Positions 1 to 64,000 of a stretch of DNA of 64,000 nucleotides are shown one piece after another. Source of the DNA: Triglochin maritima (Eukaryota > Streptophyta > Magnoliopsida > Alismatales > Juncaginaceae); assembly GCA_963682175.1 (NCBI GenBank), contig OY821775.1, forward strand, positions 37,756,053 to 37,820,052, given 5' to 3'. A program made the translations under genes and the position numbers. The notes below the pieces were generated by a model that saw only the letters and a program-made list of their open reading frames with translations, did not search any database and was not told the DNA's origin. The first letter of the stretch is position 1, and each line of letters begins with the position of its first letter.

Positions 1-2000
1 AGAGTACGTCACAGACGAGTCGCAAGAGGTCAGCTTGAAGATAGTAAGTTGTATCACTTGTATGTCATTAAATCAGATTCTAAAAATTTATATTTTTCAT
101 TTGTTTGTAACAAAAAAATTACAACTTTAGGACTCTCTGAAGTTGAGAGAATCCCAAGGTGATTTTATATTAGATGGTCGGAATGATATTCTACGCGAAG
201 CCTTGGGAAATGACGAACATCCCGGCCATGTACGAGTAGGGTTGGACTACGACAATATTATGGAAAGTCTAATCGACCATGATAGTTAACAGTTCATATA
301 AAATGCGAGTAGAAAATTTTAGAATTGCAAAATAAATTGCAATGTGTTATGGAGAGATTGGATCATGATTTGCCTACTTCTCCAACCCATCGTAGGACTG
401 CTTCTTCCCTACTGACCACTCCTCCGGTGTAGCCAGTGGTCAACCCCGTCCAACCATTTGATTTTGCGGCTCATTCTCGACATTTGGCCCTCGTAGGTGG
501 ACCCTCTCTTGGTAACCTTGAGGATGGCAATAGATGACATCTATTTATTGAAGAGCCTGAGAGAAGATTGGTGGGACACAGAACAGTTTATAACCTCTCT
601 AAACACACCTTTAAAGATGTGGAAGAGAGAGTTGTGAAGGTTGCCATGGGGAATTGTTTAGATGCTGATGTTCTAGTGCAAATTCCTAAAGAAGTGGTTG
701 CTACCCTCGGCGAAGCATGTAGTGGGTTCCTGAGGTGGCCTCATCATTTAGTAGAGCTCCATGACACATATGAGGTATCCTTTAATTTTGAACACAAATA
801 AATTACAATTTTATTAATAATTGTATTTCTAACATTTTTATATATATGGGTAAGATTTCAAGCCCTAAGAGCAAAGGATCGGACAACCAACCTCCGATCA
901 ACATTAATTTGCTATCAAATTGGTGCAAAATGTTGTATGAATTAATGCTAGTTAAGGAATCACAATCCTTAACTACCTGGCATTTGGAGGAGGAAGTTAA
1001 AGGTTTGTTGTCGGATTTATATGTCGCCAAAGATTGATCAATTGTGCATATCAATTATTAACGTGTAGTTGAAGTAAGTGTTTTCTTGTGTATAAGATGA
1101 AATGTATTGAATAATTTTATCATAATTATAACATAATGTAATTTTTACTCTTGTAGACTCATTTATGATGCTAGAAGGTCAGTCTTTTCCGATGATAAAG
1201 TATTTGGATTTCTGTGTCCATCTACTTTTATGAAATACAGGAATGACGATAAATTGGGTGAGCTTGCAGATATTATGAAAGAGCACGGCAATAAATATTA
1301 TATGGCCCCTTATCATGAGAGGTAACTTTGTTAATTGAAAGCAATTATAATTTGATTTTGTAATAAACTTCTAATTATATATAATCAGAGCTCATTGTAT
1401 GCTTGTCGTTTTATGTCCCGAAGCTAATTCTGCATATTGGTTTGATCTTTGGGGTAGACTACACCAAGGGCATCCTTAAAAAACTTGTTTCACTATAAGT
1501 TCATTTTAATCATCGTATTTGTAATTCGTGTATTTTTATTAGTATTATCGACTTCATATTGAATAACTTGTGCTACTCAAGACAATGAAGGTTTACAAAA
1601 TGTTGGGTGGAACAATTACTAACAAAAATACGGGTGTAACCTGGCATGCAATGAGATTAAGTTTCTCCTTTTTTGTTAATTTTGTTAAGTACTTGAACGT
1701 ATATTTAGCAAATTTATATCTTTGTAGTACCGTAAGCAGACTGGAAATACCGAATGTGGATACTACGTTATGAGATACATGCAGGAACTCATCGAAATTG
1801 CACCTGAAAACATTGAGTTATTTGAGGTAATATTGATCATTTTCAGTGGTATAATTATAGTTTCATTATTTAAATATATTTATATTATGTACTTGTATTT
1901 TCATAGATCTTCCGAGAAAATAGTGATCTTTATTCACAACACGAGCTCGATGATACTCGTGATCGATGTGCTCACTACTTTATTAGCAACATGTTATTAA
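1..2000 (+). pseudogene. CACTA-encoded protein with Ulp1-like protease end, decayed
   Basis: Spliced fragments of the CACTA protein of unknown role that ends in a Ulp1/C48-like cysteine protease. About 131-290 encodes a segment with GRNDILREALGNDEHPG, a signature I associate with plant CACTA proteins. About 545-770 encodes EEPERRLVGHRTVYN to FLRWPHHLVEL, and 846-1037 the linker. The protease segments are at about 1157-1325 and 1388-1810, with AHCMLVVLCPE (likely His), YWFDLW (likely Asp) and TECGYYVMRYM (likely Cys). Stops interrupt the frame around 400-530 and the exons are separated by AT-rich intron-like sequence. No intact reading frame remains, so it is probably non-functional. Confidence 0.6.
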
Positions 2001-2327
2001 ACTAACATGTTCTAATGTCATGACTAAAGTTTAATTGAACCACATTCTTTGTATTACCAATATGTTATTTGAACTAACATTTGACTATAATTTTTATTTT
2101 AATATGATCAAACTTCTTTGTGAAATGATTGTGTTTATGAATTTGTGAAATATAAATGTGGGTGAATGAAATTAGTTGAATTTGTGTATGATTGTGCAGG
2201 ATGAATGATTGTGAATGAAATTTGTGCAAGATGAATGTGTTGTGCAGGATGAATGTTGTGAACGAAATTTGTGCAGTATGATATTAATTGCATTCAGCAT
2301 TTATTTATTTTTAATTTTGGGAATGGT

Positions 2328-2640
2328 ATAGACGTCGGTTGTGAGTATGATGGCTGACACCAAGTCTTTTTTGAGGGATATAGACGTCAGTTGTTCGGAT
2401 GACCGACGTGTGTTCACCTAGAATAGACGTCGGTTGTTCGGATAACCAACGCGTATTCCCTTAGAATAGACGTTGGTTGTGGGGATAATCGACGTGTATT
2501 CCCTTATAATATACGTCGGTGGTGGGGATAACTGACGCGTATTCCACTATAATAGACGTCGGCCTTTAGTGATCGACGTCTAGGTATAAACGACCGATAG
2601 ATAGACGTCAGTTTATGGAACGCCAATAATCGACGTTTAG
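2328..2640. repeat. CACTA subterminal repeats (TAGACGTCGGT type)
   Basis: At least eight copies of ATAGACGTCGGT and its inverse (for example near 2329, 2379, 2424, 2465, 2510, 2551 and 2602), 35-50 bp apart and mixed in orientation. In En/Spm elements such repeats bind the element's own DNA-binding protein. Here that role is inferred from position and arrangement only. Confidence 0.65.
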
Positions 2641-2682
2641 AAGCCGTATATTTGACGTATATTCCTTATTCTGCACTGATGA

Positions 2683-3341
2683 TCAACAATAGACTCGGTC
2701 GACCGACTAAGGATCGGTAAACCGTTGAGGGGTCTTTCAAAATACGTCACTAGACGACAAAACATAAGTCCATTGAGAATTCTCAATAGTTTATTGCCAC
2801 ATGGGCCAATAGGATCAAGTCGTTAAGGATCCAAAATAATGCAAATTTTTGGATGATCGATCCATGTTCGGTAGTCCGAATTAAGAGTTTCAGAAAAGAT
2901 CCAAAGTGTACGTACTGAGCGGGTGGAAATAGATAACCGCAAAGGTGTCGGTCGTCCGGTAGAGTAAGTCCAAAGTAAGAACTCGAGGGGCACTAGTTAA
3001 CTGAAGGTTATTTGGTTGTCCGATTGAAACAATATCAGTAGACCGACATGAACACGGTCGATCGATAGAGACGGATAATCCTTTTGTGCATCAAGTGTAC
3101 ATTTGATCTTATGACTCAAATACATAGAAAATTACATGTCTTCTCCTTGAGCTTTGATTACAAGTCTTCATCTTTGATGTCTTTGTTGATTAGTTCCCAA
3201 TTTGATCACCTACATTGATAGAGATATACAATATATATGTCATTGAAGCATGCATTTCTATATGATGTGTTATTTTGAGTAAAACATAATATTAGTTTAT
3301 TAATCATCAAAATTAATAGTAATGTTGCCAAAACGCCAACA
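2683..3341 (-). mobile_element. Truncated LTR of the TGTTGGC family
   Basis: On the minus strand this begins TGTTGGCGTTTTGGCAACAT at 3341 and continues with a stretch containing TTTTGATGATTAA, matching the start of the LTRs at 44657 and 45248. It is cut by the CACTA element at 2682, so only about 660 bp of a roughly 1.5-kb LTR remain. Its inner part holds a palindrome array. Boundaries: clear at 3341, truncated at 2683. Confidence 0.6.
2696..3064. repeat. Paired CGGTCGACCG-type palindrome array
   Basis: Sites start at 2696 (CGGTCGACCG) and 2715 (CGGTAAACCG), 19 bp apart; 2869 (CGGTAGTCCG); 2930 (TAGATAACCG) and 2949 (CGGTCGTCCG), 19 apart; 3013 (TGGTTGTCCG), 3036 (CAGTAGACCG) and 3055 (CGGTCGATCG), the last two 19 apart. 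This is a degraded version of the arrays seen in other LTRs of the window. Confidence 0.55.
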
Positions 3342-5702
3342 ATACATGCATTACAATGCCATTTTATCCAAGTTGACTCAATTAATATTGAATTGAATTA
3401 TAAGTCAAATTAAGGTTTAATAATCATCAAAATTAGATTAATCAAGAGGCTCAAAAGCAAGCAATGCAACTTGATCGATAAATATGACCATTGCGTCATC
3501 GTCGTTGTGCTCAAGTTCGGATCTCCATTGATTCACGATTGGGATTTCATCCAGCTGCGTCCAAAGCGATGGGTTTGGGCTCCATATTTTCTCTTTTTAA
3601 ACATTGAATCGAACCGGCAGATAACCGGGTTCGACCAAGAGCCATAGAAAATTCTATCGGTTCACCCCCAAAAAAACGATCTCCCTGATGACCCGGTGTG
3701 AACCATGTTGGATGAAAAAAGCGATCAAACCAACTGTTCATTCCCTTGGTTCAATCGCGGTTCGATGACTTTAATTTAAAATATTAATAGAAGGAAAAAA
3801 AATATTTGGACAATTGTACTTATGATTTAATTTTTCACATTTGAGCACGATTTTACTTTTCAATTCTCTTATTTTGTGTTTGCGAATTCACTAGTAATTT
3901 ATTTAGATTAATTCAAAGTTTTATTTCGATGTACATAATTTATGGGATAATCAACTCTTTTAGCTAAAAAATTCCCTTTAGTAACTACCGTTTATAAGCT
4001 TCACTTGTGATTGTATTGTTGTTTACCATTTTAAGATTCTACTTCTAAACTATTTTTTGTAAAGTTTGTAGATGTTATTGTTCAAAATGTCAATATTTAT
4101 TAGATGGGTAAACTGGAACCAGTTAACCACCCGGTTTGAACAATGGTTTGATGTCGGTTCGGTTTAACTCTTGAGACGATAAATGTTAATGTCATGTTGT
4201 CATCATCATTGGTCCAACCAGGTTGAATCATCGATCAAACCTCTTAATTTGAACAAAACTAGTCATTTGTGTTGATACAATTACAAATATATTCATGTAA
4301 TACAGTGGGTTACATATGTCGAATAAATATTTCTGTAAGGATCCAGATAGAGTCAACATACAAAACATGTATATGAAAACAACAAAAGAAGAGACGTTGA
4401 TTAGAGACAACCTCAAAGACTGAGCTGTCGGAAGACGACTTGCCTCAGAGAAAATATCAGACCACGAAAGCAGCGCGGAACCTCGCAAGAATCGGCGCAA
4501 AAGAACTCTGGATTCAGAGACCTAAAATTGCCGGAGAGGGATGATTTTCGTAGAAAGAGGATGAGAATATAACGTGTGTATACAGGAGGAAACCGATTGT
4601 GATATATATGTATTTAATCTTGTAACCGTCAAGGACTTAATTGCAAAAAATAATTACCATGAGGTCCAAAAATTAAATACACCCGTCACCCTGAAGCTAA
4701 AGCCTCTAATTTCCCCCAAAATCCCCCTTGCCTCGCCTCGCCTCGCCCCGTGTGGAGAATTCTTTACTCCTCTCTTTCCACCTATAAAGGGACAAGTGAA
4801 TAGGATGTTTATCAACATCCTTCAACTTGTTAATTTCACCAATGTGTGACTAAAAGTGAGGTGAGCACATGCCACATGGGACAATAGTTCTCATCTTCAT
4901 CTAAACATTGGATTTCTTTAATTGAGTTATTCATGGGCCTAGCCCAAACTCAATAATCCAACAATTTTTCGGTTCAGTTTTTAAAATATTGACAATTTGG
5001 CACACAGACTCGGTAATTACATGGGTTAGTGCTCCATATCAAATCAATTTGGCACAGCCGCACTGGTAGTAATTACAAGCCGGATTCACGATGGGGCTGA
5101 CTCTGGATGTTGGTTTGTTACATGGATTGTCAGATTTGATGGTCCACTCGCAGCCCTATTGAACCCATGCCGCATTACTTATCCTCGGATTATAGTTAAG
5201 TTCTCAGTGAAGATAAATTGGTACAATTTTCAATAACTTTTTTGGAGCTGAAGCCAAGTTGACATCCCTAAAAAGATTGATCCGATTTCCAGCCTAAAGT
5301 TGACAGCTTTTAACCATAGGTTAAAGTGACTAACTATCAGTGTTCCGTTAGCATTATTGAAGGGATCATGTATCACATCTAAGACAACACAAAGATATCT
5401 TCAAGATAATTACCACGACACAAGGTATAGTTTATGTCTTGCATTTTCAACAAAGTGTGAGTGAATAATTCTTATCACATGCTTGCATCTCAATTATAAG
5501 TTTATAACACCACCTTTGTCCCTTCCAGAAAAAGCAAGTGCAAAGCTAATGGGAATGTGGGAATCCCAGCTGAACTATGTCACCATCAAAATTACATACT
5601 TTCAAACTCAAAATAAAATAAAAAATAAACTCAAATGCATAATCCAGAGGCACATCACTGCAATTCCTTACTGGCCAACCATGAAGTAGACTTTCCCAAT
5701 CC
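3342..5702. other. Non-coding; degenerate GGTTC-rich repeat with an inserted LTR
   Basis: No gene is visible. From about 3600 to 4250, and again from 4970 to 4995, the sequence is rich in GAACCGG and CGGTTCGGTT motifs, resembling the MITE-like repeat at 11256-11842. Its right end (GGTTCAGTTTTTAAAATATT) lies just beyond the solo LTR at 4270-4963, as expected if the LTR inserted into it. The flanks 3342-3600 and 4996-5702 show nothing I recognise; the latter should contain the promoter of the next gene. Confidence 0.4.
4270..4963 (-). mobile_element. Solo copia LTR, same family as the LTR at 60126
   Basis: On the minus strand it runs from TGTTGGATTATTGAGTTTGG at 4963 to a CAACA end at 4270 and matches the 60126-60945 LTR along its length, including the ATGTTGATAAACATCCT segment and the GAATTCTCCACAC segment. 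Flanks are ATTTG (4265-4269) and ATTTT (4964-4968), a target-site duplication with one mismatch. No internal coding region accompanies it, so it is a solo LTR. Confidence 0.7.
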
Positions 5703-5712
5703 TTATATATAG
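5703..5712 (+). promoter_or_regulatory. Probable TATA box of the HPt gene
   Basis: TTATATATAG lies 108 bp upstream of the start codon at 5820, a normal distance for a plant TATA box plus short leader. The assignment rests only on sequence and position. Confidence 0.45.
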
Positions 5713-5819
5713 CACTCATTGGAAGTATCATTTGCAATACAAAATCATATTTCAGCCCTCTTGCGTCTCACACCTCTCTTTCTCCTTCTTGGTATTTGTT
5801 CTTATTTTTCCTTAAAGAG

Positions 5820-8705
<2,886 letters not shown>

Positions 8706-9281
8706 CAAATAGAAGGCAAATTATGTTTGCTTGGTTGTGCTGATAAATTAAGGCTATAAGTTGGCTTATATATGTGAGCATATGAGCCGAAGTTGAGACT
8801 TGTGAGAGATTATAGCCTCTCCCTAAGGTTAAAGTGGGTATCACATGCATCTAAGCACTAAAGAAATAAGTGGTGTAGAGCAATGTAGTGGTGTATCTTT
8901 GATCTGTGAAATATCAGCATCTTCCTTGCTTTAAGAAAAAAAACATTAATTATGACTTTGCAGTCTCCTCAAGCTTCTTAATCTTTTGGATGTTCTTTCA
9001 ATACATTAAGCTATTCATTATTAGATTGACAAAATCAACTATTTCAATTTTATTTATTTTTTCCAAGAGTATGAATAATTAAGAAGAAATTTAACACCAT
9101 TCAAACTAATTTAATATAGAAAGCAAATGACATGTCTAAAGAGAGAAAGTATAAAGCATCAAAGCATACATGTAACCTCAATAATATACACACTTTAATC
9201 CACAGCTTCTGGGATACCAATAAACTCTACACTCCACCATAAACATATAATGATCGAACACTTTGATGAAATATAGAACTC
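8706..9281. other. Convergent intergenic interval (3' UTRs)
   Basis: The space between the stop codons of the plus-strand HPt gene and the minus-strand oxygenase gene. It is AT-rich, with no further coding potential or repeat that I recognise. It should hold both 3' UTRs. Confidence 0.5.
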
Positions 9282-10411
9282 TTATATGTGGTTTGAGGAG
9301 AAGTGCATTACAAAGTGGTAAAGAATTACCAAGAAAATTACCAGCTTCAGCTGCAGAAAGAGTGAGATAGTCTTCTCCCCACCACTTTTCCTAATCGAAG
9401 AAGAAGACCTTCCACCACCTTGGGCTTGAGAGTAGAGAAAATCCACTGAGATGAGCTCCTCCTCCTCTTCTTCATGTCTATCGTCGTTGCCGGAAATTGT
9501 TCTTTGCAAAACAGGCTTGCCAGCAACATGTTTGTAAAGTCCATGACTCCAAGTCTGCAAATCATGGAATTAATTTGCTAGGAATAGGCAGTGGCGTTGA
9601 ATAAGTTTGGAATGGTACAATATATGAGATCATATTTCATTCCTGATTCCTCTAAGGGTGTGTTTCACACTACTTAAATAAACTTTTGTGCTTACCTAAA
9701 TCGTTTTTATGCCATACGAACTACCAAAAAAAACTTATAAGTTAATGGTGTGTCTGGAACTGGTTTTGATTTCTCCATTTTTAGGACTATTCAGATGCGA
9801 CAATCACTAGTGGAAAAAGTGTCATATACGTCGGATATACAGTGGTATATACGACGGATTTTTGCGACAAGTCTCCGATATATTCCACCGACGGCTATAC
9901 CCTTGTGTATAGACGTCAGCTATATACGACTGACGTCTATACAATGTATAGTGTATAGACGTCGGTCATATATAGCCGCCGTCTATTATACCTTTAACTT
10001 ACCCAACAAAAATATTACGCTTGTTATACAGTCTATAACAGGCACCCAACATCTACAGTAATCAAGCCCAAAGTGCCCATCTTTTGACCAATAACAACGT
10101 AGAGCAAGCCCAAGTCTCCCAAGTGACTAATCTCGTTCGCATTCACATGTGTAGGAGTGGTGGAGTACTTCAACCACAGCAGCAAAAAAATTGGTCGATG
10201 TGGGACTAAACTTTTACGGCCTATAGACGTCAAATATATGGGGTGACCGACGTCTATACATTTATTTAACAATAATAAAAAAATTACGTCTTATAGACGT
10301 CGGTAATTCGATACATCCGACGTCTATACACGAGTAAATAGTAAAAAATATAATTACAATCATCTTAAGCTCAACCTGACCCAAGTGCCCAAGTGTCAAT
10401 ATTTTGACCAT

Positions 10412-10445
<34 letters not shown>

Positions 10446-13400
10446 GTCTCACTTGTATTTTGTAGAGTGGTACCAAACTCTCATTTAGAAGTAAAGGAGT
10501 GGTGGAATACTTCAACTCCACCAACAAAAAAATTTCTCCAATGTGGAACTAAACTTCAAGACATATGATCATACACACACATGTATGCAACACACATGCA
10601 TGTGATAGTTACATTGATGTAACTATTTTTAAAACAATCCAAATAATTCACATTATTCTTATACAAAATAAATCCACATAAATTTTTACACAAAATAAAT
10701 CCAAAAAAAACCACATAAATTCTTACACGAAATAAATCCCAAAAAATAAATCCACATAAATTCTTATACGAAATAAATCCCAAAAAATAAACAAAAAATA
10801 TTTTGCTTCTTTCAGGAGGTATAGACGTCGATTATACTAAAATCCGACGTTTATACAAACCTATAGACGTCGGATGACCAAATATCTGACGTCTATACTT
10901 ATAGACGTCGGATGTTTCTATATTTGAGGTCTATTCGGTGACGTCTATTGTGCATTCTCACTAGTGAATATAGTTTTATATCTATAAATCAAATTGGGAA
11001 CTAAAATATGCCACTCGTACATGAGTCTTTGACTTTATGAATTTTGTAAAACCTTAAGAATTTCGTGGTTCCATAGAAATTCCAAATGGCTTTCCTTCAA
11101 ATTAATCGTCTCAAAATGGTATGCAATGCTAGTTGTACATGTTGAGTATAGGAGGCTAGTAGAGAAAGGAGAGAATCATAATCTATATTGCTTAACAATT
11201 AATGTTACAACAATACAATACAATACAATACAATACAATACAATACAATACAATATCAAGGTTTTAAAAACCAGACCAGACCGGACGGTTCGACCCGGTC
11301 GGACCGGGAACCAATGGTCCAACGGCCGGTTCAGCTAATAAACCGAACCTCTAGTTGAACCGTTCCGAACCGGATTGAACCGGGCCGAACCGTTTGGCTG
11401 GACCAGTTGGTCGGACCGGACATAAAAATATTTCAATTTTTCCTAATTTTTAAAATCAGAAAATATGAGAATTTTTTTTTGCAATTCTTATAAACAATAA
11501 CTCACCACCCACAAACCCTACTCTCCCTCGTCAAACTTCTTCGTAACTATGATGTCATGGATAGTATTGAATGTTAATTTTGATTTTAGATTTTTTAATC
11601 CAAATAATGTTTTCTCTAATTCTTATTCAAGCAAATTTGTTGAGTTAAGTAAAGATAACAAATTTGCTGAGTTAAGCAAATTGTGCTTGATATCATAAAT
11701 TATATTTAACGTTTGGTATGTATATATTAAATGATTTTACAGAAATTGGTTCAAACCGGTCTGACCACTGGTCCGACCGTTAATATTTATTCGGTCTGGT
11801 CCAACACCGTTAATATTTATTCGGTCTGGTCCACATTGAACCAATACATACTCACACTCTTTTCCTTTCTACAAGACTTATACATTATCTATTACAAACT
11901 ACACACCCTACTACAAGACTCACTCTTCGTAGTTATGGTAGGCACTCTTCTACTCGGATGTATGAGACGGTGATGGACACCATTATTTATAATGTGGGAT
12001 GGAAGTTTGTGGATAAAGAAGAAATTTTTAGAATTCTCCCAGTGATGGAGATTGAACCTATTTGATTGGACCCAAGATAACTTATCGTGTTGGGCTAAGA
12101 CTTGGATATTGGCTTGGTGTTGGATTCTTAAGACTCTCCCTCAACACCAACCCTAATGGCTATCATTAATTGCTTGCGTCTTCATCTGTGATATGCTCCT
12201 CCATTCTGCTCTTAGACTTGCATACTTTATATTTCAATTCCATTACGTCTTCATCCGTGATATGCTCCTCCACCTGGATTGGTTTAGCCTCTTCCATCAT
12301 CCTTTCATTTCTTTATCTCTTTTTACATAACATTGTCTTCAATATATCTCTAAGATTCCTAGACTTTTCCGGTAAGATCACTTCCACCTCTTCAGCATTT
12401 GAATATTTATCTTCTTGCTTCTCTTTTATTCCATTAAATTTCTTGAATCTGGAAGTGTTACCTCATTAGATGTCCACCTCACTGTATCTTCATCGAAGAT
12501 CACATCCCTAGAAGTCTTGCTCTGCGCTATGACTGGATCACAACTCCATCCATTTCTCACTTGGATATCACATTCATGATCACTAAGATCTTGTTTCTCT
12601 TCTTCGAGGGACCATCTTAACAAGATTTCATTACGTACCTCATTTGAGTCTTGGTGGTTTCTCAAGTCTTCTTTATCTTCTTCGGACTCAACATCATCAA
12701 TGATCTCTTCAAGCATGGGCTCTTGGCTTGATACTTGTTGAGTCCTTTTAGACTGGCAAGCCACCTCAGCGTCTACTTGTTTAACTTCTTCATCTTTAGA
12801 CTTGTCCACCTCTTCGTTAAATCAACTTGCATCATACCTGAGTGTACATCATCATCATATTCTTCGATAATTGAGATACTTGTGATGACCAAGTCTTCTG
12901 TGGACGCAAATGTTGCTAGAACATCTCATTCTTCTTCACTAGAATTCTCCTCATGACTAGATTTTGTCATTATGTTTTCTCTCAACGAAATGTTCCTTGA
13001 ACCAACAGTTTCTTGCAAAGTGACCTTTCTTACCACAATTGTAGCATCTAATATTTCTCTTTGCTTTCTCCTTCTCTCGAGGTCCATTGTTGTGAACTCC
13101 TTGTTGCTTTTCTTGATCATAGAAACTTAATCTTAATCATACTTTTGTCTTCCGCTAAAGAGTGCTTAGTCTTCACTCTTTATAGAAACTTTTCTCGTTT
13201 ACATTACAAAAGTTTCTTGATTGACAAGAAAACTCTCTAACTCTCAAATGGTTGGTGGAGTCGGCCAACCTTGTACTATTGTTATGAAAGCACTATAATA
13301 ATCCTTCTTATCATGGACTCATTAATCTTAGACTCTGAATCTAGTTGAGATATGTCACGACATAGATACTTCACTTTTGTAAAGTATTAGATGATAGACA

Positions 13401-16400
13401 TAACTCCTTGTTGAGGGACATCAACTTGTTCTCCAAAAATTGTAGGCAGACATCATGCTTCTACAAGAAAAACGACTTTAGGGTATCCCCACCTGCTTGG
13501 GTGTTGTGGCCTCGCGTACATGCTCAAGTAAATCATTCTCAACGGTTGTCCTGAGCACGTACATGGTAGTCCCCATCTTAATCTTCCACTTCTTATTTGC
13601 ATCAGCAATATTTACAAGAGGTGGTGTAGTTTCATTCCCTTCGACAACTCTCACAAATCTTCTCCAAGCAAATATGGATCCAAGTGTAAACTCCAGTATC
13701 TGTAGTTTTCACCATTGAGCCTCTCGATTCTGCCACATGGGTTGACAAATTTGTCATCACCTCTTAACTAATCGAACAAACTCATTCAGTGTGATCTTCA
13801 ACTCCTTTAGCAACGCTTCGACTCTGGAGTATCTAACTGACAGTCACTACAAACACAACTATGATACCACTTGTTGAGTATAAAATACTAATAAAACAGA
13901 GAGAACCATAATTTGTATTGGTTAACAACTAATGTTACAACAATACAATTCATGCTCACACTCTTTTTTACTACCAAATATTGAGAATTGAACTTAATCC
14001 TAGGTGGCATCCTAGTCACTAGCCACATCACCTATGGAGGGTGAGTCATCTAGGAGTTGATGACTCAACAAGAATGAAGACAAAAGGTTGTAGTAAAGGA
14101 AGAGACAAAGGGACTCTTCATTTTTTCTATGATTTTCGTCCTATTTTATGATGCAATTTAAGTAGAGGTTGTAATGATCTTGAATGATCATCTTTATGTA
14201 GTTTATGTTATGTTTGTGTTTTAGGTTAAGTTGAAGAGTCTTTGTAAGTGCTTATATAAGCACAAGAGTTCTCCATTTGTAAATCAAGTCAAGTGAAGTC
14301 AAGTGAAGTCATGTGAAGCCAAAAACAAATCTAAGTCAAGTGAGAAAGAAGAAAGAAAAGATGAGTGTTTGGTGCAAATCTCGTTTTACTTGTGAGTGTT
14401 AAGTAGTTTGTTTTCTTCTTTCATTCGTGTCCACCAATTGCTAGGACTGTCAATTCGGGTCATGACACGAAATTCGAACCCGAACACGACACGAAATTTC
14501 GGGTTCGGGTTGACATATTTTGTTGGAGGACGGGAGGAGGACGGGGAGCTACTGATCAACCCACCACAGGAGATTACCCGTCTCCTGGGCTACAGGGACC
14601 GCTGATTGGCGGTCCCCAACCGCCAATTGGTGGTCTAAAAGGCGCGCCTCGTGTGCTGCCTTAGACCACCCTGATCACCATTCATTTTGCCTTCTTTTGA
14701 TTCCACTAGATCCATTCTTGATCTATGTTACTAGGGGGCACGAAGGAAAGAAGGTGGCTCTCTACTCACAAAGCAAAAAACCGATTTTGCAATGCACACT
14801 CTTTTTCTTCTTTCTACTCACATACTCACTCTTTTCTCACACAATTTCGTGGCTCAACTTCTAATGCTTGATATATGTTGTTGTTGTTGTTGTTACAAAT
14901 TGTGAATTCTAGTGCTTTATACAGGCACTTACATGACCCTACAACTTCCAAACATAAAGACTACATAAACATGATCATTGAAGATCATTACACCCTCTAC
15001 TTAAATTGCATACATAATTAGGACGAAAATTACTAAAAAAATGAAAAGACTCTTGTCTCTTCCACTCCCTCAACCTTTTGTCTTCTCATGTGTTGACTCA
15101 TCTCCTCCTTGATGTGTCATCAAGCACTGATGATGTGGCGGGTGACTAGGACGCCACATAGGATTAAGTCGCCACATAGGATTAAGTTCAATTCTCAATA
15201 TATTTCGGGTTTGTGTCGAATTCGAGTCGACACGAACAACACGAAGTGTAATTCGGGTCGGGGTCGGGTTTATCAAATTCGGGTTTCGTGTAATTCGTGT
15301 CGACACGAAATACCCGAATTTCAAATAGAGAATAAAAAACCCTGACTAAAACAAACAATCTCAACTTCTCAAGCCTCCAACCGTCTCCAACTCCTCCAAA
15401 TCTCTGATCCACATCTACAAGCCTTTGAATGTTTATGGATGTATCATTGTAGTCTTTCATATTTTAAAAGACTTTGTGATGATTAATCATGAATATTTTG
15501 TTTTTTGGTTGACAAAAAGAATTCGTGTCAATTCGGGTCGTGTTCGTGTTACTAATTTCGTGTTCGTGTTTAGTTGTAGAATTTCGTGTTCGTGTTCGGG
15601 TCAGGTTTTTTTAACTTCGTGTTCGTGTTCGGGTCAGGGTTTTTTTAACTTCGTGTTCGTGTTCGGGTTGAGCAAAAACAAATTCGTGTCAACACGAACA
15701 CGACCCGGAACACGAATTTGACAGCCCTACCAATTGCGTAGATCAAAGTATGGATCTAGTGATGGCAATAGAAGACCCTCAGCATGGAGAACAAGACGAG
15801 CCGAAGCAGTCCACCAGGCACAACTTCTGAACCGTCAATTAGCGGTTTGGGACCGCTGGTTGGCGGTCCAGGTGTGTCTGGTGGAGGCGTGCTTTCTGGG
15901 GTGGCTTGGTGTGGTGCTCCCTGTCTTTCTCCCGCATCTAACACCAAACTCGTATACTATCTTACTATAAGATTAGACTAATACACCCTATTACAAGACT
16001 CACTCTTTGTAGTTGTAGTAGGCGTGCGCATTCTTTCACTTGGATACATGAGATGGTGATAGGCACTCCTATTTATAATGTGGGATTGAAGCTCGTGGAA
16101 AAAAATAAATTTCTAGAGTAGAAATTTCTAGAATTCTCCCAAGTTATTGAGAAAATAGAAATTTCTAAAGTATGGAACCTCTAAACATTGGACTCATAAT
16201 AATTTATCTTGTTGGATTTGAGCTTGGATATGGATTAGTGTTGGATTCTTAACTGTACAGTCCCAAGTATGATTTCATCTTCCTACATGGATGGGATCAT
16301 CAGTTCCATATGTTCCATATGAGTTGGTTTAATTAGTGTTATTGATCGATGTATGACATTTTTTTATTACCATTATTTTAAAACGGAATGTATGTGCCTA

Positions 16401-19400
16401 CAAATAATATACAAACCACAGTCATTTGCAAATCTTAAAATTGTAAGGCTTGTCAGAAAACGAGTAACTAAAACTTATACAAACCACGTCATTTGTAATT
16501 TTAAAATTGTAAAGCTCGTCAGAAAACGAGTAACTAAAACTTATAATTTACCAGTTGGATTATCGACGTATCATGTATTAGTGGATAAACAACAAGCCAT
16601 TGCAAATGCAACCTACCTGCAACTGATCTCCAATGGTGACAACAAGAGCACCATCCTTAGGCTTGAAAGATCTCCAAACCCTACCAGAATACACTTGGAA
16701 AAACCCTTCAGAACCCCCAGTCCAAATGCTGAAACACAGAGAATACGAACAGTAGGAGTTCCTCAGAAGCATCCTCACAGCTTCAGGATGCAGTGTGTTC
16801 CCTGACAGCTCCCCACTCTGGTCTCTGCCTGAGATGTGTCGGCGGAGACATAGAAACGACTTCTGGTGTTTACCTCGTGGAGTTGTGGCCATCTTGGAGT
16901 TGGAGTTGGAGTTGTCGAGTAGGATGTGTACGAGTTTGCATGCGATTTTCTCAAGTTCCATCCACAGGACTTCCATTTCCATTCTGAAATTCGACACACG
17001 CCACATTTGTATTTAGGGTGCGTTTGGATAACAATTTAAGAAAATTTGAAATTATGATTTGATGCTAACAATTTGCGGAATGCATATAAAACTTTACTCT
17101 TTGGATAATTTGTTGTAACTGTATTGCATAAGAAAAGAATTTGCGGGTCAAGACTTTTATGATAAAAAACCAAATAATTCATCCTAAAACTCATGTTTAT
17201 CTCTTATCATTCCAGATCAGCCTTGATGCAAGTCCAACACAATAGTTGAGTTGGTCCAAAATAATCCGAAAGTGAAATTTGATAGGTACCTTGCCTCCTC
17301 CACATCAATAGACTAACGGGACATTTGTTTTAGTTAATTTTCGTTAATAAAATTCAATTTTCAAATTGATTTTTTTTTAAATTGAATTTCATATACTTTT
17401 TTTGTAAAAACAACTAAAATAATGTGCCGTTTTTTTGTTTGCTTGTTGGTTATAAATAGAGAAAAGAAAAGACAAACAGAAATTGATAAAAAATTGCCAC
17501 TACAAACAGGAATTTTGAGAGAAAGGCACGTTTAAACAAAACTTGAAAGTAGCTAAAAGCGTGTTGTATCCGTTTTGAATTCCCTTCTTGCTTCAAAATC
17601 TTTAAATGAAATAAAATAAAGAGGGCGAAACATGAAGATTATCTCGATAAATTAGTATACTTTTTTTTCTCAGTAGTAGACTTGCATATTTCTCCGATGT
17701 AGTGATGCGAAGCACAACTTTTCCCTCTATTTTTATATCCAAAAAGTCATTGTAGGGGAAAATGTTATAACATTTTGTTGTTATTATCTATCTGCAATAT
17801 TTTTTCCCCTACATTTCGTGGCAAAAAAACCGTTCAGTGGCTCTAAATTTTTTATTTTGTTGAAAGCGTCTCTCCATTTTGTGAAACGTTGTGGCACTTT
17901 CAGTTGGTTTACAAGATCTTAGACAGATTACTATTAGTATTTTTTAATGAAAAATGGATTATAAAATGTACATCCTAACGTGGATTGGATAACGGAAATG
18001 AATATTATAATAGTTAACTCCAATCACATTTATAAACAGAAACTTAATCATAAGTCCTTAGTTATGTTCTCAACTGGGACTATTTGATTTAGATTTTGGT
18101 TTACTAGGATTATGGATCGATCTTCAATATGTGATTTAATGTAAAATGGCAATGCTTTAAAAAATATGTACTAAATTTTGGGGCATCAAATACTGCTGCG
18201 ACAACATGGTACAATGATGATTTAGATTTCGTTTTCACATATAGCTAGGTATACTTATATCATAGTGGATGGCGTTCGTGTAATTGTTTATTATAAAATT
18301 GATAAAAAAAATACTGCCATAAAATTGATAAAAAAAATTACTGCCTATACAACAAGGGCTGTCGATTTTACACGATTACACAAAACGAAAACGACACGAA
18401 CTTAGCGGATATGGATTGAGAATTTGAACACGTTTAATAAATGGATTGGATACGGAAACACGATTATTAAATTGGTTGGATATGGATTTCTGCTGCAAAA
18501 ACGATTAACACGATAAGTAATCAGGTAATTAGGTAGTTAGTTAGTTAGTTACTATTGTATTAAGTAGTTTATGTTTATGTTTACTACTGTATTATGTAGT
18601 TAGTTACTATTATTTCATTAGCATGTGGTTTCTATTAGTGTTATTGTGATCGTCTAGTACTTTTAATGGTTGATATTTGTTTGGTACAACATTTTAAGTC
18701 TTTAACGAGTAATAATCATGTATAAACGGGTTGGATATGGCAACACGATTATAAACGGGTTGGATACGGTATAAGTCTAGCAACACGATTATTAAATGGA
18801 TCAGATACGACACAATACTTAAAACTTATATATACGATTTGACACGACATGATTAGCACACGACCCGACACGATTGACAGCCCTATATACAACACACAGC
18901 CGCCTTACGGTGGATATTATAAGGGGTGTTTGTATGTTGAATCATTTCTAATTGATGTTTTTGTATCACTATGGAATATCTTGAAATGGTCTCTATCGCT
19001 CTCACTTATGTTACATGTATTTCTTTGTTTTGTTTTTGTTTCACTGCTGTGTATAATTTATAGTCGTGCAAGTGTAAACAAATCGAAAGGCAAATAAATA
19101 AAAATACGAACTGAACACACACAATTAAATTTTCATGTTTTAATATTAAAAGATGCTTGGGTAGACTTATTGAAAAGTCTGGTTCGCATATAAAAATAAA
19201 AAAGATGTGAACTTTAACTGAATTGATATTCATCGTCGGAAAACTACTCAAATCACCCGTGCAAATTACTATTTTACCCTTCTGTCATTTCTACTTATAT
19301 AACTCTACATTTCACTCTCCTAACACCACTCTCTTTTCATATTACTCTCATATTCATCAGAAAAAGAATGTCTCGGAAGCAAGGAAAAAAGTTAGTGGAC

Positions 19401-21598
19401 ACCCTAGACTACTTGAATTTGATAAAATGTCTTATTTAGTTTTTTTTAATTAAAAAAAATTGGGTCGGGTGCTCGAGGGAGATGCCCGACCCAACGGGCG
19501 GGCGCCCGCGGGAGATGCCCCCCTTGGGTCGAGCGGCTCCCTCGAACGTCGGCCCGAAGGGGGGCGTCTGAAGGAGCCGCTCCCCCGATGGGGGAGGCGG
19601 CTCAATCAGACGCCCCCTCCCTCCCCTACGTAGGGGCATCTCTGGCAGACGCCCCTGTTTTTTTTTTTTTTGAATTTTTTTAAAATTTATTATTGATGGG
19701 GAGGCGGCTCAATCAAACACTGCCTCTTTGTCACCCCCGTCACCTCACCGGCGAGGTGGAATGTCGCTCGCTCACCGGGGAGCAAGACCCCCGAACGACA
19801 TGTCGAGGTGATATTTGTAAGTCGGGAAATTTTACCACCAGGATTTTGGATCTTGAAATTGTTGGATATATAAATTTTTGAATCTTAATCACTTGCAAAA
19901 AAAACTCATTATAAGCTGACTTGTTACCACAAAAATATTGCAACAGAACCTCAAATATTTTGAGATAACACACCGTATAATTTTAAGATTTTTTTGGACG
20001 GGCGTCTTAGCAAGAACCCCCCCCCCCCCCCCCTGGTGAGGCGTCTGGGTAAAATGCACGCCCCTTGGGGGTGGCGTCTAGCTAAGACGCCCCCACCATG
20101 GGGAGGCATCTGGCTAAGACGCCTCCCCCATGGGGGGCGTTTAACGCAGACGTCCGACCTGATTTTTTTTTTGTTGGGCTTAATTCACCGAATTCAAGTT
20201 TTTCGTCAGACATTTTCGTGGTGTTTGTACTGGAAAAATGAAGAAAACGTACGTAGAAACCGTATTTTAAGATACGGGACGAAATAGGTATTAAATGAAC
20301 TGTGAAGAGCAAAATGGTAATTATTGAAGACGATTTAAGTAATTTTCGGACGATTTGAATAGTAGTTCCCAACTTTAATCCTTTCGACCAAAATTATCCA
20401 TTAGATACTAATATTTAAAAACGAAAGGAATTTTGTGAAATTGACGTCGTTAACCAAGTACCGCACGTCCTTTAGATTAATTTGCAGAATGATGTTCACA
20501 CGTACAATGCAGTAGATGAATCATCTTCTTTACAACTTTTTATAATTATAACGTAACAAATAACATTTTTTTCTTGTATCTGAACTCCGAAATTTAACCA
20601 CATAAAAGCACAAATAGAACAAATTTTGTTGTCATAAATTTACTGTTGAAAAGTTCTCAACTATAATCTTCTCTCTGAAATACAAGAACCGACAACGTTT
20701 TTTCTTTCCAATCAACCTATTTCTTGAACTTCCTGATATTCTATTCAACTCTAGAAGTTCTGCATATTTCACAGAAAAAGTTTAGGTTTCAATTTCAGAT
20801 GAAAACTTCAAAAGATGACAAAACCAGTTTAAAATTGAAATTCCGTATGAGAGACTATGAATGTTATTACCTTCAAAACTCTTCAAAAGAAGAACAATCA
20901 TTGTGAAAACTTCATTCTTGAGTAATGCCGCTGGCAAAACTATGGGCCTATGGCTTGCTTTCATGAATATAACTGAACTCTAAATCGTCAAAGTCGCTCT
21001 AGAGTTTTGCTTGTTGTACTAACAAAATATTGTGTGTAAAACAAATTCCAATCCTTATAATTGAATTCTAAATCACCCAAGTCGCTCTAGAGTTGCTTTT
21101 GTACTAACGAAAGATCGTGTTTAAAAAAAAAATGCAATCTTTACCTGAAGTCAGACCGGGTTGCCGTTTTGCCACCATTTTTTCCTCTTTGTTCCACCAA
21201 AACAGCTCGTCGCCATTGTCTTCTTCGAATCCGTTTCCCCTCATCTCCGATCTCGCCAAGTCCTCCTTCTCCCTCAAGGGCGAACTAAACACACGGCCTA
21301 CCGCACGGATCTTCTCCCATGCAATCCCATGGTTCACCAACTGGAAGCACCCCATTCGTCTCGCCGCATCCCTGATGGCCTCGTCCACCCCACTCGTAAG
21401 CATCGAATTGTAGTCCACAACTACCAAACCCGTCTCCCCTGGAGCTTCCTGGGAAGCACCACTTTGCTTCTTCGGTAGGACCAGACTTGGAATTCTGACC
21501 GAGCGTTGAAGGAAGTGGTCAAGCTCGTCATGGTCGGAAGCCTCGTAGGTCGGCAATCCATGCCAGACCGGAGAAGGTGGCGGGGCACAAGACTCCAT
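9282..21598 (-). CDS. 2-oxoglutarate/Fe(II) oxygenase-like protein, three exons over 12.3 kb
   Basis: Exon 1, 21598-21145, encodes the DIOX_N-like part (VVVDYNSM, RRMGCFQLVNHGI, FSSPLREK). Exon 2, 16983-16617, encodes the middle and core (MELEKIACKLV, GFFQVYSGRVW, DGALVVTIGDQLQ). Exon 3, 9554-9282, encodes TWSHGLYKHVAGKP, ISVDFLYSQ and a hydrophobic tail. Splice sites are CAG|GTAAAG, TTTCAG, CAG|GTAGGT and TTTGCAG. Exon 2 to 3 joins in phase 0. Exon 1 to 2 fails by one base, but one extra base in the T6 run at 21178-21183 (A6 on the coding strand) gives continuous family-like sequence, about 364 aa. The His of YKHV is present; I see no HxD iron motif, so catalytic activity is doubtful. Either a sequencing slip or a young frameshift. 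Both introns are full of transposons. Confidence 0.72.
9805..10966. mobile_element. Non-autonomous CACTA element (MITE) with TSD AAT
   Basis: It starts CACTAGTGGAAAAAGTGT at 9805 and ends ATTCTCACTAGTG at 10966, flanked by the 3-bp duplication AAT (9802-9804 and 10967-10969), the hallmark of CACTA insertion. Both subterminal zones carry TAGACGTCGG-type repeats (near 9910, 9957, 10223, 10294, 10821, 10862 and 10902). It is 1162 bp with no transposase. It lies in intron 2 of the oxygenase gene, 250 bp from exon 3, and shares its repeats with the relic at 1-2682. Confidence 0.9.
11256..11842. mobile_element. MITE-like GGTTC/CCGGAC-rich insertion in the copia LTR
   Basis: Begins near AAGGTTTTAAAAACCAGACC and ends near CGGTCTGGTCCACATTGAACC, with many CCGGTTCGAACC-like motifs. 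Removing it brings this LTR to the length of its partner, which supports an insertion. Just upstream, (ACAAT)n at 11208-11255 has expanded from the two or three units in the partner LTR, so the duplication cannot be resolved. Confidence 0.5.
12140..13870 (-). pseudogene. Copia gag remnant with intact zinc knuckle
   Basis: Minus-strand internal region of the 11140-16254 element. About 13100-12980 encodes a CCHC knuckle, CYNCGKKGHFARNC, with all four ligands. Downstream, an acidic region (EENSSEEE, IIDDVESEEDKEDL) continues to about 12430 through stops and frameshifts. No protease, integrase or reverse transcriptase is visible, so this element cannot move by itself. Confidence 0.65.
14442..15729. 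mobile_element. hAT-type non-autonomous element with 8-bp TSD CCAATTGC
   Basis: Termini TAGGACTGTC and GACAGCCCTA form imperfect inverted repeats, flanked by CCAATTGC (14434-14441 and 15730-15737). Subterminal zones are rich in TTCGTGT, TCGGGT and ACGAACACGA motifs. Minus the nested LTR it is about 600 bp. Related termini occur at 18354-18885. Confidence 0.82.
14521..15200 (-). mobile_element. Nested solo LTR of the TATTGAG family, TSD TATTT
   Basis: The reverse complement reads TATTGAGAATTGAACTTAAT to CCTCCAACA; flanks are TATTT (14516-14520 and 15201-15205). It lies inside the hAT element, which itself lies inside a forward copy of the same LTR, so the two family members face each other. 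Confidence 0.75.
16411..16544. repeat. 68-bp tandem duplication
   Basis: Two adjacent copies starting ACAAACCAC (16411 and 16479), both ending AAAACGAGTAACTAAAACTT, with a few differences. It lies in intron 2 of the oxygenase gene, just past exon 2. Confidence 0.75.
16984..18353. other. Intron 1 sequence without recognised elements
   Basis: AT-rich intron sequence of the oxygenase gene. It begins with a GGGTGCGTTTGGATAAC phrase often seen at MITE ends, but I found no matching partner. No exon or RNA gene is visible. Confidence 0.4.
18354..18885. mobile_element. hAT MITE with 8-bp TSD TATACAAC
   Basis: Termini AAGGGCTGTC and GACAGCCCTA, flanked by TATACAAC (18346-18353 and 18886-18893). The interior has repeated ACACGATTA, GGATTGGATA and GGTTGGATA motifs and no coding sequence. 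It lies in intron 1 of the oxygenase gene. Confidence 0.82.
19238..20370. mobile_element. Inverted-repeat element with a GC-rich core
   Basis: The left end (ACTACTCAAATCACCCGTGC, then AAATTACTATTTTACCC) is mirrored at the right end in inverse orientation (AATTACCATTTTGCTCTTC, AAATCGTCCG), ending GTAGTTCCC at 20370. The core holds two islands (about 19450-19650 and 20000-20155) of repeated GGGCGTCT, GACGCC and GGGGAGGCG phrases and a C17 tract at 20017-20033. No target-site duplication was found, so the class is open; Mutator-like is my guess. Confidence 0.45.
20371..21144. other. Intron 1, remainder
   Basis: AT-rich sequence between the inverted-repeat element and exon 1 of the oxygenase gene. 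A short phrase (AAATCRYCAAGTCGCTCTAGAGTTGC, degenerate) occurs twice, near 20985 and 21070, a local duplication. Nothing else is recognised. Confidence 0.4.
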
Positions 21599-21603
21599 CA
21601 ATC

Positions 21604-22279
21604 ATCAAGGGAGGACAGTTAGTCGAGGATATTTGTACAGAGAGGGCAGTGTTTTAGCTACCCTTTTATTTTCTTCCACGCTTTTCTTTAATTTTATTGC
21701 CTCGTAGTGTTTGAGGCTTTGAGCTGTTGGCTTGCTTTGCCTTTTCTATTCTAGTGGATATAATCATGAGAACACGTTGTGCTTCTTTCTTCCCTTTCTT
21801 TTCTGGCTGTTGCCAACTTTACACAGAGCTGCATTCTTCTCCTGTGCTGTTTGGAACTTCGGATTGCATTATTACTTACGGTGCAATGATGAAAGAAAAG
21901 AACCACTTAGAATTGTCTGAACTTAAGATTCACCAGAGGACCGAGAGTCATTGATATGTCGGAAAGTTTGTTATGTAACTAAAATGAAATTGATATCGTC
22001 TTCTTTGTAGAACCGTGCATAAGCGTCTAGTCGTCTAATGAAAGGACTGTGGAACAATTAGATGGCAGAGCAATAAAAGCTGAAAAGAGCAAAGAAAATC
22101 ATTCTCACCTCTGACAAAAAATCATCATCCGAGGGCTTTAACTCTCCATCAATAAAATACAACAATGAGGTTCCGCCTTTTAGAAGCAGAACCTTCCATT
22201 TCTTTGCAGATACAAATACAGAACCATTTCTTCGGAAAGAAAATTTTGTGATCTCAAGTACTATCACAACACAAGTTAT
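21604..22279. other. Spacer between the oxygenase and NUP35 genes
   Basis: Contains the presumed promoter and 5' UTR of the oxygenase gene and the 3' UTR of NUP35, both transcribed leftward. Short open frames here show no family features. Confidence 0.45.
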
Positions 22280-25200
22280 CTATAGGCCGAACATCAAATC
22301 CATGGCTTTGGAGAAAACCGAGTTAACAGGCCTCGCAATTGCTCCATCTGATGGTCTTCCATTCACGCTCATGCTGCCGGTGGTGGACTGATACTTGAGT
22401 GGTTCAGCAGATGGTTTTAGTGAGCCAAGTGCAGATGCGCTCGTTCCACCAGCCAATGTAGACAGGCAGGAATTCATAAAGCCTCCTTGGTTAAGCTTCT
22501 CGTTCAAAAATTGACGCTGCATTGGGTCAAGAGGTTTCACACCTACAATGAGGGCATTGTTCAACTGCAATCCATCTTTTGCCAAAGCTTTCTGGGCATC
22601 ATAGCGACTCTAGATGTAGTAAAACATTATTTTGACAAATAAATGAGACCTCTGAAAGATGTTAATCTAAAAACTGACAGAATAATATGAATAATAGAGT
22701 GGATACAATGGCTCCTTCGAAGAAGCTAAAATGGAACATCAAGCAGATATTATGGGAGAAAAGTCCAAAACAGAACGAAGAGGTTGATTTAGGATACAAC
22801 TATAAAGTATTATCCAAAAGCAGCATAACAAAGGGACAAGAAAGACAGGCATTCAAAGTTGCTTTGGTACTTCCTACGGGCTACCACAACTACAAAGTAA
22901 ATGAATAGTTGATTTGTATATAATAAAACAGCTCAAACCAACGCATCTGATTACATGAAACTGTAAAAAAGAGACAAGTGTTTAGTAGACAATAGAATTT
23001 GAGTGGAATGATATTGCTTCGACAAAAACAACAACAAAGCCTTTAATCTCGAACTAGTTGGGGTAGGCGATAATGGTATGGATTCGAATAGAAGAAAAGG
23101 TTACCCTTACCCGTTGATTCAATTTCTATAAATTAAATGGAAAAGATACTTAGCAGATCAAAGAATAATATTAGATTATTAGAAACACAACTTCCATGAT
23201 AACAAAAACTGACTAAGGTGGTTACAGTATACATGAATTACTTTTCCACCTAAAATTGCCACAGCCAAATTAGGAGATAATATTTAGATCACCATACACC
23301 ATATCAACTAATTATAGAGTGGTCATTGAAAAGAAACTAGGATAAAATAAAGGACAACGCCCTCACAAATACCTCAGTACAAACAATTAACAAAAAAAAT
23401 TAAACATAGCTATCATTGTAATGAAGGGCTTCAAAAGTGGAGAAACTTCGTTTAGTTTATTTAAAAAAAACAAATTCTAAATTTGATTTTAGCGGAATAA
23501 TTGGCAGCTTATTACAGCACAAAGTATATTTTAGAACAAATAGTTGGATCCTTTTTACCGTAAAAGGTATAACTTGATAAAAATGCAAAGGGAGAGTAAT
23601 ATACATAAGTTTTTATTAATACTTAATTAATAAACAAGCCATGTCAGTTCCGCAGCAAATTTATATGAAATGTGACAAGACAAGCACCTGATACAAAATG
23701 TGCATCCAATTTGCATCTCTAGGACCAAAAACGTGTCTTAAAATAAGACCACATTTTTCAAACTCGCGCAACACTAAATTTGTATCTGCTGGAGAAAATC
23801 TGCAACAATTAAGGAAAAAGATAATCAGAACACTAGCAACTCTTTCTAATGTATCTGAAAGATAAAAAAAAGTGAAATAAAACTCAACTAAATGCTACTC
23901 TAAAACTTCAAAGGAAAAAACAAAAGCACAAAAATCAAATTCATCCAACAAAACCTGAAGGGGTACAATTAGAAGCACAGATAAGGGTGAGATAAGACAC
24001 AATACAGAGGCAAGGAACGACGTTTTCACAAGAAGTGTGGCATAACATGACATTATTATTATAGGGTCAAATTCTAGTGAGCCCAGGGCTCATCTTATTT
24101 AGTTTAAGCCCCCTACAATCTCACCATTGGATCTCATTTACGGTTAATCTCACCTTTAATTAGCATAACCGTTTTCTTATAATTTACCTTACAATTTCAG
24201 ATGTATGGTGGATATGGTAGGGGCTTAAAATAAAAAATTAAGCCATGGGCTCACTAGATAATTCTTGTATTATTATATATGCTACTACTATAATGTTTTT
24301 ATATTATTTCACGAAGTGGACTGGTGAATGATGCTCGAATGGATGGTCGTTGACAAACTGCAAAGTGGAACAAAGGTAGTGAATCAGTGGAACATTTCAC
24401 TTTGGATTTAGGATGTTCTAATCTTAGGAATCCAGGCCAGGAGGAAGTTCTATTAATGTTAAAAGTTTTAAATTTTATGAACATAACTAAAAAGTAAAAT
24501 CAGAAGAAGAAAAATTGAAAATGTATAAAAAACACATTAAATGTAAACTAAGGTCAAAATAACAAGTAACAACCACTACATACTTTTGGAGGCAATGGAA
24601 AATGACTGGTAACATAGTCATATTCTTTTTCATCGGTAAATAATGCAGTCATATAATATGTCCGAAGAATGCACGCTCGCATGATCAAACACTACAATAT
24701 TTTAATCCAACTCCAAATGCTAAAAAAATCTCATTGCTAAAGACTATCCGACCAGAAGAAGGAAAAACCATGCAACCACGTCAAGAACATAATCTCCAAG
24801 AGATAGACCAGACAAAAGCAAATGTTAACCACATGTTTTTGTTGTTTAAGGTCAGTTTAAAAACTATAAATCATGATTTAAAAATCATATTGCAGCCCGT
24901 ATCCCTTGTTACTGCATCTACCTGTAGTTCAGCTCCATTACTTAGAAGAGGTATTGAACTTGAAAAATATGCCCGAGGCATTCAATTGAACTACATGAAT
25001 GTTATTTTAAGAAAAAAGGCAATATTTTTCATATATTGGGGAAACATGAGTAGGGGTGCAACTCGGATAATTTAACTCGGATACCTGCTATATCCGAATT
25101 CGAATCCGAATACCATATTCCATTACCAAATTCGAATTCGAATCCGAATTCAGTAGAACTATCCGAATCCGAATCCGAATCCGAAACTTCAAAATTTTCA

Positions 25201-27375
25201 AATACTAATTGGTATTCGGATATTATCCGAAATTGAATATATATATATATATTATAATTAATTTTCGAATCAAAATTTTCGAATACTAAATTTTCGTATT
25301 AAAATTTTCGAATACTAAATTGTGTATTTGACTATGTATTTGAATAATTCGGATAATTCGGATAATTCGAATTTTAAATAGCTTGTATCCGAATTCGTAT
25401 CCGAATTCTAATTGGTAATTTTTTTAAACCATATTCGTATCCGAAATTAAATTGGTAACATTGAACTTACCAAATACCAACTAAATAGAAATTTTCGAAT
25501 CGGATACTCGGATACTTGGTAACCATTTGCACCCCTAAACATGAGTTTACGCTATACAATAATTCAAATATCTTACCTTCCTTGGCTTTCATATTTGTGA
25601 ATCATGATCTGTTAATATGAACTTTAATATTTTGGTTGCTTAAGAAAGTGTACAAAATTTAAGCGTTGAAAAAAGTAGAACCTTAGAAATAAGAACAGAA
25701 GAAGAATTGGGTCTTGCAGAGAGATGACCCTATTCAAGCTCTGGAATCAAATAGACTCAGTCTAGATAACAAAAAATGGGATTATGTGAAACATAAAATT
25801 TTAATCAATTAATCATTGACATGGTGCTACTGCTAACGCAACCACAAGACCCCCAACAACTATGCTAACATAAATCACACAAGTAACAGAAACAAGAAAA
25901 ATATCATTGTCAAGTGAACCACTGAAGTTATTTCCGAGTTTTGCTTACGAGAAAATAGGAAACGAGCTTTCCAAAAAGAAGGAAATGAAATTTATCAGCT
26001 AAACAGTCCTGTATTTCCGTAATCAATCTCATACAAATAAGCAACATCCAGAAGCATAAAATTTTAATCAATTAATCATTGACATGGTGCTACTGCTAAC
26101 GCAACCACAAGACCCCCAACAACTATGCTAACATAAATCGCACAAGTAACAGAAACAAGAAAAATATCATTGTCAAGTGAACAACTGAAGTTATTTCCAA
26201 GTTTTGCTTACGAGAAAATAGGAAATGAGCTTTCCAAAAAGAAGGAAATGAAATTTATCAGCTAAACAGTCCTGTATTTCCGTAATCAATCTCATACAAA
26301 TAAGCAACATCCATAAGCATAAAATTTTAATCAATTAATCATTGACATGGTGCTACTGCTAACGCAACCACAAGACCCCCAACAACTATGCTAACATAAA
26401 TCGCACAAGTAACAGAAACAAGAAAAATATCATTGTCAAGTGAACAACTGAAGTTATTTCCAAGTTTTGCTTACGAGAAAATAGGAAATGAGCTTTCCAA
26501 AAAGAAGGAAATGAAATTTATCAGCTAAACAGTCCTGTATTTCCGTAATCAATCTCATACAAATAAGCAACATCCTGAAGCTCACCCACTGCCTACACCC
26601 ACATTCATCTACACACTCATACTTTCGTAGTACGGAAATTGACTCTAAGAATGCAATTCCTTACCGAATTTGCTACCACAAAACATTCTCATTAAGTATA
26701 TGCGCAAAATACAATACAGACTAACACACTACGATCTAAAAAACAAGAAAATATACATGAAAATCCATCTAACATACTAAATTACAATGCGAAAACAAGA
26801 AATTACTATGTTCAAATACAAAATTCGAAAACCATTTGACAATCACAAAACAAAACTAAAAGTTCACTTAACCAGAGGAATCCTTACCCATAAACAGTAA
26901 CCCACTCTTCCTCGTCCAAGTCCCCGAGCAACACGCTACTCCGCTGCACCTCCGGCCTTACAACCTCCCTCGGCGACGGCAACACAACCAACGCCCCATT
27001 CTCAACCACCCCATCAGCTGGCGACCCCTTCTCCTTCTCCCTCTCCCCGCCCCCTCCGCTCTTCTCCGGCGACCACCAGCTGCCACTCCCGGGCGTCTCC
27101 CTCCCCCCGGCGGGGACCGGGGAAGGGGAGGGGGAGAGAGGGATGTCCCCGAGGCCGGTGTCGGGGGAGAAGTCAGCGCGGTCGTCGAGGGTGAAGACGG
27201 GGGGAGGGGGGAGATCAGTGGCGCCGAAGTTGTCCTTCCAGAGGGCGGAGACGGCAGCGGCCTGGCCGGGGGTCACGAACTTGGTCCGGTGGGAAGGTAT
27301 TGGGGACGCGATGTCGCGGTAGAAATGGGACTGCCGGCCGCCGGAGCGGGAGGGGAGACTTGCCGGAGAGGTCAT
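22280..27375 (-). CDS. NUP35: Nuclear pore protein NUP35 (MPPN/RRM-like domain), three exons
   Basis: A scaffold nucleoporin linking the inner ring of the nuclear pore to the envelope. Exons 27375-26888, 23799-23688 and 22609-22280 join in frame to 309 aa, near the roughly 330 aa known for plant NUP35. Exon 1 gives a low-complexity Pro/Ser/Gly-rich N-terminus with TPGQAAAVSALWKDNFG and ends in DLDEEEWVTVYG. Exons 2 and 3 complete the RRM-like fold: TNLVLREFEKCG, HVFGPRDANWMHILYQ, SRYDAQKALAKDGLQL, ALIVGVKPLDP. The C-terminus, VFSKAMDLMFGL, is an amphipathic tail of the sort that contacts membrane. Splice sites are GG|GTAAGG, TTGCAG, CAG|GTGCTT and CATCTAG. Intron 1 (3.1 kb) holds two MITEs and a tandem triplication. 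The call is firm. Confidence 0.92.
23020..23115. repeat. SINE-like fragment
   Basis: The phrase ACAACAACAAAGCCTTTAAT, followed by a CTAGTTGGGGTAGGC stretch, resembles the AACAAAGCCTTA..GGGGTCGGC signature I associate with dispersed plant short repeats. Family and boundaries are not determined. It lies in intron 2 of NUP35. Confidence 0.3.
24074..24257. mobile_element. Small MITE with inverted ends CTAGTGAGCCC
   Basis: CTAGTGAGCCCAGGGCT at the left is mirrored by AGCCATGGGCTCACTAG at the right, with further complementarity inward (TTTAAGCCCC against GGGGCTTAAA). About 184 bp, in intron 1 of NUP35. AT-rich flanks hide the duplication, so the superfamily is unresolved. Confidence 0.65.
25051..25537. 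mobile_element. hAT MITE with 8-bp TSD AACATGAG
   Basis: Termini TAGGGGTGCA and TGCACCCCTA are perfect 10-bp inverted repeats, flanked by AACATGAG (25043-25050 and 25538-25545). The interior is packed with ATCCGAATTCGAATCCGAA motifs. 487 bp, non-coding, in intron 1 of NUP35. Confidence 0.9.
25792..26575. repeat. 263-bp unit repeated three times in tandem
   Basis: Copies start with CATAAAATTTTAATCAATTA at 25792, 26055 and 26318, each 263 bp and nearly identical; copies 2 and 3 share variants that copy 1 lacks (AATCGCACAAG, GAACAACTGAAG), so the second duplication was from copy 2 or 3. It lies in intron 1 of NUP35, 0.3 kb from exon 1. Confidence 0.92.
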
Positions 27376-27415
27376 GGGTTTGCGGGAGGGAATTCGAATT
27401 CTGGGTGGGATTGGA

Positions 27416-27424
27416 AAACCCTAA
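27416..27424. promoter_or_regulatory. Telo-box motif upstream of NUP35
   Basis: AAACCCTAA lies 41 bp upstream of the NUP35 start codon, in the leader or promoter. Telo-boxes are common near plant genes active in dividing cells; a function here is inferred. Confidence 0.35.
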
Positions 27425-27861
27425 GCCCCTTGTTTGTTTGGGTAAATTAGAGCTACACCCCTAAACTTTGTTGCGTATCTGTTTAACCTCACTTATATCC
27501 AGAACAAAAATCGGGTATTGTTAATAATAATCCCATTTTCACCGCCATGCTTAGTGGAAATGAACTCACTATTACACCCAGTCGATAGACACTCACATTC
27601 CCTTCCTCCAGAAGGTGTTGACATCTATTATGTTCTTCTTGAGGAACTTTATTTGTCTATAGGCAAGCTTGTTACGACTATTTGTGTCGTTGTGCCTTCT
27701 GTCAAAAAGAAGAGAATGTTAGGATCTATTGTTACTTTAAAAGGGGTCAAAAAACAATTCTATAGATTCATTTCAAAGCTAATAGCAATTAACAAGGTAA
27801 TACAGAGAAACATCAAGTAGCCAACAAAACAAAGAGAGAGAAAGATTTTCATAGTAATTTG
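27425..27861. other. NUP35 upstream region
   Basis: AT-rich presumed promoter of NUP35. A phrase typical of MITE ends (CTACACCCCTAAACTTTG, near 27452) suggests an eroded element. No coding sequence is recognised. Confidence 0.35.
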
Positions 27862-28649
27862 GTCGACTCCTCAACTTCTTCTTTTTTTGTGACCAGGGAA
27901 CTCACCAAACCACCGCCTTTTGGACACCAATCAGGCTACAAACCCCGGGATTCGTGGGATCCACCCCTTTTATTACCCTCTGCCGAACCAAATCTCACTC
28001 ACCGTAATAGGGGCTAGAAGCACCTAAGGAGACTCGAACCCGTGACCTCACGTTTGTGAGGTTACGACCAGCTGAGTTACCCGGTGGGGGTGTAATGACC
28101 CTAACCTTGCTTAAGGTTCTAATGATGTTTAGGTGGCTAATGGTGGCTTTGCATGGGGATGGGAAGAGGGGGCTGCACTGTTGAAGAGGGATGGGCTGGA
28201 GGTGTGCGTGAATAGTGGGCTGGAGTGTAGGGTGATGGTGTGTGATGTTGGTGTGGTTGGAGAAAGGGGAAGCTCTCTCTCTCACGTTCTCTCATTCTCT
28301 CTTTTCCTTCCTTTCTTCATTCCTCCTCTCCACCCATTCCTTCCTTTTCCTTTGGGGCTCGAGCGGTGGTGGTGCGAGCAAGGTGCGCGAGGCAAGGGGC
28401 GTGTTGGGCGTTGGTGAAGGCGTGTGGAGGAGGACGTGAGTGAGATTGCGGCCCGGAGGCGTGGTAGTCGGAGCTCCGGTGTTCTTCATCGATCTTCAAA
28501 GAGAGGTATGCCAAGTTCTTGCATTAGAGGCCTATAGTGATCACCCACGTTGGGGTGATGTTTTGTGTTGGTCGGACGGGGAGGTCGGGGACCTCTTCGG
28601 CGTTGTTTCCGTGAGAAACCTCGACTAGCGCGAGGTGGAAGACGACCAA

Positions 28650-29133
28650 CGGTCGACCGGTCCCTTCGGGCGGTCGACCGAATGTAGTGTTTTTACCCGA
28701 CTTTAACCTTCACCGGTCGAACGATGCCTTTCGGCGGTCGACCGGTAGTGCGTATTTGCTGGTGAGTTGGGGCTCTCTGTCTGTTTTCGGTCGACCGGTT
28801 CCTTGGGTCGTTCGACCGGAACTTAAGTGCACTGATTTTCTATGCATGCTTGTGTCGACCGATTGTATGTTGCGTTCGACTGTTATATGACGTAGAATAA
28901 TAGGTTGACCCTGTAAGGTTTCGGTCGACCGAGACCCCTGAGTCGGTCGACCGATAGATTGATTTTGATTTTGACCAGACTCCGGATTTTGACCTCGTTC
29001 GGTCGACCGGTTTTAGATCCTTGTTCGACCGTTGGGGATTGTGTTTTGAGCGCAGCGGTAGACCGTGTTAGGCGTACGGTCGACCGATTCCTTTCTGGAA
29101 CCGGTCGACCGAATCACCTCTTCCGGTCGACCG
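28650..29133. repeat. Array of eight CGGTCGACCG palindrome pairs
   Basis: Pair starts (first/second site): 28650/28671, 28714/28735, 28788/28809, 28852/28873, 28922/28944, 29000/29022, 29056/29077 and 29102/29124. Within-pair spacing is 21 or 22 bp in every pair; pair-to-pair spacing is 46-78 bp. First sites are mostly perfect CGGTCGACCG; second sites are often NGTTCGACCG. The sequence between sites is not conserved. Confidence 0.9.
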
Positions 29134-29654
29134 TTTGGGCCCAGGACAGAATTCCTGGTTCCACTTAGGATGCCAACTCTGTCCACGGAAACCCGTGTCC
29201 TCGCCTTGTGCGTGAGCCGGGAGGTGACGGTGGGCGCGTTATGCGTGTCTGCCCAGGGACCGCCGTGTGGAAGAGTGTGGGTGTCCGGAACGCGTCACCT
29301 CCATGTATGGATCGTGACTGTATCTGGTGGATCGTTTGACTCGCGTTAGAGTAGCAGCCTGAGGGATTGCGGATCCCATTGCTTCAGCAACACGCAACTG
29401 CCGACGGGTGTAGTGACTACCGGCCGATGGCTACGGAGGCACAGAGACTACCGGCCAGGATTGGCGACGGAGGTCCAGAGAGGTACCAGCCTATTGACGG
29501 CGATGGAGGTCGCGACCCTGCTCGTTTGGAGCCGGAGTTGGTGTTGCACGTGGAGCTCGTTGACCCTGCGGACTTCGGTTCGGATCTGTCGATTGTCTGG
29601 CCCTGTGTGTGGCGGATATGTTCGACTGGCCTTGATGGCAGTGATTGCATGTGT

Positions 29655-30230
29655 CGTGCGGCCTATGTGGCGGCGGTAGGGCCCCTGTGCGGCCTGTGTG
29701 GCGGCAGGGAGGATCGCGCGTAGCATGTGTGGTTGCGGCGATGGACTGCCGATGATGTGTTCCGGCAGGTAGCTCGACTGGGCACCTATCGAGTGATATC
29801 CTGTGCGGTCTGTGTGGCGCCGGTTGATGGACCGACCTGAGCGACGGCTCCGTTGGTGTGGTGGTGGACCACGATGTTTTCAGATCTGATTCTACCTTGC
29901 GCGGAAGTGCGAACGCCTCCTCACCGATCCCTTGGCTTGTGTAGTCGCGTGTGGGGATGTGTTGCGTACTGTCCGTTAGACCGTATGTGCCTACGGTAGG
30001 TCTCTACGAAGACCCGATGCTGGACCGTGCGGCCTGTGTGGCGACGGTGATGTTGACCGTGTAGCCTGTGTGGTACCGGTGGTTGTTTGGACCGTGCGGC
30101 CTGTGTGGCGGCGGTGAGGTTGGACTGTGCGGCCTGTGTGGCGACGGTGATGTTGCGGACCGTGGGGCCTATGTGGCAGCGGTGGCGATTGTAGACCGCG
30201 GGGCCTGTGTGGTAGCGGGAACGATCGCGG
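29655..30230. repeat. GC-rich minisatellite-like block
   Basis: Irregular repeats of GACCGTGCGGCCTGTGTGGC followed by GGCGGTG or GACGGTGATGTT, most regular at 30025-30220 with about 47-55 bp units. It lies inside the solo LTR, and open frames across it are a by-product of the repeat. Confidence 0.7.
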
Positions 30231-30674
30231 GACGGATGTCCAGTTTGGCCCTTGGTGGCAATGTTGTTTTACTGCTTTGTATTCCATGTCATGTTATACT
30301 AGTATGTTAAGGCATATAGGTGAGCTTGTCATACGGGGTTTCCTTATGGAAACTCAGGCATTGTTGTTGCATCTTTTTCAGGACCGCGTTAGGTTCCGGC
30401 GGGTGGTGACCGAGGGAGATTGCACTTTGGGACTGGATCCTGTCGTCTACCTACTTTAGGTTGTCGTGATTACATGTACCTTGTGTTTTGTGTTATGATG
30501 TAATCACTCTTTTGACAAACTCGTATTGTATTATGATGTACCAGACTTATTTATGTATTTCTTTCAGTAATGTCCTCACTCTTGATGGTTTTGTCCACGT
30601 GTTTCTCTTGATTTAAAAAGTTTAAATTTTCCGCTGTTCGGGGATGTTACAGGGGGTGTCGACTCCTCAACCTC

Positions 30675-31839
30675 GATTAGCCCCCGAGCCTCGGCTTGAG
30701 AATTCCTTAATCAAAACCTTTTGTGAGGAAATGCTTGATGTCATTATACCTAGGCTCGAACAACATTGATGTCTTTTCACCTACCGTGAAGTTGAGTTCC
30801 ACACAATGGAAGCTACAATACACTTGTTGCAAGGCCCCTATTATTGCCCTCCTTACTAGCAAGCTCCTCGATTAGTTGTATGAGACAAAAATATATCAAG
30901 ATCAAGAAAAACAATGTAGCCTAGGAGGTGGTGAAAAGAGTTAATATTGGATCTCTTAAGAACAATAAAAATTTCGTTTTACAATGGTGTGAGGAGAGGC
31001 CAAAGCTATGATGTGAGTCATATTTATTGGGAGAGGAGAATCGGACAAATATGAAAAAAGATTAGGCAAAACTCGATCAACAACAAAAATATATCGAACT
31101 CAAGTACATTGACCAGACGACTAGTCTAGCAAGCTGGAGTTCCAGAGAGCGAAACAGGTCAGGCGGTTATCGTCGTTGGAGTTTTTCAACGTAGAAACGC
31201 GAACGATCGGTTCCCGAAAGTGGGTGTGCTTTGACAGATCAAAAGCTTGACTTTCTGTATTATTTTTTGTTTGATTTTTAATCTAATAAATTTAATCTGA
31301 TGGAAAGTTGGTTGTTTCAAATAAAAGGTGATCTCGTGAAGGAAAATATTGTTAAATGACAACAATAGTTAAACGTGGAAATGATGATATCTCGTATATT
31401 TGGTTTTGCTGATAGAACTACGTGGTAAAAAAAATATCGAATATTTTAATAAAGTAAAAAGAGGATGTTAAAGGGAAATACAAGGGATCCAAAGAATCTC
31501 AACTACAAATACAATAACTCAATATTATTTTAGAGGAGGATTAGCCTTTCAACATTCGAAAATCTTGCAGCTTCTCAACCCACGAGTGTTTGAAGACTTA
31601 AGAAACTTAATTACAAGGTATTGCATAACTTGGTGTCTCCGACAAGAGAAAGACTAATTGTCGATAGCGACCTTATAAAAAAGAATATGGTTCCGATTCG
31701 TGTGGGTTTCAGATTCACGTAGTAGGTGAACTATTGATCAAAATATATGAAAAGAAGGTGTACTGAGAAAAATTAAATATGTTCAAAAACTTGCAAAACT
31801 ATTTTAATAATGTGTTATGTAAGATTTCTAATATTATAT
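30675..31839. other. No gene recognised
   Basis: Beyond the SINE duplication the sequence is AT-rich, with a short GC patch (GCCCCCGAGCCTCGGCTTGA near 30679) that may be eroded repeat. No exon, RNA gene or element end could be supported. Confidence 0.4.
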
Positions 31840-32360
31840 AGGGTTAATTACAGTTTGCCCTCCTAACTATGTTTTGATATCATTCTGCACTCCTGAATTT
31901 TCAAAATTGACAGTTACCCCACATGAACTTTCGTTTTGTAATAATTTGTCTCCCTAAACTTTAAAAATTCATAATTTAAACTCACATTCCCTCTTTTGTT
32001 TTACAATTTTTTTGTTGTATCCTTAATACACAACTAAACTTATATTTACGTGAAAGTTCGAATCGAAACGGATGTTAGATTTGGTTGGAATTTGGGTCAT
32101 TCAGTATCAATCGACACAAATTCCAACAATATCTGACATCTGTTTCGATCTAAACTTTCACATAAATATTGATTTAGGAGTGTACTAGGAATAAAACAAA
32201 AAAACGACAAATGTGGGTTCAAATTATGATTTTTTTAAGTCCAAAGGAACAAAGTGTTACAAAATGATAGGTTCAGAGGGGATAAATGTCAACTTTGAAA
32301 GTTCATAGGTGCGAAGTGATATCAAGACATAGTTCAGATGGACAAACTGTAATCAACCCT
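31840..32360. mobile_element. MITE with AGGGTTAATTACAG inverted ends
   Basis: AGGGTTAATTACAGTTTG at the left is mirrored by CAAACTGTAATCAACCCT at the right. Subterminal complementarity extends inward (TTGATATCATT against AGTGATATCAA). The AT-rich flanks (ATTATAT and TTATATA) look like a duplication that cannot be placed exactly. Probably Mutator-type; 520 bp, non-coding. Confidence 0.7.
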
Positions 32361-32431
32361 TTATATAACATGTTCCTGAGTGTAGAATTGTCTTTTTAAC
32401 TCTTAAACTTAAAACAACTTAATTTATTTTA

Positions 32432-33167
32432 GGGTTTTTTGCTTGGGTGCACCTCCCAGGAGACGTAATTGGCGACATGCATCTGTGTTTTCACAATTGT
32501 CTGTAGTGCACCTGTAAGTTGATCATAATTGTGCATATGCACATTTGTTGTTAGTGGGTCACATTTTGTTATCGTTTCCATTCAACACCTTAAGGTATTT
32601 TACAGATTAAACCTAAACAAAAATAAAAAACCAAAACACACTCTGATCTCGTCCACCTCCGACCTCACATTGTACGCCTCTGACCTCGCGTCCCACGTTG
32701 CCCAGTTCTCGTTCGACGACGTCGATGGCACCACCACCCGATGCAACGGCCCCGTCCGCGACCTTGTGGTCACGACTGAGAACATGCTCGAGGTGTACGT
32801 TGTCAGAGTGCAGGAGGAGGATGGGCGGTTGGGGCGAGGGTCGGAGCAGAGGCATGGGGGAGAGAAAGAGGGTCATGTTTAGGAGGAGGAAGAGCGTGTG
32901 GAAGAGGGTGGGAGTGTATTCTGGTTTTTTATGTTTTTTACTTTTTTATTTTTCTTTTTAATATTAAGGACATTTGTAATTTTATGATGTTTATTGCAAA
33001 ATTCCTAATGGTGTTGAAAGAAAATGGTGATGGAGTGGGACCCACTAACGACAGAGGTGCATATGCGCAATTAGAATCAACTTGTAGGTGCACTACAGAC
33101 AATAGTAAAAAAGTATGTGAATATAGCTAATTACATCTCCTGAGAGGTGCACCCAAGCAAAAAACCA
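32432..33167. mobile_element. Inverted-repeat element carrying a GC-rich captured fragment (Pack-type)
   Basis: Long inverted ends: GGTTTTTTGCTTGGGTGCACC against GGTGCACCCAAGCAAAAAACC (each 21 bp with spacer), continuing as TGTCTGTAGTGCACCTGTAAG against its inverse. Flanks TTATTTTA (32424-32431 and 33168-33175) fit an 8-9 bp duplication. Between the AT-rich ends lies a GC-rich island at 32640-32890 that reads open on the plus strand with SFDDVDGTTTRCNGPVRDL and VVTTENMLEVYVVRVQEEDG. That composition jump is what a captured host-gene exon looks like. The donor gene is unknown to me. Confidence 0.65.
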
Positions 33168-33266
33168 TTATTTTAACTAACATAGAGATGACTCAATTGG
33201 TCGTCTTGTGGTTCCTTACTTATCCAAAGATTGCAGTTCAATTCCCAAAAGTTGCAAAACAATTGG

Positions 33267-33981
33267 GGACTAGTTTGAATGTTTAGTTAAAGGAACTTTC
33301 AGGAACCAAAAGCTATAACAGGAGCCATTTTCTTACCCCACCTCTTGAAACACCATTTCCTCAGAAGATCTCAAGAAAGCTCTGAACTTGACGTTCCTCT
33401 TATCAAGAAACATCACTTCGTTGTAAAATATTATTTTACCCTTCGTCCCATCATTAAGTCCACCCAGAGAACCCTAATATCATTTGCAATTCCATCAACA
33501 TTTTCATATAAGAGGGTGCATGTGCACAATAAGGGACGTGACTGTCCCGTGAAGGCAATTGATGGAGAAGGGGAAACTTTTGTTAAAGGTAAAGTTGAGA
33601 AAAAAATAAATGAGGTCACGTATAGTAATACTAATGTAATTCAGCTTCAAATTAAGAATAACAAAGTTATAATCACTTTGATGTAATAATGCTGAACAGT
33701 AGGGTCATGTGTGCATGATGAATGAGGACATGACATGTCTTTTAGCAAAATCACAAAGGGAGTCATGGTAATTCTGACTATGACAATAGTGAATGTAAGC
33801 TAAAAATCGTGAAAAGCTCAGTAGTTGAGCTTTTTTCGTTTGGTGTAATTGTGTGCTTAGAAAAATGTACACATCATGTGAACCAAAATTTTCAAATTTC
33901 TGTTTGGATGCAACCAACAGTTTTTTCGTGACTCTAAGGCCCACTAAATACTACAAAAAACTACATCCAAACTGGTCCTAG
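33267..33981. mobile_element. Possible inverted-repeat MITE
   Basis: GGGACTAGTTTGAATG (33267) is mirrored imperfectly by CATCCAAACTGGTCCTA (to about 33981). No clear target duplication and no coding features. Low confidence. Confidence 0.35.
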
Positions 33982-34341
33982 GATTTTTCTTTGTTCACTT
34001 CTACGGATACTTATGTATGTTACATTTTCTCTATTAAAATAATAATAATAAGAGTAACAACTTAAATTAAAATTTAATTTTCAAAAAAAGAGACAAGAGT
34101 ATGGATGCACATTTGGTCATCTGCAATGTGAATGACTATATGCATGAGGACGACGACAACAACAATAATAATACTTAGAATTATAATTATGAATAAATTT
34201 TAATGTTGACATTCTCACGGAGAATTCTATTTTCTAACGTCACATTATTTTATAAGATAAATTAGTATTGTGACCACTTTCAAGTTTTCTTCTAGATGCG
34301 CTACTAATCATGGATTCCATACGGAAATCTTTTCATGTATG
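33982..34341. other. AT-rich flank of the copia nest
   Basis: Simple AT-rich sequence with short AAT/AAC tracts. This is the original target region into which the outer copia element inserted. Nothing else is recognised. Confidence 0.4.
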
Positions 34342-34635
34342 TAATCTGTTGGATTATTGAGTTGGGACTAGACCTATGAATAACTCAATTGAGTAAATCC
34401 AATGTTGAGTTGAAGATGAGAACTATTGTCCCATGTGTCATGTGTTCACCTCACTTTTAGTCCTACATTGGTGAATCTAAAAAGTTCGAGGATGTTGATA
34501 AACATCCTCTTCACTTGACCATTTGTAGGTGGAAAAAGAGTTGGAGAGAATTCTCCACACACACACACACACCCGCCGGTCCCTTCCGGTCCGGGCGAGG
34601 CGCTGCGGTAGGGGTTTAATTAACCGTAGAGCTCT

Positions 34636-36559
34636 TGGTCCTTAACCGTAGAGCTCTAAAAGATATCGGTTTACATAAAACAAAAGATATTCGCAATCAT
34701 GGTAATTAACATGGGACATTAATTACCGGGTTAAGATTGTCGTGTCGGTCATAGATCATTGTAGCTCTACAAGTGAGTGACAACACGGGTATGCAAAAAG
34801 GAAAATATTACTTTTGTATACTGAATAGACCTAATAAGTAAAATATTATAGAAATGTGTTTCTGTGTCATTAATATTTTACTGTGTCCTTGGTCCTTTGA
34901 TATGAGACTTATATCCGATCGCTTAAGGAGTTCTTAATTAGACTAGTGTCTTGAGCTATCGATGAGTGTAGTGTAAAGGCATTAGTTGGTTAAGTATAAC
35001 TTTCGTTGGAGAAGATAGTTAGTCAAAAGATTATCATTGCCCTCTTAATTGAGTGATGATATTAGTGGGCCCCTTGATAAAGCAAAGTTATAATGTGCAC
35101 AATGTGATTTGAGTTAAGTCACATATTTATAACTAGCTTAAAGAGATCAAGAAATGAATACTAATACAAAGATGACACAATACTACTTTGTGTGTATTCT
35201 TAATATCACGAGGCAAGGGACGGACACAAGTGGTGCACTCCATCACTAAATGGATCGGGTTTTGGTTCGAGTGGAATTAAGACATCTAACTAATTGGGAG
35301 CTATAATGTGTAGCTAGATACCGCTTATAGCTTGTGATATTAAGCTCTTAATATCACTGCCAACTTAGTTTAGATCCTCTCATAGGTCACACCACAAAAC
35401 TGGGAAACAAGAAATTGGGATTTTGAGTTCATAAGATGTGTCGGGTTTCATGTAGAAAAATATGACACATGGGATGAACAAGCAAAATCAAAATTATGTT
35501 GTGATTAATAACATAATTAGAATCTAAATTAAATTCATATGTGATGTAAATATTATGGGGTGTAATGATTGATCATTACATAGGATAATATGTTACATAA
35601 GTTGTGAATTTACTACTAATCCCGAAATATCAAATTTTGTAGGGGTTAAACCGAAATTTGACAAGTCTGCAGAACAGTGCTCCAACGGTCGACCGGTTAG
35701 CAGTAAACGGTCGACCGGACGTGTCTCGACCGATAACAGGGAATTTTCATCTGTTCGAACGGTCGACCGAATGTGATCGGTCGGTCGACCGAACATTGCG
35801 ATGGAATAGTTCCTGTTACGAACGGTCGACCGAGTTATTGAACGGTAGACCGAAACCTGGTTCGAGCGGTCTAACCAAACCTCGAAACGGTCGACCGGTC
35901 CAGACGGTTTTCAGCAGAATTAATTTAAGAATTAATTAGATCATGCATGTAATTGGTCCATAATTAATTTAATTCGTGGCTAATATTATTTATTATTAAA
36001 TAATGGATGGTTAGATGGAATTTTGCATGAATGGGCAAGAGGTTGCACATGAATAGGTAATTTGGAGAGAACTTATAAATACAAGTTTATCTCATTACCT
36101 CCTTAATTCATTCATTGCTTTCTCATGCAAAAATTCTCTCCCCATAATTCTCCACGAAAATTCCTTAATTCTTAAGTTTAGTTTAGTTCTTAAGAGATCA
36201 TCTTCTCAAGGGAATTAAAGAGGGGTTAGTAATTGGATTCTAAACCCTATCGGAGATTGAGAGACTTGCTTCCCTCTCTCCGATCTTGTTTAGAGTTTGG
36301 TGAATACTCGGAGGCATCTGGCGCAACGAGGAGCATCCCCAACGTCTCCGAATCTTCAAGAAGTTTTAGAGAACTTCTAGGTATGAATTGATGCATGCAT
36401 GAAATAAATCATAGAAAATTGTTTTAATAAAGTTTTGAAACTAGATATTGAAACAAATTGATGCATGCATGAAATAAATCATAGAAAATTGTAAATTGAT
36501 CCTTATTGTGCATAAAAATTCGAAAAATATACATGCATAATTAAACATGAAATCCTACA
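34636..36559 (+). repeat. 5' LTR of the inner copia element
   Basis: 1924 bp, TGGTCC to CCTACA. Contains four palindrome pairs: 35686/35708, 35759/35782, 35823/35843 and 35867/35888 (spacing 22, 23, 20, 21), plus a half-site near 35723. A GAGAACTTATAAATAC phrase near 36066 is the likely TATA region of the element promoter. Confidence 0.88.
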
Positions 36560-36560
36560 G

Positions 36561-36572
36561 TGGTATCAGAGC
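36561..36572 (+). other. Primer-binding site, initiator tRNA-Met
   Basis: TGGTATCAGAGC directly after the 5' LTR, the standard copia primer site. Reverse transcription starts here. Confidence 0.92.
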
Positions 36573-37928
36573 TTAGGGTTCAATTTTCTCATGATTTATG
36601 GTTGTAAACGAATTTAGTTTACCATCTAGGATTTAAACAATTCGATTTACTAGTTTTTTCGGTCTATGAATGTTTGTTGATGTAATTCTCCATAATAATT
36701 CGTTCTGAATATTTTAAGTGTTTTAAAACATGCCATGTAATTATTAGAATTAAGATTTAGACATTTGACTAACTTGCAATAATTTCGTTTTAAGTATAAA
36801 CGATTATTTTGTAAGAGAATCAACAAAACCGAAAAACTGCGATTCATCTTTCCATTGTAAATTGGATGGACAGCGGTTCATAATTAATTTTTGAACTATG
36901 GATGCATGAAAAACGTTTTTAATGGATTTCAAAATATTTTTCAAAGAATTGTTTGGGATTCTAGATATTTGATAAACTAGGGTGTATAGTTTATAGCGAT
37001 ATTGCGTGCATGGATGCTCGAGTTGTTTTTGCAGGAATTGTGAGTTTGTATGTTCCAAATCAGCGGCTATGAATGTTTATAATTGTTATAATACAGGGGC
37101 TTATTTATGTAAAAGCCAAATTCTTTATTTGCATTTTTTAGATAAATTGCATATGCATATGAGAAGTTTTTACATAGGACTTGCACTAGTCGGTTTTTAT
37201 CGAATGTGAGGAGCATGTTTATTTTCTGTAAAATCTACATCTCTGGTGCAAGAGGAAGTCGCCACTGTAGCGCATCGATCGAGGATCGAGGATCGGGGCT
37301 CGAGGATCAAGGATCGAAGGTAACATATAAACTCACACGATGTGGATTGTGTGAATGTTTAATTTCTGTTTTTAATTTCTGCTATGCATGTGATGAATGT
37401 GGTGAATGTTAGGATATGTATGAATATTAATATGCATGATAACCTAAAATTCCAAATCACGTGTAAATATATGAAATTGTCTAACAAAAATTAAGAATAA
37501 TTTCCTTCTTATTTCATCCACTTGCAGTCATTGATTGAGGGATACTCTGCTCGCCCTTAGCGGGAGATAGCTCCCTCCATCTTTGGGAATAGTGGGAGAT
37601 ATAATGGTTGTCTGTTGTTGTGCCACGATTAGATGTATGAGATGTGTTTCACCCTAGTGAAGCCCAAGTATGTTTAGTTGTGAATACAATGGATAAACGT
37701 ATCTCGTATCAAATGAAAATAAGTTTTCTTAACATTACCTAGAGCCCTCGCTCGGTTTTGGGAAAAAGCTTTTCTAACGAGGATAGGTCGCATTCCCTCA
37801 TAATTAAAACGACAAGAGTCACAAGAGTTTGAAGATGCTAATATTGCTAAAATTCAAAAAGGTTGTGATTAGAAAAATGTTTTTCTTACCTTGATGTTGT
37901 AATGTATTCGATAGCCCTTAGCTAGTCT
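36573..37928 (+). other. Untranslated leader of the inner copia element
   Basis: A 1.36-kb stretch between the primer site and the gag frame. Short open frames only. The usual N-terminal part of copia gag is not visible, so the frame at 37929 may be 5'-truncated by mutations in this leader. A short GATCGAGGATCGAGGATCGG tandem repeat lies near 37275-37320. Confidence 0.5.
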
Positions 37929-40900
37929 ATGTTACAATTAATGGGATCTTGTATTGTTGCATTTATGGCCAAAAAATTTTATTTGCAATATAAAATGTGT
38001 GACTCGCTTCAAGCGAAATACTTGGATTCAAAACCCAAGAAGACCATGGAGGCTTTATCAAAGATGTTCATGGATAATGCCCGAAAGGAGCGCTATAAGA
38101 CCACCATCGCACTCACAAGGTGCCATATGGCGGAGGCAACATCGGTATCTATGCATTTTCTCACGATGCAAGGATACCTTGAGAAGTTGGCAAAACTCTC
38201 TTCACCAATGCCCAAGGACATTGCTGAAGATATGATTTTTGGCTCTCTAACCCCGTCCTTTAAGGACTTTGTGATGCACTATCACGTGCGTGAAAAAGGG
38301 GTGAGTCTTGAGGAGCTTCACAACGCTCTCAAAACTGCTGAAGTTGACATAGGCAAGGGTAGGGACAAACAAGTCCTTGCCGTCCATGGGAGGAGCCAAA
38401 AGATTGGTAAAGGAAAGGGCAAATCTACCAAAAGTTGTTCAATCAAGAGCAAGGGAGTAGGAGGTGCTCATAAAAGTGTCTCGAGGGGGAAATCTCAGAA
38501 ATCTCCAACTCCCAACACGGAATACTTTCACTGTGGTGAAAAAGGACACATCCGGCCAAATTGCCCCAAGTACAAGGAAGATCTTGACAACGGAGTGATT
38601 GAACGTCGGCGCCCCAAAAAGGCCAAAGGTATATTTGTTATTGAAATAAATTTAGCCACCTCTGTCCAGGATTGGGTAATTGATACCGGATCTTGTGCTC
38701 ACATAGTTTCTAATGTGCAGCTACTCATGGATAGGAAGGAACTCGTAAGGAACGAGGTAGAATTGAAGGTCGGAAATGGTGCGAACGTGTCTGCGGTTGC
38801 ACAAGGTTCTGCGGTGCTTCAATTATGAAGTGGTTTAAATTTATGTCTAAAGAATGTTTATTATGTACCTTCGATTAGCAAGAATATTATTTCTGTATCA
38901 TGTCTGGATATGGATAATTTTAATATAAATATTTCAAATTCTTGTTTGTCTATATCGAAGAATGGTGTTTTCTATGCAAATGCGTTCATAAGGAATGATC
39001 TCTATTTGCTTGAATTAAATAATAAACAAATCTTTAATATCAATAACAAAAGACTTAAGACCACTCATGAGAATGATACTCTCTTGTGGCACTATCGTCT
39101 TGGTCACATAAATAAAAAACGCATCAAGAAATTGCAAGAAGCTAACCTTCTTGGTCTACTTGATTTTAAATCATTGGAGACGTGCCAACCATGTCTAATG
39201 GGAAAAATGACCAAAAAGTCTTTCAAGAAGAAAGGTCCAAGGGCGAGTGGCTTGTTGGATTTGATACATTCCGATGTATGTGGTCCAATGAGTACTAGTG
39301 CACGAGATGGTTTCAGGTACTTCATTACGTTCACGGATGATTATAGTCGTTATGGCTATGTTTATCTAATGAGAAACAAAAGTGAATCTTTTGACAAGTT
39401 CAAAGAATTCCAAAATGAAGTAGAGAACCAACTCGACAAGAAAATCAAGTGTCTGCGAGCGGATCGTGTATGTGAGTACTTAAGTGTCGAATTTGACTCG
39501 TACCTAAAGGAGTTTGGTATTGTACCTCAACTCACCCCTCCCGGAACACCTCAGTGGAATGGGGTATCCGAAAGGAGGAATAGCACATTACTCGACATGG
39601 TTCGGTCAATGATGAGTCATGCGGAATTACCTCTTTACTTTTGGAGTTATGCACTACAAACTGCGGCTTACACACTAAATAATGTTCCATCCAAATCCGT
39701 GGAGAAAACTCCTTATGAGCTATGGAGTGGTAAAACACCTAAGCTCAATTTTCTCAAGATTTGGGGTTGTGAGGCTTACGTCAAGAGATTGATGTCGACC
39801 AAACTTCAACCAAAAGCGGATAAGTGCTTCTTTATTGGTTTTCCTCGTGAGACAAAAGGATACTACTTTTGGCATATCACCTCCAATCGAGTGATTGTAG
39901 AGAGGGATGCCACATTTCTGGAAAAGGAATTTCTAGAAAGAATAAAAAGTAGTGGGAGTTGGGTTGTGCTTGAGGAAACTCAAGATACTCTACAAGATCA
40001 CGACATGAATGATGACATTCAAGATCATGAAGGCCCAACCGAGATTCCTTTGGTTAGTGGGAGCATGAGCGAGAGACAATCACAAGAAATTGTGAGAGAA
40101 TCTCAATCATCCCCACCAAGTGTACGTTCAAGAGTTGAACATGAACCGATTCCTCAAGAAATTGTGGAAGAAGTTCGAGAGGCACGAGAAGAACCAAAAG
40201 GACTAAGAAGGTCAACGAGGGAAAGGAAGAAACCCGATATCTATCTGGGACTTCATGAAATCATGGTACTAGATACCAATGATCCCTTGACCTTCCAAGA
40301 AGCAATGGAGAGGGAAGACTCCAAACTATGGCTCAAGGCCATGGAATCCGAAATAGAATCCATGTATGATAATCAAGTATGGGACTTGGTTGACCTTCCT
40401 CAAGGTAAAAAGGTCATTCATAATAAATGGGTTTTTAAGAGGAAGATGGACATGGATAGGAACCTGACAACCTACAAAGCAAGACTTGTAGCGAAGGGTT
40501 TCACTCAAGTTCAAGGAATTGACTATGATCAAACTTTTTCACCGGTTGCCATGTTCAAGTCTATTCGGATCATGTTCGCTATTGCCGCATTTCACGATTA
40601 TGAAATATGGCAAATGGATGTCAAAACGGTTTTCCTTAATGGGAACTTGGAGGAGGATGTGTACATGGTACAACCTCAAGGTTTTGAAGATTCAAAGAAT
40701 AGCGAGAAGGTATGCAAGCTTCAAAGATCCATCTATGGATTGAAGCAAGCATCAAGGAGTTGGAACAAACGCTTTGATGAGGAAGTGAAGAAGCTTCACT
40801 TCATTCAAAGTAAGGAAGAACCTTGTATATACAAGAAGGTTAGTGGGAGCCATGTAGTATTCCTAATCTTATATGTCGATGACATATTGCTTATGGGCAA

Positions 40901-41723
40901 TCATATTCCTTTGCTTGAGCAAACGAGAAGTTCATTGAAATCTGCATTTTCAATGAAAGATATGGGTGAGGCTCAATACATCTTGGGAATCAAGATATAC
41001 CGAGATAGATCCCGTAGACTCATTGGCCTAAGTCAACGTACATACATTGACAAGGTCTTGGAAAGGTTCAAGATGAACAACTCCAAAAAGGGCAGTGTGC
41101 CAATGAGTATGGGTGTGCAACTCAAGAAATCTCAACGTGCTCAATCACGTAAGGACTTAGAGTACATGAAGGATGTCCCTTATGCTTCGGCAATTGGGTC
41201 GATCATGTACGCGATGACTTGCACAAGACTCGATGTCTCGTATGCTCTAAGCGTGACAAGTCGTCACCAATCCAACGCAGGTCCTGAGCATTGGACTGCG
41301 GTCAAGAATATCCTGAAGTACCTTAACCGGACTAAGGATAAGATTCTTGTTTATGGGGGACAAAGGGAATTGATAGCTGAAGGTTACTCGGATGCGAGTT
41401 TCATGAGTGATCCAGACGATAGAAGGTCACAATCAGGATACGTCTTCCTTCTGAATGGTGGAGCTGTGAGTTGGCGTAGTTGGAAGCAAAGCACTATGAC
41501 CGACTCAACCACTGCTTCCGAAGTAATGGATGTCGCTGAAGCGAGCAAGGAAGGAGTGTGGATTAAGAAGTTCCTTGAAGAGCTTGGAGTAGTTCGCTCG
41601 AGCGAGGGACCAATAGAGCTATTTTGCGACAATAGTGCATCTATCTCGCAAATCAAGGATCCTAAATCACACCACAAAGTGAAGTACATGGATCGTAAGT
41701 ACTTCGTGACACGTGACTTTTAA
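37929..41723 (+). pseudogene. Copia gag-pol polyprotein with one in-frame stop
   Basis: Reads gag, protease, integrase, reverse transcriptase, RNase H in copia order. One TGA at 38826-38828 breaks an otherwise continuous frame. Gag has a zinc knuckle HCGEKGHIRPNC whose first Cys is Tyr (codon 38523-38525, TAC where TGC is expected). Protease: WVIDTGSCAHIV. Integrase: WHYRLGH..CQPC zinc site, core Asp in HSDVCGP, second Asp in RADRVCEYL (RSDRGGEY is usual) and Glu in SERRN. Reverse transcriptase: YVDD at 40872-40883. RNase H: EGYSDASF and DSTTASEV. It ends early at VTRDF, lacking the usual tail. Recently active, now disabled. Confidence 0.88.
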
Positions 41724-41810
41724 ATGTCAATTATTATAAATTGAATGAGAAAATCATTTTGTTCCATGTTTATGTTATTCGTCTTTTGGAAGTGTTAAGG
41801 AAGAGACTCT

Positions 41811-43720
41811 TGGTCCTTAACCGTAGAGCTCTAAAAGATATCGGTTTACATAAAACAAAAGATATTCGCAATCATGGTAATTAACATGGGATATTAATTA
41901 CCGGGTTAAGATTGTCGTGTCGGTCATAGATCATTGTAGCTCTACAAGTGAGTGACAACACGGGTATGCAAAAGAGGAAAATATTATTTTTGTATACTGA
42001 ATAGACCTAATAAGTAAAATATTATAGAAATGTGTTTCTCTGTCATTAATATTTTACTGTGTCCTTGGTCCTTTGATATGAGACTTATATCCGATCGCTT
42101 AAGGAGTTCTTAATTAGACTAGTGTCTTGAGCTATCGATGAGTGTAGTGTAAAGACATTAGTTGGTTAAGTATAACTTTCGTTGGAGAAGATAGTTAGTC
42201 AAAAGATTATCATTGTCCCTCTTAATTGAGTGATGATATTAGTGGGCCCCTTGATAAAGCAAAGTTATAATGTGCACAATGTGATTTGAGTTAAGTCACA
42301 TATTTATAACTAGCTTAAAGAGATCAAGAAATGAATACTAATACAAAGATGACACAATACTACTTTGTGTGTATTCTTAATATCACGAGGCAAGGGACGG
42401 ACACAAGTGGTGCACTCCATCACTAAATGGATCGGGTTTTGGTTCGAGTGGAATTAAGACATCTAACTAATTGGGAGCTATAATGTGTAGCTAGATACCG
42501 CTTATAGCTTGTGATATTAAGCTCTTAATATCACTGCCAACTTAGTTTAGATCCTCTCATAGGTCACACCACAAAACTGGGAAACAAGAAATTGGGATTT
42601 TGAGTTCATAAGATGTGTCGGGTTTCATGTAGAAAAATATGACACATGGGATGAACAAGCAAAATCAAAATTATGTTGTGATTAATAACATAATTAGAAT
42701 CTAAATTAAATTCATATGTGATGTAAATATTATAGGGTGTAATGATTGATCATTACATAGGATAATATGTTACATAAGTTGTGAATTTACTACTAATCCC
42801 GAAATATCAAATTTTGTAGGGGTTAAACCGAAATTTGACAAGTCTGCAGAACAGTGCTCCAACGGTCGACCGGTTAGCAGTAAACGGTCGACCGGACGTG
42901 TCTCGACCGATAACAGGGAATTTTCATCTGTTCGAACGGTCGACCGAATGTGATCGGTCGGTCGACCGAACATTGCGATGGAATAGTTCCTGTTACGAAC
43001 GGTCGACCGAGTTATTGAATGGTAGACCGAAACCTGGTTCGAGCGGTCTAACCAAACCTCGAAACGGTCGACCGGTCCAGACGGTTTTCAGCAGAATTAA
43101 TTTAAGAATTAATTAGATCATGCATGTAATTGGTCCATAATTAATTTAATTCGTGGCTAATATTATTTATTATTAAATAATGGATGGTTAGATGGAATTT
43201 TGCATGAATGGGCAAGAGGTTGCACATGAATAGGTAATTTGGAGAGAACTTATAAATACAAGTTTATCTCATTACCTCCTTAATTCATTCATTGCTTTCT
43301 CATGCAAAAATTCTCTCCCCATAATTCTCCACGAAAATTCCTTAATTCTTAAGTTTAGTTTAGTTCTTAAGAGATCATCTTCTCAAGGGAATTAAAGAGG
43401 GGTTAGTAATTGGATTCTAAACCCTATCGGAGATTGAGAGACTTGTTTCCCTCTCTCCGATCTTGTTTAGAGTTTGGTGAATACTCGGAGGCATCCGGCG
43501 CAGCGAGGAGCATCCCCAACGTCTCCGAATCTTCAAGAAGTTTTAGAGAACTTCTAGGTATGAATTTTGGAGCCCATATTTGTTTTAATTAAGTTTTGAA
43601 ACTAGATATTGAAACAAATTGATGCATGCATGAAATAAATCATAGAAAATTATAAATTGAACCTTATTGTGCATAAAAATTCGAAAAATATACATGCATA
43701 ATTAAACATGAAATCCTACA
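41811..43720 (+). repeat. 3' LTR of the inner copia element
   Basis: 1910 bp, near-identical to the 5' LTR, with the same palindrome pairs around 42863-43074. It is directly followed by the start of the outer element's gag at 43726. Confidence 0.88.
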
Positions 43721-43725
43721 CAGGC

Positions 43726-44656
43726 ATGCCGGAAAAAATTTCCGGGCAGAATTTTAAACGTTGGCAACAACATATGAAAATCTAGTTGACCATTATTGGT
43801 TTGGTTGATGTAATTGAAAAGGTTTTTCCACTTTCTGAAACTGAAGATCCCAAAATCAAAGCAGGATAAGAGGTGTGGATAGAGAATGACAAATTATGTC
43901 GAGGGTACATTCTGTTGGCTATGTCCAATGTGCTCTTCGATGTATATAGTTCGTCCTCCTCTGCCTCTGTATTTGTTTAGGATTGTGGAATGAGTTGGAT
44001 AAAAAATATAATACTGAGAACTTAGGTCATGAAAATATTATGTTGGAAAATTCTTGAAGTTTCAAATGGTGGAAGGCAAGTCAGTTACTGAACATGCTCA
44101 TCAGTTTATGATACTAATCCATGGCTTAAAAGAGGCTGACATGAAGCTTCCTGAGAAGTTTCTGGTAATGTCAATCATAGAGAAGTCCCTTCGGTCTTGG
44201 GAGGACTTCAGTACGTCTCTAAATCATACGAGAGGAAAACTGACTATAGATGACATCATGGTTGCTATTGCAATCAAGGAGGAACATCGAGGTGAAAAAC
44301 CTGTAATGCATGTTGAATTCCAACCAAAAGCAAACATATTAGTTAGATCCTCATCTAAGCCAAATTTTAAAGGAAAACCACAATCTTCTTATAAGACAAA
44401 ACCTAAGGCCAAAATCCAGAAAAAACCAACAAGCAAACCATGTTGGAATTGTGGACAAGTTGGGCACTGGGCTAAGGAATGTCCTTCCAAGAAAGCCAAA
44501 CGCCAACAGGATATACCACTGACTCGACTCCACAGGTCAATGTCTTGACTGGTGTGGACGAGACCAATAGTAAGTTTGTTTCTGTTAATCCTCAAGTTTT
44601 TTTCCCATTTAAGAACCACATGAGTGGTTGGTTGACACTGGGGCTAATGTATATGT
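43726..44656 (+). pseudogene. Outer copia gag and start of protease, decayed
   Basis: ATG at 43726 starts a copia gag (MPEKISGQNFKRWQQHMKI, then a stop). A longer open part, 44054-44548, ends in an intact zinc knuckle CWNCGQVGHWAKECPSK. Stops at 43783 and 43867 and a frameshift near 44560 inactivate it. At 44620-44656 the protease motif EWLVDTGANVYV is cut by the solo LTR insertion; the frame resumes at 47692. Confidence 0.8.
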
Positions 44657-45247
44657 TGTTGCCTTTTTGGCCTTAATCTATATTTTAATGATTTAATCAA
44701 CCTAATCTTAATTGTGATCGTGTAGAGTAGCACACATGTTACATTGCATATATATCGCGTTGTGCTAACCTCTACAGGTGATCAAGTCTCAAGGAAGAAA
44801 GGAAATCGAGTCAAGACATGTAATCAAGCTCGTTTGAAGACATGTATTTTGTATTTCTTTGAGTCTTTAGGAACTTTGTGTAATTAAGCATACTTTAGCT
44901 AAAATCTACTCAAACACACACTAGGTTTCCTATAGAAGTCATACACGAAATTTCACATTATTTGGACTTCAATAGATCACCCAAACTTAGACCGGAAAAC
45001 GCTAAACCTGAACCCAAACTGTCTACCCACATTCGGTCGACCGGATGATCAATTAATCTATTAGTGTTTAACTGCCTAAGTTCGGTCGACCGTTCAGACC
45101 TTTTCGGTTGACCGAGTCCCAAGTATTTTCCGACCGTTTGTTTTTTCGTATATACCTAACAGTCGTATTCTTATAAACCAAAAATACCCCCATATACATT
45201 TTCATGTATCAGTCGACCGAGGACCTAGTTTGGTCGACCGAATATCT

Positions 45248-46790
45248 TGTTGGCTTTTTGGCCTTAATCTTTATTTAGTTTTGATGATTAAGTAATCTAA
45301 TCTTAATCTATATTTAATCAATCAACCTAGACAATCAAAGTAAGCAAACATGAATACATGCATTGCATACATATTCGTGTACTTGCGATATTCTTAATAG
45401 GTTGATGAAGAATCAAGCCAAGGAGCTTTGGGACAAGAAGATAAAGACTCAAGACATGTAATCAAGCTTTGGACCAATATGTAATTTAGTATAATTTGAT
45501 TACTTAGGAATAATGTAAACTTGAGCACATTAGGATTTTATCCCGTATCCCCATGGTTAACCGAACCCCTCTCGGTAAACCGAATCCTGTAGAGTTCGGT
45601 CCACCGAACATCTTGCGGTCAATTGTGTAGAATCCTTTAGGTGTTCCCTGGAATAACCACCTCGGTATACCGAACCACCTTCGGTAGACCGAATTAGCCT
45701 GTACCAGTTTTGGACTTTTGCTCCAACGGTCGTATTTAAATCTTGACCTAAAGCCCAATTGACTTATCCATATTCGGTACACCGAACTTCATTCGGTCAA
45801 CTGAATCATATTTCTTTAGGAGCCCAACGACTATTTAACTTGACCATTATTGGTAAAACAATTTCCCACGCATTGTCAACTTAAAACCCGCGCTAACTTT
45901 GGTATACTGAAGTATAGATGGTCAACCGAACCTAGCATTAACAGAACCCTACCAATCTTACTGTCCAGTTTGGAACGGTTAACCGAATGGGTTTCGGTAA
46001 ACCGAATTGTATTAGGGTTGCTAGTTAGAGAGCTACTGGAGTTGAGTGAGCGGTTAACCGAATAGGATTCGGTAAACCGAAGTGACCATCTTCGGTAATC
46101 CGTTTGGTTAACGGTCTACCGAGGAGCGTGCAAATTCTGCCTGAACTTCTGTCACTTCATCACTTTTCATGGGTCAACTTTCTCACCTACTCCCCAACGG
46201 CTCTAAGAGCTTTGAAGCCTATATAAGGACCTCATTAGAAGCACAACATAAGGACTACACTCTCCAAACATCAAGTATCCTTGTGCTATCTTTCCCAAAC
46301 CTTCAAAGCTCAAATCCTATACACTCAAGCCAAAACTTCACCACTTGTATTCCTAGATCCATATCATAATCCAAGTGTGCTCAAAGTTAGAGTGTCATTA
46401 GCAAGAAGTGTGTTTCATTCCTTCATCCAAATCACAAGAGTTGTGATAGCTTCGGGGAAGCTCCCTCTCGGGTTGTGAGAGGAGACACGGGCGATGCGAG
46501 GGTGTTCGTGAGGCTCGTTGTTTGTAAAGGCGTTGATCTCGGCCCGGTAACGGAGATCGGATAGTGGAAACCACAAGCGAGGCTCGAGGGACGAGCGGGG
46601 CTTGTGAGTGAGGACTAGGACCCAGGGAGGGTGCCGAACCTCGTTACATCGGGCGTCGACTACAACGTGGTTTGCAAGTTCTCTAACTCTCATCTAACCC
46701 TTGCATAATTAGTTGTTAGTTTCGTAATTAAGTTTTAATTCCGCACTTTAGTTAATTACGATCACTAGAGGGCCCCATACGATCCCCTCA
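45248..46790 (+). mobile_element. Solo LTR B nested in A, TSD TATCT
   Basis: Starts TGTTGGCTTTTTGGCC and ends GATCCCCTCA, flanked by TATCT (45243-45247 and 46791-46795). 1543 bp, same family as A by its first 50 bp and by its 3' part (GTTGTGAGAG, CCGGTAACGGAG-type region). It landed inside the palindrome array of A. Confidence 0.88.
45554..46121. repeat. Eight palindrome pairs at exactly 19-bp spacing (CG-less variant)
   Basis: Pairs: 45554/45573, 45597/45616, 45663/45682, 45775/45794, 45900/45919, 45976/45995, 46051/46070 and 46093/46112; the spacing is 19 in all eight. Sites are CGGTTAACCG, CGGTAAACCG, CGGTATACCG, CGGTAGACCG and the like: CGGT and ACCG half-sites are kept, but the central CG of the other arrays is replaced. 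Confidence 0.88.
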
Positions 46791-47691
46791 TATCTGTCTC
46801 TTGACAAACCCAAACTTCTGTTAGAATTCGGTCGACCATTAGATCTTGTTTCGGTCGACCGAATAGAACTTTGTTTGTCAACCCCTTAGAGTCTGTTGTG
46901 AATCGGTCGTCCGAATCCTATTCGGTGTTCGACCGATCACTTAAGTGTACCTAAGTCGTAGCGTTGGGCGGTCGACCGTTCCTTAACCGGTCGACCGAAC
47001 TGAGTTCAAAACTGCCTAATGGTTGACCGTTCAGCCCGATCCGGTCGACCGAATTACCTCAGAATTGGGTCCTGTGAGTTTTTTGTGTTGTTTATCCTAC
47101 ACCAACACTCACCCAATCAACCCCAACAACTATATTCTCTCTAATGACTATATAAAGAGTTGTAAAACACATTTTAACACAACTCTCTCACACATACTTG
47201 TCCAATACATTAGAGAGAAACCCAACACACTCAAAGCCTCAAACCTTCCACACTTTAGTCATAAATCCTATCTCACTCAAGTGTGCTCAAGTTTAGAGAG
47301 TGTTGTTCCACTCAAGATTCGTTTGTAAAGAAGCAAGGACTTCGGTGAAAGCCTGAAGTGTTCCTCTCGGATTGTGAGAGAAGAAAGTCAAGCTCACGAG
47401 GTTGTTCGTCGAGCTTATTTTGTAAAAGGCGTTCTCTCCCGGTCTGGAACGGGGAGTGGATAGTGAAGACGCGAGCGGAGCTCGAAGTGTCGAGCGGAGC
47501 TTGCAAGAGAGGACGTAGGTGGTGGCCGAACCTCTATAAAAACCCCCGAATCCATTGTGGTTTGCATTATTCCTTCCTTACTTGCTTGTTTGTTTAAATT
47601 CCGCTACGCATAACTTGATTGCTTAAACAAGTAGGTAATTAGCTTAAAAGTTATTAGAATTAGCGACCCTCTCGATCCAACACACATATGT

Positions 47692-48615
47692 GCTGACAAG
47701 TCCATGTTTGTCTCTTACCAGCATGTTGATCGTAGATATGTGGGGATGACCAATGGGAATGTTACAAAGGTGCTTGGAATTGGACGTATCGACTTGAAAT
47801 TGCCTTCAGGACAAGTTTTTTTTGCTGCATAGGACGCATCATGTGTCTGCTATTCGTCGCAACATTATTAGTGGTCCGTGTCTGGTAGTCGAGGGTTATG
47901 AAGTGACTTTTAAATGTAACAAAGTTGTGATTACTCTTTCTGGTACTTTTATGTGCAAGAGGTACTTGTGTTGTGGTGTTTTTTTAATGCATGCTGAACC
48001 TGCTTTTCATAATCGCAATGCTATTTCTGTTAAAGACGTGTCTTGTCTTGCTATTTGTTCCATTGAATCTGGTGATGTTTGGCATAAACATTTAGGACAT
48101 GTGAATTATCAATGTTTGAAAAGAATGATGAATTAAATATGATTCCTAAGTATGCTATTGAGAATAAAAATTGTCAAGTGTGTGTACAAGCTAAACAACC
48201 GAAAAGACCGTTTCATTCTGTGACTAGAAATACTAGTATTTTAGATATAGTACACATTGATACTTGTGAATTTAATGGCATGTTAACTAAGGATAAAAAG
48301 AAATATTTTATCATTTTCATTGATGATAGTTCAAAATATTGCTATGTTTATGTTTTGAAAAGTAAGGATGAAGTGTTGTCTAAGTTTCTTATTTTTAAGA
48401 ATGAAGCAGAGACACAAACTAAAAAGAAACTTAAGAGGTTGAGATCCGATAGAGGTGGTCAATATACGTCTAACCTGTTCGAACAAGTGTGTCAGGATTC
48501 TGGCATAGTTCATGAAGTGACGACGTCGTATTCTCTACAATCTAACGGAATTGCTGATCGAAAAATAGAACATTATCTGATATGATTAATGCATTATTGG
48601 AGAGTTCAGGATTAC
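47692..48615 (+). pseudogene. Outer copia protease end and integrase N-terminal half
   Basis: Continues from the protease: ADKSMFVSYQHVDRRYVG, then the linker and integrase. The zinc site is visible in HKHLGHVNYQCLKRM and CQVCVQAKQ, and the catalytic core in VHIDTCEFNG (first Asp) and LRSDRGGQYTS (second Asp). A frameshift near 48110-48130 and a stop at 48583 break it; it ends at the gag-only element's insertion site (48616). The frame resumes at 55940. Confidence 0.8.
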
Positions 48616-49804
48616 TGATGCATTGCATACATTGCATCATATGTCTTTCATTTAGATTACTTTTACATCAATAAATGCTACTAAGGTATGTGTTTAGTCT
48701 TATTTACAGAATACAGGGACCTGAATGCAATTTACCCACATTCCGAGCATAAACGTGTGCAAAAGATTCATTTCTATCATAAAGACCGAATTCAAGTTTA
48801 TCGGGTTTCAATTGGAAATGCATCCAAGCATAAAAGCATCCAAGGAGCTAATCACAAAAAGGTCAAGGGCTTAATTGCAAAAACGCCAAGGACCTAATTG
48901 CAAAAGAAAAGGATCAAGATATTTTGTTGGAAAAGTCAAAAGAAAAATCAACTATAAATCTCCAACAATGGAAGGAATTAATCCGGAGCTCAAGACAATG
49001 GAAAGAAATCATCCAGACACGCAAATAAAGATCAAATCATACCATAAACGCGTGACAAAAATCCTGATTAAATCCGACCAACGTGGGAGGCGAATCCGCC
49101 GCACAATACACATGATGTGCGGCGATTCCGCCGCCCATTGGTTGATCCGTGTGTCCCAATTTCGTCCACTCGTGTATGGACACGTGTACTATCCAATTCT
49201 ATACCTAAGTCCCTTGTAGCAACTATAAATAGACCCGAGAACGATGTAAATAGGGTCCTTAGTTGTTGTTCTTATTTGTGTACCTTAGTTTTATTAATAA
49301 AATTCTGTTCTTTTAATTCTTGTTTTAGTTTTCTTTTAATGTCTCAAGGACCCCTTCTTCTTCCTCCCTCCATGAGTTTCTAACTCTCTCCAAAGGGTGG
49401 AGGTGATGGAATTAGGGTTAGAGAATGATGAATGCATGTTATTATTTTAAGTTCATGATTAGTGTATTTTGATTACTTGAGTTTATGTTAAGTCATTTAT
49501 CTTGTAATGCTTCATAACTAACATGATTTACAATAAGTTTCAGTAATTCTCTACTCTAAACCTAAGTCTAAACCTCCACCCCACGGATTTCTCTCTTTGT
49601 TCTTGTTTTAATTTTAATTGCTTTTGTTTCGTACTTTAGTTAATTAAACCAAAAACCCCAAAAACCCAAATTAATTCTTCTCTCCTTCCTCTCCCACAAT
49701 CGAAATAACAAAAATAACGAAATCTCTCCCTCCTTGTGTTCGACCCGTACTTGCCACGTCTTCATAGACGCCGTGCACTTGCGGTATAAATAAAATTCTC
49801 ATCA
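48616..49804 (+). repeat. 5' LTR of the gag-only element
   Basis: 1189 bp; contains ACTATAAATAGACC (near 49220), a TATA box for the element promoter, and a paired GGCGAATCCGCCGC / GCGGCGATTCCGCCGC inverted motif near 49088-49136. Open frames in it are repeated exactly in the 3' LTR. Confidence 0.93.
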
Positions 49805-49810
49805 AGTTTT

Positions 49811-49828
49811 TGGCGCCGTTGCCGGGGA
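49811..49828 (+). other. Primer-binding site (tRNA-Asp type)
   Basis: TGGCGCCGTTGCCGGGGA six bases after the 5' LTR, the primer site usual in Athila/Tat-like gypsy elements. The tRNA identity is by recall. Confidence 0.8.
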
Positions 49829-51078
49829 GACGACGAAGATTTCGTTTGTTTTTGTATTTTCGATTTTATCCTGTCTACATTATGCGTGATCTAAGTATCT
49901 GAATTTGTGTAGCAGGAGACAACAGAGCGCGCGGCGAAATCCGGGAGCATTCTGAGACATCTGGGCGGCGGAATCGCCGCATCTGCAAGAGGAAGTGCGG
50001 CGGAATCGCCGCACAAGATAGGGTTCTGGTCTTCAAATTTCTGGGGCATCGTCGGCATCGCTGGGTGGTCGCATTGAGCTACTGGAATCTTCGAGAGCGG
50101 GCGGCGAACCCGACTGAGCATTGCGGAGGTAACTTTTCTTGCCTTTCCCGTAAAATCTGAATAGTTGAAAAGTTTCCTTTCGTAGAATTGCACGTGTTAG
50201 GGTTACAATTCCATAATTGGCAATAATTCAACTCTGACCTAAAAGTGGCAAAATTAGAAAGACCTTAGTGCATGCATCATATAATGTTTTGCTTGCATTA
50301 TTCTTGCTAAATTCTTGCAAATTAATACTTGTTGAAGATTGCTGGAGGCAAGGTACGTATCGAGGTTTTATCGATTGCATTAGAGCATATAATTTAGTTG
50401 CATACAACCTTGCAATTTCCCCCATTAAAAAGACCATTGTTTGACTATCTTTGCTAGATCTAAGTTAAACTACTTTAAGGGCAACTCCGTAGGAAAAGAT
50501 ACGGTGGGGATTTCATCACCTTTCCGTGGCCCACAAACCACAATCCTAAGTGTCACCTAAGCCTAAATTTAAAATCAATTAGACATTGGCCCCTAAGGAC
50601 TCGGACTCAATTAAGGAGGAGAGTGATTTGACTTGCTATGACCTGAAGCTAATTGAATTCAATTGGTGTCTAGAAAGTGTTTTTGTGTTGACGAAAGTCT
50701 TCCAAGCAACGTGGTTGTCTAATTGGCACCGACTCTGTCGGAAGCGCCCCCACTAGCTATACACTAACTGGCCAACTTGGGTTGATTGGTGAGGGAGGTG
50801 AATCAAGCAAATCAATTCGACTCAACCAGTTAGGAGTCGTCTAGATCTAAGCGACACTAGGTCTAGGATTGTTTGAACCGTGCTTTCTTAGGAAACCTCT
50901 GACCGACCCTCTTTTCTATCTTTAGAGTTAAGTTTCCCTTCTCGTCTGAGTCTTCTTTCCCTTCTCATCTTTACATTTCTATTGTTTGTTTCCAATTTCA
51001 TAAATTAAAAAAAAACGAAAATATAAAAAAAAAACTTAATTAATTCTTGAAATTAAATTTGGAATTTAAATTTCGAAT
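49829..51078 (+). other. Leader of the gag-only element
   Basis: 1.25 kb of untranslated leader between primer site and gag. It has scattered GCGGCGGAATCGCCGC motifs (49970-50010) like those in the LTR. No open frame with family features; packaging signals would be expected here. Confidence 0.5.
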
Positions 51079-53640
51079 TTGAATTCAAAAATTGATTCAA
51101 CCCGGTGCACTCAGATTTGGATTCGGGACTTGAGTAATCGACTCTCACGAGTTCATCTAGATTCCAGTCTGGAACTTAACCCCAATCCACCTGTTGCACC
51201 ACCTCACCCGGATCTAATGGGTGAGAACGTAGTGGACCCGCCTATTGCGCAACCTATAACTCTGAGGGATCGGTGCTACCCAACGATGGCTGCTCAGCCA
51301 TCGTGCATCGTTATGCCCACCATACCGGGTCGCGACTTCGAACTTAAGGCACAATACATGAGTATGTTGCCTAAGTTCACCTCTAGGGAAGATCCATATC
51401 TCTTCCTTAGAGAATTTGAGGAAATTTGCTCTCTTATGCAATACCAGCATATCCCTGAAGAGGCAGTGCGTCTGAAATTTGTGCCTCTAGCACTTAAGGA
51501 CGACGCTAAGAAATGGCTATATAGTCTAGCCGAAAGATCTATTAGAAGTTGGGCTGAATTTGTTCAAGTTTTCTTAAAAAAATATTTCCCCAACCATAAG
51601 ACTATGAAGATTAGGAATGAAATTGTTGCATTCGTTCAGTCTGAGAGCGAGCCGTTCTATTCCTATCTTGAGAGATTTAAGAGTGTCTTGACCCAATGCC
51701 CTCATCACGGAATTCCGAAGTGGCAATTGTGCCAAATTATCTATGAGGGATTGACACCCACATCTAGGGTTATGCTAGAATCTGTGAGCCAAGGGAATTT
51801 TATGTCCAAAAATGAAAATGATGCCTGGACTTTTCTTGAGGATTTAGCTGAAAATAGTATGCAATGGGACAATGCTAGAACACCCATCAACCCGAGTATT
51901 GGATCTAGAATAGCGAGTCAACCCCGACCAGGTGTCTTAGCTATAGACTCCAACATAGCGGCCGAGGCAAAACTAGCTACCCTAATGCGTAGAATGGAAA
52001 GTCTAGAACTGCAAAACCAAACCCGACAAGCATCCCCTACCCCTTGCTCTAGATGTGGTCAGACTGGTCATTTAATGGAGGACTGTGTGAACCTGGAACA
52101 TGTTAATGCCACATATAACAATTCTAGAAATGATCCTTACGCATCAACCTATAACCCAGGTTGGCGTAATCATCCCAATTTTTCGTGGAACCAACAAGGA
52201 CAACCTCCTAGACAACAACCAACCCCATATAACCAAAATAATACATCATCTGGGGGTAATAATGGAAATCATGAGGTTAGGTTGACAAAATTAGAAAATT
52301 TAATGACAACTTTTATACAAACAACCAACCAATCATTCCAACGGCTAGAGACACAGGTCAGCCAATTAGCACAGATAATAGGTGAAAGAGAAAATGGCCA
52401 ATTTCCTAGTCAACCTGAGGTGAACCCCAGAACTAATAATCAATATCAATCTTATCAACCACCTTCAGGAAATAACAACCCTAGACCGGTTCAAATGGTT
52501 AATGAGGAAGGACCGTTCCAACAAATCAATGCTGTAGTATCATTACGGTCCGGAAGACAAATTGACAATAATGTGGTAAACCCTAGAATGACTAATCAAT
52601 CTAGCCATCAAGCACCCACATTTGACTTGACCATTGACCCCGACGTCCAAATTGAAAAGCCCAATCCACCTACCCAACCTGAACCTGTAGCTCAACCTGA
52701 ACCTGAGCGAGTCTATGTGCCTAAAGCCCCATTTCCCAATAGACTCAAAAAGAACTCTAGTGCACAAATAGAGAAAATCTTGGAAGTATTTAAGCAAGTT
52801 AAGGTAAACATTCCACTCTTAGACATGATTCAACAAATACCTGCTTATGCTAAATTCTTAAAAGATTTGTGCACTAAGAAGAGAAAAACAAATGTACCAA
52901 AGAAGGCATTCTTAACTGCAAACATATGCTCAATTCTTTCCAACACATCTCCTATAAAATATAAGGACCCGGGGTGTCCCACAATTTCATGTTCAATAGG
53001 AGATACGTTTATCAATAAAGCCCTTCTAGACCTTGGTGCAAGCGTTAACTTACTACCATTTTCTGTCTACGAGCAACTCAACCTTGGTCCACTGAAACCC
53101 TCTAGGACAACCCTCCAATTCGCTGATTGTTCTGTTAAGAAACCGAGAGGTATAGTAGAGGACGTTTTGATTAAGGTTGGTGACTTCATTTATCCAGTGG
53201 ATTTTGTCGTACTTGATACTGAACCTGTTGTAAATCCTAATCGACAAATCCCTGTAATTTTAGGTAGACCCTTTTTAGCCACTTCGGAAGCATTAATAAA
53301 CTGTCGAAATGGGCTCATGCAAATATCTTTCGGAAACTTAAAAGCAGAATTTAATATCTTCCATATTGATAATGAGCCCGAAATAATATGCAACCCAAGT
53401 GATGTTGTGATGAGAGCACGTATTTATCAGAATTCTGAATCAAATAAATCATCACATAAGCAAAAAGGAAGTAAGAAAAAAGGGAGTGATTCATTTACTC
53501 AACCACCATCACTCGAGCAAACAAGCGAACCAATTCAAGTGAGGAGAGTGGAATCTTTTCCTCAAGTCAACATGGGGAATAATTCAACTGGATACATGCA
53601 CCAATATGGTGTCATTCAATCCAGTTCTGATTACGGTTGA
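51079..53640 (+). CDS. Gag-protease protein of the TR-GAG element
   Basis: 853 aa, uninterrupted. About residues 90-275 form the retrotransposon gag domain (EDPYLFLREFEEICS, ALKDDAKKWLYSL, SWAEFVQVFLKKYFP). A zinc knuckle CSRCGQTGHLMEDC lies at about residues 320-335, then a Gln/Asn/Pro-rich linker, then a retropepsin-like domain with LLDLGASVNLLPFSVYEQ at about 650 (DLGAS in place of DTG, as in Athila-type elements) and ILGRPFLA near 730. A basic tail rich in Ser/Lys ends it. The first ATG is uncertain; MGENVVDPP (51223) is an alternative. Intact coding plus equal LTRs suggest it is still under selection or very young. Confidence 0.9.
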   Translation: MNSKIDSTRCTQIWIRDLSNRLSRVHLDSSLELNPNPPVAPPHPDLMGENVVDPPIAQPITLRDRCYPTMAAQPSCIVMPTIPGRDFELKAQYMSMLPKFTSREDPYLFLREFEEICSLMQYQHIPEEAVRLKFVPLALKDDAKKWLYSLAERSIRSWAEFVQVFLKKYFPNHKTMKIRNEIVAFVQSESEPFYSYLERFKSVLTQCPHHGIPKWQLCQIIYEGLTPTSRVMLESVSQGNFMSKNENDAWTFLEDLAENSMQWDNARTPINPSIGSRIASQPRPGVLAIDSNIAAEAKLATLMRRMESLELQNQTRQASPTPCSRCGQTGHLMEDCVNLEHVNATYNNSRNDPYASTYNPGWRNHPNFSWNQQGQPPRQQPTPYNQNNTSSGGNNGNHEVRLTKLENLMTTFIQTTNQSFQRLETQVSQLAQIIGERENGQFPSQPEVNPRTNNQYQSYQPPSGNNNPRPVQMVNEEGPFQQINAVVSLRSGRQIDNNVVNPRMTNQSSHQAPTFDLTIDPDVQIEKPNPPTQPEPVAQPEPERVYVPKAPFPNRLKKNSSAQIEKILEVFKQVKVNIPLLDMIQQIPAYAKFLKDLCTKKRKTNVPKKAFLTANICSILSNTSPIKYKDPGCPTISCSIGDTFINKALLDLGASVNLLPFSVYEQLNLGPLKPSRTTLQFADCSVKKPRGIVEDVLIKVGDFIYPVDFVVLDTEPVVNPNRQIPVILGRPFLATSEALINCRNGLMQISFGNLKAEFNIFHIDNEPEIICNPSDVVMRARIYQNSESNKSSHKQKGSKKKGSDSFTQPPSLEQTSEPIQVRRVESFPQVNMGNNSTGYMHQYGVIQSSSDYG

Positions 53641-54745
53641 CTCTGAGCAAACTCAACCCCTCTACCGCAAGCCGACTCAGGTAATAAGTGCATTTATTTT
53701 ATCTATGCATACATTGAGGACAATGCATGATTTAGGTGTGGGGGGGCGTTTAACTATGTATATATCTATTTGCTTGTTTTCTTCTTTAAAAAAAAAATAA
53801 AAATAAAAAAAAATCAATGTTTCATGACATAGCTTAAGATTGAACTGCTAAAACCCGTGTACAAATTGCATTGAGTTTTTGTTCCTTATTATGTAGTTCT
53901 GCTTGTAGAAATTGTGACATAAATCTAAGTTCCAAAGAAATAACCCATTGCCCTTTAAGACATGTATGCACTTAAATTGGATGAATCAAATCTTTGAAGT
54001 GGTTGATAAAAAGCAGAGGTTGAGGAAAATATACTGGGAAGTGTGGACTTCTAATAGCAATTAAGCCTTGAGGAAAATAAAAATAAAAATAAAAGGAATA
54101 AAGTGAGGAAAACACATTCTGCAAAATGATTACAAAAGCCCAAGCCTTTGAGTCACTGGTCCGTAGGGGTATCTTGAAACCCGGTAACTTGAGTCTACCA
54201 GCTCGGGATTATCGACCAAACTCGCTACACGAATGCAAAAGGGTAAAAGTGTCAAAAAGCAAATGTGTTGAATCACGGAAAAAAGAAAAAAATAATACTC
54301 AAGGCCCAAAGCTAAAAGAATGATCCATGCCATGGTTGATCCGAATGATACTTCACCACCAAAGGAGGCGTGCAAAATAATTCAAGTGATAAACATGTGT
54401 AGAAGGGTTAGTGGTGTGAATGTTGGAGGAACAAAGACCAAGTCATATTTTTAATGAGTTAGATTTATATAATGAGCATGCAAAAATTCTTAGTGAGATG
54501 TATAAAGTTGAGGTAGGGATATTGAGAGCTATTAATGAAATGTTGATTCAGGATTTTGTGGGTATATCCGCTGAAAACCCTCAGGAGACAACACTCCTCC
54601 TCCTAGGAAACTTGGAGGTTTAACGGCTTGTTGCACATGCTAAGTGCAACCGTGATTCCTACGAAAGTGAGTTAGGATTTCCCTGCTTTCATTTTCTTAT
54701 ATTCTGCTTTGCTAGGGACTAGCAAAATCTAGGTGTGGGGGTATT
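53641..54745 (+). other. Non-coding 3' region of the gag-only element, with purine tract
   Basis: Where pol would be expected there is 1.1 kb of non-coding sequence with A-rich tracts (53787-53815, 54070-54100) and a conserved-looking GGTGTGGGGG repeated at 53734 and 54732, the second being the purine tract. No reverse transcriptase motif in any frame. Confidence 0.75.
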
Positions 54746-55934
54746 TGATGCATTGCATACATTGCATCATATGTCTTTCATTTAGATTACTTTTACATCA
54801 ATAAATGCTACTAAGGTATGTGTTTAGTCTTATTTACAGAATACAGGGACCTGAATGCAATTTACCCACATTCCGAGCATAAACGTGTGCAAAAGATTCA
54901 TTTCTATCATAAAGACCGAATTCAAGTTTATCGGGTTTCAATTGGAAATGCATCCAAGCATAAAAGCATCCAAGGAGCTAATCACAAAAAGGTCAAGGGC
55001 TTAATTGCAAAAACGCCAAGGACCTAATTGCAAAAGAAAAGGATCAAGATATTTTGTTGGAAAAGTCAAAAGAAAAATCAACTATAAATCTCCAACAATG
55101 GAAGGAATTAATCCGGAGCTCAAGACAATGGAAAGAAATCATCCAGACACGCAAATAAAGATCAAATCATACCATAAACGCGTGACAAAAATCCTGATTA
55201 AATCCGACCAACGTGGGAGGCGAATCCGCCGCACAATACACATGATGTGCGGCGATTCCGCCGCCCATTGGTTGATCCGTGTGTCCCAATTTCGTCCACT
55301 CGTGTATGGACACGTGTACTATCCAATTCTATACCTAAGTCCCTTGTAGCAACTATAAATAGACCCGAGAACGATGTAAATAGGGTCCTTAGTTGTTGTT
55401 CTTATTTGTGTACCTTAGTTTTATTAATAAAATTCTGTTCTTTTAATTCTTGTTTTAGTTTTCTTTTAATGTCTCAAGGACCCCTTCTTCTTCCTCCCTC
55501 CATGAGTTTCTAACTCTCTCCAAAGGGTGGAGGTGATGGAATTAGGGTTAGAGAATGATGAATGCATGTTATTATTTTAAGTTCATGATTAGTGTATTTT
55601 GATTACTTGAGTTTATGTTAAGTCATTTATCTTGTAATGCTTCATAACTAACATGATTTACAATAAGTTTCAGTAATTCTCTACTCTAAACCTAAGTCTA
55701 AACCTCCACCCCACGGATTTCTCTCTTTGTTCTTGTTTTAATTTTAATTGCTTTTGTTTCGTACTTTAGTTAATTAAACCAAAAACCCCAAAAACCCAAA
55801 TTAATTCTTCTCTCCTTCCTCTCCCACAATCGAAATAACAAAAATAACGAAATCTCTCCCTCCTTGTGTTCGACCCGTACTTGCCACGTCTTCATAGACG
55901 CCGTGCACTTGCGGTATAAATAAAATTCTCATCA
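54746..55934 (+). repeat. 3' LTR of the gag-only element
   Basis: 1189 bp, identical to the 5' LTR as far as I compared, followed by the ATTAC duplication. Confidence 0.93.
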
Positions 55935-55939
55935 ATTAC

Positions 55940-56285
55940 CCAAATATATGTGGGGAGAAGCTTTGAATACGACTTGTCATATTCTGAATAAAGTTCTTCA
56001 GAAATATAAGGAGGATAGTCCATTCGAACTCTGATGTGGTCGAAAACCTAGCCTTAAATATCTTAGAGTTTGGGGTTGTCTTGGAAAGTGTTAATCTCTG
56101 AACATAAGAGGAAAAAGTTTGGTCTCAAGACTGTTGATGCAATATTTGTCGGATATGTGATTAATAGCTATGCGTATAGATTTTTGGTAATCAAATCCGA
56201 GATATCTGGCATTGATGTTAACACAATTGTTGAATTTCGTGATGCCACATTTTTGAGGATGTATTTCCCATGAAATCTGGAGTTC
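55940..56285 (+). pseudogene. Outer copia integrase C-terminal part
   Basis: Continues the integrase: MWGEALNTTCHILNKVL, then a stop, LRVWGCLGKV, and a GYVINSYAYRFLV segment. It ends at FRDATFL before the next insertion. Stops and a frameshift make it non-functional. Confidence 0.75.
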
Positions 56286-56287
56286 CT

Positions 56288-57826
56288 TGATTGACATCAT
56301 ACCATGCATATATTTGTGTCTTATATCCATTATCTTGAACCTAAACAATGCTACGTAACGAGTTTTATGTTTGAGTTTTAGGAATAAACAAGATTGAGAA
56401 GAAGACGCATAAAAGGACCTAGAAGTAAGGAAAAGTACTGAGATGCAAGAGGGAAAGACCCGACTGTAAGCCCAAAGGACCAAGGAGCAAATCAAGAAAC
56501 TCCACACCATTATGAGGAGTAATTTGGCAATTTGATTCGGTCCTAAGCTCCAACAACCTACTCAGATGCATCAAACATAAAAACATGAAGCCAAACAACC
56601 ACACACCAAATCCAGGCCGGATCCGAACAATATAGATCGCCAATTGGCAGTCCAAGACCGTTGATTGGCGATCGGTTTGGGTCCGAATCTGCTAAGACTT
56701 TGGTGGGTCGTGTATTAGGGTTATATGTTTAATCTTATACCGGGGGATTGTCCTAGATTACCTTTTTCTATGGCTATAAATAGAACTCCTCCTCCTTTTG
56801 TATTCACTCATTGCTTGGTGGCATTCTCTCTACTTGGAGTAAAAGCCTTGAAGCAAAAACTCAATGTGGAGAAGAATGTCACTTGTAATGTGAGTCATGT
56901 AAATAAAATAATTTTTCTTAGTTTCTTTTAGTATTGTCTTGTCTTTTAATTCTTGCATGCTTCTTTAGTTTAACTTCCTTTCAATTAGCCTCTTTTATAT
57001 TTCTTGTTTGCTTAGTTTAATTTCCTTTCAATAGAATGTTTCATTTTGTTAATGTAGGTTGTAGTGTAATGATTAGTGAGTAGTTTCATCCCCATTTTGG
57101 GGGTGGAGTAATATGTGATATAATTATGTGATGTATTAGGTATGTGTTATCTTAATCCTTTGAACCTTACATGATTTCCATAACCATCTAATGTGATTTC
57201 ACTTTTGTCTTTGATATGCTAATGCTCTTGAATGAAGCATAGCATATGCTTAGACTAGTGGACCTATTTTATGGGGAATGATGAGGTGAGGATATGGATG
57301 GAATTGATAAAGGAAACATGACTTGTAGTTGCATGTGCTCTTGTTTCTCTTACCTTGATTAATGTCTTCTATGTTTTAATGATTGTGTAAATCTTATTCC
57401 ATGTGGAGGCATAGTGAGGTTTGGTCTTTATACATGAGTTCATTTGGCTTCATTCCAATTATTGTCTTGCATGTTTTAATGATATCGTGTTATCTTATTT
57501 CATGTGGAGGCAAAGTTGGATTTAGTTTTATGATTTTCATGCACTATATTTTGTGATGAGCGTAAATTGAACACACACTCATACACATATCTTTGTATTC
57601 ACATTCTTTCTCCACCCCCTATGGGGTTTAGTTTTATTGTGTATTTCCAATTCCTTTCGCATTGTAGTGTAGTTTAGATCATAACTCATTTCTCTCCTTT
57701 CTTTCCCACTCGCCTTTGAACAAACTAAAGTCGACACACCTCTCTGTTGATCGACCCGTATTTGTCACCGCTTCAACGCGGTCGTGCACTTGTGGTTAAT
57801 TAAAATGTTTCAATCGTTCCTCAACA
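56288..57826 (+). mobile_element. Solo LTR, gypsy-like, inserted in the outer copia
   Basis: Starts about TGATTGACATCATACC and ends CGTTCCTCAACA. The 3' part (CGACCCGTATTTGTCACCGC, GTGCACTTGTGGT) resembles the end of the gag-only element's LTR, so they are distant relatives. It contains CTATAAATAGAACTCC (56775), a TATA box, and a CGCCAATTGGCAGTCC-type inverted motif near 56637. An imperfect duplication AGTTC / AGTTT flanks it, and the outer copia frame reads through when it is removed. Boundaries are good to a few bases. Confidence 0.65.
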
Positions 57827-59532
57827 AGTTTCTTCTTCAGTTGATCCCTCTACATCTGGTTCCATCCATAAGCATGTGGAAAAGATGATAAATGTGGGGC
57901 CAGATTTGTCCATTGCCGATTTTGAGTCTTCTCAAACTCAAGTTGAAATTAAACCAAGGAAGAGCAACCGTTCTAGAATTGCCAAGGATTTGGGAAGTGA
58001 TTTTATCACTTACCACATCGATGGCGATCCTAACACTATTAAGGATGTTATGGCTTCATCCGAAGCAAAGCAGTGGAAAAATGCAGTTAAGATCGAAATG
58101 AACTCTATTGTCTTTAATGGGACATGAGAGTTGGTAAATCGTCATCCAGGTTGTTCAACAATCGGTTGTAAATGGATATTTAAAAAAGAAATTAAAACCA
58201 GATGGTTCCATCGATAAGTATAAAGCCAGATTAGTTGTCAAGGGGTTTAAACAAAAGGAAGGAATAGACTATTTCGATACCTATTCTCCAGTGTCTCGTA
58301 TGACTACTATCTGAGTGCTTTTAGTATTGGCATCTGTATATGATTTTACGATCCATCAAATGGATGTAAAAAACTTTTTCTTCATGGTGATCTTGAAGAA
58401 GAAATAAATATGGATCAGCCTGAAGGATTTGTAGCTTCTGGAAACGAGAACAAAGTTTGTAAGCTTGTTAAGTCTCTTTATGGACTTAAACAAGTCTCAA
58501 AAACTTGGCATGAGAAATTTGACAAAATTATACTATCATTTGGATTCCAGGTTATTGATTCTGACAAATGTGTCTATTTCAAAGTTCAAGGTAATGCATG
58601 TATTGCATTGTGTTTATATGTCGATGACATATTACTGTTTGGCTCTAACATTAATTTAATACATGAAACAAAATTCTTCTTGTGTACTAAGTTTGAGATG
58701 AAGGATATGGGTGTTGCAAATATGATCTTGGGTATCAATTTGACTAGGTCAGTTGATGGTATTTTCATATCTCAATCTCACTATGTTAAGAAGATTCTTG
58801 AGAGATTTAACTACAAATTGTAGATCTGTGAAAACCCCATATGATTCATCAAAACCTTTGTACACGAACAAGAGTGATGTTCCAGTTTCACAACTGAGAT
58901 ATTCTCATATTATAGGTAGCTTGATGTATCTTACCAATTGCACACGACCAGATATTTCATTCTCGGTGAGCAAACTTAGTAGATACACAAACTGTCCCGA
59001 TCATATTCATTGGGAGGCTTTAGATAAAGTACTTAAGTACTTGAAGAGTACTTCTACCCTTGGGCTGCATTATGAAAAATTCTCAACTATACTAGAAGGG
59101 TACAGTGATGCAAGTTGGATAGCCAAAAACTCTGGGAGTAACAATGTTACAGTGTATGTTTTTACTCTAGGTGGAGGTGCAGTCTCCTGGAGGTCTACAA
59201 AACAGACTATATTGTCTCGATCTACTTTTGAGGCTAAACTTTGTACTTTGCATATAAGTGGAATGGAAGTTGAATGGTTGAAATGACTCCTTTCTGAATT
59301 GCCAATGATTAGGAAACCAATTCCTGCAATATATGTGCATTGTGATAGTATGACTACTATTGCAAAGCTAAGAAGCTCAAAGTATAATCACAAACAAAGG
59401 GGACACATCCAAGTCAGACTGAAGTCTGTAAGGGAATTAATCTCAGAAAGGGTGATAGCTATTGATTTTGTTGGTACTAAAGACAATACAGCTGATCCTT
59501 TTACCAAAGGACTTGAGCTAGCTCAAATCTGA
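57827..59532 (+). pseudogene. Outer copia reverse transcriptase and RNase H, decayed
   Basis: Linker (SSVDPSTSGS), then reverse transcriptase: [33 protein letters not shown], and YVDD at 58617-58628. RNase H: EGYSDASWIAKNSGS, GGAVSWRSTKQT, then HCDSMTTIAK and VGTKDNTADPFTKGL. Frames break at about 58125, 58190, 58312, 58370, 58820 and 59285. Beyond 59532 there is 0.6 kb of untranslated sequence to the purine tract. Confidence 0.85.
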
Positions 59533-60125
59533 AATCCAAGTTGGGGATGAGACTGAGACCCATTTCAGACTCATCTAGAATGGCAACCCAACCAATCTGA
59601 GTGGAGATCCCACAAAGTTGGTTCAATGTGGTAATAACAAGTTCTTGAGTGAGTCGAGTGAACCTAATTGGTGATATATTGTAGGTCATACATTGCATCT
59701 ATGTCAATACCCCAAAGAATGAATATGTTGCTGAAACTGCAAGTTTAGTAAGAGTGTACTCTGAATGGGTTCAAGTCTTTGAGACAAGATGTTAGCAGTG
59801 CATCTTTAGAGAAACCCAACTATGTGAATGCAATTGTGTGGCCGCAATTAGATGAATGTGGGTCATTCCTTGAAAGCATTCATGAAACATGATACAGATG
59901 CATGACATTAAAGCATCAACCCTGTAGATTGCAACATAACTTGCTTAGTGTTGTTCTCAATGGACATCTCCACACAAAATGTTCAAGTTCAAGACTTTGT
60001 TTCACTTAGTTCGTGGGGGTAAAGTTGAAGGACTCGGGTTGTGGATCAAACCCGAAAGGTATTATTACTGAAAGCACTAGGCTGCAAGGTTCGACCGCTC
60101 GATCAACAATGGATTTGTGGGGGAT
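59533..60125 (+). other. Outer copia 3' untranslated region and purine tract
   Basis: Non-coding stretch after RNase H, ending in the polypurine tract TTGTGGGGGATT (60115-60125 region) that primes plus-strand synthesis, directly before the LTR. Confidence 0.75.
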
Positions 60126-60945
60126 TGTTGGATTATTGAGTTTGGGCTATGCCCATGAATAACTAAATTGAGTAAATCCAATGTTGAGTTGAAGATGCGA
60201 ACTATTGCCCCATGTGCCATGTGTTCACCTCATTTTTAGTCCCCACCTTGGTGAATCTACAAAGTTGGAGGATGTTGATAAACATCTTCTTGACTCGACC
60301 CTTTGTAGTTGGAAAGAGAGGAGGAGAGAATTCTCCACACACGTGCGCGCTCGCCCGCTGGTTCCATCCAGTCTGAGGCGCTGCGGCAGGGGTTTTGGGG
60401 GAAATTAGAAGTTTTAGCCTTAGGGTAATGAATGTATCTTTTTTTGGACCTCATATTAATTGTTTTTTACAATTAAGTCCTTGATGGTTACAAAACTATA
60501 TACACACACATATATATACCACAGTTGGTTTCTTCCGATATATACACGTTTTACTTTCATTATCTCTGTGTGAAAATTGTCCCTCTCCGACGATTTTCGG
60601 TCTCCAAATCTAGAGTTCTCCTGCGATCGATTCTTGTGAGGTTTTGCGCTATTATCGAGGTCCGTCGACTCCGGAGTGCGCCTGATTGACGGTGAGACCG
60701 TTCTACCCTGGGAGAAAACCAGCAGACCATCAAATACACTGGTATGTGGGCCGATATTTTCTCTGAGGCAAGTTGCGATCTGACGACTAGGTCTTTGATG
60801 TCCTCTCTGATCATCAATGTTTCTTCTTTTGTTGTTTTTCCTAAACATATTTTCGTATGTTGAATTTATCTGGATCCTTACGAAATATTTATTCGACATA
60901 TGAAAACAGTTATATTACGTGAATCTATTTGTAATTGTTTCAACA
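60126..60945 (+). repeat. 3' LTR of the outer copia element
   Basis: 820 bp, TGTTGGATTATTGAG to GTTTCAACA, followed by TAATC (60946-60950). The same family appears at 34347-34617 (partial) and, inverted, at 4270-4963. An alternating CA/TA tract with TATATATACC lies near 60500-60520. Confidence 0.87.
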
Positions 60946-61031
60946 TAATCATCTTGCATCGTACAATTAATCATCTTGCCAATTTTTGTACAATTAATTA
61001 ATATACATAAGTGAAGTTGAACTGAACTGAA

Positions 61032-61685
61032 CTACATACACATCCCAGTCCCACCATCCTCCCTTCCAACATAAGCAGCAAGATTGACATACATCTCCTG
61101 ATCCTTGTTGCTCCTCCACCTTGACCGACACATCACGCACGTCGCAGTCCTCCTTCTTCTCGTCCTCTTCCACCTCGCCAAGCACTCCTCATGCAACCCA
61201 TTCCCACACGTCCCACACACCACCACCCCTTCCTCCATCACCTCCAAGCACACCGGACACGGCCCGCTCCTCCTTCCCATCTCAACCACTACCGGACCCT
61301 TCCCCGCCACCTGATGGAACCTCGCACGTGCCCGGTCAGACGCGACGACGTCCTTGGATGTTGATGACTGGGTGGAGAGCACGCTTTTGAGCTCGCAGGC
61401 GCGTAGGGAACGTCGGCGGAGGAAGGGGGCAGATAACGGGAGGTCGAGGACACGGAGGTAGACGAAAAGGATGTGCTTGCATGGGACTGTGCGGTCCGGG
61501 CAGGTGCAGGAGGGGGTGGTGGAGAGGGTGATGGAGTAGACATTGCCGGTGGCACCGAGGATGGAGAAGTGGGATGGGGAGTGGCGGTTGAGGAGACGGA
61601 GGTTGTGGGTGAGCGCACGGAGTATGCGGTCGGCAAGGCGGTCGGGAGGAGGAAGGGTCGGGGTGTTGGAACCGGTGGACTCCAT
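61032..61685 (-). CDS. SWIM zinc-finger plus RING protein, probable E3 ubiquitin ligase
   Basis: Intronless, 217 aa. The N-terminal half holds a SWIM motif, CTCPDRTVPCKH (about residues 59-70: CxC, then C and H), following a beta-rich IXLSTTPS stretch. The C-terminal half holds a RING-type motif, CPVC..CGTCGNGLHEECLARW..CVMC (about residues 143-187), which should bind two zinc ions and recruit an E2 enzyme. An Arg-rich stretch (RTRRRR) lies in the RING. Plant SWIM-RING proteins and animal ZSWIM2 share this order; substrates are unknown. The ATG at 61685 is preceded by stops in frame, and the stop codon at 61032 lies 80 bp from the outer copia duplication, so the 3' UTR runs into the transposon flank. 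GC-rich coding sequence contrasts with its AT-rich surroundings. Confidence 0.85.
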   Translation of the reverse strand: MESTGSNTPTLPPPDRLADRILRALTHNLRLLNRHSPSHFSILGATGNVYSITLSTTPSCTCPDRTVPCKHILFVYLRVLDLPLSAPFLRRRSLRACELKSVLSTQSSTSKDVVASDRARARFHQVAGKGPVVVEMGRRSGPCPVCLEVMEEGVVVCGTCGNGLHEECLARWKRTRRRRTATCVMCRSRWRSNKDQEMYVNLAAYVGREDGGTGMCM

Positions 61686-62799
61686 TGAGTTTGGTTAGGG
61701 AGTTTGTTTGGGGGTAACGATAAGAGATAATTAAGGTGGTGGTTGTTCTTTGCTTTGGGTGAGGGGATGCTTGGGGTGGTTTGAAGGGAAGGGAAAATGT
61801 GGCGTGCGTGTTGGATTCCAAATCGAGTGGAATCCTCTCCAATTCATGCATGCAAAACTCAACACGTCTGGTTAATTATTAAGATTTTGTTGTAATTAAA
61901 CGTGGACTTTATGAGAGTAATTTTAAAGTGTTTTTATATGGTTACAATCATAGTGTAAATGAGATTTTTATGAATTTCTTTAGTTACTTAATACATTGTA
62001 ACTTATGAGATTTTATTAGAGTAACCATCACACTTCCACTTATATATAGGGCTTGTGTTTTATATGTATACAACGAAAAATAAGAAAATATCCTTCCATT
62101 TCTTCCTATATGTTTGTCTTTACTTGAGTTGGTTCAACTGATCGTCGTCGTTAACTTTACAGTACGTTATAAGCACAACCCGGTTTGAGTCTTGGAAATT
62201 ACTCAAGGTAATCAATATTATTATTTTTATTATTAATGTATGGTTCGTAAATATACATCATATATATTTGATAAGATAATTCAACCAAAGTTGTAAATCC
62301 CTAGCATAAGATATTAAAAGATGGAACACTGACATGTAGTGAGCAAACTCTTGGCATTATGTGTATTCTTGTTCCTATTTGATCTTAGTTATACATTATT
62401 TTTTCGTTCCTGCATTTGGTTATATTGTTAACTACATCTTACCTATATCAAGTTTTATCTTTACTGTATGTGCATGTTGAAAAGTAAAATAAAACCCTAC
62501 ATGTTCCTTGATTGTGAGCCTGGTTAGATTACTGGTTTCTTAACTATTATATACTCGTTGGCTTTAGCATTTATAACTAATTTGAGAACTCATCTAGCTT
62601 CCATGTATCACCATTTAATGGGATTTTGTGTTACTAGTAGTGAAAGAGTAGCTACTGTTTTATTTTGAAAGAAAACATTCTCAGCAAATTAATGTGCTTG
62701 TATTACCATGTCTTCATGTAAAACATGTATTGTATTAAATCGTGGTCATTTACATTCACATGTTTTTCTACTTATGCACAAGGTTGCACACATATTACG
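61686..62799. other. Upstream region of the SWIM-RING gene; no gene seen
   Basis: AT-rich sequence with several TATA-like stretches (for example TTATATATAGG near 62039). It should include the leftward promoter of the SWIM-RING gene. No exon, RNA gene or element end is recognised until the LTR at 62800. Confidence 0.45.
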
Positions 62800-64000
62800 T
62801 GTAGGATCCTAATCCTAATTGTGCCTTAATCATGTTTTAGGTGGTGATTAGAGGGAGATGAAGATGGATGGCTTGGATTGAAGATGGTTGGATGGAGGGT
62901 TGTGATGGAGTGGAGATGAGATGAGTGGTGGAGATGGAGTGGATTGGAATGGATGGTGAGGATTGGATTGGGAGGAGATATTATTGGGTTCCCTCTCTCT
63001 CTCTCAGTTGCCCTCTCTCACGATTCCCTCTCTCCCTCCTGCAGTGAGCTCCGGCGAGTTGGTGCTCCGGCGTGGAGTTGTGTTCGGGGCAAGCGGTGGT
63101 GGTAGTCGTTTGTCGGTGGCTTGAGGTGAGTGGGTGGTTCTTTAACCTTTCCGCACATTTGGTTCTCTTTCTCTCTACCTCACTCATTTTCTGTGGTCGT
63201 GGGTGATTGGTGGAGGTTGCCGGAGGTGGATTCGTGAGTGTGGATCGTCGAGGAGGAGTTGATCATCGTTTGGATGAGAGAGTCGTCGACGGATCGTATT
63301 TGGGGAGACGTGCTCGTGGAGGCATCGCCGCAGTTCTTCAAAGGTCTCTTCAGACCTTCCGGTATGTCAAGCTTGCTCACTTAATTACCGTGAGTATTTG
63401 GAAGTCGACGGTAGGCCGTTCGGCTCGTCGCAAGTAAATGTGCAGCAGATTTCACTGCCCGATCGGTCGACCGGTTGGTGCAAACGGTCGACCGTTCGTG
63501 AAGAAAATACGGGTTCTGCCTGAAATCGGTCGAACGATACCTTGTGGCGGTCGACCGATTGTGCATAAAAGGCAAACCTGGTGAGTTTCGGTCGATCGGG
63601 TCCCCTTTGCCGGTCGACCGTGTGCACTGTCTTAAGTCGGTTGGGAGCGTTGACCATCTAAACGGCCGACCGCTCTTTGACTTTGTTCGACCGTGACTTA
63701 AGTGAGTTTGGGGGTCGGTTCGACCGAATGTGGGTTCGGTCGACCGGACCTGCGTGTTGAGCGTGAGGAACGCTCTGGATGAAATCGGTCGACCGAGGAG
63801 GTCTCGGCGTTCGACCAGTTTCAGGACGCGAGAGAGGGATTATTCCCTGTGGGATCGGTCGACCGAAGGATGCTCGGAGTTCGACCGATCGGACGTTTTG
63901 TTCGTTGAACCTGGGAGTTGACCATCTAAACGGTCGACCGTCCCGTGATTTTGGTTCGACCGAACGAGTGTGGTTTTGGGAATCGGTCGACCGAGGGAGT
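62800..64000 (+). mobile_element. LTR (gypsy-like), cut by the window end
   Basis: Starts TGTAGGATCCTAATCC and follows the same plan as the LTR at 28091: TTTTAGGTGGTGATTAG near 62837, a CT-rich block (62990-63035), then a palindrome array from 63464. Whether it is solo or part of a full element cannot be seen. Confidence 0.7.
63464..63993. repeat. Array of CGGTCGACCG palindrome pairs, running off the window
   Basis: Pairs: 63464/63485, 63527/63548, 63589/63611, 63663/63684, 63717/63737, 63786/63808, 63856/63878, 63931/63953, and the first site of a ninth at 63984. Within-pair spacing is 20-22 bp; pair-to-pair spacing is 53-75 bp. Second sites are often NGTTCGACCG. Confidence 0.9.

Follow-up and report, generated by a model that had tools for sequence, protein, structure and literature searches.

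Clustered palindromes in the LTRs of plant retrotransposons have been described for Sireviruses. The repeated motifs (RM) of Bousios et al. (2010; PMC2829016) form a class of palindromes with a CGG-CCG core, present in eight or more copies per element and located upstream of the TATA box, and RM clusters form predicted CpG islands. Table 3 of that paper gives the RM of a Vitis Sirevirus as exactly CGGTCGACCG. The RM was called Sirevirus-specific and missing from classic (other Ty1/copia) retrotransposons, the comparison set for this specificity being Ty1/copia. The hallmarks of Sireviruses given there are an AT/TG junction and a linker, 1.5 kb long on average, that contains several AGGGGGAG tracts; a single-AGGTGGAG variant with AT/TG is described as common in classic elements. 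In maize, palindrome clusters in the LTR cis-region of Sireviruses were reported to match small RNAs (Bousios 2016, cited in PMC10760457). According to PMC10760457, the palindrome CACCGGACNNNGTCCGGTG is found also in Helitrons of maize, a precedent for a palindrome outside copia elements. Among DNA transposons, VANC21 is described as binding dense arrays of short motifs in Arabidopsis VANDAL elements (PMC5735166).

An earlier note on the DNA analyzed here, made from its letters alone, knew of no described plant element feature that matched the palindrome it carries. The lack of a described match is not supported, as the decamer is identical to the RM of a Vitis Sirevirus. The motif and its LTR position are already known, published in 2010 for one carrier family. 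Its carriage by non-Sirevirus Ty1/copia elements and by two Ty3/gypsy LTR families, its pairing, and its helical phasing are new in that we did not find them in print. A word search of the main text of PMC2829016 returned neither pairing nor helical phasing of the RM. Among the papers listed by searches of the open-licence PMC literature, none described carriage beyond Sireviruses, pairing, or helical phasing of the motif, and PMC2829016 alone tied this motif to palindromes in retrotransposon LTRs.

The window, a 64-kb stretch (C7:37756053-37820052) of a plant assembly of 1,063,122,952 bp, contains 38 exact CGGTCGACCG sites, compared with a mean of 0.01 in 100 dinucleotide-preserving shuffles. 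There are 52 CGGTNNACCG sites and 89 sites with at most two mismatches. Genome-wide, CGGTCGACCG occurs 359,535 times, versus 90 for a reversed control (the same letters backwards). Every one of the 38 exact sites of the window, and every one of its 52 CGGTNNACCG sites, lies inside the LTR intervals used; two of these intervals, 2300-3341 and 63200-64000, were drawn by hand, and their LTR ends were not found. These site counts confirmed the palindromes and pairs listed in the earlier note (coordinates in Table 1).

Table 1. Array-bearing elements of the window and the carrier families outside Sireviruses.
Feature	Position	Strand	Remarks
Decayed array, Sirevirus-like LTR remnant	2696..3064	-	Minus-strand matches to L034-L036, 51-73 bp, 75-80%
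Solo LTR, assigned by LTR similarity to Ty3/gypsy family gyp1	28091..30651	+	GGGGG on either flank
Array in gyp1 solo LTR	28650..29133	.	10 exact sites among 16 with up to 2 mismatches, forming eight pairs at 21-22 bp
copA 5' LTR	34628..36559	+	98.2% identical over 1935 bp to 41802-43720; primer site next
Array, copA 5' LTR	35686..35897	.	6 exact sites; TATAAATA 177 bp downstream
copA gag and pol reading frames	37926..41723	+	Retrotran_gag_2; rve, RVT_2
copA 3' LTR, aligned part	41802..43720	+	TGTTAAG start at 41793
Array, copA 3' LTR	42863..43074	.	6 exact sites
Sirevirus-type LTR, 3' end approximate	44657..47657	+	Second LTR inserted; 76-83% identity to L034-L036
Array, first part of interrupted Sirevirus-type LTR	45034..45240	.	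2 exact sites
Nested solo LTR, Sirevirus type	45248..46790	+	Starts TGTTGGCTTTTTGG; TATCT on either side; partial L034-L036 matches
Array with varied centres (TA, AA, AT, others)	45573..46121	.	No exact site; five pairs 19-24 bp
Array, second part of interrupted Sirevirus-type LTR	46829..47051	.	4 exact sites
Array W63, unassigned LTR	63464..63993	.	9 exact sites; runs past window end
copA, Ty1/copia	window 34628-43720		LTRs 98.2% identical; copia gag and pol
cop2, Ty1/copia	C1:126281-131989		LTRs 91.6% identical; RVT_2 inside
cop3, Ty1/copia	L031		LTRs 97.8% identical over 762 bp; RVT_2 pieces inside
gyp1, Ty3/gypsy	C1:187960-196925		LTRs identical over 2,041 bp compared; 5-bp duplication ATCTA
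gyp2, Ty3/gypsy	L030		LTRs 99.84% identical over 1,862 bp

Some identities given in the earlier note required correction. Its gypsy-like LTR at 28650-29133 is part of the longer solo LTR; this locus has no internal region, and it is placed with Ty3 elements, as proposed, in family gyp1, through LTR similarity alone. Over the array region, identity to the gyp1 copies C1:158, C1:188/195, and C1:62 is 77.6-85.8%. The LTRs called 'TGTTGGC' do carry arrays and proved to be of Sirevirus type by their similarity to L034-L036. The C1 relative L033 is without 45248-46789. The array reported from 63464 to the end of the window is present, but it goes on in the adjoining sequence, with exact sites at L029:37 and 59. 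A tRNA-type primer site, TGGTATCAGAGC, comes right after the copA 5' LTR. Other LTR elements are free of arrays: a Ty3-type element (48616-55935), a copia element (C1:142251-148513), and a copia LTR that begins at 60126. The first of these is young and possibly non-autonomous: its 1190-bp LTRs are identical, it lacks palindrome sites, and its long ORF covers nothing beyond gag and protease. The window also holds about 940 bp of a 6-bp tandem repeat (6635-7576; 157 in-frame TGATGA copies, several frames open), a 263-bp unit in three head-to-tail copies that are about 98% identical (25789-26581), and a minus-strand ORF with SWIM and RING zinc-finger matches (61032-61694) that is perhaps a Mutator-like transposase remnant or a piece of a host gene. 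A mevalonate kinase ORF had angiosperm hits that were all distant, with 62% identity at best.

Sireviruses are among the carriers in this genome. AGGGGGAGATTGTTGG occurs 3,424 times genome-wide (1684+1740), and all three junctions fetched from among these, L034-L036, have the features expected of Sireviruses: 5, 4, and 5 AGGGGGAG tracts in the linker and the AT/TG junction AGGGGGAGAT/TGTTGG. Their LTRs contain 7, 10, and 9 exact sites, respectively. In one case (L037:4897-6498 with L034) the element is a short one of Sirevirus type, with a gag ORF alone found before the PPT series; it adjoins a cop3-like pol in L037 (88% to L031). At C1:17553848-17560785 and C1:53948295-53958795, PPT junctions are repeated at intervals of 3461 or 3495 bp, which suggests tandem arrays of short Sirevirus-type derivatives.

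Three other Ty1/copia carriers appear to lie outside the Sireviruses, as they lack both the series of AGGGGGAG tracts and the long linker. copA has no AGGGGGAG nearby, its junction is GGAAG/TGTTAAG, and about 70 bp separate the end of the pol frame from the 3' LTR. cop2 and cop3 each have a single AGGTGGAG, with at most about 180 and 60 bp, respectively, from the pol match to the 3' LTR, and both have the AT/TG dinucleotides at the junction. The copia RNase H tree comprises nine fragments, none of them a Sirevirus pol, so the copia carriers are not placeable against Sireviruses by phylogeny.

Two further carriers, gyp1 and gyp2, are judged from their coding regions to be clear members of Ty3/gypsy. 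In gyp1, a gag-pol frame of 1473 residues (4,419-bp ORF) lies within about 4.58 kb, and in gyp2 one of 1497 residues (4,491-bp ORF) lies within at most 4.71 kb. Both pol regions have RVT_1, RT_RNaseH, Integrase_H2C2, and SH3_Tf2-1 matches; a Chromo match, which at the end of integrase would mark a chromovirus, appeared only in gyp1, below the cut-off (23.2 against 25.1 bits). Ty3/gypsy pol sits between array-bearing LTRs in L027/L028 and L030. The gyp2 LTR matches an array LTR at C1:106889, and LTR comparison reported no match between it and the gyp1 LTR. The earlier proposal that LTRs of both superfamilies carry the array is thus upheld by Ty1/copia and Ty3/gypsy pol within carriers.

Measured against the published RM description, CGG-CCG palindromes reach at least eight copies per element in the gyp1, gyp2, copA, and cop2 LTRs. 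Sites with at most two mismatches number 16 in the window gyp1 LTR, 17 in C1:188 gyp1, 21 in C1:106 gyp2, 8 in copA, and 11 in cop2. The CpG-island property is present in four window arrays as judged by the CpG observed/expected ratio only, at 1.54 (gyp1), 1.80 (copA), 1.17, and 1.52, compared with 0.80 for the whole window. A TATA box lies downstream of the array in copA, copB, cop3, and the Sirevirus L034; the cop2 LTR has no TATA match, and the Ty3 LTRs have no clear TATA box after the array. The published Sirevirus specificity of the RM does not hold in this genome, where Ty3/gypsy elements, copA, cop2, and cop3 carry the array.

The sites are arranged in pairs. Genome-wide, 110,331 pairs of exact sites lie 15-45 bp apart, with 5-35 bp between the two sites (0 in the control), and 86,109 of these pairs have a distance of 19-23 bp. 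With the two central bases left free, the count was 170,932 (2,732 in the control). In the first 100 exact pairs of the list, the start-to-start distance is 18-25 bp for 86 (22 bp for 43 of these), 31-33 bp for 3, and 40-44 bp for 11, with none at 15-17, 26-30, or 34-39 bp. Sixteen arrays of the window and C1:1-200000 have 128 adjacent distances, of which 52 were 19-23 bp, whereas random placement in the same spans averaged 13.6 and never exceeded 27 in 2000 trials. A spacing near two helical turns, proposed previously together with a genome-wide scan and a scrambled control, is therefore supported by a peak that random placement does not reproduce. Short (S) and long (L) steps alternate (SL 33, LS 28, SS 8, LL 5, others 38).

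The 16 arrays were obtained from 21 clusters by dropping four rows, then filtering; the rows were the second LTRs C1:195226, W42863, and C1:131209 and a near-duplicate (C1:51216) of C1:156475. The same four rows were dropped from the covariation test, the pairing/alternation test, and the pooled ladder, which took a single LTR from each of L030 and L031. The half-site conservation analysis left out only the second LTRs. In the C1 sample, the first 12.5 kb or so (L009 and the beginning of L010) had all six frames open and were N where inspected, so that the usable part of the 200 kb is nearer 187 kb.

The pooled step ladder runs through 22, 33, 42, 50-53, 63-65, and 72-75 bp, and the longer steps gather near 33, 42, 51, and 64 bp, at increments of about 10.5 bp. 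Among the pooled steps, the 106 that measure at least 30 bp gave 10.5 bp as the best period within 7-15 bp (R=0.46; 0/5000 under both nulls), and counting each distance once gave a best period of 10.7 with R dropping to 0.28 at 10.5; periodicity tests of this kind overstate independence because copies of one family share distances. In 135 distances of 15-66 bp from C1 beyond 200 kb, a set that overlaps in part with the loci pooled for the ladder, the best period was 10.4. The 72 distances of 36-66 bp alone favored 11.3 (R=0.57 versus 0.54 at 10.5; uniform null 0/5000).

Pairs of palindromes could also fold as hairpins in RNA or single-stranded DNA, with a 10-bp stem and a loop of 8-15 nt, as for the maize Sirevirus clusters, the spacing then being loop length. 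Any two palindromes are complementary, and the small-RNA matches reported in maize (Bousios 2016, cited in PMC10760457) would fit such a structure. We consider it unlikely, as the 82 pairs show no covariation: where left position 8 is A (8 pairs), right position 3 is G in all, and where right position 3 is T (13 pairs), left position 8 is C in all 13. When centres are other than CG/CG, the left complements the right in only 1 of 24 pairs. A stem, moreover, has no need for 10.5-bp steps out to 75 bp.

Variation within the sites bears on what is recognized. Varying centres are self-complementary in 6 of 17 left sites and in none of 17 right sites, and all four half-sites are intact in only 40 of 82 pairs. 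As the centre is often not self-complementary when varied, CGGT and ACCG are the likely contacts, against a strict 10-bp dyad. Facing half-sites are often CGTT/AACG while the outer ones are still CGGT/ACCG (window 28650-29133, C1:188451-188975, and window 63464-63993). Over all pairs, third-position conservation is 0.88 and 0.85 for the inner half-sites and 0.93 and 0.97 for the outer ones.

Sites also outlast the DNA between them, in agreement with the earlier note. Between the gyp1 copies C188 and W28, exact sites are identical in 10 of 10 cases, compared with a mean of 0.81 for random spacer 10-mers (0/5000 random sets). From W28 to C62, the values are 0.956 for sites versus 0.791 for spacers (2/5000), and for gyp2 (C106 to L030) 0.956 versus 0.790 (5/5000). 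Among young or close pairs, cop2 has no site excess over spacers, and copA in one direction (C42 to W35) shows the reverse.

Each site contains three CpG, the dinucleotide that should be lost most rapidly from methylated transposons. CpG and non-CpG positions of the sites are conserved about equally. This weighs on the possibility that arrays matter as CpG clusters, whether as a target of methylation, demethylation, or another chromatin process or as an insulator. The three CpG per site, the CpG ratios of the gyp1 and copA arrays relative to the window, and the predicted CpG islands of Sirevirus RM clusters (PMC2829016) speak for it. The non-CpG positions, however, are kept as well as the CpG, and CpG content alone accounts for neither the decamer nor the 10.5-bp ladder. 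We regard this explanation as improbable.

The Ty3 LTR at C1:158005-159645 is a mosaic: its array half is 90-92% identical to the window LTR and only 83% to the C1:188 LTR, to which its other half is 91% identical. Such mosaic LTRs suggest that U3 blocks were exchanged inside families. Between copA and the C1:156 LTR, the flanks are 92% and 85% identical, and the block of array and TATA differs almost completely, at 71% identity against 63% for shuffles (same-type control, 94%), so that exchange between old variants and fast divergence are not fully separable. Across families, two spacer matches remained among the 16 arrays with decayed sites masked, one of 30 bp between W63 and gyp2 and another of 14 bp; each of 20 shuffles gave none. 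The short matches seen with only CGGTNNACCG masked were mostly gone after masking of decayed sites, and we discarded them as cross-family spacer homology.

Of 12 array families, 5 (Sirevirus, the interrupted window Sirevirus LTR, W63, cop2, and gyp1) have a second palindrome, ACTTAAGT(G), next to a site; the best 9-mer in 50 shuffles reached 4 families twice and otherwise 2-3. At the 7-mer level the second palindrome was no better than shuffles (5 families versus usually 5) and was distinct only at 8-9 bases. gyp1 C188 and cop2 share 21 bases, TCGACCGGAACTTAAGTGTAC, 7 of them within the second palindrome, and the window gyp1 copy has the first 18. Spread of a cassette is suggested within families by the mosaic LTRs. 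Across superfamilies, spacers are unrelated except for a short shared stretch, so the sharing is accounted for no less well by convergence toward a single binding protein.

The same comparisons make neutral growth, in which functionless arrays would arise by local duplication and descend in one LTR lineage, extremely unlikely. Repeated internal units do occur in cop2 and L031. Against this, sites outlast spacers, and only the two cross-family spacer matches remain. Carriers hold both Ty1/copia and Ty3/gypsy pol and so are not one lineage; single-lineage descent, named in the earlier note as the outcome that would count against a shared cassette, was rejected on these pol types.

We hold, with moderate confidence, that the array is an enhancer-type U3 block in which host dimers bind the palindromes as two-turn paired units on one helix face. 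Like the RM boxes described in Sireviruses, it would act in cis on the LTR retrotransposon that carries it. Every CGGT-NN-ACCG palindrome would be bound, as double-stranded DNA, by a protein dimer that the host encodes, the basic unit would be two dimers two helical turns apart, and units would be strung along a single face of the helix. In this plant one site, and with it probably one factor, would serve Sireviruses, other Ty1/copia lineages, and Ty3/gypsy elements. We infer protein binding, its host origin, and transcription activation from sequence features. Helical phasing, the dyad symmetry of half-sites, and the slow turnover of sites are in keeping with a dimeric protein that binds double-stranded DNA, and a shared palindrome spaced by helix turns suggests that the carriers use the same putative DNA-binding protein. 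The position of the array upstream of TATA in the four LTRs named above fits an enhancer. The Ty3 carriers have little spare coding room, which points to a host factor. For LOB-domain proteins, considered as candidate binders, the literature offered nothing useful.

The arrays might instead be targets of a transposon-encoded anti-silencing protein, as VANC is in Arabidopsis VANDAL elements. Like VANC targets, in which density matters, they are dense short motifs in non-coding transposon DNA (PMC5735166, PMC10398659); VANC21 binds such arrays (PMC5735166), and the tandem repeats of VANC targets diverge quickly, as the spacers turn over fast here (PMC5735166, PMC10398659). VANC systems as described in PMC5735166, in contrast, are DNA transposons with a one-orientation, family-specific motif and an element-encoded binder, whereas the arrays here are palindromic and shared. 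One gag-pol ORF nearly fills the internal region of gyp1 and of gyp2, so for these two at least an anti-silencing protein would have to come from another element. We rate this account as very unlikely.

A motif once described as private to Sireviruses is common in this genome to both LTR superfamilies, with a regular helical geometry, and this sharing suggests a single host regulator on which competing transposons draw. It is possible, and we propose it tentatively, that in this plant Sireviruses, other Ty1/copia elements, and Ty3/gypsy elements captured one regulator by way of the helix-phased array, often with ACTTAAGT, and that parts of the block moved between families. Two dyads 21-22 bp apart would be a precise probe for finding the regulator, and the arrays provide a way to ask whether the control regions of transposons become alike by convergence or by exchange. 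If the tentative reading is true, regulator sharing among competing transposons would be directly testable, with some 360,000 sites for a single factor.

Among described systems, the maize Sirevirus clusters (PMC10760457) resemble these arrays in that palindromes are clustered in the LTR cis-region; they differ in having another palindrome, CACCGGACNNNGTCCGGTG, and in being treated there as secondary structure and a source of small RNAs. The Sirevirus RM boxes (PMC2829016) share with them the identical decamer, many CGG-CCG palindromes in the LTR, CpG richness, and, in copA, copB, cop3, and L034, a TATA box downstream. Unlike the RM boxes as described in that paper, the array here is found also in the LTRs of other Ty1/copia and of Ty3/gypsy elements.
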